Below the pieces are notes generated by a model, which had not been told where the DNA came from, did not search any database, and saw nothing but the letters and a program-made list of their open reading frames with translations. The translations under genes and the position numbers were made by a program. Positions 1-64,000 of a stretch of 64,000 bases of DNA are shown here, piece by piece (positions within the stretch are counted from its first letter, which is position 1; each line of letters starts with the position of its first letter). Source of the stretch: Lunularia cruciata (lineage: Eukaryota > Streptophyta > Marchantiopsida > Lunulariales > Lunulariaceae). Location of the stretch: positions 8,756,974 to 8,820,973 of the forward strand of contig OX419757.1 of the NCBI GenBank assembly GCA_948567375.1, written 5' to 3'.

Positions 1-2
1 AA

Positions 3-1180
3 ATCTAGATTGTGGAGAAAGACATCCACAAAACTACCTTTTGAACAAGCTATGGCCACTTTGAATACCTAGTGATGTTGTTTGGCCTTACCAACACACC
101 GGCCACTTTCATGAGTTTGATGAACGATACATGTCCTCAGGGTTTGACTCCATTTTATTCTTTGTTGACCAACTTAGAAAAATGATTCATGTGTGTTCTA
201 CCACCAAGGACGTGACTGCTCCACAATCAGCAATTGTACTTAGATGTAGTCTTTTCTCACCATGGGTTGTCTCGAGTGCTCATTATTGATAGAGGCACTC
301 AATTCACCAATTTGTTTTGGAGAACACTCTTTGATTTCTTTTAAACCAATTTGCTCATGTCCACGGCTTACCATCCACAGACCAATAGAAAAATAAGGTG
401 GGCTAATTGCACTATTAAGGACATGATCCGGGGCTTCACCCTAGAGGATCAAGAAAGGTGGGACATCTTACTCCCACTCATGGAATTTATGTACAACAAT
501 TTAGTGAATGCATCCATATAGGCCACACCATTCTTCCTCATGTATAGAGAGCATCCTTTCACACCTTCAAGCTTGATGAAGATCTGCCTGATGGATACCA
601 AGGGGGATGTTGTCAACACTTTTGTTTTTAGAATTCAACAACGAGTGGAGAACGCCAAACACAAGTTGCAGATTGCCCAAAATTAATAGAAATAGTATGT
701 AGATGCATATTGTTTGCACATAGAGTTCAATGTTGGGGATCTAGTCTGGCTGTCAACAACCAAACTCACATTAGTTGCCACTCAGAAGCTTAGACCTCAT
801 TTTGTTGGGCCTTTTTCCCATCCCTCATTGAACAGAGCAATGGCCTATCACCTTGAGTTACCACCACACATGAAGATCCATTTAGTATACCATGTTTCCT
901 TATTATGCAGATATGCACCCTGACCACCACACTTTTCTTCCATCCAAGAAATTTGACCTTGTCCAACACTCATTGATGACACGAAGGAATATAAATTGAA
1001 CACATTCTCCAAAAATGCATCTTTGGTACTCGCCATCTGCATGTAGGGTATCTTGTACATTGGAAAGGGTACCCACTGTATCAGGCAACATGGGAGCCAA
1101 AAACCAACTTGACCAATGCACTAGTGTTAGTGAAATCTTTTGAGCACCAACTTTACAACAAGGACGTTGCGTCTTAAAAG
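3..1180 (+). pseudogene. Ty3/gypsy chromovirus pol remnant (RT fragment, integrase, chromodomain)
   Basis: Decayed retrotransposon polyprotein. Reading from base 3 gives a reverse transcriptase stretch with the family's conserved block (YGHFEYLVM, then [10 protein letters not shown], bases 51-128) interrupted by stops. It jumps without RNase H into an integrase core: FVDQL at about 155, DRGTQFT at about 290, STAYHPQTN at about 360. Bases 714-923 hold the integrase C-terminal part (VGDLVWLS ... KLRPHFVGPF). Bases about 1040-1130 give a chromodomain-like stretch (WKGYPLYEATWEP after correcting frame). The missing RNase H and integrase zinc finger indicate an internal deletion near base 130. The element runs off the left edge of the window. 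Chromodomain plus gypsy integrase order indicates a chromovirus; the clade is not determined. Confidence 0.8.
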
Positions 1181-1190
1181 GAGAGAAGTC

Positions 1191-1498
1191 TGTAATACCA
1201 ATAGCTATATATCTTATCTAGAGGTGAAAATTGACTTCGTAACATTTGGAGAAATTTTAGGTATGATTGGCTAGGTAGATCAGATAGAGGTGTCACAAAA
1301 AGAGCACCTCTACCAATAGAGCAAGAGCAAAAAGAACCTAAAAATGTAATACCAATAGCTAGATATATTATCTAAAGGTGAAAATTGGCTTGGTAACATC
1401 TAGAAAGATGTTATAGATAATGGACTAAGAAGATCAGATAGAGGTATCACCAAGAGAGTACTTCTACTAAGAGTGCAAGAATTGAAAATAGTCTGAAA
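1191..1498 (+). repeat. 154-bp direct tandem duplication
   Basis: Two diverged copies in register: TGTAATACCAATAGCTA begins at 1191 and again at 1345, and GATCAGATAGAGGT occurs at 1278 and 1432. Both pairs are offset by exactly 154 bases. The duplication sits at the start of the putative LTR, where U3 enhancer duplications are common. Confidence 0.75.
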
Positions 1499-1920
1499 AC
1501 TTCAAAGCCAATTTTGGAGGCGTAACAAATGATTTAGGCCCCAAAAATGTGCAGATTCTACCCAACAAAGGATAGGCTAGCCTTCCTTCCTCCCTTGTTT
1601 TTCTCATTGAGAGCATTCCAATGGTAACTCACCCATGCAAGTATGAGATTCCTACAAGAAGATTCCCTAAAGATTCCATCTAGTCAAAGCTTGGTTGACC
1701 AACAAGATAGGACCAGAACAAACATGTCATCCATGTACATAACTAATCTAAAGGTAGTGCTCTCTACCAAGTCACCTATCGATGTATTTGATCCAAGGGT
1801 GGAGCTTCCTTTGACAGAATTCTCTTTGCTATATAATAAAGTCAAGGTGCTCCTTTGGCGCATTAGAAGATTGAGTGTGAAGCTTGTGTTTCTTCTCCTA
1901 TATATCTCTTAAGGTCTCCT
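1191..1920 (+). repeat. Putative 3' LTR of the chromovirus remnant
   Basis: A purine-rich tract (AAAAGGAGAGAAG, about 1176-1188) follows the chromodomain and is followed by TGTAATACC at 1191. This is where a polypurine tract and the TG start of a 3' LTR are expected. No second LTR lies in the window, so the right end is a guess; a TATA-like stretch lies near 1830. The first 300 bases contain a tandem duplication listed separately. Confidence 0.4.
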
Positions 1921-4650
1921 ATCCTCAGAAGATTACAATATGTCATAAAGTATCAAGTTTCCTCCATCTTTCTCCAAAAAATCTATCAAGAGCTTGAAGA
2001 TCTTATTTGGGCTCTATATGATGTTTTAAGTCCCTTCAAAGTTCCTTGTTGAATTGTGATTTTAGCAATTTGCTTGAAAGCTATAAATATAAATTTTGCT
2101 CAAATAATGACATTTAAAGAGTATGGTTTCAAAATTGCTTTTTGAGTAAGATTCTAGAGTTGGACTTTGATAGTGCAATTCCACAATTTTACTTTGGAGA
2201 TCACATTAAGGAGATGAAGGAAAATAGGAAAATAACATAAGGAGAACTTACAATGGATTTTTTAATGCTTGGCTCTATAAATGTTGTTTGGCAATGACTT
2301 CCTACTTATAAGATATATTTTCTGCTGCAAAATTAAATCAGTTGAAGAAGACTAAAAACATTACTCTCTAGTTCATCAAATTCCAAAAGATTGAAATTTT
2401 TATGATTTCTAAGACTTGATTCTTCACGCACACAATTCTTGACTATTAGTGATTGTTCATCTTGTTAGTCTTTTGGGTAATGATTGTTACATTTTTTGTT
2501 TGGGTTCATCTTTGTACAAGTAAAGAGTGGTTTTTAGAAATTACAAAAGAATGTTGAGGCTTGAAATTACTTCTTTCAAACTTTTCACAAAATCAAGTTT
2601 GAAAAACTTGTTGATAATTTCTTTTTCTGTTTGAATTTTCTCAACGTGCATCAAAATAAATTAGAGTTTTGAGGTATAACTAAACTAACCATGTGCATTA
2701 TGCTAAATGCTCTAAATATACTTATTTGAAGAGAACAACTTGTTTTCAAAACTAGTATCTTGAAGCTTTTATTGAGTCCCATTGTGTAAATAAGACTAAG
2801 GAATCCAACCTTGATAATTTCTTAATAGAGGAATGCTTACCTCTCCATGTCTCTCTATTCCAAAAAGTTTCCTTGATATTATATGCTTTAACAACATATC
2901 CACTTTACCTTTAGGATTGTACTTTCTTGCATTAGCACTTTATTTGTGAAGAAGAGCAATTCTAGAATTGCACATATTTTACCAAGAGGTGAGATTCTAA
3001 CAGTTTACTCATTGGTGTTCTGATTCCTAAATATTTCAAAAATTAATTAAAATTAAATTTTAATAATTTGGCCTCAAATTTTTTGAATGTTAATTAGGAA
3101 AATTAGCACAGTAATTTATTCTTCACACTTCATCCACGTAGTTTTCTCATAACTACAAGTATAAATTTCAGTGTATAATTTTTAAACTTCCCAATCATAT
3201 ATTATTTATATCATAATTTAAAATCAAATAACTTACATTGGCCTCTCAAATGGATATCTCAAAACAGTTGAATTGGACTATGAACACATAAGTGCTTTAC
3301 ATTAGGATCTTTCAAATAAATAAAAATGCTTAATTTACTGATAAAATTGGAGTGTTTAGTGTTCATATCAGCATGTATTTTGAAATTTATTCTTACCAAG
3401 GTATTATTACTTTGATTTTGTATTTATGATGTAAGATTATTCCAAAATTATTGCATTTCAATTCTATACGAGAGATTATATTCTAGTTTATGAGTACAAA
3501 GAGAATTTCAACAAGCTTTGGCACTTTACCTTTTATTTCCTACTTTGGAGAAATAGAAATCATAAATCAAAGATAGATTTTTTAGAAATCCAAATTGGTG
3601 AGCAAAAATTTGAAAGGCTTAATTGATGTTCATCCTCATATATACACGTACCTCAAATATTACTTGACTCATTTGCAAGAAGTGAGTCTTGACAATGATA
3701 AAGTACCATAAGCTGATATATATTCCCAGTATCTAGAAATGTCATCAGACATTGGAAGAACCGTGTCCTTGTTGTTGTAAGAAAATGGAGGATATAAACA
3801 ATGGGATGTCAAAGAAAGCCATAAGTTAGAAGGGATTTTACCTAGTACAAATCATAGAACATGAGTGGAACTCCAGAGAAATATATCTAGTGCACCAATA
3901 TGACAGCCACAATATGCATTGTCTTAAGAGCTTGTAAAAAACTTGAGGAACAAGATGAAATATTTATTGGATCCATTAGTGAGCGATTGCTTCCAAGGTT
4001 TGTACTATTCTCTAGCATTAATGAGACCATAGTCGTACTCATCAACCCAAGTGAAGGCTTTCCAATATATCGTTGGAGTTGGATTGCAAGACCACTTGGT
4101 AAAGTACAGTAAACTATGAGATTAGTATAGAGAATTACGATAGATTTTGTCTCACTTCATTATAATTTTGTCTGTCACTTTTACATATGTCTCACTTCAT
4201 ATAATTTCCATGTGCAGGGTCAGCAATGGTGCGTGTAGAGGAAGTCATTTCTAGGTAAGGCTACCCCGAGATTATGCAGGTTGCATAATATTCGACATCT
4301 CATTGGGACCTGTCCAAAGGGTAAGCTTGATGCTCATTGCATGTCTCCTGAAGTTTATAAATATCTATGATTTATGAATGATCATAATCACAAACTAGAC
4401 GAGAGTTCAATAAAGATGTGTGATGGTGAATGAAGCAAACAGCGCATCCATATTCTGACGAAATTCTTCAGATTTTAAAGACAAATTTTAAACTCAATTT
4501 TGTTGGATCATGAACTGACAGACGATCACTCACTATAGAAGCATGTCCCGAGACAAAGTCAACAACTTCTAACTCACTTTTTGACATAGCTTACACCACC
4601 AACTCAATGCTTACATGATATTGAACGACACATGTAAAGAAAATATAAAA
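1921..4650. other. AT-rich stretch with no recognised gene
   Basis: About 2.7 kb of AT-rich sequence. The only ORF over 60 codons (3900-4112, +) has no recognisable motif. I see no RNA gene, repeat array or transposon coding sequence. It may contain eroded LTR or spacer DNA. Confidence 0.5.
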
Positions 4651-4654
4651 CAGG

Positions 4655-4760
4655 CGACCGCGTAGTATCACGAAGGATGGGAAGACCCCACCAAGCCGTA
4701 AAGAAACAGGAAAAGCCGTAAAGGGGGAGGTTAGGCCGGTGCAGAGTTACGAAAACCGTG
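4655..4760 (-). repeat. Possible 3'-end fragment of the non-LTR element (-)
   Basis: The stretch with GAAGGATGGGAAGACCCC near 4673 resembles the 3' tail of the non-LTR element as it appears at 13,805-13,870 (same strand) and, reversed, at 8520-8580. It is short and diverged, so this is a tentative call. Confidence 0.35.
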
Positions 4761-6279
4761 CAAGGAACATGAAACGTCCATGGAAAGGTACCGTAGTCCG
4801 TTCAATCTGTTAGACAAACCGATGTAAGTCGATCCATATCATTCCCGATGAGAATGAACAAGAATATCATAGGAATGAATGAGTTTTACGAGTTTTATGG
4901 GATAACTTTCGCCACATCCGCATGACTTCGAGAGTTAAGGAGAGGAGAGGAGAGGGAGAGATATGAGAAGAAAGATATACATTTGATGAAGGTTCTATAG
5001 CATATAGCACTTGAATGAATAGTCTATGCAGGTTGTTTTCCAATTTTGTTCTATTGATATTTAGATTGAGGACTATGGAGAATTGAATAGAAAGTTATTG
5101 AGGTTTTTAGGTTTTTGGAAGGTTTAGAATGATCATTATATATTGAGAGTGATGTGTAATGAATTTTAATGTTTAATTTTTTGGTTTTCATAATTGAGTT
5201 CCATAGAAATTTAATAAAAAAAATTTGAGATGAAAATTGAAATTATGAGAGTTTATAATTTTTAGGGTTTGGAGAGATTGTATTTTCTCATGTGAGTTGA
5301 GATGTGAAGAGTTGTAATTTGCAAATATAGAGACATATGGAGAGGAGCATCAAGTGTTACTTGTTATTCTTATGCTAGCCATGGTTACACCTTTCCATGT
5401 AGGGCCGCCTAGAGCGGTTCGGGATACACCATGCTCGATGTGTCACCAACGTTTTATATCGCAATGGGTAAAGACCCATGTGTGAAGATGCACAAGGACT
5501 ATGATTGGACCACTTGGGGGTGCTCATATGAGGTGAGCGACTATATCAATAACAATGACACTTGAGATTACACACACTTCCTCTATCCTTTGTTGACCGT
5601 TCCAAGGATACCAATCGCGTTGTAGGAGTGGTTAGCTTCTCAAGTGAGTTGTATTTGGGATTATTTGAGACTAGTTTTCCATGTCCATGTTTATTCCATA
5701 GGCTACCTTGTACACTCCATGATGAGACTAAACAAGCATTTTTCCTATCACTTGATTGTTTGGCATGTGATCCTTTGGACAAGTTAGCATGGTTCCTATT
5801 CCTCTTACTCCTCTTAATGGTATCTTTGTTATCCTAGAGAGGGATGTGCGGGGCATAGAGAGGTGGCTGTTAGATTTCATCAATTTTGAGAAGGAGATTG
5901 AGCGGTCCTATAGGAGAAGTCTGTTAGGGCTGCACGTTTTAAGAGATAAATTTTGCAAAAGGATACCACACAGTCTGCTTGATTATGACGGTGTAGGACA
6001 TTGGATCAGGCAAGATAGTTTAGTAGAGCAGCATGAGCGCTACATGTTGTGTCTATCGCTAGTCCTATTGATGAGACTATCTTTTCCCTACACTCATTAC
6101 ATCCTATGGTAGGAGAAGGATTACCGCTAGAGATCTTAGATTATCAACTTGAGTAGCTATTATGTCTGGATAGGTCACTTTTGCACATGCATTGTCCACT
6201 GCATCTCACCTTTCCTCAAAAGGTTTTCAAGGATGGTATATGAGCATTTTAGAGATTGCTTTCAGGCAGATGATCCTTC

Positions 6280-7180
6280 TAGTGGTTTTACCAAGTTGTT
6301 TTAGGTGGCTGCAGTTGTAACAAGAGGAGACATTCCAATGTATGTTAGTCAGGTGTTAGGTGCTAGTAAGCTTTTTGCGATGGAGAAGGACACAAGGAGC
6401 ATTAGACCAATTGCTATTGGAGAGATATTTTTGCATTTGGTCAATTGTACCATTGTCCTTTAGTGTCATTCTCACTTTTGACAACACCTCAATCCATATC
6501 AATTTGGAGTAGCTACACCTAGAGGATGTGAGGGTATATCTCTAGGCATTAGGGCACTCCTAAATATCCATCTAGAGTGGGTTGTCCTATAGGTGGATGT
6601 TGAGAATGCATTTAATAGCATGTCACGAGCATCCATCTTTAGAGAGTTTAGTAAGGCTGGTGGATCCTTGGCGTGTCTTATTCCTTTAGTTTGGTCTTTT
6701 TGTGCTCTCTTGTTTCCCTTTACTACCAACACGGTTGTTCACAAGAGGGAGTCATTGTCTTGGAGTCAGCCATTGGTACGCATCAAGAAGATCCTTTAGG
6801 GGGACTTTATTTTCCATGGCTCACTTTGAAGCTCTCTTATCTACTACTTTGGCCATGTCGGGTTGTGTATTTCCCTCCTTGGCAAATGATACACACATCA
6901 CGGGCCATGTAGATCAGATTAGGCCTTTGACTACTTGACTACCAAGCTACATCTAGTAGGCTTGAGAGTCAAGGTGTCAAAGTGCAAGGCATGGTCCCCT
7001 TTAGGTATCCCTCCCCACCTCAAGCTTCTAGAGGGATGTATCACATCTACAGATGAGCTATGTGTTCTTGGAGTGACAATAGGATCCAAGGATTTTGTAA
7101 CACGCTTCTTAGACGTTGCCCTTGCAGAGGATGTTCTCCACATGGATGACCTTCTATTACTAGGAGATCCATAGGTGGCA
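6280..7180 (+). pseudogene. Non-LTR-type reverse transcriptase pseudogene
   Basis: Across several frames a reverse transcriptase core can be read in the expected order. A block near 6280-6460 (RPIAIGEIFLHLVNCT) is followed by QFGVATPRGCEG (about 6505) and VDVENAFNSMSRA (6593 on), which holds the first catalytic Asp region. Next comes a GTHQEDPLGG-like motif (about 6775-6805, GTRQGDPLGG in intact relatives), then FPSLANDTHITG (about 6880), standing where the active-site A/F-x-DD motif belongs, with Asn replacing the first Asp. Multiple stops and frameshifts make it inactive. No endonuclease domain was recognised upstream. Confidence 0.75.
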
Positions 7181-7807
7181 TTTGGTATACTCTCATCTAG
7201 TATTGCTCGTTGACCAACTTACCTCCTCCGCATAGTTCCTCCTTCCTTGACCTTCCTATCACTTATGAGAGCCTTTGATAGGAGGATTATGGGAGTCTTT
7301 GGTGATATTATTAGACCAAAGACATTTGAGTGTGTGACAAGGGATGTGGCACAGTAGATAGACATCTCTACTGATCTTGTGTAGAGGGGTTGGCTTGCTA
7401 TTTATGGAGGAGATGATACCTATAGCATTTTTGGGTAGTTGGGCTCTCTTGGCATCCCTACTTTCCTCTTGTTTTGTGGTTGCTGCTAGGCCGATTGTGG
7501 AGACAATGTGACAAAGGTGGAGGAGTGATCTTTTTCTCTCCAAATGTTATTACGGCATACAAGAGATTGTCTATCCCCACAGGCACATGAGGACCTTCCA
7601 TCTTTTGCTTCACTATCATCAGATTAGACTAGGAGTTTATAGTCTTCCTTGATGGAGCAATAGTGTCAACATACGCTACATTTTCTCTTAGTTGACTCGT
7701 CCATTCCTCAGGCTACTAGAGCACATCTTGGCTCTTGCTCCGACAAGGGTGCAAGCTCTTGGATCTTAGCTCGATCGTGCATTAGGACATTCCAACTCGC
7801 ACCAACT

Positions 7808-8330
7808 ACTTTCTCTACAACAATGAGGTTTCTCCTAGGTTTGCCTTCTACATCTTCATTATTCACTTGTGAGTGTGGTTCTACACTAGATGCAGCAACG
7901 GTCCATATGACATGGTGTCCTTTTGGAGGACATGGGATAGTTACCCATGATGCTATTAGGGACATAGTGTTTGGTATGGCACGAGAGAGTAGATACCTTG
8001 CTTGGAGGAACATGTGTCAAGATAAATTTATACTTGGTCCAAGATGATTAGGTGACAATCACGGATGTCATGGTTACAGACCCTGTGCATGATATAGTTT
8101 TGGAGGAAGTGGTTACCCATCCCCTTGAATAGGCTGCAAGTGCACAATAGCTCTCCAAGTCTCCAAGTATAGGAGTATGCAACGAGGTCACCTCTTTGTT
8201 CCTCTAGCCTTGGAGTTATATGGAGTTATATGGAGCGGTGGACACGACATTCTATATATTTGTCAAGGGGTGCATGCGAGCTTATCATATTAGGCGCTAG
8301 GGGTACCATTCTTATTCTCATATTTTATAA
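7808..8330 (+). pseudogene. C-terminal Cys/His-rich region of the non-LTR element
   Basis: The frame from 7823 reads RFLLGLPSTSS, then C-x-C-G, H-x4-C and GGHG, followed by HDAIRDIVFGMARES. This Cys/His pattern is typical of the region downstream of the RT in non-LTR ORFs. The same protein sequence is read on the opposite strand in the 13.8-15.95 kb copy. The ORF ends at 8047 and similarity continues past stops to about 8330, where a 22-bp stretch with CCATTGCTCTATATAAA is locally duplicated (8348-8398). Confidence 0.6.
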
Positions 8331-8910
8331 TTTATTTTAAATACGATGTGTCCATTGCTCTATATAAAACAATAGTGTGTCCATTGCTCTATATAAAATG
8401 GCGGTGGATGCAATCCATAGGAAAACAATCACACTATGTGATACTTCTTTGGATACATAGGTCTATTGTAGACAGTACTACTTGCTCATATGTCTTATTT
8501 CTAGTATGACTCTATTGGGGCTTAGCCCCATTTTATCTATTTTGTCTCCCCCTTGTAGGGCTTCTTGATGGGGACTTCGCGATAGCCCTTTTGTGTTTTA
8601 CAGCACTGCTCCATCCACTCGAACAATTTTGTAGCTCCTACCTCCGCAATTCATTACCACCCCGGTCGCCGCGGCGTTGACTGGATTGTAACACGTCAGT
8701 TCTATTTCTGTACGAGCAGATTGTGATGAGGAATTAGTGGCCGTCTCCATGCGCGCTACAGAAGTCCATGTACTTTTGCGTCATCGCAGACAAAGATCTA
8801 GGAGTACCGAGTAGCAAGATGACAAGAAAAAACCTCCTGTAAGAAAGAGAAAGTTCATGTTATGAGACTGGTTTACGCTCTCCTCGACCACACCTGTTGA
8901 GAGTCAAAAT

Positions 8911-8972
8911 CTCTAATCCACAGATACAATCATTGTCGTGTCTCTAATCCATAGATACAATCATTGTCGTGT
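8911..8972. repeat. 31-bp tandem duplication upstream of the MATE gene
   Basis: CTCTAATCCACAGATACAAT occurs at 8911 and, with one change, at 8942; both copies continue to CATTGTCGTGT. The repeat lies about 160 bases upstream of the MATE start codon, probably in the promoter or 5' untranslated region. Confidence 0.85.
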
Positions 8973-9126
8973 CAACTTGAAGGGCCAGGCGACATTACCG
9001 AACTGCGAGTATTAGCGATCGCTTTCAAAATTGAATGGTGCCGTAGATATATATGTAGTCTTCAGGGTGACCAGATTATTTATGATCAATTCGTCAATGC
9101 TTCAATTCGCTGCATGGTAGACGAAG

Positions 9127-12100
9127 ATGGGATCGGTCGGCCCTTTGAATGAAGGTTTGCTTACAGAGCAGGAAAGAAGAAATGGCCACTCCAAAGTTTC
9201 AAACATCTCATCAGATGAGGAGCTTGACAGAAAAGGCAGCCGCGATGAAATTATTCTGGAGATGTTGGGCTGCGAGAACGACTCTCGATCTCTGATTACT
9301 GCTGAAATCAAAAAGGCTACTCAGCTCGCTTGGCCCTTAATTTTATTTAACGTTGTGGTTTTTACCGTCCCCGTCACAACTCTTATGTTCGTGGGCCATT
9401 TGGGGGAGTTGGAGCTTTCGGCTGCATCTATAGCGAGCTCCTTCGCAATGGTCTCAGCTTATACTGTAATGGTTCGTATCATCTGCAAGTTTAATGATCA
9501 CGGTGAAATTAATATGGTCCTTCCTTAGACATTTAGCCATCTATGTGCAAATATATACGTTTGCAAAAGATGTTACTGTGTTACTGAAGCTTTCCTTACG
9601 TTCTTTCTTTTCCATGAAGATTGGATTCGCGAGTACACTGGAGACACTATGTGGTCAAGCGTTCGGAGCAAAAAATTATCGCATGTTGGGGATACACTTG
9701 CAAAGTTCATGGATAGTTTGCACCATTGTGGCCTTCTTGATTCTGGCGTGTTGGATGAATGTGGCGTCGGTACTCACCGCAATGGGACAGGACCCAGAAA
9801 TTGCTAGTTTGGCAGAGAGATACCTGATGTTCCAGATTCCTGGTGTTTTCGGTTCCGGAATACTGAGACCCATGGTGAAATTTCTGCAGTCGCAGACCGT
9901 AGTTAGACCAGTCCTTTGGTGTGCTTTGGTAGCGTTTGCAGTTCATTTCCTCGCTTGTTACCTATGTATACATACTTTCGGATTTGGATTCATCGGGGGT
10001 GCCATTGCCAATTGCTTCACCTATCAGTTTTTGACCGTACTTGTAGCTATGTATATCTGGATCTCCGGTGATTTCAAGGAAACCTTTACCGGGTTCACAT
10101 GGGAAGCTTTCGGTTCTGTCGGGGAATACCTGAAGCTTGCCATTCCATCTACTGCTATGCTTTGGTAAGTTACAAACTCACATTTCCTCTCCTATAGGTA
10201 ATCCGTACTTAGCGCATAGATTGGCACATTGCGAATGTTGACGAGTTTTAATAGTTTACAGGAGAAACTCGGGGAAGAGGCGGCTCAAAACTTTCTTCGA
10301 TACCAAAGTTAACGAACTCTAACAAAGGAAGAATTCCTTCTACGCTATACGCAGGAACATGCTTCTCATACATGAGTGCAGGAGATAGAACGTTGTAGTT
10401 TGCGTAGAAACGGAGTAACAGTTAGACAAGCAGAGTAAGTGAGACATAGACGAAGTAAACTTCGCTGATTATCTTGGACATGACAAAATGCAAGGTGCCT
10501 AAATTTGATTGAACTTCTCGGACAGTTCAGACAATCGACTTAGACGTCCAGATCAATATGTCGTCGTGGCGCTTGCAGTCTTCACACCTCAGCGTTGTAG
10601 TGTGGCAACTTAGTGCTTTGAAATGTCTGTCTGTCCTCAGCTTGGAGTACTGGACTGCGGAAATCCTTGTCCTAGCCTCTGGGCTCCTGCCGAATCCTCA
10701 ACTCCAACTTTCGCTTCTCTCGATCAGGTATACAATCCCACTGCAAATGGTAGACTTGCGGCTGAAGCATGTAGACAAGCAAGTCAGCGAGATCGATGTG
10801 ACTGGAAGGTATCGGACCCGGGAAAATAAACAATGAATTGATATGTACATTTCAGGCGGCTTCAGGAATCTCACCCGGTTGTAATTCTCCAGTATCTGAT
10901 TTCTTTCCTGTTCGTGAGTCGCTTTTTTCCGAATTGAGTGATGCGACGAGACCTTAGATCTTTTCTCGCTTGACTTTCTAGAAAGCAAAGATGAAGCAAC
11001 CAGGAAATTTCATTGCATAGTTTCCACTTTGATCATGGTGATGCAGTCTGAGCACGACGAACTTGACTGCTATGATTCCAAATGGACTCGGTGGCGCAGC
11101 AGGGTCGGGTTTCTCTCTTTCGCTCTTTCGCTCTTTCATCATTATTGATTTTCTCAAACGTCCAAACAGCAAGGACTGCTTCCTTTACGCTCAATTTGGG
11201 TTGGTAGAATCCACTTACGATTTAATGTATATACGGACTCTTGTGAAAACCCCGTAAAATAGTGTGTGTTCTTGAAGTTGTGATTTTCCAATCTAGCTAG
11301 TCAGTGACAGCAGCACATTTGATTTGGATCCTTCCTGCAGCACGAGAGTGTCTAACGAGCTGGGAGCCTATCGTCCAAAAGCTGCTAAGTTGGCTGGAAA
11401 AGTGATTATGGGGATGGCACTTCTTGCAAGTTGCATCATCGCTTCTAGCATCCTTCTTGCTAGAAATGTGTGGGGAAGAGCGTTTTCCGACGTGGACGAA
11501 ATCCTAGAAGGAGTGAGATACATGACACCGTTGATAGCTCTATCAGCACTAATGGATTCAGTTCAGGGAGTATTGTCAGGTTAGCAAATACGATTTCTCA
11601 GCTCCAGTTTTGGGAACCCATTATTCGACTTTATTATGTAACTTCAAACCTACACTTCATTGCGCTCAAGGACCGCGTGACTGTAGGTATCGCTAGGGGA
11701 TGCGGACGACAGGACATGGGTTCATACATCAATTTGACAGCATTCTACATCGTGGGGATTCCAGCTGGTTTACATCTGGGCTTTGGATTGCGAATGGGCG
11801 CACCGGTATGTTCCTTGAGGGAGATTCGAATTTCATGTTATCTGGATGGATCTGTTCCTTTTAAATTAAAGTTTATTGCAAGCGCAGAAATATCATCTTT
11901 ATCTCTTAAGGGTTATTGGGTAGACTGAGTCATGGACTCGAATGCAAGTTTATCATGATGAGATGTCTGTACGGGTTGTATAATGTACTATCTTACGTCG
12001 AAGAATAACGGGACAGCACGGGTGCCTCTGTAGGGTTTGTGGTCGGGTCTTCTTCTCGGAGAATTGACGCAGACGTTTCTGCTTACATTGCTTGTTGTGA

Positions 12101-12546
12101 GAACGAACTGGGACAAAATGGTTCGTGCGTACAAACTGGACCATGTCGATTTTCGTTTTCTGTATCAAAGGTGCCCGTTAGACAGGGTATGTTCTTCAGC
12201 TGAAGACAAGGTCGAACACTAGGCTTGATCACTAAGTACTGTACATCTAGAAACATTCCACAGTAGAAATATTGCTGACGGAGTGACAACCGTCTAAACT
12301 GTACGCTATTGTATATTGTTGAGAAACACACTTACCAATTTTTCAACATGCCTTTGTATTGGATGGCATCGCAGGCTGATGACGCCCAAAGGAGGGTCGT
12401 TTTCCAACACTCGCTGAAAAATAGTAGCGGACACTGAAGTAAGTACTGGATGCTGATCAACTAGCTCTGACTATATTGCTCGTTCTGCAGACAGAGCAAG
12501 CAAGGCTAGAGTTTACAAGGATCATGCAAAGAAAGTAGGCTTTTAG
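9127..12546 (+). CDS. MATE/DETOXIFICATION family multidrug and toxin efflux transporter (eight exons)
   Basis: Proton-coupled antiporter of the plant DTX/MATE family, 12 membrane spans, expected in plasma or vacuolar membrane; substrate unknown. Exons read by me: 9127-9471, 9620-10164, 10641-10727, 11047-11103, 11341-11579, 11697-11815, 12034-12124, 12491-12546. All introns are GT-AG (148, 476, 319, 237, 117, 218 and 366 bp) and phases match, giving 512 residues, a normal family length. Landmarks: FVGHLGELELSAASIA (exon 1), ETLCGQAFGAKNY and MGQDPEIASLAERYL (exon 2), EYWTAEILVLASGLLPNP (exon 3), STRVSNELG-like STRVSNELGAYRPKAAKL across the exon 4/5 junction, IARGCGRQDMGSYINL (exon 6), VVRTNWDK (exon 7). 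The ATG at 9127 precedes a 60-residue polar N-terminus. If exon 7 is read through, the stop is at 12,222 and the protein has 526 residues; I prefer exon 8 because it reads RASKARVYKD, as MATE C-termini do. No disabling mutation seen. Confidence 0.9.
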
Positions 12547-12881
12547 AACATTGCGATTGCAAGAAAACAGAGTCTGGATCTATAGGTTGGAGATGGCATT
12601 TCTGCTGAACTGAAATGTTCTTTTTGTTTAAAAACCTTTGTTTTTGTTGCCTTCAAAACAGTAGTATCATATTTTAGAATCCAATGTTTCATGTTTACAA
12701 TGCTATTGAGCATGTTGGACTGTTCAGTACTGCTGCTCGCTCGTTCGTTCAGGAAAGATCATGTCATGTGAAATAAGGCAATAATTCTTTCCTAGATTTT
12801 CGTTGAAGAATCAAACTGTTTGGCTGCCAGCTGTCCCCATTCATACTCAAGATTCTAACTTCTCCCGTTTATCTTTGTCAG

Positions 12882-13061
12882 GATTGGACAGTAGCTCCTC
12901 CGTACTCCATGCAACCACACTATCAACTTCAAACACAGACCATGTCCAGGTTGTCCTTCCGATTCTTTCGACCCCGGAAGAATATGCTGCCTGGAGATGA
13001 TCCCAGAGTCCGCCGCACCTACCACGACGCTCATAAAGCTGTTATGCAATCTCAATTTTGA
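12882..13061 (+). other. Exon-like ORF, unrecognised
   Basis: After a good 3' splice-site context (TTATCTTTGTCAG ending at 12,881) an open frame of 59 codons runs to TGA at 13,061. It contains SMQPHYQLQTQTM, SRLSFRFFRPRKNM and GDDPRVRRTYHDAHKAV. The composition is that of a real coding exon, unlike the surrounding sequence. No start codon or upstream exon was identified. It could be the last exon of a small gene, a fragment of a lost gene, or an alternative 3' exon. I do not recognise the family. Confidence 0.3.
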
Positions 13062-13790
13062 GGTGCAGTGGAGATAGAAGATGATGGCGGAGATAGACCA
13101 GAGCCCCCACTTCCTGTTTCACCGTGACATGGAAGGAAGCACACCATGTCACAATTATAGGATTACACTATATAGCGGCTCCTAAGAAAAGGATCGTCGT
13201 TATATTATATCATTTAGGATCAAGCCCGATGCTGGTCGAAGAACTGCTCGACATGCAGCACAAGAAATATCACTTCATGTCAGACGCAAGCTTAGCTAAG
13301 CAACAAAAGAAAACCTCTGGTGTAGATGAAAATCAGTTGAACTGATCAACAGAACACAGAGAAATCAATCTATGAACTTTCGGTTAATCAGGTAGCATCT
13401 ATCCAGGTTCGACGGTAACGGGCTACAATACCGAATGAGCCGAGAAAGCTACCAAGACACTGTCAAGAAGATAGTCGCCTTTCTTCCAGAGAAGAAAAGG
13501 GCGACCGCGTAGAAAAAAGGAGTCGCCTTTCTTCCAGAGATACACTTAACTGACCCATAGCTATCGTCACCATTCTGATCCCAACTGACAATCATTTGAA
13601 TCACTGAAACTCCGGTAGCTTTCGTGAATACCAGAGCTCTGCTAGTTTTGATAGTCTGAAACCGTCTGATGACGCAAATCAGGATTTTAGCGCACATGCT
13701 TGAGGTTTATCGTATCTGCATGTGGAGCAAAGACGATATTATCTTCTCTTTCCTCCATTAAGTGTTTATAAACTTCTGTGGTACACTAGA
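13062..13790. other. Intergenic, no recognised gene
   Basis: Short ORFs only (13,124-13,345 + and 13,449-13,697 -), without motifs. A local repeat places GTCGCCTTTCTTCCAGAGA at about 13,470 and 13,523. Confidence 0.45.
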
Positions 13791-13799
13791 GGAAAAGAA

Positions 13800-15950
13800 C
13801 ACATGAAGGATGGGGAGACCCCATCGGGCTGTACAAGGGAGAGACAAAAAGAGGTAAAATGGAGCTAGGCCCCAATAGTTTTGATATGAGAAATCTACTC
13901 TACTGCAGCTAAAATAATTGAGCTATGCAAGTCATAAGGTGTAAGGTCTACAAACCACTAGAGCATTTGGAGAAGCATCACCTAGAATGATTGCTCTCCT
14001 ATTGATTGCACAAGCAAATGCTCTCTATATAGCAATGGACACACTATAACTAAAGTATCCTACAAAGTATGAGAGTGAGAATGGTACCCCTCACATCTAA
14101 TATGATAGGCTCTCGTGCACTCCTTCATGTATGTCAAACGCCATGTTCTTTCCTCCATATAACTCCAAGGCAGAGGAACAAAGAGTTGATTTTGCTGCAT
14201 ACCCCTAAACTTGGAGACCTTGCATGCTTCAGCTCCACTCGCTGCCGATCTAGGAGGATGAGTAATCACTCCCTCCAAAACTGCATCATGTGTAGGGTCG
14301 GTAACCACAACATCCGCCGCTGTCACCTGATCATCTCGGACCAAGTATAAGTCTGCTCTGACATGTGTCATCTGCAAAGAATACAAATGCTCTCTCCAAG
14401 CAAGGTATCCACTTTCATGTCATAGCAAGCACTATATCCTTGATGGCATCATGGGTAGCTACCCTCTGTCCTCCAAAGTACACCATGCCATATGGACCAC
14501 TATTGCATTTGGTGTAGAACCACACTCACAAGTGAGTAACTAAGATGCAAACGGGTGGACCAAACCTAGGCAGAACCTCATCATTGTAGAGAAGGTGGCT
14601 GGTGCAAGTTTGAATGCTTGATGTGCAGTTGAGCTAGGATCCAAGAGCTTACACCCTTGCCAGAGCAAGAACAAAGATGTGTTCTAGTGGCCCAAGGAAT
14701 GGACAAGTCAACTAAGAGAGAATGTAGCATATGCTGACATGGTTGCTCTATCAAGGAAGATTGCAATCCTTTGGTCCAATCTGACATTAGTGAAGAAAAG
14801 GATGGAAGGTCCTCTTGTGTCATTGAGGATAGACCATCTCTCTTATGTGAAAAAAGCACTTGGAGAGAAAAGGATATCTCCTCCATCTCAATCACTCAAG
14901 TCTTCAAAATTGGCCAATCTGCAACCACAAAATGGGAGGAAAGTAGGGGTGCCAAGAGAGCCCAACTATCCAAAAATGCTATAGGTGCAATCTCCTCCAT
15001 AGATAATAGGCCTACTCCTTTGCATGAGATTGGTATACATTTTTGCCTCCGTACCAACCCCTCCTCATACACTCAAATGTCCCAAGTCCAATGATATCAC
15101 CAAAGACTCCCATAATCCTCCTATCAAAAGTCTCAAACATGATAGGAAAGTCAAGGAAGGAGGAACCATGCAGAGGAGGTAAGTTGGTGAGATGCTAACC
15201 ACTCTCATGACTTGATCTGTATCCATGGAATGGTCAATGAAAGGATAAAGGAAGAGTGCATAATCCCTGGTGTCATAGTTGTTGATGTGGTCACTTGCCA
15301 CATGTGAACATCCCAAGTGGTCCAATCATCTTCCTTTTGCATCCTTCCCACATAAATCTTTACACCTTGTGAGATAAAACATTAATGATACACCAAGCAT
15401 GGTGTATCCTGAGCTACTATTGGTGGCCCCACATGGGGAAGTGTAGCCATGGCTAGAACAAGAATAACAATCATAATACACAATCCTTCTCTCCATATCT
15501 CCCCATACCTACAAAACCACAACCTCTCACATCCCAACTCACATGATTAAATACTATCTCTTTAGACTAAACACTAAAAAAATTAAACAAAAGTTTAAAT
15601 TTTTAAATAACTTTCAATTTCAACCTCAAAAATTTTCAAACCAAGTTCACATAGAACTCAAACATGAATACCAAGAGATTAGAAATGAAAATTCCTGACC
15701 CATCACTCTCACTATGAAGTAATCACTCTAAATGCTAAAAAACCTAAAAGTCCTCATAACTTTCTACTCAATTCTCCATAGCCTTCAAATTAGGTACCAA
15801 TGGAATCAAAATTTAAAAAACAAAGAATCTATTATTCACTCATGTGATGTATGAGATGAGCTCTCTGAAACTCTATAATATTCTTTACCTTGTTGCCTCC
15901 CTTCTCTCTCTCTCCCGTTCCTCATAGTAGAGTTTGATTAGTTCACTTGG
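13800..15950 (-). mobile_element. Non-LTR retrotransposon-like element, copy 2, internally deleted
   Basis: Reverse-strand relative of the element at 4.87-8.6 kb. Collinear blocks: 3' tail at 13,805-13,870; C-terminal Cys/His coding part (14,060-14,560, e.g. QLFVPLPWSYMEE and AYHIRCEGY read on the minus strand); the GGAGGATTATGGGAGTCTT block (about 15,105-15,125); the CCATGGCTACACTTCCC block (about 15,435-15,452); and the purine-rich leader (about 15,900-15,920). Compared with copy 1 it lacks roughly 1.6 kb, including the whole reverse transcriptase core, so it could only have moved in trans or was deleted after insertion. Confidence 0.7.
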
Positions 15951-16640
15951 GGGTTTTAATACACAATGTGGTTTCACTTTCAAGAATTACAAGAGATTTA
16001 TTGTTTACTTCCATGTCTCATAAACTTTCATGTGGGACTCTGTAAAGAAATCAATGACTATTTTTGGATGGGTTGTAAATTTTTTTCCTCATTATAGTAG
16101 GTATTTACAAGCCATCTCATAAATCAGAAAGAGGAGTTTGCATTAAAATCTGAGCTTATGCGGGGTTATAAGCGGTTAATTCAAAATGATTTCAATTAAG
16201 ACTCTTGAATGTAAACCTATCTAGATGTATCACAACACATGTGTGACAATCAAAATTTGAATGAAAGAATGATCCAACTATAGATGAGAAGCAGAGTGTC
16301 TATACTTATAGTTCAAACAAAAATTCCAATCCCAAGCAATGCACAACAAATTGTAATTGATTTATTGCTCTAAATGCAATCCTTTGTAAGCTCCAACCCA
16401 AGCACCGGTGCCTACTTGGAGAACTGTATAATACATCTTCTTGGAAAAATTTATGGTGCATAGTGTTTTTAAATCACACTGTGAAATTGAAATTTTAGTT
16501 TAAGGGATCATGGAGTGCACACCAATTGGAATGGTAGACGTCTATCTTCTTCCCTATACCCCTCCCCAAGATATAGAATAGATTGATATTTCTGTTTCCA
16601 ATCTTGAGCTTTTTATTGCTGATTCCAATCTTGCACAAAG
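15951..16640. other. Intergenic, no recognised gene
   Basis: AT-rich, no long ORF, no recognised motif. Confidence 0.45.
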
Positions 16641-17416
16641 GATTTCCACTCCTACATAGAGCTTAGGATTGAGTGACAAGGAGCAAGAACAAATGTAAAA
16701 AAAGACACTCCTTTATCAAGCACTTCACAATCACATGTTTCACAAGCCTTTTTGGTGCAAGGATCAATTCCAATTAGTATTCCAAGTACATAAGAAGAGA
16801 AGCCTTTTGAATTTAGTCCATGGAATTTTGCTACAAGTGAACTATTTGGACTTCACCTAGAGGAGGATTTGCAAATTCCAATCACTCAACGGAACAAGAG
16901 AGTACAAGAGGAGATCCAAATAGCAATAGAGGAAATGCTTGCACCCATGAGAGATAGAGGAAATAAAGACGAAGGAGATTTAGGGGATAGAGAAGGTGAG
17001 GAAGATGGTGAACCATCTTGTAAGAGGAGGAAATCTTATAAGGAAAATCTAAAGATTTGGTCCATGTTAGATAGTTTTGCAAGAGAGTACAAGAGGAGAT
17101 CCAAATAGCAATAGAGGAAATGCTTGCACCCATGAGAGATAGAGGAAATAAAGACAAAGGAGATTTAGGGGATAGAGAAGGTGAGGAAGATGGTGAACCA
17201 TCTTGTAAGAGGAGGAAATCTTATAAGGAAAATCTAAAGATTTGGTCCATGTTAGATAGTTTTGCAAAAGATATGGCTAGTCACACAAAATTGAAGTTTG
17301 AATCATTAGATGCTGAAGAGAGGTATAAATTGAGTGAGTTTGATGCTCAAAAGGTAGCTAAAATAGAAAAGTTATGCATGACGGTAGAGGTGCAAGAGCA
17401 AAAGCACAAAGGTTAA
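16641..17416 (+). pseudogene. Hypothetical charged protein, frame broken by a tandem duplication
   Basis: Two ORFs (16,869-17,108 and 17,120-17,416) come from one original reading frame. They share an acidic and basic segment (EEMLAPMRDRGNK ... DGEPSCKRRKSY ... LKIWSMLDSFA); the second continues into FESLDAEERYKLSEFDAQ and ends QEQKHKG. The nuclear-localisation-like CKRRKS and the helical charged tail resemble the second, DNA-binding-type ORF of plant PIF/Harbinger elements. I cannot see a Myb/SANT domain upstream, so the function is left open. Confidence 0.45.
16896..17265 (+). repeat. 185-bp tandem duplication inside the hypothetical ORF
   Basis: AAGAGAGTACAAGAGGAGAT starts at 16,896 and again at 17,081. 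The copies are almost identical to the end of the unit. Because 185 is not a multiple of three, the duplication shifts the frame. Confidence 0.9.
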
Positions 17417-19156
17417 GATTCAAAGAGAGACTTGCAAAATGAAGGCAAAAATATAAGATGACACTTGAATTAGTAAAGGTAGGGAAAAACACTTGGGAAA
17501 TTTCGAGCATTTGACCATGTTATTTTAGGTAGATGAAATGCATTGGGTAGTAATCACCTTATCTTCCATCACTAATCTTAACTAAATGGGAATCACTATT
17601 ATAATGTCAAAATGATTTATATTTAATAAATGAGGGATAAATTTTTGATGTTTTGCTGAAGGATTTCATGTGTAAAGGATTTCTTGGACGCATATGAGGT
17701 ACCTTAGAAGGAGTGGCAAATCCACTCATTTTATCGTGGATTTGCTTGCATAGTGAGTCAAGGTTGCTCATTTTTATATAGGGTTTGCTTGCAAGCTATG
17801 GATCCGCTTGCCTATTGAGATTAATATCAAGACATGTTCTTGCCATTAGATAGCTTTCTTGGCCTATGTGAGGATTTGCTTGTCCAAATGTAGATTTTTC
17901 TTTCTCATATACAATTGCATTTCCTTGTCTTGATATGAATTTTCTCATTTGTTGTTTGCTTTTGCACATTCTTGATTGTATATGCTCTCACTTGGTAGGT
18001 TTTGCTTTTTATCTTGAAGCAAATATGGATATGCCTTGGAAAAATAACCAACCTTGTAATCAATTTTTGCTTGCATTATGTGTCTTGTGCAGATGTGTCT
18101 TGTGTAGATGTATCTTGAGTGATTCTATTGCACAACTAAGTGATTGAACAACCCAACTGCATATGATGTACCCTTGTAGCTGGTTTGTTCATTTTGGGTG
18201 CGAGTTATTGCTTATTTTAACAAACCAAGTCAATGCAAGGTTTTGCCAACCAAGGTACTTTACAAACTCAAAATATGCATGTAGAATGAATTCAGAAGAA
18301 AAAAAAAATACTGATATGTTTCTACAAGAACTCTAGAGTAGAAAAGGGCAAACGCAAGAAATAATGGCTTAGGATGGGAAGATGCCATCAAGCCAGAATT
18401 TCATATCCCAAGAGTAATAGCCTTTGGCAACCCCACAATAGAAAAAGGTGATTGTGATGGATGGTGGCTTAGATAGGAAGACACCATTAAGCCAAGAGTT
18501 TCATATTCCAAGAGTAACAACTTTTGTTCTCATCTGTTGATATCCCAAAAGTAACATATCATCTAAAGTAAAAAATAGTAAGCTTCAATATCATATTGAC
18601 CATGGGAGGACTGAAATAACCCTTTCCATAAGCATGTAAACTACAACACTAGTCCAAAACACAAAGTACATCCAATTGTGTCCATCCTAACATTTCCTAT
18701 GCTAAATTGAGTTTCCATATAAGCAAATACCCATAAATAGAGTCTAATAAGCACATAAGCAAATTGAGTTATCATATTAGTGAAAACCCATCAATAGAGT
18801 CCAATAAGCATATACACAACTCAATCAATCAAGTAATTGCACAAATGCTCAATGTACAAATGTGATATATGAATAAATATACAAAGGTGATACTCAAATG
18901 GACATGTAATCATAAGATCATATATAACACTAAACTAACCTATTGTACATCCTTGGCAATATCATCCTTTGTAGCATCTGGGAGTAGATGCACTATTTTG
19001 TGTTCCAATGCACACTCAAGACATCTAATAATGGGTATTGTGATCCACACTAGCCTATATCTCACATCCACTCCCACTCATGATGGCACACGAGAGAGGG
19101 AGGGGGAGGCGGGGTCTTGCAAGGATGCAACTAATAAATCATAAGAATTCACATTG
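17417..19156. other. AT-rich, no recognised gene; short repeats
   Basis: From 17,700 to 17,890 GGATTTGCTTG-like motifs recur at short intervals (GTGGATTTGCTTGCA, GGGTTTGCTTGCAAG, GGATTTGCTTGTC). From about 18,360 to 18,520 two diverged copies of a roughly 105-bp unit, each with a GGCTTAGGATGGGAAGA-like core and TTTCATATCCCAAGAGTAA, lie in tandem. No coding region supported. Confidence 0.5.
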
Positions 19157-19160
19157 TAGT
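19157..19160. repeat. Target-site duplication TAGT (left)
   Basis: TAGT immediately left of element A matches TAGT at 26,107-26,110 immediately right of it. Confidence 0.8.
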
Positions 19161-19264
19161 TGTCATGCATATATACATTGCTACACAACATACATCACTG
19201 TCAACATCATACACTATGGAAGCACAACTCACACATAAGTCATACATAGACTCTAAAGTGCCAC
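19161..19264 (-). repeat. Element A terminal repeat B2
   Basis: About 104 bp, starting GTGGCACTTTAGAG and ending GACA in element orientation. It repeats B1 at 19,721-19,825 and matches the three B copies of element B. Confidence 0.85.
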
Positions 19265-19266
19265 TA

Positions 19267-19718
19267 TAATCAGATTGCTTACCACTCTCAACTCAACTCA
19301 ACTCAACTCAGATCAGTACTTGATCTGTCACTCTATAAATTGCCAACAACTGGGCATTGATTATAGTCAAGCCACACCTACTAGCATAGAGAATCCAAGT
19401 GACACTCACCGGCCTCTGTCCACCATAGCCAAGAACTCGAAGGCTCAACATCAGAGAAGTGAGCTCTTTGGAGCTCACTTTGAAACTATACCCCTTGGAC
19501 TCGAGCTAGCTCTGAAACCCTAATAGTCCTACTGACGGCACACTTGATGGTACAAACGGTGCAAAGTGACAATGGGCCCCACCGTGAAGTCATTACCCCA
19601 AACACAAAATCTAACCATCGGAAAGTAGTCTTTGAGAAACTGCTGAAATAACTCTAACTACTATCACTAGAACTCCAATGTCCAAGCATCTAGATGCGGC
19701 ACTACAAATGGCGTGACA
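19267..19718 (-). repeat. Element A terminal repeat A2
   Basis: About 452 bp, starting TGTCACGCCATTTGTAG in element orientation and ending CTGATTAT. It repeats A1 (25,656-26,106) and includes an (ACTCA)n stretch just inside its end. Confidence 0.9.
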
Positions 19719-19720
19719 AT

Positions 19721-19825
19721 TGTCGTGTGTATATACATCGCTACACAACATACATCGCTGTCAACATCATACACTATAGAAGCACAACTCACATATAAGT
19801 CATACATGGACTCTAAAGTGCCACA
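19721..19825 (-). repeat. Element A terminal repeat B1
   Basis: 105 bp, element orientation TGTGGCACTTTAG...CACGACA. It is separated from A2 by only two bases (AT), which creates the palindrome GACAATTGTC at 19,714-19,723. Confidence 0.85.
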
Positions 19826-19840
19826 ATCGCCCCCCTAGCT
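19826..19840 (-). other. Polypurine tract of element A
   Basis: In element orientation AGCTAGGGGGGCGAT lies directly before B1. The same tract precedes the B copies of element B. This marks the expected plus-strand priming site and makes B, not A, the start of U3. Confidence 0.7.
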
Positions 19841-19994
19841 GACGGTTAGGTCCCTCTAACTCCAGATGGCCATCTACTCTAAGTATATAGTATACCCTCT
19901 AATGGGCAAAGATCAGGAAGCCGGGTGCTATGGAGCCTCATCGTTAGTTGCCTGTCTGCAATCTATACTATATAAATAATGAACTAGTTATAGG

Positions 19995-21409
19995 TCAAGT
20001 ACATCTAGGTCATAACCATTGTCCCTGAGGAACCACCGTGAGGGGAGGAGTCATACATGCCATATGCCATCCTCTCAAATAGCTATCACACACTAACATA
20101 GTAGCAGCTCCACCAGAAGAGCCACATAACATACACCTCAAGCTTGCACGTACAAGTGCCAAGCTTGGGTCCATAGTACCATCAATGTTTGGGAGGTGGC
20201 ATGGCGCACAATTGCGCACATGATCCTTCCAAACAACACCGTCATGTCCTTCTAACACAAGGACTCCAGATGGCAAAACCTCATGCACTCTCAAGATAGT
20301 GCGGCCTGTAGAAACATCAAGTGTCGTCGGTGCTGTCTGCTGTAGATATACATAGTCGCCTAGATGAAATTGATGGATCGAGGGTCTATAACCTCCTCCT
20401 CGAATGGTAGCATAACATAAAGTATCTCCATGCTTAGCAATCGCCAAGTTCTCAAAGGCCATCGGCATCACTCTCCAAAAGGTCTTTGCCCATTGAGAAC
20501 ATGCACTCATCCATACATCAGGGTCATCCAAGTCCAAAACTATAGTAGCATCTCAACAAATGGCTGTAGGTCAATCTAGATCTCGTCCATAGAGTAGAAA
20601 GTATGGAGAGAAGGATGCTAAGGAGGCTTGTCGGCTGCACCAATAGCCCATGGCCAACCAAGGTAACTGGATATCCCAATCTCCCAAGTGGCCTCTCTGC
20701 AAACCATACTTTTGCAATCCTCTCTTCACCGTCTGAACCACTCTCTTTGCTAAGCCATCTGCCTTGCCATCTACCTCAGGGTGATCTTGGGATGTAGTAT
20801 GATGATCAATCAAGGCCTTGTCACACAAGACCTGAAACTCCCCCAAGAACTCTGTACCCTGATCAATCAAAACCTCAACTGGTGCACCAAAATGACTAAG
20901 AACTTGATCCAAGAATGAGTAAGCTGTCCCTTCACTAGACTTGTCAAGAAGTGCCACTAACTCAATCCACTTGGAGAAGTGCTCCACCATCACCAAAACA
21001 TACCGATGATGTCTCACAGTCAGCGGTAAAGGTCTAGCGAAGTCCAAACTCATGATAGGTAATGGGTGTAACTGTGGCGTAGGAGCATTGAATGATGCTT
21101 TAACTTGGTCACAAACCACACATCTGGCAACAAATTGCTGTATCTCGGTCTGCATACCGTGCCACAATAATGACTCTGGAGTAAGCTATACGTATGCTTT
21201 ACTCCAAAATGTCCTAGCTCCTCATGAGCATGACGGACCAGTCGTGGTCTCTGAGATGGAAGTGGTTCTACTCGCACTCTACCATCCTCCCATACACGCA
21301 AAAGGTGTCTACCTTCCAATCTGAACCGTTTGGCTTGCTGAAGAACATGGTCTCTCTCCTTGGCCCCAACTGTACCACCCACAACACCAATGCAAAGATA
21401 GTCCATCAT
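19995..21409 (-). pseudogene. Element A integrase and C-terminal PHD finger (broken)
   Basis: Retroviral-type DDE integrase. The zinc-binding region (HAHEELGHFGVKHTY, then a frameshift, then ARCVVCDQ) is followed by the core. Its three acidic residues are seen in LDFARPLPL (Asp), LIDQGTEF (Asp) and HPEVDGKADGL, where the Glu of the catalytic block (EADGLAERV in element B) is altered. The C-terminal part ends in a Cys4-His-Cys3 PHD pattern: CMLCGS, CDSYLRGWHMAC, GQWL. The next Cys codon is TGA here (TGT in element B). Stops and frameshifts occur at about 21,170, 20,570 and 20,540. Confidence 0.85.
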
Positions 21410-21433
21410 TAAGACATCATCATGAATGTCTCA

Positions 21434-22950
21434 TTAAACTGTACCAATATCTTCACTCTCTGGATTTGTGACCTCAATAACTCCTCCTGTATGTGCTGAG
21501 AAAGATACCACCAAAGTCTCTACAAACATACACAGAAAGGCCAATGCATGCCAAGCTGGCACCATCTCCTCATCTGTCTCACCATGCCAACGTGCTCCGG
21601 TCTGATCCTGCTGGCTGGGACATGGGTTTCTACTCAACCCATCTGCATCATGGTTCACCACTCCGGGTCTATGAACAACCATGAAATCATACTCCTGTAA
21701 AATCAGAGCCCATCGTGCAAGCTTCCCTGAAAGTTTGTCAGACTCCATCAACCACTTCAATGGCTGATGATCAGTGATGAGAGTGAAGGGGTTACCAAAT
21801 AGGTAACATGGAAAATGTGCTACTGCCCAAACTGCTGCCAAGCACTCTCCCTCATATGAACTATACTTTGCCTCTGTTGAATTATTGGAGCGACTAGCAT
21901 AGGCCACCACAAAATCCTTCTCCTCATCATCATGCTAGGTGAGCACCGCTCCAAGCCCCAACATACTCCAATCAGTATGAACCTGAAATGGTTGTCCCCT
22001 AATCGGTCTCCTCAAAATAGGAGCAGATGTCAACCTCTCCTTGAGCTCTACAAAAGCTCTCTCTTTCTCATTTCCCCAACACCACTCCTGTGTAAGCTTG
22101 GTCAGCTTTGTCAAGGCCTTGGCAATGGCACTAAATCCTCTAACATAGCGGCAATAGAAGTTTGCCAACCCAAGGAATGCTCACACTCTGCTCACATCTG
22201 TAGGCCGAGGAATACGTGCAATAGCCTCCACCTTGGTCTGCTGAACACCAAGTCCTCCAGGATAGATAGTGTGACCCAAATACTCAACTTGCTCATGGAA
22301 GAACCTACACTTCCCAAGATGTAATTTGAGTCCATGAGATCTCAACCTCTTAGACACCTCCAACAACTATCTGTCATGCTTCTCCACAGTAGTGCTATAA
22401 ACCAGAATGTCATCAATATAGCACCGAGCAAAATCCAATTCAGCTAGGATCCTATCCATGACCCTCTGGAACTCAGCAGGAGCGTTCTTTAACCCAAATG
22501 GTAAGAACCTCCATTGATATAACACATCCTTGCCATGAGGATCAATAGCCCAAAATGTTGTCTTGGACTTATCCTCCTCCCTGATTGGCAATTGATGATA
22601 TCCTGCTCAAAGATCCAAAGTACTGAAGATCTTTGCATGCCCAATCGCATCAAAAATCTCCTTCGGTGTAGGCATGGCATACCGATCAGCCCTGGTCTGT
22701 CGGTTGATAGGACGGTAATCTCCACACATCTACCTATCTGTATAGTTGCCATGCATATCCTTCTTGGCTGGCATCACTGTCGCTGATGCATACTCTCCAT
22801 GTGAAATCTCCACCAAACCAGTCTCAAAAAGGTCACTACTCCGGCTCTAAATCAATGTCCTCTCCATATCACTATATTGATAAGGACGTCAGAAAATTGG
22901 TGTGTTGCTAGTCAGCTCAATCCGTATACCAAGTCCCTTTAGAGCACCCA
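21434..22950 (-). pseudogene. Element A reverse transcriptase and RNase H (broken)
   Basis: Gypsy-type RT with the active-site motif CYIDDILVYS (about 22,420), QWRFLPFGLKNAPAEFQRVM before it and VEYLGHTIYPGGLGVQQ after it. RNase H follows (VHTDWSMLGLGAVLT, YSSYEGECLAAVWAV, LITDHQPLKWLM) and ends near 21,434. Premature stops occur within the RT and at the RT/RNase H hinge. Near-identical sequence occurs in element B at 51.8-53.3 kb. Confidence 0.9.
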
Positions 22951-23424
22951 AATCCTTCATACTAAAGGCAAAACCACTCGTGTGACTCCTCAAGAACCTC
23001 CAAACCCTCCGTTTTCCTCTCCAGTAAGCTTGGGTCCAAGATCTGGCTCCCAAGTGTCCTCTGTAACTATCGTAGGAGTGGAAGACGTACTGAGTGGCTG
23101 CTACATTGGGCCCTTGGGAGCAATAGTGTCATGCTCACGACCACTAGAGGTCCCAACCTCTGTGTGAAAAACTCCCTCCACTCTGGTTGCAAGCTCCACA
23201 CGTCCTCTAGCTGCATCCATGTGGACCAAGGGTGTAATCCAAGTAGCACACGCTCACCTGGATGGACTCCAAGTAGACCACTCTCCCTAGTAGCTATTGG
23301 ATGTGTCCCAAGAATACCATGTCCACTTGGTCCATTGCCCCCAGCATGTGCCTGAATCGTCTTGATAGGCACATGGCTCACAAGTGTCCGAGTGGTGATG
23401 CCTATCAAGCATATCCTACGCTAC

Positions 23425-24440
23425 TCTGCCAAGCCAAGGCTCACAATCCATGTCAAACAATTTAGGTCCATAGCCTGACCTAACACCTAACGCCTGGATT
23501 CCTCTTACACTATTGAAACAGCGGTAATACCGATGCAAAAACCCATCACCCGCTCTCTCTCATCAGCGTTGGGCTCCACCAACTGCTGTAACTGTGAGTC
23601 CCAAACAAGTCCAGGTCCTCCCTCTCAAAAAGCATGAGAGCTTGGGAAACTTATGAGTGTGGGAAATGCGGCTCTAGGCTGTCCAACTAGGTTCACCACT
23701 GCCATAGGTAACCTATCAGCCACTACCACTATCTGAGACTGACGCCCAACATCCAAGATATCATCAACAAGAATGTTGTCCAGTCGTTGAATCCCATCAT
23801 AAGCACGCTGTAGAACCTCTTTGGGTAAGAGGTTCGTCCACCAAAGACAAAGATGATGAGCCCGTGATCCCACTTTGGCTGCATCTAACAATACAGCAAG
23901 TCCCATCCAAGAATGGACCTGATGTGTACTTGCCACCACTCTAGTGCGAGAATCACCCATCAAAGGAACGTTCTCCAAAAGGTAAGTTGGAGAAACAAAC
24001 TGATGAACCTGGAGATGTCATAGTATCCGTAACATCTCCCAAGACACACCAGAACAAGGATCTTGAAGACCCAATCCTCTACAAGCACGTGTATGTCCCT
24101 GACATGGCCATCCAAAAATCACCAAGTGAATAGGCCCATGTCTCTCTAGGTCATGCGCCCCCAGTAAGGAAATGTCTGCTAGTAGGGCCTTTTGGTAACC
24201 TCTGACTGCTTACATTGGTAATAACTCCGGATACCGATAGGCCAAGTGTGCCACATGATGTAGAGAGACTCGCCTAGCAGTCTCATCTCTCTCTACATAC
24301 AAGTACCTATGTATTCGTATACCTGCCTGTAACATCGTAGCTAGTCCGGTGCTGATCCCACCAAACAACTCCAATGGGCATATCTCCTCTACTGGATACT
24401 GCCAAGCAATGAGTGTGGTATCCAGGGGGATCAAAGCAAT
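23425..24440 (-). pseudogene. Cytosine-5 DNA methyltransferase domain inside element A pol
   Basis: All C5-methyltransferase landmarks can be read in one minus-strand frame and in canonical order. Motif I PLELFGGISTGLA (about 24,385-24,350) binds AdoMet and is followed by YVERDE. Motif IV FGWPCQGHTRA (about 24,117-24,090) carries the catalytic Cys. Motif VI is YLLENVPLMG (about 23,980-23,955). Motif VIII-like RAHHLCLWWTNLLP (about 23,860-23,830) follows. A motif IX-like region is PTLISFPSSHAF, then ADERERVMGF, and motif X is VLGQAMDLNCLTW (about 23,485-23,450). The domain spans about 320 codons with at least six in-frame stops. It lies between protease and RT. No target-recognition or chromatin-reading domain is fused directly to it. 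The subfamily (DNMT1/CMT, DNMT3/DRM or other) is not settled. Confidence 0.82.
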
Positions 24441-25140
24441 TGCCTTTGGAGGCTCATCCTCACACTCATCTCCTGATGGTACGAAGGCTCCACTCCAAGC
24501 CTACTGCACCAACTGATCTACATGCTGCTGCAATGCCTCCTCTGAACTCCACAATGGAATATCCAAGGTGGATGGAAAAATCCCACTTGTACTCCAAAGC
24601 CGAGTGATCTCCTCTGGTACTGGAGTATCCTCTGCATGGGCGTTCCACTCCAACAAGTCACTAGGCCAAGTAATTGCACCACTAAAAGCTAAAACTGATG
24701 CTACCATGGTCCCAGACTGTAGTGAGCCAAGACAGTACTGAAGCGTATTGGTAGGCAACATACCCGTCCCTCACCAGACTGCCAACCAGGTCTATAAGAG
24801 ACTATCTCCTCCCAATAGTCAATGCTAAAACCCATGGGGTATAACATTGCTCCCCCAACTAGCACATCATATGACTCAGCTATTGTCGCAATAGCCTGAG
24901 CTCTCACCACCAAGCTACCAGTCAAATGACCAGGCTGAACTTGGACAACAAGCTCTCCACGTGTGATGTACTATGTCAAACCACCACCTAGAGATGTCTA
25001 GATCTGAAATAGACACCTCTCCACATTGGTCTTCCGTAACTCCAGACCGAGAACTGCAACCTTCCTCAACATAAGGGGTTGTACACCAGAGTCTAACAAG
25101 ACTCTCTATGGTGTATAGACCTTCCTTGAAGGTCCCACCA
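24440..25140 (-). pseudogene. Element A aspartic protease and linker
   Basis: Directly after the upstream ORF the frame reads RVLLDSGVQPLML; DSG is the retropepsin active-site triad (about 25,095). It continues to QAIATIAESYDVLVGGAMLYPMG, the conserved C-terminal part of such proteases. Stops interrupt it. The linker towards the methyltransferase carries SVLAFSGAITWPSDLLEW and PVPEEITRLWSTSG; it is conserved in element B but has no known domain. Confidence 0.7.
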
Positions 25141-25519
25141 AACAAAAAATCCCCCTTTGGTTATCCAATAGGACAACACCAGGTGTGAACCATGCTCTCT
25201 CAAAGGCCGGTCTAGCACGCAACTCCTCAACCAAGTCAACTCCACTACCAACCACCTCTACTCTAGTAGTAGGAACTGCACCATCCCTACTCTCACACAA
25301 TGTGGCAGCCAACCGGAATATTGGAGCTGGGTCAACTCCTAATGTAAACATATCACTGGCCAAAAGTAAAGGACGCCACATAATTAGCTGAGCCGCCCCC
25401 AACATCATGCTAGACTCAGTTTGTGTAGTAGTAGGTGGTTGACTAGCAGGTAGTCCATCATGTACTCCATCACCACCTACCACACCTTCACTAGGACGTC
25501 TAGGAACCATGGATGTCAT
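25106..25519 (-). CDS. Element A upstream ORF in place of gag, unrecognised
   Basis: Open frame of 137 codons from the ATG at 25,519, starting 137 bases after A1. It contains PTTTQTESSMMLGAAQL, LRARPAFERAWFTPGVVLL and ends at TAG just before the protease. The stop corresponds to CAG in element B, so the ORF was probably continuous with the protease. It has no CCHC knuckle and does not match the gag of element B (42,617-43,640). It may be a replacement gag, the rest of a mostly deleted one, or captured host sequence. Confidence 0.4.
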   Translation of the reverse strand: MTSMVPRRPSEGVVGGDGVHDGLPASQPPTTTQTESSMMLGAAQLIMWRPLLLASDMFTLGVDPAPIFRLAATLCESRDGAVPTTRVEVVGSGVDLVEELRARPAFERAWFTPGVVLLDNQRGIFCLVGPSRKVYTP

Positions 25520-25655
25520 CTGCAATGCCTTGGATAGCGTGAAAGACTAGGGAAACACTGAACTTGAATCAAGCTACCAACGATCCACCAAGCTTGGAGA
25601 TACCACCAACACTCAAAGTTCTTACACCCGATTTCCCTTGACTTCACTTCTCTGA

Positions 25656-26106
25656 TGTAATCAGATTGCTTACCACTCTCAACTCAACTCAACTCAAATC
25701 AGTATTTGATCTATCACTCTATAAACTGCCAACAACTAGGCACTAATTACAGTCAAGCAACACCCACTCAAGCATAGAGAATTCAGGTGACGCTAGACGG
25801 CCTCTGTCCACCATAGTCAGGAACTCCAAGGTTCAACATCAAAGAAGAGAGCTCTTTGGAGCTCACTTTGAAACTATACCCCCTGGACTTGAGCTAGCTC
25901 TGAAACCCTAACGGTCCTATTGACGGCACACTTGACAGTGCAAACGGTGCAAAGTGACAGTGGGCCCCATCGTGAAGTCAGTGCCCCGAACACAAAATCT
26001 AACCGTTGAAAAGTAGTCTCCAAGAAACTACTAAAATAACTCTAACTATTATCACTAGAACTCTAGTGTCCTAGCATCTAGATGCGGCACTACAAATGGC
26101 GTGACA
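25656..26106 (-). repeat. Element A terminal repeat A1 (5' end)
   Basis: 451 bp, TGTCACGCC...TGATTACA in element orientation, homologous to A2. It is followed by TCAGAGAAGTGAAGTCAAG, where the primer-binding site should lie. Only the ATCAGAG core recalls the initiator-Met primer site of plant LTR elements. No B repeat adjoins it. Confidence 0.9.
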
Positions 26107-26110
26107 TAGT

Positions 26111-27780
26111 CCCTAAGATAACCCAAAGTCCACTCCTTGGAGAAGAAGTCTATAGTAGAAATGAGTGTCAATCTAAAATCTACCTAGGAGTGCACTCAAC
26201 ATATCCTCTAAGGAAGGTATGATGTACCTTCTCTCATATTTACCTAAGGAGTAAATGCAAGAGGTGGATAGCACCATTGGGATATTTCCTACAATAAGGA
26301 AGCATTGCACTATCAATTATGAATATGTCTTCTAGTAATAAACCCAATGTAGTAAATGTTGCATGTGGTTACCAATCACTTCATGTCTCCATATACCCAT
26401 TTGAATCACTCAACAAGGCCATGAGGCTTAGCTTTGTTTGTACTCCATACAGCAAGAACCAATATCCTACATGGACCAAATGAGGTGCTTTAACTCTGTC
26501 CTAGTACTATGAGACAAGATGATCACCCACAAAGAACTTGATAAATCTTACTTACCTTTAAAATATGATTTTTTCCTTTTATAGTAGATTAGGTACTTGT
26601 GGTAGTAGTGTAGTACCCATCCTTGAACTGCCTTTGGGGATGATAGATAGGGACAATAGGGGAGTATGGGGAAAAAAAAACTGCCTTTGGGGATAAGAAC
26701 AATGGGTAGGGACAAAGATGATGGATGGAACAACCTTTGGGGATGTGAATAAGAACAATTGACAAATTGATGGAAAAATTGATGGGCAAGGAAACGGCAT
26801 GTCTTTATGTGTTATTTCTACCCCGTGCATGATGCATGGAGCTTACCTTAATACTCTATAAACCCTCTAATTTTGGGCCATGTAACATATCTAAACATAC
26901 TCTTGTCTCTAAAATATGACCATCCACACTAATCAACCAAGGCGCACTAGTATTGGAAAATTACACTACTATCTCAAATAAAATTCACTAAATATCCAAC
27001 ACCAAAATCTTCCACCTACTCTTGTGAGCATTAACTATACAAGGAATGAACTGCAGAGATTTGATGATGTGATGTCTCATCATCAAAAGTCTCCTCATCT
27101 CACCCTTGTGTCTCATATGCCTCTCCTTGAGCCAATAAATCTTGTCTTATGTATGTGCAAAAGAGTGAAAGGAAGTCATCTGAAAGTCTTGATCTCTATG
27201 CAATAATGTCCACTATCAATCATTACTTTAGGCTCCTCTCTCTCTCTCTAAGCATACCATGTGCATGAGGCTCTGTTTGGGTAGCTCTAGCCTGCACCTC
27301 TATACCAATATATTTCTCCTAGGAAGATGGTATCTTTGACCCACTAGTTTTAGTCTATGTTCCATGAATGATACTTGGGACAATGTTTGTTTGAGTCTAC
27401 ATGCATATTGGTATCTCCATACTCTCATCCTGCTCATATTGCCTTTGTGTGTCCTCTAATAGCTATGTAGTAATACCCATTTCTCTCGAGCAAAACTCTT
27501 CTACCAAATTACTATCATCAGCATGAGCCCCTCTCTAGGACACAAGCCCATCTAGTTTAGCTAATGTCTCCAACCTACTCCTTTGTATATTGCCAACAAA
27601 TGATCCTCATGTTCTACTAGACTATGCTCTCTCTCTCTCTAGTCAAGCAAGCTCCTTATGTGTTATATCAACCTCCCTTGTTCAAGTTTCACTCTCTTCC
27701 AATAAAGCCTATGTTTCTATGGTCCCCCATCTAAATCCAAAGGAAAAACATGGGGGAAAGGATCTCCTAAAGGATGAACC
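26111..27780. other. No recognised gene; 51-bp spaced short repeats
   Basis: ORFs here lack motifs. At 26,628-26,745 the phrase CTGCCTTTGGGGAT recurs three times about 50 bases apart, in a purine-rich context. Otherwise nothing supported. Confidence 0.45.
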
Positions 27781-28206
27781 TGTAAAAGATTGAGGAGAGA
27801 AAAAGGAGAATGGAAGATCAAAGAGAAAGATCACATTGGGACTCTTGAATGAGGAAAAACTGCAAATGTCTAACATGAGCTTATGCTTTGGTATTTATAG
27901 AGAAGAATACAAGGCTCTTGAGAAAATTTTCAAGAAGTTTCCTAAAAACCGCCTACTTGGAGTGCAAGCAAAGTTAATTAGGAAGCTTCTCAAGAAGCTT
28001 CCTTCTAGAAGCCGCCTATTTGGCGTGCAAGCTAAGCTAGCAAGGAAGCTTCTCAAGATGCTTCCTCCTTGGCATGCACATTACTCAACACTTGGAAGGT
28101 ACCAAGTAGCTTCATAGATATCCCTAGAATATTCTTGGCTAATTTGGCCTATTTGCTACTTCATTAGTCTTGACTAACTCATCAATAAGTTCCATATTGT
28201 TACATA
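27780..28206 (-). repeat. Element C 3' LTR with heat-shock-element-like promoter motifs
   Basis: Matches 30,633-30,955. In element orientation a TATA box (CTCTATAAATAC, 27,902-27,891) lies just downstream of TTC-AA-GAA-GT-TTC (palindromic, 27,929-27,941) and repeated GAAGCTTC and TTCTAGAA units (27,970-28,060). The right end is fixed by the TGTAACAATAT start; the left end is estimated. Confidence 0.6.
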
Positions 28207-28258
28207 TTCCCCCACCACTAGTTGGTGACATCCCCATCACCATGGAAGCTTCAAACTC

Positions 28259-28560
28259 TTAGATAGCCATTTGTGCATTCTTGAAGATGAGAAAGAGGTT
28301 CTCAAGTGGCATTATGTAAGGGATATCCTTTCCAAAGGACTTTGTACTATGTATGGTGTTGGTAGCCTTGTTGAATGTAGTGATGTGCAAGGATACAATC
28401 AACTTCATACTCCTCATGATAGTTGATAGGCATGGGAAGAGGGGAGGTTGGACATGGAAGACAAAAGAAGATGGATTAGAAATAAAGGGTTTCAACTTGG
28501 AAACATGAAAGATAAGGTATATTCTTATGTGACAAGGCAAGTCAAGATAATGCCTCCATA
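28259..28560 (-). pseudogene. Element C integrase C-terminal end
   Basis: The frame reads CHIRIYLIFHVSKLKPFIS, the conserved segment just upstream of the chromodomain in gypsy polyproteins. A degenerate chromodomain-like tail follows (ENLFLIF, KNAQMAI). The catalytic core is absent between this and the RNase H at 28.57-28.76 kb. Confidence 0.6.
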
Positions 28561-28569
28561 CCCTTTAAT

Positions 28570-29515
28570 GGCATATATCATTGCTAGTTGTTCCTAATCT
28601 TGAGCAGAGTAATTCTTTTTTGTGGTATTTAGTCTACATGACACAAAGGCAATGAGATGTAATCCATCTAAAATTTCTACTACAACATAGCTCCAATAGC
28701 AAAGTTAGAAGCATCAAAATCAACCACACAAGGTAGTTAAGGATCATATGGTTGAAGAATTGGTCTTGAATACCCTATTTGCTTCAAATTTTGGAATGCT
28801 TCTTTGTGCTTGGTGGTCCATTTAAAGCTTGAGGTCTTCTCCAAGAGGTCAGTCAATGGTGTGGCCACATGATCATAGTAGTGGATGAACCATCAGTAAA
28901 AGCTTGCCAATCCATTAAATGCCCACAATTCTATTACATCCTTTGGAGTAGGCCAATCAATAATGGCCTTGATTTTCTCCTTTTCTATCTTGATCTCCTT
29001 TGATGAGGTCTTATGATCCAAGAAGGTAACTTACTTCTACCAAAAAGCACACTTTGACTTCTTGCAATAAAACTTCCATTGACGTAGTTTTCATAGGACT
29101 TCTCGCACATGATTTGCATATTCTACCTTTGTCTTGTTATAGATCAAGATATCATCCAAGAACACCACTATGTACCAATCCAATAGCCCATTCCACACTT
29201 GATGCATCTGATCCATGAAGACTAGTGGAGCATTAATGATCCTAAAAGGTAAAACTCTCCATTCAAAATGCCCATACCTTGTGCAAAAGGTAATCTTTTG
29301 ATATCCTCTCTATCAATGAGAATCTACCACAAGGCATTTTGGAGATCCAACTTGGAAAATTATCATGCTCCACTCAATTGATCAAGCAAGTTATCAATTT
29401 GAGACAAGGGATATGCATTCTTCACTATTTGTTTATTAAGGCCATGATAATCAATATAGAAGCAAAGACCTCCATCCTTCTTTGGAACAAATAGTATTGG
29501 TGCTCCCCAGGAAGA
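28570..29515 (-). pseudogene. Element C reverse transcriptase and RNase H
   Basis: Minus-strand frame reads [38 protein letters not shown], then the active site VVFLDDILIYNKT (about 29,165-29,130). WPTPKDVIELWAFNGLASFY is the RT/RNase H hinge and VVDFDASNFAIGAML the RNase H start. Numerous stops and frameshifts. Confidence 0.8.
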
Positions 29516-29520
29516 TGTAT

Positions 29521-30182
29521 TGTGTTATATAATGCAGATCCAATTTGACAATACATAGGTTAAGCATTCACCATGGTCTACACAAGAAGATATGTGGTTC
29601 ACCTCATTGAGGCTACGTCCACGGGAACACACAAAAATGGCATTCCTGATCATCAAAGTAATGTATCTTGGAGAGCTCCTACTAGCCCGTACATATAATA
29701 GTCCAGCCCTAGACTTACTGCCACAATGAGGCTAACTTGAGTTAACTCCTAGCTATAAGAAAATACAGTCCAAAGGACCTCTTGCAATAGCACATCATAA
29801 GGCCCATTAAACATAAATCAGAGGACTAACATGAAATAACGTGGTTCACTCCCTATCCCAAAAGCTACCTCCATGGCTGAAATAAGCTCACACTGGCCTT
29901 TGAACCTTTATTTCTCATTGTACATAGATATATACACCCAAATAGAGATAGTACCTCAACATTGTCATCCAACTGAACTCTAAAATATTGACTTGCATGA
30001 CTTCATGAGTATTAACCGCTCAAGATATCTAATCACTTTAATACTTAGCCTTAGTAATGACTGAACATATCTAGACAAGTGATTGTCCCTGTCCTCACTA
30101 CATGTTTCATCAATTGAGTTTGCTCTTGCTCTTGCTCTTGCTCTTGATCAGTCAAGTCACTAATAACAAGCCAAACATAACA
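29521..30182 (-). repeat. Ty1/copia 3' LTR
   Basis: A purine tract (GCAAAAGGTGGAGATTG in element orientation) follows the copia RNase H and is followed by TGTTATGTTTGGC. The unit ends ATATAACACA next to element C's RT, so it has TG...CA ends. It carries a (GAGCAA)n microsatellite at about 30,122-30,150. Confidence 0.65.
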
Positions 30183-30632
30183 ATCTCCACCTTTTGCTTG
30201 TATCCACCATATCATCCCAAAGAGCAACATTGAATGTGGAGCAAATTAATTTTAACTTCTCAACAGGAACAAGTTTAGTCAATATATCAGCTGCGTTTAC
30301 CTCTATGCCAATCTTTTGCAAATTGATCTCACCATTTGTCACTGCTTTTTTGATAAATGATGTCTTACATCAATATGCTTTGTCTTTAAATGATATACTT
30401 GATTCTTGGCCAAGTGAATAGCACTTTGGCTATCACAAAAAAGTGAGGACTTCATGTTAAGGAGTCCTACATCCTTGGCTAATCTTTGTAGCCATATTAC
30501 CTCTTTGGCAGAATCAATTGTTGCCATATATTCCACCTCAATAGTAGAAAGAGCAACAATAGATTAGAGAGTAGACTTCTAACTTATTGCACCACCAACA
30601 AGTGTAAAAAAAAGTCCTATTGTAGACATTCT
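30182..30632 (-). pseudogene. Ty1/copia RNase H, 5'-truncated
   Basis: Frame reads GLFFTLVGGAIS, SIVALSTIEVEYMATIDSAKE, IWLQRLAKDVGLL, LFCDSQSAIHLAKNQVYH, KTKHIDVRHH and then ADILTKLVPVEKL. This is the unmistakable copia RNase H order including the catalytic Asp in CDSQSA. Coding stops abruptly at about 30,632, where element C's 5' LTR begins, so gag, integrase and RT of the copia element are missing. Confidence 0.85.
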
Positions 30633-30955
30633 CTTACCCAAAAGCCATCTTCTTGGAATGCAAGCCAAGTTAACAGAGAAACTTCTCAAGAAGCTTCTTT
30701 CTAGAAGCCATCTACTTGGTGTGCAAGCTAAACTAGCTAAGAAGTTTCCTTCTAGAAGCCATCTACTTGGCATGCAAGCTAAGCTAGCCAGGAAGCTTCT
30801 CAAGAAGCTTTCTCCTTGGCATACACATTACCCAACACTTGGAAGGTACAAAGTAGTTTCCTAGATCCTCCTAGAATATTCTTAGCTAATTTAGCATATT
30901 TGCTACTTTGTTAGTCTTGACTAATTCATCAATAAGCTCGATATTGTTACAAAAC
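30633..30955 (-). repeat. Element C 5' LTR, truncated
   Basis: Homologous to 27,900-28,206, with three rather than two copies of the roughly 55-bp AAGCTTCTCAAGAAGCTT / CATCTACTTGGTGTGCAAGC unit. The TATA-bearing part is missing on the copia side. Confidence 0.65.
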
Positions 30956-31018
30956 TCAAGGAAGGGAATCCTCTAAAGGCTCAACACCAAGAAGGATGTG
31001 ATCATAGGAAAGAGGGTA

Positions 31019-31687
31019 TGTAACACCCATTATGTATGGTCTATAGGGATATTAAGTTTGGTATTGCAAGTAGTCAAGAAATATAATCTAAATGGAGTTT
31101 AGCCAAGCTTCTATATTAGTCATGATTAGTTAAATATAGTCCTAGCTTAGATAATGGTGACTCTATTCCAAAGGAATGGAAAAGAGGGAGTTTAACTATT
31201 TTGTCTTCTAGTGTATTGACTTGATATTATTCATAGTTATTTGGCTTTGAGGAAAAATTGAAAACTCTTGGGCCCTTAAGCCTTGTTGGTGCAGATTTTT
31301 CTACAGTCCAAGTATAGCTCATGTGAAAAAATTCTTAACTTAGTTGGTAGATGATGATAAGACTACCTACTCATAGGATTATTCCCATTGTATGGATATT
31401 CCTTTAGAATTTATATGATTTTTAGCCAAGTAACTTGAGTTACTCTAGTAATTCATGATTTTGGTGTGTAACTTTCTCACAAGTATACAAGCTAGGGGTA
31501 AGGAATTACTCATCATCCTTTCATTTGCAACTATTTTTTGTTTACTTTTCTAATGAGCAACGGCTTGAGTCTTGGAGGTGCCTTGAGGGAGTGTGATGGA
31601 GTTTTGCTTCTTTGCCTTCTTAGTCCGTGGTGTGCTACCTAATAGCCATCAAAGGTTTATCTTGAGTGAAAGACAAGTTGGCTCATA
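31019..31687 (+). repeat. Solo LTR of the element D family
   Basis: Aligns along its length with the LTRs of the nested element D (44,390 and 50,843). It starts TGTAACACCC, shares TCTTGGGCCC...GCAAGCCT-like blocks, CTCATCATCCTTTCATTTGC and the tail TAGCCATCA...GAGAGACAG, and ends near GGCTCATA. No internal sequence adjoins it and no clear target duplication is visible. Confidence 0.8.
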
Positions 31688-34330
31688 GCTCCTACAAAGG
31701 ATGTGTATGGGTACTGCTCACAACATAGAGACCTATGCACAAATACATTATAAAATAAAATCAACATTCTCATAATGAAACATGAAAAGTGTAGAAAGAG
31801 TGAAAATACATTTACTAAAAATAAGGATTGGTGTTACAAAGAAGAACACACCATGTTTCCAAAATAGCATCCAACTCTTAACCTCACTCACTCTCCTCAT
31901 CTTGATGGTCATCCTCTCCATCCTCTAGTATCTCTACCGTAGTAAGGACAAAGACCTTATCTCTAGATTGCTCATATGTGACCTCATCTTCACCCATAAG
32001 ACCACTCTCCAAAAATAAATGAGTCATCAATTGATCCACAAAGCTCATCTTGAAATGCTCCTCCATTTGGATGCCTAAGCTACTTCTACAAGTACCATAA
32101 CTCTTCCTCAATTGTTGGTAGCATAAGCTCTACCTAATCATAATCCTCACTCTGCACATGACATTTGTGTGATTACATGGAGAATGGAGTGCCCATGTAC
32201 CACCTTTGGTCTTCAAGTGGAGATAACAAGTAAACTAAGCATTTGGAAGAATGCACTTATGTAGGAAAGATGCATTGTTGAGCAGGACATCTCTTTGTTG
32301 CAAAGTCTCAAATTGGAACCACTCCTCTATCAACCCATATGTAACATATCTCCTTGTTGGTGTGGTACCTATGCTTAAAGCAAATGCATGGCATATGACA
32401 TGAATTTTTAGAGTGAAAGGTCTACCATGTACCAACCTTATATGTGTGTGACCTTATCCCAACTACATGCAAAATCTATACATAAAACAACATGCAAAAA
32501 ATCTGAGAATTTGCAAAGAATGTCAAATAAAAGCATATTTAGTTTGCTTGCAAGGAAGGTGGCTTTGCTCGTAGGGAAGTGATTTTCTCACAAGAAGGTG
32601 GATTTGCTTGCAAGGAGGGAAGATTCACTTGCATGAAAGTGGATTTTCTTGAGACATTACTTGGAACAATGGCATTTGTGTTTGCATGGGATAATGCACT
32701 CTCAATCCTTCCAAGAAGTGGATCCGTTCATTGGGATTTGGGTTCACTCACGTAGGAGGTGGGCTTTGCTCTATAATATTTTGGGTTTGCTTGTGCACAA
32801 TTGGGTTTGCTTGATTGAATGGGATGGGTTCGCTTGTAGAATGGGGTTTAGGGTTCATTGACAGATTGATAAAAAAGAAATGAAATAAATTCAATAGAAA
32901 TTGACAACAAGAACTTCAGTTTGGAGATAAAGACCACAAAATTTGAAAGTCAAGAGAATGCAAATGAAACATACATTACAATAGGGGTATTCTGATCCAA
33001 GACATATCTTCAAGCCTAGTGCATTCATGTCTCCCTCCCAAATAAGTTTTATTGTAACTCTAACTTAGGTTTTCTCAAACCATACTAACTTGATTTGGGT
33101 CATATTATCTTGAAGTTGGTGGAATTCAATCATCCATTGACCTTTGTTGATGAGGACCATATATCAAGAGTCCCAAACTTCTTATATTCTTGGATTTCTA
33201 CCATTCTTCCTTGTAGCTAAAATTGTACATTGGACCAAAATTGCAACCTTTTCTCTCAAATTGCACTTCCAAAATTACCATGCACTTCCCATGTTTTAGA
33301 TAGGCTGAAAATTACACTTCTATTGTTCCCTTTAGATTTGTGAAGCCCTATGGATTTGTTCTCTTTACTTTCACTTGCCAAACCTCTCCCAATGTCTCCT
33401 TATCCTTTTCCCTATTTCCCCTTGAAATTTTTTTTCCCCAAGACCTCTCTCTATTCTTCTTCTCATGATTTTTCCCTCTCTTTCCTCTCCCACACTTCTT
33501 TTGATTTCTCCTTCTCTTGATGTCTTCTTCATCCTAATTTTTTTCACTCTTCTTATTTCTCTTGGCCTTTGATAACAATATTTTTTGTCTATTCAAAAAC
33601 TCTCATTCTCTCCCTCACCTCTCATGTGATCTGAGTATTGTACTCCTTTGAGTATAGTCCTCTACAAGAAATGCTATCAACAGATTTAACCTTCTTTGTA
33701 TGAAATGCCTTCTTCTAACAAATTTAACATTTGGAATCTAAACTTTAGATTCATTAAACATCAACTCCTCCACCTCTTGTCCAATTTTTTGAACATGCAC
33801 ACCCTTTTCAAAAAAATGGACTAACTCTTCTATTTTCTCTTATTGATTTGCACATATCTCTTAGAATTCAAATATTTCTTTATACTATGTTGAGTTGTCT
33901 CCAAAGTTCACATAATTTTGTATATTAAATTGAATTGCTTTTTATTCTCTACACTTGGAGTTCTCTAAATCTCCTAATGTAACATGTACAAATTCACACT
34001 TAATAAATTAAGAATTTTAATGTTACAACAACATCACATCCATCACAAGTAATTCAATCAAACAAATTTTACAAATTCTGACCCAAGCTACTCCATTCTA
34101 AAACAAGGAATGCCACCTTACACCGTTTTCAATAAAAGAAATCTCAACCCATAACACAAGTGACTCCATCCATAAAATGAGCACCAAAATGTGCAACCTC
34201 CGCCCCAAAATAAGAAAACTCATTGCATAAATACAAGTCACAATTCAAAAACATTCAATATTTATTCATATATCTCATACAAATATCTACCAAGTGCTTA
34301 ATTTTATGCAAGGCAAGCCTCTACCTTTGA
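31688..34330. other. No recognised gene; TTTGCTTG motif cluster
   Basis: Short minus-strand ORFs (31,884-32,111, acidic tail; 32,235-32,435) are not recognised. Between 32,540 and 32,850 GGNTTTGCTTG-like motifs recur about eight times in both AAGGTGG- and TTGGG- contexts. Pyrimidine-rich low-complexity sequence lies at 33,400-33,640. Confidence 0.45.
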
Positions 34331-35146
34331 TCACTTAGTTTCCTCTTTGATCTGGCAATTGCTCCCAAAACCTAACTCACTCTTGTGAGTACTTGCATCA
34401 CCTACACCAATGAATTGTGTGATATTGGCTTCACCTCTAACTAATTCATCCTCATCCTCCCACAAATTACACCTATCAATCAACAAGTTATACAATATAG
34501 CACAAGTGGAAATCCAATGCATGAGGTAGGAGTTATACTCTCTATTATTCAATCAAACTCTCAACTCTTGCAAAGAGTGCCAATGTACTTTCAATATACT
34601 AATGCAATGTTCATTTAGAGACTTTGTTTTAACCATGCAACGGTTGGAGTCCTTCCTTTCTTAAGTGTTAGGTTGTATAAAGAAAGCTACTAAATAACTC
34701 ATTATCACAAATACAACATCTTGTATTAAATACTGATTTCTTTCAAATGATGCATATGTGCTTTGGTGATTTAGATCTAACCAAAGCTTGGACATTTTTA
34801 ACATGTCATATCATAACATGATCTGGGCATTCTTGTGCAATGCCACACAATTCATTAGCCACTCACTAAACAATCACTATTCAATAAAGATTATAATTCA
34901 CTTTCAATATGCACTAGAAATCACTTTCTCAAAGAAGACTTTAAATATGGAATCCTTTTAACTCTCATAGCAACCTGGATAATTTTTGCGCTTGTTTTCA
35001 TAGATGACCTGACTGTTGATTGAATAAGTGCACTTTCTACTAAAGTAAATTTCCACATCAACAATGGAAATTTATGACAAGGAAACAAAGTACCATCCAC
35101 TAATCCTACACACATGAGGAAACCCCCTTGCAAATTGTGGTGCCGA
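34331..35146 (-). pseudogene. PIF/Harbinger transposase, C-terminal two thirds
   Basis: Minus-strand frames carry the DDE nuclease. QFARGFPHVC is followed by VGLVDGTLFP with the first Asp (about 35,095), a YFSRKC-like stretch in another frame, QYLIQDVVFVI where the second Asp block lies (about 34,740), and LNEHCISILKVHWHSLQELR with the Glu (about 34,620-34,560). HWISTCAILYNLLIDRCNLWEDEDE ends the protein in the usual helical segment. Frameshifts and stops are present. The N-terminal third lies at 38.94-39.44 kb. Confidence 0.8.
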
Positions 35147-38100
35147 CATTTTTTGTTTTTTCTCAAAATAAAGGAGAAGAAGTGTATAGAGAAGTTGGAT
35201 TGCGCCTGTATGGCCAACAAAGGCGAAGAAAATTGGCTTTGGGATGAAACCCAAAGTAAAGTGACTTCGGGTCATAAGGCAACGTCCTCGGAAATGCCCT
35301 GTCAGCATACAATACGAAGTAACTTGTCTTCGGATCCGGGGGAGCTCAACCCAAGGCAAAGACAGTCTAACTACCTTTCGTCGGGGGCGAGAAATTCAAG
35401 AAGGGGCCGTTTCAAAACTGGCGGCTCATACGCGCAAAGGTTGATTGACAGTGACAGGTGCATGCCGGAGGTGGGATTTCTTGGTAGAAACTTGAAGTGA
35501 CGGAAAACAAAGAAGTGCAACTCTATAAAAATTGAAACTGCAACAAGAAAATGTCCAGCAATTTTCCTTTGCCATTGAGGAGTCGTCTTGCAGGTGATCG
35601 GGGAAAGGGAAATAAAGTTGTACTCGAGTTAGTGTGCAAGGGAGAAGTCACGAGAGAGAAATTGAGAGACAGTAAGAAAGCAAAAGAGATGGGAGGAGGG
35701 AAGAAAAACTCTGAATTTGTAGTGAGAAATCATGCAATTCGGAGATTAGATGTAGTAGCGAGGATCGAAGTCTTGAGCCAACTTTGGATCACCTTTCTGG
35801 CATGGAACTGGAACAAAGGTTTTCCAGGATTCATGACAGAAATCATCGAGAGTAAATGTCTCAATGGTCCCGAGGAAGAAGGGAAGAGAGGAAATCTGGC
35901 TCGCTGGACAGAGTCGGATTGGAGACTCGTACCGGGAAGGAGGCGGGTTTGGAGCAAGGAGCCACGTTCTTGGGGAAAGGAGAGATAGCCCAAGAAACGC
36001 AGGAGGTGAGAGATGCCTTCTCGTCAAAGAGAACGAAGAATGGGTACAAAGTTGAGAGCTACAAAGACCCTCTGAGGAGAGGAATTGTGAGTGCACTAAT
36101 GGCCATCCTGAAGCCGGAGAGAACCACTTATGTGATGAAACACCAAGCGGTGTTCTTTCACAAGCTATTTGCAGGAGAACCGATCAATTGGGCAAGGTGT
36201 TTTCACGGGAGAACAAGGCAGATGGTGTGGAATCTGCGGGATAAGTTGCCTCCACACTACATCGTGCCATTTGCAGCACATTTCTACCTCAGGTTGAATT
36301 TGCTCAATTTAGCGGAGTGCAATAGAATGGTGTCTCATTTCCATCCTGACTTGAGAAGAGAAGTCGACGCGGAGGAGCAGCAATACATTCTCCAAATCTG
36401 GAGCACGGACAATTACTACGCGAAGATAGGGAAAAACATGGAGGTCGTGGTAAGTACCCCGACGAAGAAGAGAACTCGGCACGCAGAAGCCGAAGAAAAC
36501 AAGAAACCTCGAAAGATGCAGAAAAGTAACCCGAGGTGAGGAATGGTGGTGATTGAGTCAGAAGATGAAGACTCAGAAGGCAAGGCCGAGCTCAAGACGG
36601 AGGACTCGGAACGTGAGGAGGAACCTGAGCTGACACTACAGAGCGGAGATACTAGCAGTGACAGTGAAGACGGTGGAGAAATGATCTCGGCACCAGCAGC
36701 TGAAGAATAAGAAGAAGAAGTGCAAGCCGAAGTAGAAGCCGAAGTAGAAGCCGAAGACAATGCGGCACTGGAAGACGAAGGACCGGTGCTCCAGGAGAAG
36801 AAGATCACAGTACAGCGAGGAGTTTGCTTGAGACGTAAGGTGAAGTGGGAGGCGGGGCCGAGTAAAGTGAAGGAAGAGGCAGAAGATAGCACGAGTAGTG
36901 AGGCATCAACCCCGATACGAAGACTTCAGAGAAGAAGGCGAGTATCAGGGGAACATGCAGAGAAACAAGAAATTACTCCGTGGGAGGAAGAAGTTGCCAG
37001 TGAGGGAGTAGAGTACCTGCAAGAGGTAGTATGGCCGCTGTTGGTGAAGTTGGAGAAGAAGAAGAAGGAGATGCAGTCAACTTGTCCAGAAGTAAAGACT
37101 GTATTGCAGGTGGTAGCAAGATTAGAAGAGGAGAACTTGGAGTTGAAGAGGAGTATAACCCGAGGTGAGAAGGAGAGAGAAGTACTGCAAGCGGAAGCAG
37201 TAGAGAGAAGTCAGATAATCGAAGACCTGAAGAGAGAAGTGAGCTATCAAGAGGATCTTGCGAGGAAGAGTGACATCGCAAGGGAGAGACAGGTAGCGGA
37301 GCACGAAATCTTGAAGCAGCAATTTGCTGATTCAAGAGTAGAGCTTATCCATGCTATGGCGAGGGTAGCATCAAAGGAACAAGAGCTCGATCGAGTGATG
37401 GAGAGTATGGAGGAGAAGAAGCAACTCTGGCAAAGAGAGTTATCTGTGCGGTATAGAGAAGAAGAGAGATTACGAGAGTTACTTCGTAATCAGGAAGAGA
37501 AAGTTGTACAGAAGGAGAAAGAGAAGGAAGCGGTGAAGGCCGAGTTTGAGGAAGAGTTGGCAATGTACAAAGAGGAATGGCTTGCAGATCGGGAATGAGA
37601 ACAAAAGACAAGATTGGAGCCATTGAAGGAGATAGTCCTCAGAGTGAACGCAATGTTAAGTACAGAAGCCAGCGTTCGAATTGAAGAAGCGTGACTGCAC
37701 GAGTTGAAGTTGTTGGTGCAGGAGACGAGGCGAAGACAAGCAAAGGACATGGAGATGAATGCCTTGTTAATCAAACTAAGAACTCGTGTAGATAGAAAGG
37801 TGTTAGAAGTAGAGGATAACATCTCAATTAGATTAGACTTAGTGAAAATAGAGTTAGAAAAGCTTCGGCAAGATGTTAAGGCAAAACCCGAAGTAGATAA
37901 CATAGGAATCCAAATGTCTTTGGAGTTGCCCTCAGAGACATTAGAGAAGAGTGGGTCGAAAGATGAAGAGTTAGATAGATTACCCACTAGTGCAATTTCA
38001 GATCAAGAAAGAGAATTGCTAGATCTGGTCGAAGAAGTAAGAGATGTGAAACCCGAGGAAAATGTAGTAGGAAGTAAGATTACTTTGGGTTCGGGTTTGA

Positions 38101-38940
38101 AAGCCGAGGAAGAAGTAGACATCCAATCGGATTAGTAACCAATTTGAGATTTGAAGGGGCAGATATGAAGAGGTGCATTGTCCTTTCGGATCTGCAGGTT
38201 AGAAGAGTTGTTGTAGAACGGTATAGTTGTTAGAACTGTCGATTGTTCACTACTTAAGAGTGACATTTGTAGGAAAATGTTGTTCAGTGCTCATTATTTC
38301 TGAGAATAGATAAAGCAAAGTGCTGTGAAGCAGTGCTCGTTGCTTGAGCTTGATTCCGAGTATCAACGTTGTACTTGTGTTTGTGAGTGTTTGGAGAAAT
38401 TCAAAGTGCAAGTCAAAGTGCTTGTTGGATGTTGGATTCCACAGCCTTGATCTTCATTCTATGTGTTTGATCCTGAGTGAAGTGCAATCAAAGCAATGCC
38501 TTGACAGATCTGAGAGGAATTGTAGTGTTGGTGGTATTCTGCATTTGGGAGTGCAGTGCGAAGTTGATGTGAAGCAATTTCAATCGAGGAAGTTGTGCCT
38601 TCAGTGGAGAGGTGGAACACAATTCTGGGGCGAAGTCATTTTGCAGTGAAGTGCCGTTTTTGGGAGAGCCTGAATCATCACAATCAAGATTGTTTGGAAA
38701 GATTTGATGGAGTTGTGATTAAGGAGTGTTAATTTGTGACAAGACTGCGAGTCAGTGCTTGTTACTCTCTTCTGGGTGTGGTTTCTACCTAAGAGATTAA
38801 AGACGCAACCAAGAAGAACTACATGTTATTGTTTGACTTCGTATTTGACCAATTCTGACTCGTATCTCTATGGGAACAAACTTTACTTACCCGATTACCG
38901 CAAAAGTGATATTTGCCGAGTTGTCACACAAATATTGATG
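35146..38940 (+). mobile_element. 3.8-kb insertion splitting the Harbinger transposase
   Basis: The transposase reading ends near 35,146 and resumes near 38,940, so the interval is an insertion. It is visibly richer in G and C than its surroundings, has a TATA-like CTCTATAAAAAT at 35,520 and carries a long coding-like frame (35,551-38,135). A purine tract (TTGAAGGGGCAG, about 38,149) follows the ORF. I found neither LTR pair, terminal inverted repeats nor target duplication, so its class is unknown; a non-autonomous LTR element or a captured gene are both possible. Confidence 0.55.
35551..38135 (+). pseudogene. Large charged coiled-coil protein pseudogene
   Basis: From the ATG at 35,551 a frame runs to 35,988. 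The sequence then continues in another frame (35,856 onward) to 38,135, in a single frame with four stops (36,537 TGA, 36,708 TAA, 37,596 TGA, 37,692 TGA). The folded part reads YKVESYKDPLRRGIVSALM, INWARCFHGRTRQMVWNL, PFAAHFYLRLNLLNL. It is followed by a basic, NLS-like TPTKKRTRHAEAEENKKPRK, an acidic region, and long heptad-rich coiled coil (LEEENLELKRSI, EEKVVQKEKEKEAVKAEFEE). I do not recognise a named family; this layout recalls gag-like or nuclear structural proteins of transposons. Confidence 0.55.
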
Positions 38941-39444
38941 AAATGCTTGCACTCTCTTCAATCCCAAGCAAATGTAGTTCCTTGTTCAAAACAGATAGTA
39001 TTTCAATGTGTTTAGTCTTTGAGTAAACTTGGTTCTAGACCTTGTACTTTTTCTCCATAAGTTTATTCCTCTAGTAACACAAGGTTCATTTCTATTACGT
39101 CCAAATTGATCTAATGTTACTGCAACTTGGAGCCATATAGGTGTTTAGTATCTTCCAAAAGCTTTCCTTCCTTTGAAAATAGTATGCACTTTGAGTAAAT
39201 TCATCAAAGTAGAAAAGGAGTCCATATCTATCTTCACAAGGTATTTGAAAGCTAACGGATCAAGCACAAAAAAAAATTTATATCCAAACTTTGTACTACA
39301 CAATATTTGCATTCTTTCCTTCAAATCTTGTCTTTCATGGATAAATCCCCACCATCTCATAATAATATCTATATTATCCATGTTCTCTTGTTCTTTTCTC
39401 CATTTCCCATATATCCCAATCTCAAGAGAAATTGAACCATTCAT
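38940..39444 (-). pseudogene. PIF/Harbinger transposase, N-terminal third
   Basis: The frame reads FKYLVKIDMDSFSTLMNLL, KVHTIFKGRKAFGRY, then LQVAVTLDQFGRNRNEPCV, VTRGINLWRKS and NKELHLLGIEESASIS. This is the helix-rich region that precedes the first DDE Asp in Harbinger transposases. It continues in sense with 35,146 downward once the 3.8-kb insertion is removed. Confidence 0.75.
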
Positions 39445-40671
39445 CCTCAGACCATTCCTCTACATTGTTTTTGAATTTGGCAATTTGAAAGTGCATGAAC
39501 ATTTCAATTCCCTCCTTTCTCGGTACTAAGGTAGGGCAATGTGAACCAATGAAGTAATCAATGAAATACTATTGTAATTAAAGTCACTTATTTTTTCACT
39601 CTCTTTTCATAAGTAAATTCTTACAAGAAGATACTTTCCAAATTATATTCTCTAGAGTTATCAATGTCAAAAGGAATAGGAAGTGTCAAATTGGGATTGC
39701 AACTACTAAACTATCCAAGAGTGAGCAAAGAAAATTCTATCAATATGGAATGTATCCATCCATGAACTATATGCATCACCATCTTGCACCTTTGTTGCAA
39801 AATGGAGAAATATGCCATTGATGACTAGAGGACAAAGGCACAAGAGATAGCGTAACAAAGGAAGTGATTTCAAATTGTCCAGTTTCTATAAGTGACACCT
39901 ATCATCACATTCAAATTTAATTAATAATGACTAATAATTTTTTACAAGATGTTCCATAATATTGAAGTAACACACAAGGATTTATAGGACCTAGAAAAGA
40001 AGACATGTATTAGGTTTATGGCTATAGGCTATAGCCCATAAAAAACTAGAGTATCTGTTGCCAATGCATTGCAAAAGTTTATGAAGCCTCCCATAACTTT
40101 TCTTTACAAAATGTTTACAAATGGAAAAACATCTAAGTGAATCCCAACTAAGTTGCACAAGGGAACTTTGTTGCTTTTTCTCTATATAATTTCTATAAAT
40201 AGTTTAGCATACCAAGAGATAAGGTGGTTAATTATAGAAAAATGTGATTTAGATCAAGGTACCTCATCTCATCTTTATTTTTGGTATTATTTGGTGTAAT
40301 GATGAATGATATTTCTCATCTAGTATTCCATATTTTGTATATGTGAATGGAGATTTAATTTGCCAATGATTTTTCTAATTTATATTTGCAAGCCTCAAAT
40401 TTATCAAGATAAAGTCTTTTATATCCAATTCTCACACTTTTCCCTTAATATTGGAAAAATTTATAATTAATGACATTCTCATGGATGACCTTACATTTCT
40501 TGGTAATTCTATATGTAATTACCTACCAAAGTCTCTCCATAAATTTATATATAGCTTTCCTATAGTGAGCTATCCCTTCTTTAGGGTTATATTCTTCCAT
40601 CATGACTTGCCTTCTTAACATATCTATATTTGCCACCTCATCATGAGCCTATTATTTGGATTATCCTTTGG
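39445..40671. other. AT-rich, no recognised gene
   Basis: Only short ORFs without motifs. It may contain the 5' flank of the Harbinger element, but no terminal inverted repeat was identified. Confidence 0.45.
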
Positions 40672-40675
40672 TGGA
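40672..40675. repeat. Target-site duplication TGGA (left)
   Basis: TGGA directly before A1 of element B matches TGGA at 57,246-57,249 directly after B2. Confidence 0.75.
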
Positions 40676-41127
40676 TGTCATGCCATTTGTAGTGGCGCAT
40701 CTAGATTGCTTGGACACTAGAGTTCCAATGATAGTAGTTAGAGTTATTGTAGCAGTTTCTCAGAGACTACTTTCCGACGGTCAGATTTTGTATTTGGGGT
40801 ACTGACTTCACGGTGGGGCCCATTGTCACTTTGCATCATTTGCACCGTCGAGTGTGCCATCAGCGGGACTGTTAGGGTTTAGACCTAGCTCAAGTCTAGG
40901 GGGTATACTTTCAAAGTGCAGCTCCAGAGAGCTCACTTCTCTGATGTTGAGCCTTCGAGTTCTTGGCTATGGTGGATAGAGGCCGGCAAGCATCATTTGG
41001 ATTCTCTATGCTTGAGTGGGTGTGGCTTGATTGTAATCAATGCCCAGTTGTTGGTAGTTTATAGAGTGACAAATCAAGTACTTATCTGAGTTGAGTTGAG
41101 TTGAGAGTGGTAAACAATCTGATTACA
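40676..41127 (+). repeat. Element B terminal repeat A1
   Basis: 452 bp, TGTCATGCCATTTGTAG to TGATTACA, homologous to A2 at 56,690 and to both A copies of element A. No B repeat adjoins either side. It is followed by TCAGAGAAGTAAAATCAAG. Confidence 0.9.
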
Positions 41128-42616
41128 TCAGAGAAGTAAAATCAAGGGGAAATCAGGTGCAAGAACTTTAAGTGTTGGTGGTATCTCCAAGCTCTATGGA
41201 TCATTGGTAGCTCGATTCAAGTTTGGTGTTTCCCTAGTGTGCAGAAGCTTGTTCAATTGATGCAGATTTGGCAATAAGGCAGATGGTGTGCGGAAGCGCT
41301 GGCCAAATTTTGAGCAAAGAAGGAGCAAATTTTGAGCAATGGTTGTGATTTTGAGCTCAAGAGGTGAAGACAAGACCAATTTGCTACGAGTTGGGCTCAG
41401 AAAGTCAAATTGAAGGTAGAGTTGGGAAGCTATTCTCATGAATTTGTGATTTGGAAAAACCCGTGTTGTCAATTTGGCTTGAGTAGAAAGTTAGCGGGGG
41501 ATTTGGCGGACAGCCAACTTTATGTCAGATTTTACGTCAGATTTTGGTTGGAATTTACATTAGATTTTGGCCAGATTTGGAGGAGTTTTGCTAGTTTGGA
41601 GAAGTTTTCACCAATTTTAGAGGAGGTTCGAAGTGGCAAGAAGAAAGGCCTCATTTGGCTGAATTTCGGCACTTAGAGGCTGTGGGCTATGAGAGGCTAC
41701 AAAGGCCTAGAAGGGCCAGCAAACCAGCTTGCTGACGTGAGGCTAGCTAGTTTAGAGTAGATTGTGGTCATTGGTTGGCAAAATCTGCCTTTCCTACTAG
41801 ATTGTGCGCAACATGGTTTGACCCTTAGATCTCTTGTTCCTAGACTGGTGCCCTAGCCAACTGGTCCACCCTCACTTGTTGTCCTAGTGATTGTGCCATT
41901 GTTATCTATACACATGTAATTTTGGGTAGGAGAAGCAGTTTGATCCTATTCTTGGTGATCCTGGTAGCTTAGGACTTAGATACGAACTTCTCTTATGTCA
42001 AATGCCAAATGGTGGCAGAGTCAGTCCCGTGTTGTGTTATGAGATGGAGGGTTTTTGTTTAGATTTCTTTTGATTGGACTCCCTCCATTCTCTACTTCCT
42101 ATTTGTGCACCACATTGGTGTGAGGTGCCCTAAATTTTGAGTGTTGGTGCTCTGGTGTGCTCTCGATAGTGAAGTTGGAGTGATGACCAGTCAGACTACC
42201 TTTGTTTCTCTCCGGTAAGGCAGGAAGTGATGACCTGCAGACCGTGAGAGTGCATGTTATGATGGTAGGTTATAGGTTGCCCTTTCCCCTAGTGTAGTTA
42301 TCTCGGTTAGAGTTACATTAGTGGGTGGTGCTTAGTTGGTATTGGCACTTGGTGGTGTTGGCACTTGGTAGGGCACTTGCGGTTGTAGTTGGTGGTTCGG
42401 GTTTGTTGTTGCGATTACTTGGTCACGACGGAGTTCTTTGGAGATTCTAGAGGAGTTAGCCTTGCAATACACAATGGGTTTACTCTAAGTGGTGCTCGAT
42501 ATCAACATGTATCTTAGGTCCCAATGAGGGAGGAGATTGACTTTGAGTTGGAGTTCGACACAAGAGTTGATTCAATTGAGAGTGCACTTGGTATGTCCAC
42601 ACCGTTGTTGTAGCAC
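41128..42616 (+). other. Element B untranslated leader
   Basis: About 1.5 kb between A1 and gag. The first 110 bases match element A's leader, up to GTGTTTCCCTAGT (41,226-41,238). The rest has only short ORFs (41,410-41,676) and shows no domain. Confidence 0.5.
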
Positions 42617-43642
42617 ATGGATGAGATTTATGGGGCCTCCAAAGGCCCTAGGCGTTACTCTGGTACAGTGGGTACCATTGAGTTCGATGACTTCATCCAA
42701 GAGTTCAATAGTTGGTGTGATCTACAGCAGATGCGGAACCCGACTTTGTTCACATCTTTCATGGCATGGAAGGGGTTGATTCAGCATTTGGAGGGTCCGC
42801 CAATGGATGACTACCATGAGTTTGGGAGAGCTCATTTGGAGGAGATTGAGTTATGGAGACAGTATTGGTCTCCACACTATGTCTCCATCACTTCAGGCTT
42901 GGTGGCCAAGAGTAGATTGGCTGTACCTACGAGTTCTAACTCAAGTAGTGTTGGTGGAGCTAGTGGAGGTGCACTAGTTGGAGATAGTGCTACTACAAGT
43001 GGAGGTACCGTTGTAGGAGGTGGTGTGGTATCGGGGTTTAACCCCATGGTGGAGTTCTTCATGTGTTTGAGGCAGAACTACCAAGGAGTGCGGACTGACA
43101 AGCTGAGGAACTTGCAATAGTTCTAGCAAAAGGCTGGAGAGAGCCTATGCAAGGCATACACTCGCATGAGGCGGCTGATCAGTTTCACTTAGGGAGTTAC
43201 TGAGGCCCAAGCAGTCCAGTTTTGGTATGGGATACTAGACAGGGAGTTGCAACATAGAGTTTTTGATGCTACATTGTTACAAGCTACTTTGCCTACTTTG
43301 GCAGTGGTCTTTGGTTTGGCTGAGCATATTAAGCTCAACATGGTGGAGGAGAGAGTGATGACATCTGGATTTGGTAGGGAGACCTCATCCACGACTATGA
43401 CTTCTTCTAGAGTGCAGCAGAATGCACCATGCCTAGTTGGTTTTTGAGGATAGGGTGGACAGCCCAGATCTCATGGAGCAAGTGGAGTGCCCAGTGGAGT
43501 TAGAGCCTTACCTTCATTTGCAAGTCAGCAATAGCCAGTGAGTGGTGGTGTTGCTTGTTGGACTTGTGGTGGACCTCACCATAGGAGAGAGTGTACTCAG
43601 GACCTTCAGGGAAGGTCTATACACCACAGAGAGTCTTGTTAG
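42617..43642 (+). pseudogene. Element B gag with CCHC zinc knuckle
   Basis: Single frame from the ATG at 42,617 with stops at about 43,118, 43,190 and 43,446. Capsid-like part: EFDDFIQEFNSWCDLQQMR, LFTSFMAWKGLIQHLEGPP. A Gly/Ser-rich spacer follows, then AVQFWYGILDRELQHRVFD. The knuckle is C-W-T-C-G-G-P-H-H-R-R-E-C (43,556-43,596). The protease is in the -1 frame and overlaps the gag frame between about 43,585 and 43,640, compatible with frameshifted gag-pol expression. Confidence 0.75.
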
Positions 43643-44389
43643 ACTCTGGTGTGCAACCCCTTATGTTGGGGAAGGCTGCAGTTGTCGATCTGGAGATACG
43701 GAAGACCAATGTGGAGAGGTGTCCATTTCAGATCTAGACATCTCTAGGTGGTGGTTCGACACAATACATCACACGTGGAGAGCTTGTTGTCCAGGTTCAG
43801 CCTGGTCATCCGACTGATAGCTCGGTGGTGAGAGCTCAGGCTATTGCGACAATAGTTGAGTCATATGATGTGCTAGTTGGGGAGTAGTGTTATACCCTAT
43901 GGGTTTCAGCATTAACTATTGGGAGGAGATAGCCTCTTATAGACCTGGTTGGCAGTCTGGTGAGGGATGGGTATGTCGCCTACCAGTACGCTTTAGTAGT
44001 GGCAGTCTTGGCTCACTACCGTCCGGGACCATGGCAGCATCAGTTTTAGCTTTCAGTGGTGCAGTTACTTGGCTTGGTGACTTGTTGGAGGGGAATGCCC
44101 ATACAAAGGATACTCCAGTACCAGAGGAGATCACTCGGCTTTGGAGTACGAGTGGGATTGTTCCATCCACCTTGGATGTTCTATTGTGGAGTTCAGAGGA
44201 GGCATTGCAGTAGCATGCAGATCAGTTAGTGCAGTAGGCTTGGAGTGGAGCATTCGTACCATCAGGAGATGAGTGTGAAGATGAGCTTCCAGAGGCGATT
44301 GCTTTGACACCTCCGGATACCACACTCATTGCTTGGCAGTATCCAGTAGAGGAGATATGCCTATTGGAGTTGTTTGGTGGGATCAGCAC
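43585..44389 (+). pseudogene. Element B protease, linker and truncated methyltransferase start
   Basis: PSGKVYTPQRVLLDSGVQPL contains the protease DSG (43,642-43,650). RAQAIATIVESYDVLVG is the protease end. The linker with SVLAFSGAVTWLGDLLEG follows as in element A. The frame then reaches ELFGGIS, the start of methyltransferase motif I (44,366-44,386), and is cut off by the LTR of element D at 44,390. Confidence 0.7.
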
Positions 44390-45001
44390 TGTAACACCCA
44401 TATGTGCATGTGTGTGGTATTGTGATATTTAACTTGGTATTACAAATACTTAAGAGATATTATTTATATAGAGATAAAGGATGGTTCTATATTAGTCATG
44501 GTTAGCTAAAGTTAGTCATTGCTAAGATAGAGGGGACCTTACTTTAGAGGAAGTAGAAAAGATGAGCACCACTATTTTGGACTTTAGTGTGTTGACTTGG
44601 TATTATTCCTAGGTGTTTGGCTTTGAGGAAAGAGTTGAGAACTCTTGGGCCCGCAAGCCTTTTTGTTTTGGATTCTTCTTTAGTCCAAGGATAGCCCATG
44701 TGAAGGAATCCTTGACTTAGTGGTTGGGTCAAGATAAGACCACATGCTTAGGGGAATATGCCCATGTGAATGGATATTCCTTTCTACTTTTTGACTTTAC
44801 TTGACTTTTAGTCTAGTAACTTGAGTTACTACGGTAATTAGTAACTTTGGTACGTAACTATTTCACAAGTATATAAACAAGGAGTGAGGAGGTACTCATC
44901 ATCCTTTCATTTGCAACTATCTCTCTCTCATTGAGTTCTCTAGTGAGCAATGTCTTGAGTCTTGGAGTGTTAGCCTTGGAGGAGTATGATAAAAACTCAC
45001 A
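44390..45001 (+). repeat. Element D 5' LTR
   Basis: TGTAACACCC to CTCACA. It is shorter than the 3' LTR because the segment between GGAGTATGAT and CTCACA (about 80 bp in the 3' LTR) is missing. A TATA-like AAGTATATAAACAA lies at about 44,868. Confidence 0.88.
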
Positions 45002-45025
45002 TTTTTGGTTTTGTTGCCGAGATCT
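45002..45025 (+). other. Element D primer-binding site region
   Basis: TTTTTGGTTTTGTTGCCGAG follows the LTR. It resembles the TGG-initial, GTTGCCG-containing primer site common in plant gypsy elements, with several apparent C-to-T changes. Confidence 0.5.
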
Positions 45026-45860
45026 CTCTAGAAGACAAGATAATGTTCTGCGTCCAATTCTACATTAGGCAGAAGGAGGCTATGAGAGCTCACTTGGAGA
45101 GAACATTAGAAGAGGAGAGGGCTGAACTTATGTTAGAGAACCAAGATCCATTTTTATACCCTGTAGTTCATTATGATGTCTTTGACTTGATTTTGTACAT
45201 CTTGTACACATGAGAGGAATTGGAGAGATTGTGTGAGGTGGATTGCAGATTTTGGGGATTAAGGTGATTTTGGGCAAAATCTCAAATTTGAGATCTGAAC
45301 TTGAAATTTCTACACATGATAACTTGGGTTATCTTTAAGTTAGCACACTTGAAATTATTATCAGAGCTACTATGCTCACTGAGCTAGAATTTTTGAAAGT
45401 TGATAGGGTAAAGTGCTCCCGCAACTGCACACTCTCTGAAAATTTGTACAGAGTCTGCCATTACTTCAATTTTCAGTACATTGTCCTGAAAATTTCAAAG
45501 AAAATTCAGTGTGTTGTATTCTACCTGCTGCCACAAAAATTAGAGAGAGATCGTGTTTTCAGAGGGCGTTTTGAGTTTTTGAAGTGAGTGGGGTGGTTTT
45601 GAGACCAAATCTGAAAGTTGTGTGCTGAATAGAAAGGTGTCTAGGCCAAATGGCTCAATAAAAAGATCTGAAATTTTGCAGGGGCAGATATCCTAGAGTT
45701 TTGATCAAGTTTGAAAAATTTTAGAGGACTGTGAGATACTGGTTGGGAGATTTGAGTGACATTGTGAGGAAGGGTCAATTCTGCAGAGTGGAGATCTCAT
45801 GCATGAGGAGTTTGAGATCAACAAAAAGCATGTTTGAGTGTTTAGATTCATCTTGGGAAC

Positions 45861-46298
45861 ATGGAAGGTCATCAAGAGTGGAAATTGAGATTATGCAAGG
45901 TTCCTCAAGGGTTTGAGGTGATTGTAGGGGTGGACTTGAGGAAAAGAGAGTTTACAATAGAATTTGAAGAGAGTGTTGAGAGGATCCAAAAACCTACACC
46001 ACTTGGAGGAAAGAGTGAGTCTAAGTGCTTTCTGTGTGGAGAGAAGGGACATAAGGCAAGTTCATGTCCATTGACCTTTGAGAGCAAGAGATTGAGGGAA
46101 AGGAGAGGCTTACTTGACTTGGGTTTGCATGTTGGACCTTCTTCACCAAGATTAGGAGGGAGAAGATCTAAGACCAAGGAGTTGTGTGAGGTTTGTGGAG
46201 TTGAAGGACTTCCAAAAGGACATGAGTGTAGTGGAGTAAAAGCACTTTTGGAAACTTTGGTGAAGGATCTTGGAAAGAGTCTTAGTACAGCTACATAA
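45861..46298 (+). CDS. Element D extra ORF upstream of gag, with zinc-binding motifs
   Basis: 145 codons, intact. It contains a CCHC knuckle (CFLCGEKGHKASSC, residues about 56-69) and a second Cys/His cluster (CEVCGVEGLPKGHEC, residues about 109-123) behind a basic stretch. It lies about 270 bp upstream of gag in the same orientation. It may be the C-terminal half of a split gag, since a knuckle normally ends gag, or an accessory nucleic-acid-binding protein. The true gag at 46,567 has its own knuckle. Confidence 0.55.
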   Translation: MEGHQEWKLRLCKVPQGFEVIVGVDLRKREFTIEFEESVERIQKPTPLGGKSESKCFLCGEKGHKASSCPLTFESKRLRERRGLLDLGLHVGPSSPRLGGRRSKTKELCEVCGVEGLPKGHECSGVKALLETLVKDLGKSLSTAT

Positions 46299-46566
46299 AT
46301 ACTACCACCTTCATCAGCTAGTTCTCAAGATTAGTGATGGAGATAATCTTTCAACTTATGGATAAACTATCCATGAGAGTTAGATTAATATGCACTCTAG
46401 GATTTGATATTGCTATAGAAATCTTGGAGCAACCCGAACCTTTTGTATTCCCTAGAGTGGATTATTCTCAAATAGTTTTAGTCATGTATATATTCTATTA
46501 GTAATAGAGTGAGAGAAAAGAAAAGAAAAAACATTTGAGAGAAAAGAAAGATAGTGAGGGGTTAAG

Positions 46567-47559
46567 ATGGGGAAACTTCCGGTTTTCTTTGGCAAGGATG
46601 GAGAAGATGTGGAGGCTTTTGTGAGAGACTTCAAGAGAGCTTGCATAGGAAACAATGAGAGGAGGAAAAATGAGTGGACCTCATTATTACCAAATTTCTT
46701 TGAGGATGCAACACTTACATGGTATGAGTCAGAATACCAAAAGAGAGAGAGGAAAGATGTGGAAGAGGAGTCATGGGAGACTTTGACCTCAACACTCATT
46801 GAGAACTTTCTTCCTGATGAGAGTTATGAGAGATTGATGAGTGAGGTTACATTTCTCAAGCAAGGAGAAGGAGAGAAAGTGAGAGTCTATGTGGAAAGAG
46901 TGGAAAAGTTAGAGTCCAGATTTTGCATAGTGTTGAGGAAGGGTGGGGATGATGTGGAGACTACAATGATTGGCATAGGGGTCATGCTCACCAAGAATTT
47001 TGTGGGAGGGTTGAGACCACAAATTAGAAGCAAGGTGAGATATGAGAAACCTTCTTCCAAGGTTGAAGCTATCAAGATCACAATTTGTATGGAGGAGAGT
47101 TTGGAAGGGGATGAGAGTGATTTGGTGGTGAAGGAGGTTGTGCATCCTCCTCAAGGCTACAAGTATGGTAGAACTTCTGATACTTTGGTGGCAAGGGTTG
47201 CACCACAAGTAGTGGTTGCTCCAGTTCTTGCACCTCCACCAAAAGATCCACTTCAAACCATCATAGAACAACTTGCAGATCTCAAGATCAATGTGGTGCA
47301 ATTATGGGAGAAGAGAGAGGTGGATCAGAATGTAGGGAGAGGGCCTAAGAGTTATGGAAACTATCTATATAGAGGAGGCCAACCAACCAACAATTTCAAT
47401 GATACAAATTGTTTTGGTTGTGGAGGAAGAGGCCATATCCAAAGGAATTGCCCAAATTCCACTTACCATGGAGGAAGGGGTTATGAGGGAGCCAATAGAG
47501 GAAAGAGGGAGGAAGTGAAACCCAAGTGGCTCCTAATCCCAACAAAGGTAAGGGGATAG
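46567..47559 (+). CDS. Element D gag, nucleocapsid
   Basis: Intact 330-codon ORF. It starts MGKLPVFFGKDGEDVEAF, a typical gypsy gag opening; LLPNFFEDATLTWYESEY and FLPDESYERLMSEVTFLKQG follow (retrotransposon gag fold). A spacer leads to the CCHC knuckle C-F-G-C-G-G-R-G-H-I-Q-R-N-C (residues about 279-292). The last 34 bases overlap the protease ORF in the -1 frame, which suggests frameshifting. Confidence 0.85.
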   Translation: MGKLPVFFGKDGEDVEAFVRDFKRACIGNNERRKNEWTSLLPNFFEDATLTWYESEYQKRERKDVEEESWETLTSTLIENFLPDESYERLMSEVTFLKQGEGEKVRVYVERVEKLESRFCIVLRKGGDDVETTMIGIGVMLTKNFVGGLRPQIRSKVRYEKPSSKVEAIKITICMEESLEGDESDLVVKEVVHPPQGYKYGRTSDTLVARVAPQVVVAPVLAPPPKDPLQTIIEQLADLKINVVQLWEKREVDQNVGRGPKSYGNYLYRGGQPTNNFNDTNCFGCGGRGHIQRNCPNSTYHGGRGYEGANRGKREEVKPKWLLIPTKVRG

Positions 47560-48335
47560 CATCCATAGATGTGGTTGAGAGCAAGTATGAGAAGGGAGAG
47601 TGCTCAAACTCCAAGGGTCTTAATTTGGAGCTTTTGGCACAAGAGAAGAAGAGAGCTTGTTTTGCAGAGGATGTTCACTCTTCTCAAGGATATACTTCAA
47701 GCAAGGATACTCCTATGTCTACTAGGAGCACTCGCACTTCAACACTATCAACAACAAAGACTCCAAGGAAGAAGTTGGGGATGGAGGACTTCTTGATCTC
47801 AAACCAACAATGGAACTACAATGTGTTGGAGGATGTTGGTAGTCACAAGGCTAACATCACAGTGGGCCAATTAATTGCTTTGAACCCTACCTTGAGAAAG
47901 GAGCTTAGAGGTGGTTTGAGTTCTACAAGGAGCAAGAAGAAGAAGAAGGCAAAAGTTCCAGTATCAATGGGGGTGGTGGATGCCAAGCCATCACCATGGG
48001 AGGCTTGTGAAAATGCCTCCAAGATTGATGTGAGAGTAATTGGTCACAACATCAAGGATGCATCGGTTGATGGAGGATCAGCAGTGAATGCCATGTCAGA
48101 AAGGTTGATGAAGAAGTTGGGTATGACACCCTCAAGACCTTCAACATTTGTGGTGAGCATGGCAAACAAGCAACAAGTTCGACCAGTAGGGGTGATGGAT
48201 AAGGTGGTAGTTTCAGTTATGGGAGTTCAAAATCTCATGACTTTCTAAGTCTTGAAGGATTCAAGCTATGACTTACTTCTTGGGAGGCCATGGTTGAGAG
48301 TAGCATGCACAACTGATCGATAGCACAAAGGGTAC
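47526..48335 (+). pseudogene. Element D aspartic protease
   Basis: Frame open from 47,526 to TAA at 48,246-48,248, continuing in the same frame beyond it. The active site reads DASVDGGSAVNAMSE, with DGG where D-S/T-G is usual, as in some plant gypsy lineages. After the stop come VLKDSSYDLLLGRPWL and GYLRIGPSNHRV, which lead straight into RT. A second stop lies at about 48,322. Confidence 0.7.
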
Positions 48336-49358
48336 TTGAGGATTGGGCCATCAAACCATAGAGTCACAGTTCCTGTGACTAACACCACCAACACTTCACA
48401 TTTAGATACACCATCTTCTGATTATTGGGAATCTGATTCTGAAGAAGGAGCTTCAGCTGTGGACACAAGCATGGAAGAGGAGACTTCCACGGAGGAAGAT
48501 GAATCTGAATATGATTCAGATGTGTATCCCTTGTGTGCTATGGATTTTGCACCTAAGCCAGAGGTTTTGAAGGACCCAGAAAAATCACCATTGACACTTG
48601 AGGAGGTAGAGAGAAGGTTAGCTACCCTCAAGTATGGCCCGAATGTTACCAAGGAGGAGAAGGTGAGATTTGAGGAGATTTTCCGCACGTTCATCCATGT
48701 GTTTGCTTTCAATTACAAGGATTTGAAAGAAGTCACCTTGGAGGAGCACAAGATAGAGGTGGAGTCACATGCAAGACCAATCCGCCAAAAGCAACATCAC
48801 ATTAGCCCACCAATATCTTTGGTTGTGAAGGAGGAGATTGATAAGCTCAAGGAGACTGGATTTATCTTTGAGGTGGAGAATTCAGAATGGGTGTCTCCAA
48901 TTGTCATTGTGAAGAAAAAGAATGGCAAGCTTCAGGTATGTGTGGATTACAAGAAGCTCAATGTTGTTACCAAGAAGGACTACTACCCATTGCCATTCAT
49001 TGATGAGATCTTGGAGGAGGTTGCAGGTCATGAGAGGTACAGTTTTGGAGATGGTTATAGTGGATATAACCAAATCAAGATTGCACCAGAGCATCAACAA
49101 CTCACCACATTCACCACACCTTGGGGAACTTATGCTTTCAAGGTCATGCCTTTTGGGCTTTGCAATGCTCCAACCACATTCCAACGGTTCATGAACAAGG
49201 TATTTGAACCTTTCATTGGGAAATTTGTGAGAGACTTCATTGATGACTTTTGTGTTTATGGGAGCAAGGAGGACCACCTAATCAAAGTCTTGCAATGCTT
49301 GGATGAGGCAAATGCATCACTCAACCCAGGGTGGATGATACTCTTGCAAGGTGGATGA
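48336..49358 (+). pseudogene. Element D reverse transcriptase with truncated 3' part
   Basis: Frame contains SPIVIVKKKNGKLQVCVDY, PLPFIDEILEEVAGHERYSF, PEHQQLTTFTTPWGTYAF and VMPFGLCNAPTTFQRFMNKV. The active site is FIDDFCVYG; the first Asp pair is intact. After LQCLDEANASLNP it jumps to the last residues of RNase H (ARWMILLSEYDYTIEDRSG, 49,345 on), so thumb and most of RNase H are deleted. A 17-bp sequence at the junction (GGTGGATGATACTCTTG) is present twice, at 49,330 and 49,350. Confidence 0.85.
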
Positions 49359-50794
49359 TACTCTTGTCTGAGTATGACTACACCATTGAGGATAGGTCAG
49401 GAAAGAAACATGCAAATGCTGATTTGTTATCTAGAGCCTATGATCATGATGGAGATGAGCCAGTGGATGATTCCTTCCCGGATGAGGAGCTCATGACAAT
49501 CTCAGTCACTCAAGAGGTTCCATTGGAGTACAAGGAGATTGTGGATTTTGTGACAAGAGGTAACTATCCAGAAGGGATGCATGCTAGGGAGAGGAAGGCC
49601 CTTGCAGCAAGATCTAGACCTTACACAATGGTGGAGGATATTCTTTTTCACCAAGGAGCAGATGGTCTACTTCAAAGAGCAGTGGGTAAGGAAGAGTCTA
49701 TCTTACTCATAAAGGAGTTTCATGAAGGTTTAGTATGTGGAGGACACTTTGCAAGAAAGGTGACTGCTTTCAAGATTCTAGATGCAGGTTACCATTGGAG
49801 AGGGATTTTCAAGGATTGTCTTGATTATTGCAAAACTTGTCATGTTTGTCAAGCTTTTGCTAGAAAATCTACATCCACTCCACCACTTAGATCAATTCCA
49901 TTGCTAGGACCTTTTGAGAAGTGGAGAATTGATTTTGTAGGTCCTCTCAATAGAACCCCAAGGAACAATCGGTACATTGTGGTAGTTACTGATTACCTTA
50001 CCAAGTGGGTTGAGGCTAGACCATTGAGGGACAAGAATGAAGATGAAGTGGGTAGATTTCTTTATGAATGCATTATCACTAAGTTTTGATGCCCTTTGGA
50101 GTTGGTTTCTGATAGAGGAGGAGAGTTTACAGGAAGCATTACTACAGCCATGCTACGACATTTCTCTATCACACATAGAGTAACTACATCCTATAAGCCA
50201 AATTCGAATGGCTTGGAAGAGAGAACCAATCAGACCTTGTGCATGATGTTGGCCAAAGATGCAGAAATGGAGGGGGCTAAACATCATTGGGACAAGAGGA
50301 TTCATGCAGTTTTGTGGGAGTATAGGACAACCATGAAGACTTCCACCGGATATTCTCCATTTCAATTGTTGTATGGTATTGAGTCTACCTTACCTATTCA
50401 CTTTGATCTTCCTACCTTCCAAAGCATTCATAGGAGATTGAAGAAAGCACACGGAGGTGATGTAGAGAAGTCAAGGAAGGAACAACTCATGGAGTTGGAA
50501 GAGGCAAGAGCAGTTGCTATGGTTCGAGTGGAGCAAGCCCAAAGGAGACAAAAGGAGAGCTATGACAAGAGGCAAGGCAAGAAGAAGGTGGAGCCTTTCA
50601 AAGAAGGTGATTGGGTAATGTTGTTTGATTCCATTCGATTCAAGAGAGTGCAAAAGAAGTTTTTGCCTAAGTACTTTGGACCTTTCATAGTGGAGAAGGT
50701 GTGGGGCAATTACACCTATGATCTCAAGGAGTTGGGAGGAAGACACTTTGATAGGATTAACCATGATAAGTTGAAGATGTACCATAGAAGGTAG
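49345..50794 (+). pseudogene. Element D RNase H tail and integrase, one nonsense codon
   Basis: HHCC zinc finger: HEGLVCGGHFARK ... CKTCHVC (about 49,722-49,850). DDE core: WRIDFVGPL (Asp), LVSDRGGEF (Asp, 50,099-50,125), PNSNGLEERTNQTL (Glu). The C-terminal module ends FDRINHDKLKMYHRR at 50,794. The only break is TGA at 50,087-50,089, where related integrases have Gly, a single-base change. Otherwise open over 480 codons. Confidence 0.85.
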
Positions 50795-50842
50795 AGAGAC
50801 CTTCACTTTGAGGACAAAGTGAAAACTTAGTCTGGAGGTAAA

Positions 50843-51534
50843 TGTAACACCCATTTGTGCATGTGTGTGGTATTGTGATATTTAGCTTGGTACTACAAGT
50901 ACTTAAGAGATATTATTTATATAGAGATAAAGGATGGTTCTATATTAGTCATGGTTAGCTAAAGTTAGTCATTGCTAAGATAGAGGGGACCTTACTTTAG
51001 AGGAAGTAGAAAAGATGAGCACCACTATTTTGGACTTTAGTGTGTTGACTTGGTATTATTCCTAGGTGTTTGGCTTTGAGGAAAGAGTTGAGAACTCTTG
51101 GGCCCGCAAGCCTTTTTGTTTTGGATTCTTCTTTAGTCCAAGGATAGCCCATGTGAAGGAATCCTTGACTTAGTGGTTGGGTCAAGATAAGACCACATGC
51201 TTAGGAGAATATGCCCATGTGAATGGATACTTCTTTCTACTTTTTGACTTTACTTGACTTTTAGTCTAGTAACTTGAGTTACTACGGTAATTAGTAACTT
51301 TGGTACGTAACTATTTCACAAGTATATAAACAAGGGGTGAGGAGGTACTCATCATCCTTTCATTTGCAACTATCTCTCTCTCATTGAGTTCTCTAGTGAT
51401 CAATGTCTTGAGTCTTGGAGTGTTAGCCTTGGAGGAGTATGATGGAGTTGGGGTTCCTTGCCTTCTTAGTCCATGGTGCGCTACTATAATAGCCATCAGA
51501 GGTTCATCTTGAGTGAGAGACAGGGCGGCTCACA
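50843..51534 (+). repeat. Element D 3' LTR
   Basis: Preceded by the purine tract AGTCTGGAGGTAAA. Starts TGTAACACCC and ends CGGCTCACA, 692 bp. Matches the 5' LTR and the solo LTR at 31,019; the final 80 bp are shared only with the solo LTR. Confidence 0.88.
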
Positions 51535-53340
51535 GGACTACCTAGATTACACCCTTGGTCCACATGGGATGCAGCCAGAGGACGTGTGGAGCTTGCTGCC
51601 AGAGTGGAAAGAGTTTTTCACACAGAGGTTGGGACCTCTAGTGGTCGGGAGCATGACACTATTGCTCCCAAGGGCCTAGTGTAGCAGCCAGTCAGTACGT
51701 CTTCCACTCCTACTACAGTTACAGAGGATACTTGGGAGCTAGATCTTGGACCCAAGCTTACTGGAGAGGAAAGACGAAGGGTTTGGAGGTTCTTGAGGAG
51801 TCACATGAGTTGTTTTGCCTTTAGTATGAAGGATTTGGGTGCTTTGAAGGGACCTGGTATACGGATTGAGCTGACTAGCAACACACCAGTTTTCCAACGT
51901 CCTCATCGATATAGTGAGATGGAGAGGACATTGATTCATAGCCGGAGTAGTGACCTTTTTGAGGCTGGTTTGGTAGAGATTTCACATGGAGAGTATGCAT
52001 CAGCGACAGTGATGCCAGCCAAGAAGGATATGCATGGCAACTATACAGATAGGCGGATGTGTGGAGATTACCATCCTATCAACCGACAGACCAGGGCTGA
52101 TCGGTATGCCATGCCTACACCGGAGGAGATTTTGGATGCGAATGGGCATGCAAAGGTCTTCAATACTTTGGATCTTCGAGCGGGATATCATTAGTTGCCG
52201 ATCAGGGAGGAGGATAAGTCCAAGACAACATTTTGGGCTATTGATCCTCACGGCAAGGATGTGTTATATCAGTGGAGGTTCTTACCATTTGGGTTGAAGA
52301 ATGCTCCTGCTAAGTTCCAGAGGGTCATGGATAGGATCCTAGCTGGATTGGATTTTGCTCAGTGCTATATTGATGACATTTTGGTTTATAGCACTACTGT
52401 GGAGGAGCATGAGAGACAGTTGTTGGAGGTGTTTGAGAGGTTGAGATCTAATGGACTCAAACTACATCTTGGGAAGTGTAGGTTCTTCCATGAGCAGGTT
52501 GAGTATTTGGGTCACACTATCTACCCCGGAGGACTTGGTGTCCAACAGACCAAGGTGGAGGCTATTGCACGTATTCCTTGGCCTACGGATGTGAGCAGAG
52601 TGCAAGCATTCCTTGGGTTGGCAAACTTCTATCGCCGTTATGTTAGAGGATTTAGTGCCATTGCCAAGGCCTTGATGAAGCTGACCAAGCTTACACATGA
52701 GTGGTGTTGGGGAGATGAGCAGGAGAGAGCTTTTGTAGAGCTCAAGGAGAGGTTGACATCTGCTCCTATTTTGAGGAGACCGATCAAGGGACGACCATTT
52801 CAGGTTCACACTGATTGGAGTATGTTGGGGGCTTGGAGCGGTGCTCACCCAACATGACGATGAGGAGAAGGAGTTTGTGGTGGCCTATGCTAGTCGCTCC
52901 AACAATTCAGCGGAGGCAAAGTATAGTTCATATGAGGGAGAGTGCTTGATAGCAGTTTGGGCAGTAGCACATTTCCGATGTTACCTATTTGGTAACCCCT
53001 TCACTCTCATCACTGATCATCAGCCACTGAAGTGGTTGATGGAGTCCGACAAGCTTTCAGGGAAGCTTGCACGATGGGCTCTGATTTTACAGGAGTATGA
53101 TTTCACGGTTGTTCATAGACCAGGAGTGATGAACTGTGATGCAGATGGGTTGAGTAGAAACCCATGTCCCATCCAGTAGGATCAGACCGGAGCATGTTGG
53201 CATGGTGAGACAGATGAGGAGATGGTGCCAGGTTGGCATGCATCGGCCTTTTTGTGTATATTTGTAGAGGCTTTGGTGGTATCTCTCTCAGTGCATACAG
53301 GAGGAGTTATTGAGGTCACAGATCCAGAGAGTGAAGATAT
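51535..53340 (+). pseudogene. Element B reverse transcriptase and RNase H
   Basis: RT start PVFQRPHRYSEMERTLI (about 51,890), GEYASATVMPAKKDMHGNY, active site CYIDDILVYS (about 52,362-52,392), hinge VQAFLGLANFYRRYVRGF. RNase H: HTDWSMLG, YSSYEGECLIAVWAVAHF, LITDHQPLKWLM. Breaks: TAG at 52,192 where element A has CAA (Gln), a frameshift near 52,840, and TAG at 53,177-53,182 where element A has Gln. Leading bases 51,535-51,700 match the post-methyltransferase linker of element A. Confidence 0.88.
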
Positions 53341-53377
53341 TGGTACAGTTTAGCAAGACATTCATGATGATGTCTTA

Positions 53378-54799
53378 TTGATGGACTATCTTTGCACTGG
53401 TGTTGTGGGTGGCACAATTGGGGCCAAGAAGAGAGACCGTGTTCTTCAGCGAGCCAGACGGTTCAGATTGGAGGGTAGGCACCTTTTGCATGTATGGGAG
53501 GATGGTAGAGTGCGAGTAGTACCACTTCCATCACAGAGACCACAGTTGGTCCGTCATACTCATGAGGAGCTAGGACATTTTGGAGTAAAGCGTACATATA
53601 GCTTACTCCAGAGTCATTATTGGTGGTGCGGTATGCAGACCAAGGTACAGCAATTTGTTGCCACATGTATGGTTTGTGACCAAGTTAGAGCATCATTCAA
53701 TGCTCCTACGCCACAGTTACACCCATTACCTATCATGGGATTGGGTTACCGTTGGAGTTTGGACTTCGCCGGACCTTTACCGCTGACTGTGAGACATCAT
53801 TGGTATGTTTTGGTGATGGTGGAGCACTTCTCCAAGTGGATTGAGTTGGTGGCACTTCCTGACAAGTTCAGTGAAGGGACAGCGTACTCATTCTTGGATC
53901 GAGTTCTTAGTCATTTTGGTGCACCAGCTGAGGTTTTGACTGATCAGGGTACAGAGTTCTTGGGGGAGTTTCAGGTCTTGTGTGACAAGGCTTTGATTGA
54001 TCATCGTACTACATCCCAAGATCACCCTGAGGCAGATGGCTTAGCAGAGAGAGTGGTTCAAATAGTAAAGAGAGGATTGCAAAAGTATGGTTTGCAAAGA
54101 GGCCACTTGGGAGATTGGGATCTCCAATTACCTTGGTTGGCCATGGGCTATCGGTTCAGCCGGCAAGCCTCCTTAGCATCATTCTCTCCATACTTTCTAC
54201 TCTATGGACAAGATCCTGATTTACCTGCAGCCATTCGTCGAGATGCTATTGTAGTTTTGGACTTGGATGACCCCGATGTATGGATGAGCGCATGTTCTCA
54301 GCGGGCAGAGATCTTTCGGAGAGTGATGCCGATGGCCTTTGAGAACTTGGCGATTGCTCAGCATGGAGATACTTTATGTTATGCTACCATTCAAGGAGGA
54401 GGTTATAGACCCTTGATCCATCAATTTCATCCAAGCAACTATGTATATCTACAGCAGACAGCACCGACAACACTTGATGTTTCTACCAGCCGCACTATCT
54501 TGAGAGTGTGCAAGGTTTTGCTATCTGGAGTCCTTGTGTTAGAAGGACGTGATGGTGTTGTTTGGAAGGATCATGTGCGCAATTGTGCACCATACCACCT
54601 CCCAAACATTGGTGGTACTATGGACCCAAGCTTGGCACTTGTACGTGCAGGCTTGAGGTGTATGTTATGTGGCTCTTCTAGTGGAGCTGCTACTATGTTA
54701 GTGTGTGATAGCTGTTGGAGAGGATGGCATATGGCATGTATGACTCCTCCCCTCACGGTGGTTCCTTAGGGATAGTGGTTATGTCCTAGATGTACTTGA
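53378..54799 (+). pseudogene. Element B integrase and PHD finger, unit 1
   Basis: Nearly intact 463-codon frame. Zinc finger HTHEELGHFGVKRTY ... CMVCDQ. Core: WSLDFAGPLPL (Asp), VLTDQGTEFLGE (Asp), HPEADGLAERVVQ (Glu). The C-terminal region ends in a PHD finger (CMLCGS, CDSCWRGWHMAC, then WLCPRC after two stops at 54,767-54,775). Zinc ligands Cys4-His-Cys3 are all present, so the domain call is secure. PHD fingers bind histone H3 tails in other proteins; target-chromatin recognition is inferred here. Confidence 0.88.
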
Positions 54800-54968
54800 C
54801 CTATAGCTAGTTCATTCTTTATATGGTATAGATTGCAGATAGGCAACTAACGATGAGGCTCCATAGCGCCCGGCTTCCTGATCTTTGCCCATTAGAGGGT
54901 ATACCATATACTTAGAGTAGATGGCTATTTGGAGTTAGAGGGACCTAACCGCTAGCTAGGGGGGCGAT

Positions 54969-55073
54969 TGTGGCACTTTAGAGTCTATGTATGACTTATG
55001 TGTGAGTTGTGCTTTTATAGTGTATGATGTTGACAATGATGTATGTTGTGTAGCGATGTATATACGCACAACA
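54969..55073 (+). repeat. Extra internal B repeat in element B
   Basis: TGTGGCACTTTAG...CGCACAACA, preceded by the polypurine tract. Its end joins directly to integrase coding sequence equivalent to 53,431. Confidence 0.85.
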
Positions 55074-56430
55074 AGAGAGACCGTGTTCTTCAACAAGCCA
55101 AACGGTTTAGATTGGAGGGCACACACCTTTTGCATGTATAGGAGGATGGTAGAGCGCGAGTAGTACCACTTCCATCACAGAGACCACAGTTGGTCCGTCA
55201 TGCTCATGAGGAGCTAGGACATTTTGGAGTAAAGCGTACATATAGCTTACTCCAGAGTCATTATTGATGGTGCGGTATGCAGACCAAGGTACAACAGTTT
55301 GTTGCCAGATGTGTGGTTTGTGACCGAATTAGAGCATCATTCAATGCTCCTATGCCACAGTTACACCCATAACCTATCATGGGATTGGGTTACCGTTGGA
55401 GTTTGGACTTTGTTGGACCTTCACCGTTGACTATGAGACATCATTGGTATGTTTTGGTGATGGTGGAGCACTTCTCCAAGTGGATTGAGTTGGTGGCACT
55501 TCCTAAGAAGTCCATTGAAGGGACAGCTTACTCGTTCTTGGATCGAGTTCTTAGTCAGTTTGGTGTACAAGTTGAGGTTTTGACCGATCAGGGTACATAG
55601 TTCTTGGGAGAGTTTCAGGTCTTGTGTGACAAGGCTTTGATTGATCATCGTACTACATCCCAATATCACCCTAAGGCAGATGGCTTAGCATAGAGAGTGG
55701 TTCAGACGGTGAAGAGAGGATTGCAAAAGTATGGTTTGCAGAGAGGCCACTTGGGAGATTGGGATCTCCAGTTACCTTGGTTGGCATGGGCTATCGGTTC
55801 AGCCGGCAAGCCTCCTTAGCATCCTTCTCTCCATACTTTCTACTCTATGGACAAGATCCAGATTTACGTGCAGCCATTTGTCAAATTGCTAATGTAGTTT
55901 TGGACTTGGATGAGCGCATGTTCTCAATGGATAGAGATCTTTCGGAGAGTGATGCCGATGGCCTTTGAGAACTTAGCGATTGCTCAGCATAAAGATTCTT
56001 TACGCTATGCTACCATTCAAGGAGGAGGTTATAGACCCTTGATCCGTCAATTTCATCCAAGCGACTATGTATATCTACAGACAGCACTGACGATAGTTGA
56101 TGCTTCAACAGGCCGCACTATCTTGAGAGTGCGTGAGGTTTTGCCATCTGGAGTCCTTGTGGTGGAAGGACGTAATGGTGTTGTTTGGAAGGATCATGTG
56201 TGCAATTGTGCACCATGCCACCTCTCAAACATTGATGGTACTATGGACCCAAGCTTGGCACTTGTACGTGCAGGCTTGAGGTGTATGTTATGTGGCTCTT
56301 CAAGTGGAGCTGCTACTATGTTAGTGTGTGATAGCTGTTCAAGAGGATGGCATATGGATGTATGACTCCTCCCCTCATGGTGGTTCCTTAGGGGCAGTGG
56401 TTATATCCTAGATGTACTTGACCTATAGCT
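55074..56430 (+). pseudogene. Element B integrase and PHD finger, duplicated unit 2
   Basis: Diverged tandem copy of 53,431-54,799. WSLDFVGPSPL, VLTDQGT followed by a stop, HPKADGLA followed by a stop, and the PHD part CMLCGSSSGAATMLVCDSC. It has more stops than unit 1, and the PHD is frameshifted after RGWHM. Confidence 0.85.
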
Positions 56431-56589
56431 AGTTCATTCTTTATATGGTATAGATTGTAGACATGCGATTAACAATGGGGCTCCATAGCATCCGGCCTCT
56501 AGATCTTTGCCCATTATAGGGTATACCATATACTTGGAGTAGATGGCTATCTGGAGTAAGAGGGACCTAACCGCCAGCTAGGGGGGCGA

Positions 56590-56687
56590 CTTTAGAGTCT
56601 ATGTATGACTTATGTGTGAGTTGTGCTTCTATAGTGTATGATGTTGACAGCGATGTATGTTGTGTAGTGCTGCATATACGCATGACA
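56590..56687 (+). repeat. Element B terminal repeat B1
   Basis: CTTTAGAGTCTATG...GCATGACA; it lacks the first eight bases of other B copies, directly after the polypurine tract. Two bases (AC) separate it from A2. Confidence 0.85.
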
Positions 56688-56689
56688 AC

Positions 56690-57139
56690 TATCACGCCAT
56701 TTGTAGTGTCACATCTAGATTGCTCAAACATTGGAGTTCCAATGATAGTAGTTAGAGTTATTTCAGCAGTTTCTCAAAGAATACTTTCCAACGGTCAGAT
56801 TTTGTGTTTGGGGTATTGACTTCACAGTGGGGCCTACCATCACTTTGCACTGTTTTCACCGTTGAGTGTGCCATCAACAAGACCGTTAGGGTTCAGACCT
56901 AGCTCAAGTCCAGGGGGTATACTTTTGAAGTGCAGCTCCAGAGAGCTCACTTCTTTGATGTTGAGCCTTTGAGTTTGTGGCTATGGTGGACAGAGGCCGG
57001 TGAGCATCACCTGGATTCTCTATGCTTGAGTGGGTGTGACTTGACTGTAATCAGTGCCCAATTATTGACAGTTTATAGAGTGATAGATCAAGTATTGATC
57101 TGAGTTGAGTTGAGTTGAGAGTTGTAAAAAATCTGATTA
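56690..57139 (+). repeat. Element B terminal repeat A2
   Basis: TATCACGCCATTTGTAG to CTGATTA, homologous to A1. The first G of TGTC is A here. Confidence 0.9.
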
Positions 57140-57140
57140 T

Positions 57141-57245
57141 TGTGGCACTTTAGAGTCTATGTATGACTTATGTGTGAGTTGTTCTTCTATAGTGTATGAT
57201 GTTGACAACAATGTATGTTGTGTAGCAATGTATACACGCACGACA
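57141..57245 (+). repeat. Element B terminal repeat B2
   Basis: TGTGGCACTTTAGAG...CGCACGACA, followed by TGGA, the right target duplication at 57,246-57,249. Confidence 0.87.
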
Positions 57246-57249
57246 TGGA

Positions 57250-60200
57250 AGTTGATTTATCATATCATATAAGGAGATTCAGATGCTTATGGATGAGAGT
57301 TGTCACATCTCTCCCTACTCCCCTTGACCTAGATCCTTTATGTACATGAATCTATTCTATTAAAGCTTCCTTACTTGATTCTTCTATATGGTTACAATAC
57401 TTTTAATGTTATTTGAACTTTCTTTCCTGGCTTACATAGATCACATATGTATACCAAGATCCTCAGCCTTTATTTATACCACCTAGTAGGCTGCATGCTC
57501 TCTATACTAAAACAAGCTATCCTTTATTAAGAAATGTTTCCTCTTAGGCCTTATTAGCTCTCTTTTCATAATGGACTATACTTAAGAGAAGTATGGGGAC
57601 GGAGATATCACAGCTACGATCCATAGGTTTTGCAAGGAAATTGGTCATCCTAACTAGATTAATATACCCTATATGCATAAGAAATATTTAGTAGGCTTGT
57701 TGAATCTTCATAATCCCATCCTCTATATCTAGAGCACCTACATCATTGTAGTTCCTTGATGTTATACTAAGTAGTAGAGTACAAATATGCAACTCCAACA
57801 TTATCATCCAATAGATCAACACTCTTGTCTATTGATACATTGATCAATTTATAAAGTCTCTACCCATTTGCTACCTATGACCTTCCTCCTTTCCTTTGTG
57901 ACTTTCACCCAAATAAGGAGCTGTAGTTTCTTGATCCCTCTTTGCTCATGCATTACTCTATTCTCCATGTTGCTTTACTAATTGCTGTCAAGTTTGGTTT
58001 TTGAGCATCTTTATATTATCTCTCACTAGATATACCAGATTTTGGTTTTCATTACTTGTTTTCTTTTTGCCATTGTAATGTCTATGGTCTGGTTCCATCT
58101 AGAGTTTCATGCTTGTTTCCTTGTACTTTTGATGGAGATTTCTTGGTTTTACACAATTACTATCAAGGACATAACCTTGTATATAATCTCACATGTTATT
58201 TCCTTACAGCTTCAATATTCCTTTTTATCATTTTTGCTGCCATATTAGTTTTTGTGTCTACTCTTGGAAGATACAAGAGTTAGCACTAGATTATCATTAG
58301 ACGTCCATCTTGATTAGGTGGTTGTGTAAGTAGATGTCTTAAATGTCCTGAATACATTTCTTGATCAATATTGTTTTCTGCTCTTCATGTAGTAAGGGAT
58401 CAGATCCATTCTTTGATCCCATTTGCATATTCTTTTCATAGCATAATGACATCTCTATTATATAGTGATCATACTACCATAGAGGATTTCACATTTTTTG
58501 CATATGCTAATGTTTCATTCTACACTTGCAAGATCCTTTTGGTAGGTTTTTTTGTTTGCCATAGTTCAATGCATTACTTTGCAAAAGGTAGCAATTGCTT
58601 TCCTATCATGTCTTTTTACTTCACTTTTAAACCATACCTACATATTGCACCATTTCTAGGATGTTATGAGATCTTTATCATTTGAATACTAACCCTAAAG
58701 ATCTTAAGTTAGATCTACACTTGTAAACGCTAGACTTGAGTCCATGAGCAATCCTCATCCCTTTAGATTTCCGATTGAGCTTCCAACTTCAAATAGGAGA
58801 TTTGAGAGTTTTGGGCTCCCCTTTAGGAGGAGACACTTTTTGTAGCTTGTTTATCTCCAACACTTTGCACTCATTTAGAACCTCCTTTGGTCTTTTTTGA
58901 TTTTGACAATATTTTATATCCATGAAGCATCTTCCTTTGCATGTATTTACCCATCCACATATGTATTCTTAACTCATTTACCTATGTTTGATTGTACCAT
59001 ATGTCACACTTTCTCTACGTTGTTAGAATAAAGTATGCTTCCATAGCTTCTAAATGAGTGATGTAGGGTATAGATGGGTCTCTGTGGGAGGATATGGTCT
59101 CACATAATAGTAGACTATTACACCGTGAGGTTTTTTAAGAATATTGACCTTGATAATACTTTGTTAGCAAATTGGTTCTTACAATATAATAGTTTATTTC
59201 TTTTAGTACACATTATGAAGAATAGATTCAAGTTTGTATAGTTTCCAATCATATATTTGTTTGGCTTCTGACCTATTACTTGTCCTTGCTTACACAACAT
59301 ACCTTGCATTTATAGATTTCTTATCGTTGAACTCTACAAAGATTTAAGCTTACTTTTGTGTGCATATGCACATTGACATCATTACTAACAGTTTCATTGA
59401 TGGATAAACATGATTTAGTCAGTATTCTCTCCAATGATGAGAGTGGTTCTAGAGCTTGGTTCCATGCTTCACTTTTGATTGAGGATGTTTACTTCTTGTT
59501 AAAGGAGTTCATTACTCTATCTATGTCAAACTGTTTACCTTACCATCATTTTTTGATTTACCAAACGATAACACTTGTGTATCACTTTATGAATATGGAG
59601 AGTCCATTAGAGTTTATGATGGCATTTGCGACACAATAGTATAAATCCTACAATTCACATGGTACTAAGTATAGATAAGTAAGTAAACAAGTAGAGACTT
59701 TCATGGACACAAACAATGTTTAACGCTTGCTGTGGTGATTGCAAACCCTTTAGCAGTAAAGCATGGTTTACATGTTGAGAGATCGTAACACAAGTAATTA
59801 GGCGATAGCAATAACAATCGTAACCGCTCAAGGCAAAGTGGACCATTAAACACCACGGTTGCACTTTATGTCTTGGTAAGTTGGTTTGTATATTTTGTAG
59901 CATATGCGTTATTGTCTTGATAGTCTTCTTTGATAAGTAGCATAAGGATCCTTGTACCAAAGAGAAGTTAAGGCTATTTTTGCCTATTCCACTCACCTCA
60001 TACTATTAGATATAATATTCTTAATGACCTTTACAACACTTCACACATTATGTCTGATCGGACATTGGGTCTATAATTAAACAAAGAGTCTTTCTCATCA
60101 TCCTTCAACACTCTCAAATATTGAGTTTTGATAGACGTGCAATAACAATAAGAATTCCTATCACACTTAGGATACTAGCTCCGTGTGGGACACTGGATCT

Positions 60201-61222
60201 TAATAGCCGTGCAGGAACAGTAACAATAAGAATTCCTATCCTGTACTTTGTCCTTGTTCCCCAAATATACTATTAAAGGACCCTTTATCATGAAGTTAAG
60301 CAGTGGTTATTGTGTTTCTTTATTTCTTTATTTCCATTGGTTGGTCTGGGTTCCGACATTTTGCTTACGGCTTCGCCCTTCTTTTGGTGGCCTTATGCTC
60401 GTTCCGCCTTCTGCATTCTTTAGTGCCTTGTTTTCCTTCTTCTGCCGGGTACATTATTCTTCTTCCTGGTATATTATTCTGCTCAGTCTTTCCTATCTAC
60501 TGAACCGCACTCTATAGGTCCCCTTAAATTTGATTACGGTTTTTTACCCTTAGTTTGTTTCTTCAAAGAAAGCAAAGATCGAGATCGAGTAAACAACTGC
60601 TAAACCAACCTGAAACCACGGAAGTCAATTTTTTGTTTTCCTTCTGGTTAAGAAAAACTTAAGTTGGCTACTTGAATAGACCGCCAAAGACATGTTGTTA
60701 TAAGACCACTTGAGGAAAATGTCTCAACGACCAGATAAGAGTTTAATATGAGTAATTCACATTGATACCCCTTTCCTTTCCCAAGATCCCTTCCGCTCTC
60801 ACTGGGAAGTGATCACAATATGGAAAGAGAAAGCACGATGAACTGGGTGAATGTAGTTGTAATTTCGCATTAGGTAAAGTATGAATTCCAAGCTGAAGTA
60901 GGACCTGTCTGAAACAGAGTACGGATGACTACAGGACGCAGCAGCAGTAGCTGAATCCTCCCTGGAGTAGAACTAACAATGGGACCTATGTTTCCTCGGT
61001 ATGAATGGTGAAACGAGAAATGTCTCCAAATAAGAAAAGTAGGGTTTGCTGGGGGTGCGGTTCTGTGTACGGTGACAGTGTGATGCATGAACTTTCAGTG
61101 CTGAGGTTTGGAGCTCTCTTGGCCAACTATTGACGAAACTCAGATTTTATAGCGCAATACTCTGTTTCGTACTCGGATTTGCGAATTGATATAATTTGCT
61201 TTCCGTAGCGGTGGGTGCGAAG
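57250..61222. other. AT-rich region without recognised gene, then upstream region of the sugar kinase gene
   Basis: ORFs of 60-110 codons (58,042; 58,371; 59,358; 59,655 -; 60,248) have no motif. GC content rises from about 60,550, which likely marks the promoter and 5' leader of the kinase gene. No clear TATA box was fixed. Confidence 0.45.
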
Positions 61223-62950
61223 ATGCTCGTCAAACCATCGTTACCCAGAGGGAGTTTCTGGAAGTCAGGGACACCAATGCGGGACTCAATTGCCAGCAGC
61301 AAGGGAGTTAGAAATACAGCCCAACGGAGAAATTGTAGTATTGTGGCTGAGAGATTGAGCAGGGAATGGGTGCTGGCAATCGATGTTGGAACGGGAGGTA
61401 CGAAAGCTGCGCTCATATCAGCTGTAGGGTATGTATCCGCTTCTGCATTTGCCCCCCACCCAGCTCCAGCTCCCACACTAAATGGGGGCCAAGGCAGCAT
61501 GGAGCAGGACCAGGATAGCTGGTGGCTGGCAACGAAGAATGCTGTTTGGTCGTGTTTGGGTAGCGCCGAAGCTGTTGCTAAGGGAATCAGTGTAGCTCAA
61601 GTATGTGCTGTTGCAGTGACAGGCCAAATGCAGGACGTCATTCTCCTCCCTTGGCCTGGATGTCAAAAGATTTCCAACGCAATTTTGTATTCTGACGCCC
61701 GTGCCGACTTGGAGGCAGCTGAAATTGCTGACCTAAAGGGAGGTGGTGAAAACATTGCTTTAGTAACAGGGTTCTCTCAGGGAGCATCAAGTGTGCTGTC
61801 AAAACTTAGGTGGATTGATAAGCACAGCCCCAAGTCAGCGCAACAATGTCAGTCTTTACTCCTTGGAGGTCATGACTACATTGTATGGAAACTCTGTGGC
61901 CTTTGTGCTACTGATGCTACTACGGCCTCAACGACTGGGCTTACAGACCGTGAGTTTCAGTATGCGGAGGATTTACTGGAGAGTGTAGAATTGGGCCACT
62001 GGATAGAAAAATTGCCGAAGATTGTCGCTCCTGATTATCCATGTGGAGAGCTGAGTAGCTCTGCTGCTGTGGAATTGGGGTGTGCTGGCCTTCAAGGAGT
62101 GCCTGTGCTTCACTGCTGTGGGGATGCAGGCGCTTGCACCATTGGTGCTGGAGCTGGTTCTCTGGGAACTACTTATGCTTACCTTGGGAGTTCGGGGTGG
62201 GTGGCTGGTTCCTTTGCTAAAACAACCTGCAAAGGGAAGTATAAAAGTTCCGAACTGTCAGGAGTTTATACTCTCGCGCATCCTGATCCATCTCTCGTTT
62301 TCAAAACAGGATCAATAATGACTGCAGGAGGTAATCTAGCATGGGCAGCCTCCACTTTACTTTCATCTCCAGAGAATGTTGGCATGAAGAAGTTAGATGA
62401 ACTAGCTCTGTCTGTACCAGCAGGGTCTGGAGGTCTTCTTTACCTCCCATACATGAATGGGGAGCGCTGCCCGTTTGAGGATCCCAATGCTCGTGCATGC
62501 TTTCTAGGCATTTCTGCGATTACCACTAAAGCACATCTCCTGAAATCTGTGATGGAAGGAGTAGCCTTTGCCATGAGATCAGCAAGAGACGCGATCGCTG
62601 GTGACGAAGTCCGCAGAATTCCATTGCAACGTCTTCATCTTGTTGGAGGAGGTGCTAAATCCCCTGTGTGGCCTGCAGTCATGGCCGCCGTGTTTGGTCA
62701 GACAGTGGATGTGCTTGAAGATGCCCAGGAAGTTGGAGTCAAAGGAGCAGCTCGGCTTGCAGGAATCTGGCTTGGCTGGCAATGTAGTGATGAAAACTGG
62801 GTACAAGTAAAGAAGTCATTCACTCCGTCGATTGAAGAAATTGAAACATATGATGATCTGTTCAGTACATACACACAAGCTTACAGTGGCTTACAGCATG
62901 TGTACAGAAGACTGTCAAAATCTAAAAAATATTGCCGGATTGAAGATTGA
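61223..62950 (+). CDS. XK1: Plastid FGGY-family sugar kinase, xylulose kinase-like (XK-1 type)
   Basis: ATP-dependent carbohydrate kinase of the FGGY family, 575 residues from the first ATG (61,223); the frame is open nine codons upstream without an ATG. The first roughly 50 residues are rich in Arg, Ser and Ala with few acids, as in a chloroplast transit peptide. N-terminal ATPase lobe: VLAIDVGTGGTKAALIS, VAVTGQMQDVILLPW, NAILYSDARADLEA, LLLGGHDYIVWKL. C-terminal lobe: GDAGACTIGAGAGSLG, FKTGSIMTAGGNLAW, YLPYMNGERCPF, and the FGGY signature region LHLVGGGAKSPVWPAVMAA. The whole coding region is one exon. Plant XK-1 and its cyanobacterial relatives have been reported to use D-ribulose rather than xylulose, so the substrate is left open. 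No disabling change seen. Confidence 0.9.
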   Translation: MLVKPSLPRGSFWKSGTPMRDSIASSKGVRNTAQRRNCSIVAERLSREWVLAIDVGTGGTKAALISAVGYVSASAFAPHPAPAPTLNGGQGSMEQDQDSWWLATKNAVWSCLGSAEAVAKGISVAQVCAVAVTGQMQDVILLPWPGCQKISNAILYSDARADLEAAEIADLKGGGENIALVTGFSQGASSVLSKLRWIDKHSPKSAQQCQSLLLGGHDYIVWKLCGLCATDATTASTTGLTDREFQYAEDLLESVELGHWIEKLPKIVAPDYPCGELSSSAAVELGCAGLQGVPVLHCCGDAGACTIGAGAGSLGTTYAYLGSSGWVAGSFAKTTCKGKYKSSELSGVYTLAHPDPSLVFKTGSIMTAGGNLAWAASTLLSSPENVGMKKLDELALSVPAGSGGLLYLPYMNGERCPFEDPNARACFLGISAITTKAHLLKSVMEGVAFAMRSARDAIAGDEVRRIPLQRLHLVGGGAKSPVWPAVMAAVFGQTVDVLEDAQEVGVKGAARLAGIWLGWQCSDENWVQVKKSFTPSIEEIETYDDLFSTYTQAYSGLQHVYRRLSKSKKYCRIED

Positions 62951-63336
62951 AAGCACGCGACAATGTCCATCAGGGTTTAAATCCATACAGAAAATTAAAC
63001 CTGTCCTCTGGAACCATTCCCTACCACCAGAGGGGTTCATGTTCATAGGGATGACGAAATGTCGCCAATCCTATATAAACAAACCATGGACTTTTCTAGT
63101 TATAGTGCTCTCAGTACCAAGGAGTGCACTAAACTGTAACAATCACAACTTGGTATTCTCTAGTCATAGTGCGAATCTAGTACTAAACGGTGCTCTAAAC
63201 GATGGCCGATTTCCTGTATTTCTCTTTGAGAACTGAGTCCACACATCTGGTGAAGCAGGATGAAGATCCAATACCGTAGTCTTTACATGCTTACAAACAA
63301 TCTCATGGAATTTAGGGTTCAGGGTTTAGTCTTGAT
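62951..63336. other. 3' flank of the kinase gene with a short direct repeat
   Basis: Likely 3' untranslated region. TCTAGTTATAGTGC (about 63,094) and TCTAGTCATAGTGC (about 63,161) begin two diverged copies of a roughly 65-bp unit. Confidence 0.4.
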
Positions 63337-63687
63337 CTAGTAGGTTCCTCTGGGGCAAAATTCAATACTGCCAAATTTTTTTCCCAGGGGCCATCGTTCT
63401 AAATATGTGACATCCACTACGAGCGACTGCCTCAGCTCAGAACAAGATGGAGGGCACCTTGGACGTCGTTGGCAGAACTCTGAATCGGGAGGGGAATTCA
63501 ACATTGATAAAATTGCAAAAGGTTCAACATGATGACTTTTCGTATTCGCACCTGTCACTCCTGATCTCTTGGGAGAGTTAGGTTCACCAACAACCGCAAC
63601 CTTCGTAGTAGTTATTGGTTTCCTCACATAATTGGATCTCAAGTTTTTGTTGTATTCTTCACTCATAAATTGATGATCTAATGGCAT
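63337..63687 (-). CDS. Hypothetical ORF, unrecognised
   Basis: 116 codons from an ATG, in a stretch of gene-like base composition near the edge of the window. Contains VRKPITTTKVAVVGEPN and FCQRRPRCPPSCSELRQ. No family recognised, no splice evidence. It could be the 3' exon of a gene transcribed from beyond the window or a chance frame. Confidence 0.22.
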   Translation of the reverse strand: MPLDHQFMSEEYNKNLRSNYVRKPITTTKVAVVGEPNSPKRSGVTGANTKSHHVEPFAILSMLNSPPDSEFCQRRPRCPPSCSELRQSLVVDVTYLERWPLGKKFGSIEFCPRGTY

Positions 63688-64000
63688 GGATATGAGCTAG
63701 CAAAAGTGACCTGAATTGTAACCTACAACCAAGAACTGTAGTAGGAAATCCCACCAGCCGGTCGTCGTTTCCAAAAAGCATACAACTACAGGAAGGGGTT
63801 GGCTTCAGTTGATTATGGGAACCGCTTCTGTCACAGCAATTGGGACTGAGGTATACAGCGACCCGAGTTATACATGCAAAAGGATCAAGAAGCCTTCATA
63901 ATGTGTTGGATGTGCGAAGCGCATCTACACACGAGCACCAGCAGTCAGAGCAAAGACCTTGCGAGTAAGAGTCTGCACTACTACAACGACAGCGGCGCAT
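63688..64000. other. No recognised feature to the window end
   Basis: Moderate GC, no ORF or motif that I can support. Confidence 0.4.

What the first reader, a model, noticed from the sequence alone, without database searches (positions are those of the whole stretch)
23425..24440. Gypsy-type retrotransposon encodes a C5 DNA methyltransferase between protease and RT
Seen in sequence: motifs I (LELFGG), IV (WPCQGH), VI (ENVP), VIII-like (CLWWTNL), ERERVMGF and X (GQAMDLN) in canonical order and one frame, flanked upstream by a DSG protease and downstream by a YIDD RT on the same strand. Element B retains the motif I start at the same place, so this was part of the family and not a one-off capture. 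Known: C5 methyltransferases have been reported in a few retrotransposons, in a charophyte alga and in dinoflagellates. Inference: the enzyme may methylate element DNA or cDNA, helping it hide or regulate copy expression. A position inside pol, upstream of RT, with a PHD finger at the far end looks unusual.
Basis: partly seen in the sequence, partly recalled or inferred. Interest (0 to 1): 0.95.

Follow-up and report, generated by a model that had tools for sequence, protein, structure and literature searches.

The report
Plant retrotransposon carrying a DNA methyltransferase
A very abundant jumping element in a plant genome, probably a liverwort, carries its own DNA-methylating enzyme of the DNMT3 type; such elements were already known from an alga and from dinoflagellates, but here the enzyme sits with the coat-protein reading frame, ahead of what looks like a leaky stop signal, in an element with unusually arranged ends.

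Summary
Window 24440-23425 (-) is a dead copy of a real C5-cytosine methyltransferase (MTase): five stops and a damaged motif VIII, but an unbroken relative matches over the full length (E 4e-152). Profile, tree and predicted fold place it in the DNMT3 class. Its Ty3/Gypsy-type family covers about 11% (bootstrap 4-19%) of this 566-Mb genome, probably a liverwort; relatives occur in Marchantia, Calypogeia, Riccia, Sphagnum and Mesostigma. 'Inside pol' needs correcting: the MTase ends ORF1 (Gag-protease-MTase), and a conserved UAG-CAR-YYA, the type I readthrough context of plant viruses, separates it from RT-RNaseH-integrase-PHD. If that stop is leaky, MTase is made in Gag-like amounts. The ends are split direct repeats (A1...B1-A2-B2), as in DIRS elements, yet the integrase is DDE-type and 4-bp target duplications flank most copies. 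In other, metagenomic elements the MTase lies between RNase H and integrase; all retroelement MTases in the tree form one clade, so one capture and a later move is simplest. A DNMT3-bearing Gypsy with DIRS-like repeats is published from Klebsormidium (PMC5890265): this is a new variant of a known kind. Methylation of the element's own cDNA is inferred, not shown.

The parts
19161..26106 (-). Element A, whole: decayed Gypsy-type element; target duplication ACTA at 26107-26110 and 19157-19160; most of Gag missing
25658..26106 (-). Element A, 5' repeat A1 (starts TGTCACGCC)
25085..25099 (-). Element A, LLDSG of the protease
23425..24440 (-). Element A, DNMT3-class MTase domain, five in-frame stops
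23101..23103 (-). Element A, UAG of the ORF1/ORF2 junction (TAG CAG CCA)
22409..22420 (-). Element A, RT motif YIDD
20571..21167 (-). Element A, integrase core (Pfam rve 41.6 bits)
20013..20135 (-). Element A, PHD finger (24.9 bits, cut-off 24), followed by an in-frame stop
19720..19827 (-). Element A, repeat B1
19267..19718 (-). Element A, repeat A2 (copy of A1)
19161..19267 (-). Element A, repeat B2 (copy of B1), ends GCATGACA
40676..57245 (+). Element B, same family, interrupted by element C; target duplication TGGA at 40672-40675 and 57246-57249
40676..41125 (+). Element B, repeat A1
43600..44389 (+). Element B, protease end to MTase motif I (ends CLLELFGGIS); the rest of the MTase is lost
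44390..51443 (+). Element C, an ordinary Gypsy-type element without MTase, LTRs 44390-44990 and 50843-51443 (98.5%), inside element B
51682..51684 (+). Element B, UAG of the junction (TAG CAG CCA), followed by RT frame from 51685
53354..54766 (+). Element B, integrase and PHD finger (27.1 bits)
56589..57245 (+). Element B, repeats B1 (56589-56687), A2 (56690-57139) and B2 (57139-57245)

Best explanation
The window holds two decayed copies of an abundant Ty3/Gypsy-type retrotransposon whose first reading frame ends in a DNMT3-class MTase. Shown by sequence: ORF1 = Gag side with CCHC knuckles (seen by eye), DSG protease, MTase; then UAG CAR YYA; then RT, RNase H, DDE integrase and PHD finger in the same frame; ends A1...B1-A2-B2; 4-bp target duplications. 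Inferred: the ORF1 product is made in excess and RT-IN-PHD by rare readthrough, so the MTase enters the particle in Gag-like numbers. There it methylates the new double-stranded cDNA de novo before or during integration, while the PHD finger tethers integrase to a histone-tail state. The insertion then arrives already methylated, which would shield the cDNA or silence the copy at once, lowering its cost to the host and letting the family pile up. The B1-A2 junction would serve as template for the termini missing from the RNA, as I recall it being proposed for DIRS-type elements, but insertion is by a DDE integrase.
For: Unbroken relatives. DNMT3 class: profile, fold, tree 98/95. ORF order in L002, P0124, P0133, P0140. 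UAG CAG YYA in 10 of 10 copies, 21 of 21 loci with a hit among 25 examined, UAG CAA UCA in L002; UAG-CARYYA is type I readthrough in plant viruses (PMC5382211, passages). PHD above cut-off in A, B, L002, P0148, P0149, P0153, P0154. Split repeats in 9 of 10 copies and in A and B. Exact 4-bp duplications in 6 of 9 copies, A and B. MTase stretch open in 6 of 10 copies. dN/dS against c10a below 0.5 in 8 of 19 comparisons. Related retrotransposon DNMTs (SymbioDIRS) methylate CG de novo in yeast (PMC5890265 section 10).
Against: No activity, readthrough, packaging or cDNA methylation was measured. The tested K. nitens enzyme gave no methylation in yeast (called inconclusive by the authors). In 6 of 19 comparisons dN/dS exceeds 1, on one or two synonymous changes each, and L107 has 15 nonsynonymous and no synonymous change. 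CpG observed/expected is 0.48-0.54 in young copy c10a, about that of the window's flanks (0.46-0.47), and lower (0.11) in element C, which has no MTase, so the sequence shows no extra CG loss that a long history of self-methylation might leave. Element C shows that Gypsy elements insert without an MTase. One of nine copies (c7b) shows no target duplication. P0143 has MTase and RT in one frame without the UAG.
Confidence: 0.5

Rival explanations
1. The MTase acts in trans on host chromatin: it disturbs or competes with host methylation (anti-silencing or marking of target sites), and cDNA is not its main target.
For: High copy number and open frames; a PHD finger, nearest to histone readers such as CHD4, PHF12, UHRF1 and KDM5, could bring products to chromatin.
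Against: Placement beside protease in ORF1 suggests packaging with Gag; no nuclear localisation was examined; the K. nitens methylome is not unusual (PMC5890265 section 9).
Confidence: 0.2
2. The domain is kept for a structural or nucleic-acid-binding role (cDNA or tRNA handling, particle assembly) and catalysis is weak or lost in some lineages.
For: Motif IV varies: ECQ or ECK in place of PCQ in P0143, P0148-P0150 and P0152-P0155. The K. nitens enzyme was inactive in yeast.
Against: In the 24-row alignment W138, P139 and Q141 are invariant and C140, E183, N184, V185, R223 and R225 nearly invariant; the catalytic Cys is kept in the ECQ/ECK group too.
Confidence: 0.15
3. The MTase was captured or moved more than once: the two placements (before RT; between RNase H and integrase) are independent gains.
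For: Long branches; the deep forks within the retroelement clade are unresolved, and only one host DNMT3 and two DRM genes were compared.
Against: All 28 retroelement MTases are one clade (98/95); the five with the second placement are one clade (100/100) beside P0143, which has the first order (94/94). The integrase tree of 8 rows, midpoint-rooted, splits the same two groups (97/98).
Confidence: 0.2
4. Ordinary passenger: a captured host domain carried along by a successful element, with no present use.
For: Element A and 4 of 10 copies have stops in the MTase; the youngest copies show no constraint.
Against: The same placement in Marchantia, L002 and Mesostigma P0155 (protease then MTase) at 40-50% identity, and dN/dS of 0.29-0.36 for five of the more diverged comparisons, speak for long maintenance.
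Confidence: 0.07

Closest known systems
KnitGypsy-Dnmt3 of Klebsormidium nitens (PMC5890265; abstract, outline, sections 9-11 and passages read)
   Same: LTR Gypsy domains, a non-permuted Dnmt3-type MTase in the coding region, and repeats described as like those of a DIRS element.
   Different: Found here in land plants and as about a tenth of a genome; MTase placed in ORF1 before a UAG, 4-bp target duplications, and a PHD finger ('PHD' does not occur in that paper's main text).
SymbioDIRS-Dnmt3 of Symbiodinium (same paper)
   Same: Retroelement-borne Dnmt3-type MTase; there shown to methylate CG in yeast.
   Different: The paper calls it a DIRS element; here the integrase is DDE-type (Pfam rve) and leaves 4-bp target duplications.
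DIRS/PAT-type elements with split direct repeats (structure recalled; legend in PMC5890265)
   Same: A1...B1-A2-B2 arrangement of the repeats.
   Different: DDE integrase and target duplications instead of a tyrosine recombinase.
Chromoviruses (recalled: Gypsy elements with a chromodomain behind integrase)
   Same: A chromatin-reader-like module at the integrase C-terminus.
   Different: PHD finger in place of a chromodomain.
Sola-type DNA transposon of Ectocarpus with a ParB-MTase accessory protein (PMC12477816, passage)
   Same: A transposon with its own DNA methyltransferase.
   Different: N4-cytosine or N6-adenine type and a DNA transposon.

Membership tests
DNMT3-class C5 methyltransferase | Motifs I, IV, VI, VIII and later motifs in the unpermuted order | tested here: met
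   Alignment of 24 relatives; this genome's two DRM genes are permuted
DNMT3-class C5 methyltransferase | Closest to DNMT3 among solved MTases by sequence profile and fold | tested here: met
DNMT3-class C5 methyltransferase | De novo CG methylation | not testable with these tools
   Needs enzyme assays
Ty3/Gypsy LTR retrotransposon | Domain order protease, RT, RNase H, DDE integrase | tested here: met
   L002: Pfam RVT_1, RNase H, H2C2 and rve above cut-off in ORF2; protease match 20.5 bits, below its cut-off of 24.3, above it in P0133
Ty3/Gypsy LTR retrotransposon | Two like LTRs, one at each end | tested here: not met
   5' end A1 only, 3' end B1-A2-B2, in 9 of 10 copies and in A and B
Ty3/Gypsy LTR retrotransposon | TG...CA ends and short target duplication | tested here: met
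   4 bp exact in 6 of 9 copies, one mismatch in 2, none in 1; exact in A and B
DIRS/PAT-type retrotransposon | Split direct repeats | tested here: met
DIRS/PAT-type retrotransposon | Tyrosine recombinase, no target duplication (recalled) | tested here: not met
   Integrase core rve in both ORF2s scanned and no recombinase match at E<=0.01 in the two ORFs of L002; target duplications
KnitGypsy-Dnmt3 lineage | Gypsy domains, Dnmt3-type MTase and DIRS-like repeats | tested here: met
KnitGypsy-Dnmt3 lineage | Common descent with the K. nitens element | not tested
   No K. nitens sequence was recognised among the named hits
Chromovirus | Chromodomain behind integrase (recalled) | tested here: not met
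   PHD found and no chromodomain match at E<=0.01 in L002 ORF2, element B, P0148, P0149, P0153 and P0154

The most novel reading that the evidence does not exclude
A widespread plant and algal class of LTR retroelement that copies itself by a split-repeat (DIRS-like) route but inserts with a DDE integrase, packs a DNMT3-class enzyme at Gag-like dose behind a leaky UAG, and delivers pre-methylated copies to a histone state read by its PHD finger; this self-silencing let one family fill about a tenth of a liverwort genome.
Probability: 0.3. Interest if true: 0.9.

Novelty: new variant of a known kind. Interest (0 to 1): 0.72.

Why it matters
[quoted passage not shown] Here one is a dominant repeat of what is probably a liverwort genome, with open frames, and named relatives lie in Marchantia, Calypogeia, Riccia and Sphagnum. 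That makes it testable in plants that can be grown whether a transposon sets its own methylation at birth. It also shows DIRS-like ends together with a DDE integrase and target duplications in many copies, which bears on how split-repeat elements replicate.

Tried and rejected
A fossil of the second placement (RNase H-MTase-integrase) in the same genome: one search suggested one at C7:67156836; read closely it is an ordinary copy of the first kind (MTase 93.9% to c10a) with RT deleted. An earlier count said the opposite; it was corrected.

Other collections: viral contigs gave one distant relative (L001, 34%), genome contigs one (L002), plasmids four distant records under 60% identity. Rfam had nothing at gathering threshold in the window. 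A primer binding site: I looked by eye at the leader behind A1 in six copies and found no convincing tRNA match; unresolved. Species: the nearest named relatives are liverworts and Sphagnum; eight contigs of 60-85 Mb make up 558 of 566 Mb; Lunularia cruciata has a 580-Mb assembly enlarged by Ty3/Gypsy bursts (PMC9985172, passages); Blasia is too small (377-390 Mbp). Lunularia is a guess, not a result. DNMT1 and CMT were not placed in a tree; they were only absent from the 55 PDB matches.

Limits of the counts: the ten fetched copies come from the 40 best DNA matches to element A, so they are mostly one young subfamily, not a random sample. The dN/dS set used these ten and 10 of 16 further loci; six were dropped for gaps or partial matches (L094, L095, L102, L103, L105, L109). 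Abundance rests on 60 evenly spaced sites on the eight large contigs, 44,000 bases, eight sites hit, two of them at only about 74% identity. The genome searches score only the best candidates (40 of 6384; 138 of 1294). In one search one printed line labelled L002 is really L001; the right L002 value is in the next line.

Full report
Check of the observation. Pfam finds DNA_methylase only weakly in this copy, 18.2 bits against a cut-off of 22. The protein search settles it: 193 relatives at E<=10 among 4233 candidates (120 listed), best E 4e-152 at 69% identity over the whole query; the top five listed carry a precomputed DNA_methylase domain. Named sources are Calypogeia fissa, two Sphagnum species, Marchantia polymorpha and M. 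paleacea, Riccia sorocarpa, and one MAG called Obscuribacterales. P0155 bears the label Mesvir1, which I read as Mesostigma viride.

The element. In the genome that holds the window (565.8 Mb, 74 contigs) the first look found 6384 candidates for the MTase DNA; 40 were scored, element A itself and 39 at 94% identity to it. Ten were fetched as halves. All ten have A1 on the 5' side; nine have B1-A2-B2 on the 3' side (c6a with a shortened B1), and c2a lacks A2 and B2 in the stretch read. Elements A and B have the same layout. The ten start with TGTCA and the nine 3' ends read ACGACA; B1 and A2 meet in GACAGCTGTC, a palindrome that looks like the junction of a two-LTR circle, exact in 5 of 9. Target duplications are ACTA for A and TGGA for B, and 4 bp exact in 6 of 9 copies, one mismatch in 2, none in c7b. 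So a DDE integrase probably inserts a linear form that runs from A1 to B2. The legend of Fig. 4 in PMC5890265 reports DIRS-like repeats with Gypsy domains for the K. nitens element, the same oddity. Copies are about 9.9 kb long.

Reading frames. ORF1 in unbroken relatives is the Gag side, DSG protease and MTase (L002, P0124, P0133, P0140). CCHC knuckles are seen by eye; Pfam gave no Gag match in L002, P0133 or P0140. After ORF1 comes UAG CAR YYA: 10 of 10 copies, 21 of 21 loci with a hit among 25 examined, some of them the same copies and one element A itself, element B, and TAG CAA TCA in L002. UAG followed by CARYYA is the type I readthrough motif of tobamoviruses and others (PMC5382211, passages); leakiness here is untested. 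ORF2 follows in the same frame: RT, RNase H, H2C2, rve and PHD, all above cut-off in L002. The nearest solved PHD fingers are those of CHD4, a yeast protein, PHF12, UHRF1 and others; what this one binds is unknown.

A second architecture. P0148, P0149 and P0154 run RT, RNase H, MTase, integrase, PHD; P0150 and P0153 begin after RT and run MTase, integrase, PHD. Their MTases are one clade (100/100) next to P0143, which has MTase before RT in one frame (94/94). The integrase tree of 8 rows, midpoint-rooted, separates them from L002, this genome's element and P0143 (97/98). One capture and a later move is the simplest reading. I found no element of the second kind in this genome (40 rows; 108).

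Activity and age. A1 and A2 differ at 1-9 of about 440-449 positions in eight copies, 42 of 43 differences being transitions; c6a differs at 24, 11 of them transitions. The 446-residue MTase stretch is open in 6 of 10 copies, and 10 of 136 rows have a frame of 1428-1431 residues with no stop in the match. dN/dS against c10a, 19 comparisons: below 0.5 in 8 (0.29-0.47), 0.59-0.78 in 4, above 1 in 6 (each with one or two synonymous changes), undefined in L107 (15 nonsynonymous, none synonymous). This fits constraint between subfamilies and none after insertion, but the numbers are small. Element A differs from c10a at 304 positions over 5.3 kb, 206 of them C>T or G>A if c10a is taken as ancestral: 83 of 336 CG, 78 of 508 CHG, 45 of 1768 CHH sites (Fisher p 3e-45). 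That is the mark of CG and CHG methylation of the old copy, which the host can explain alone. CpG observed/expected is 0.48-0.54 in c10a, 0.46-0.47 in the window's flanks and 0.11 in element C, so nothing points to extra CG methylation of the MTase-bearing family over time.

Abundance. At 60 evenly spaced sites (44,000 bases) 4796 bases match the element, 10.9%, bootstrap 4-19%, about 61 Mb (22-108). PMC9985172 (passages) ascribes the large Lunularia genome to Ty3/Gypsy bursts and does not contain the word methyltransferase.

Literature. In the searches the one paper that I found describing Gypsy elements with a cytosine DNMT is PMC5890265. PMC12344493 (passages) cites it for streptophytes and dinoflagellates, writing Copia and DIRS. 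PMC6338049 (passages) says that land plants, such as tracheophytes, lack transposons encoding DNA methylases. No land-plant case turned up, but most listed papers were seen as listings only and the library lacks most subscription papers.

Verdict. The kind is known. New as far as these searches reach: the land-plant distribution and abundance, MTase in ORF1 before a readthrough-type UAG, target duplications together with split repeats, the PHD finger, and the second placement. Function stays inferred.

Noticed in passing
window 61190-62947 (+): An open frame of 586 residues with both FGGY carbohydrate-kinase domains (118.6 and 87.3 bits), probably a host gene.
   Followed up: no
window 9470-10165 (+): A MatE transporter piece (78.2 bits), probably an exon of a host gene.
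   Followed up: no
window 44390-51443: A third LTR element (C) with Gag, RT and integrase matches and no MTase, LTRs 98.5% alike, sitting inside element B at the MTase.
   Followed up: partly
window 53425-56688: A 1.65-kb tandem duplication (about 91%) of the integrase-PHD end inside element B.
   Followed up: no
L002 (CADCWO010000201.1): A 9.3-kb contig filed under a Synechococcales MAG is a whole unbroken retroelement of this family whose ends overlap by 127 bases, so it closes as a circle; probably eukaryotic contamination.
   Followed up: partly
P0143, P0148-P0150, P0152-P0155: Motif IV reads ECQ or ECK instead of PCQ: the catalytic Cys stays but the Pro before it is Glu.
   Followed up: no
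window 16895-17264: Two 185-base tandem copies, 99% alike.
   Followed up: no
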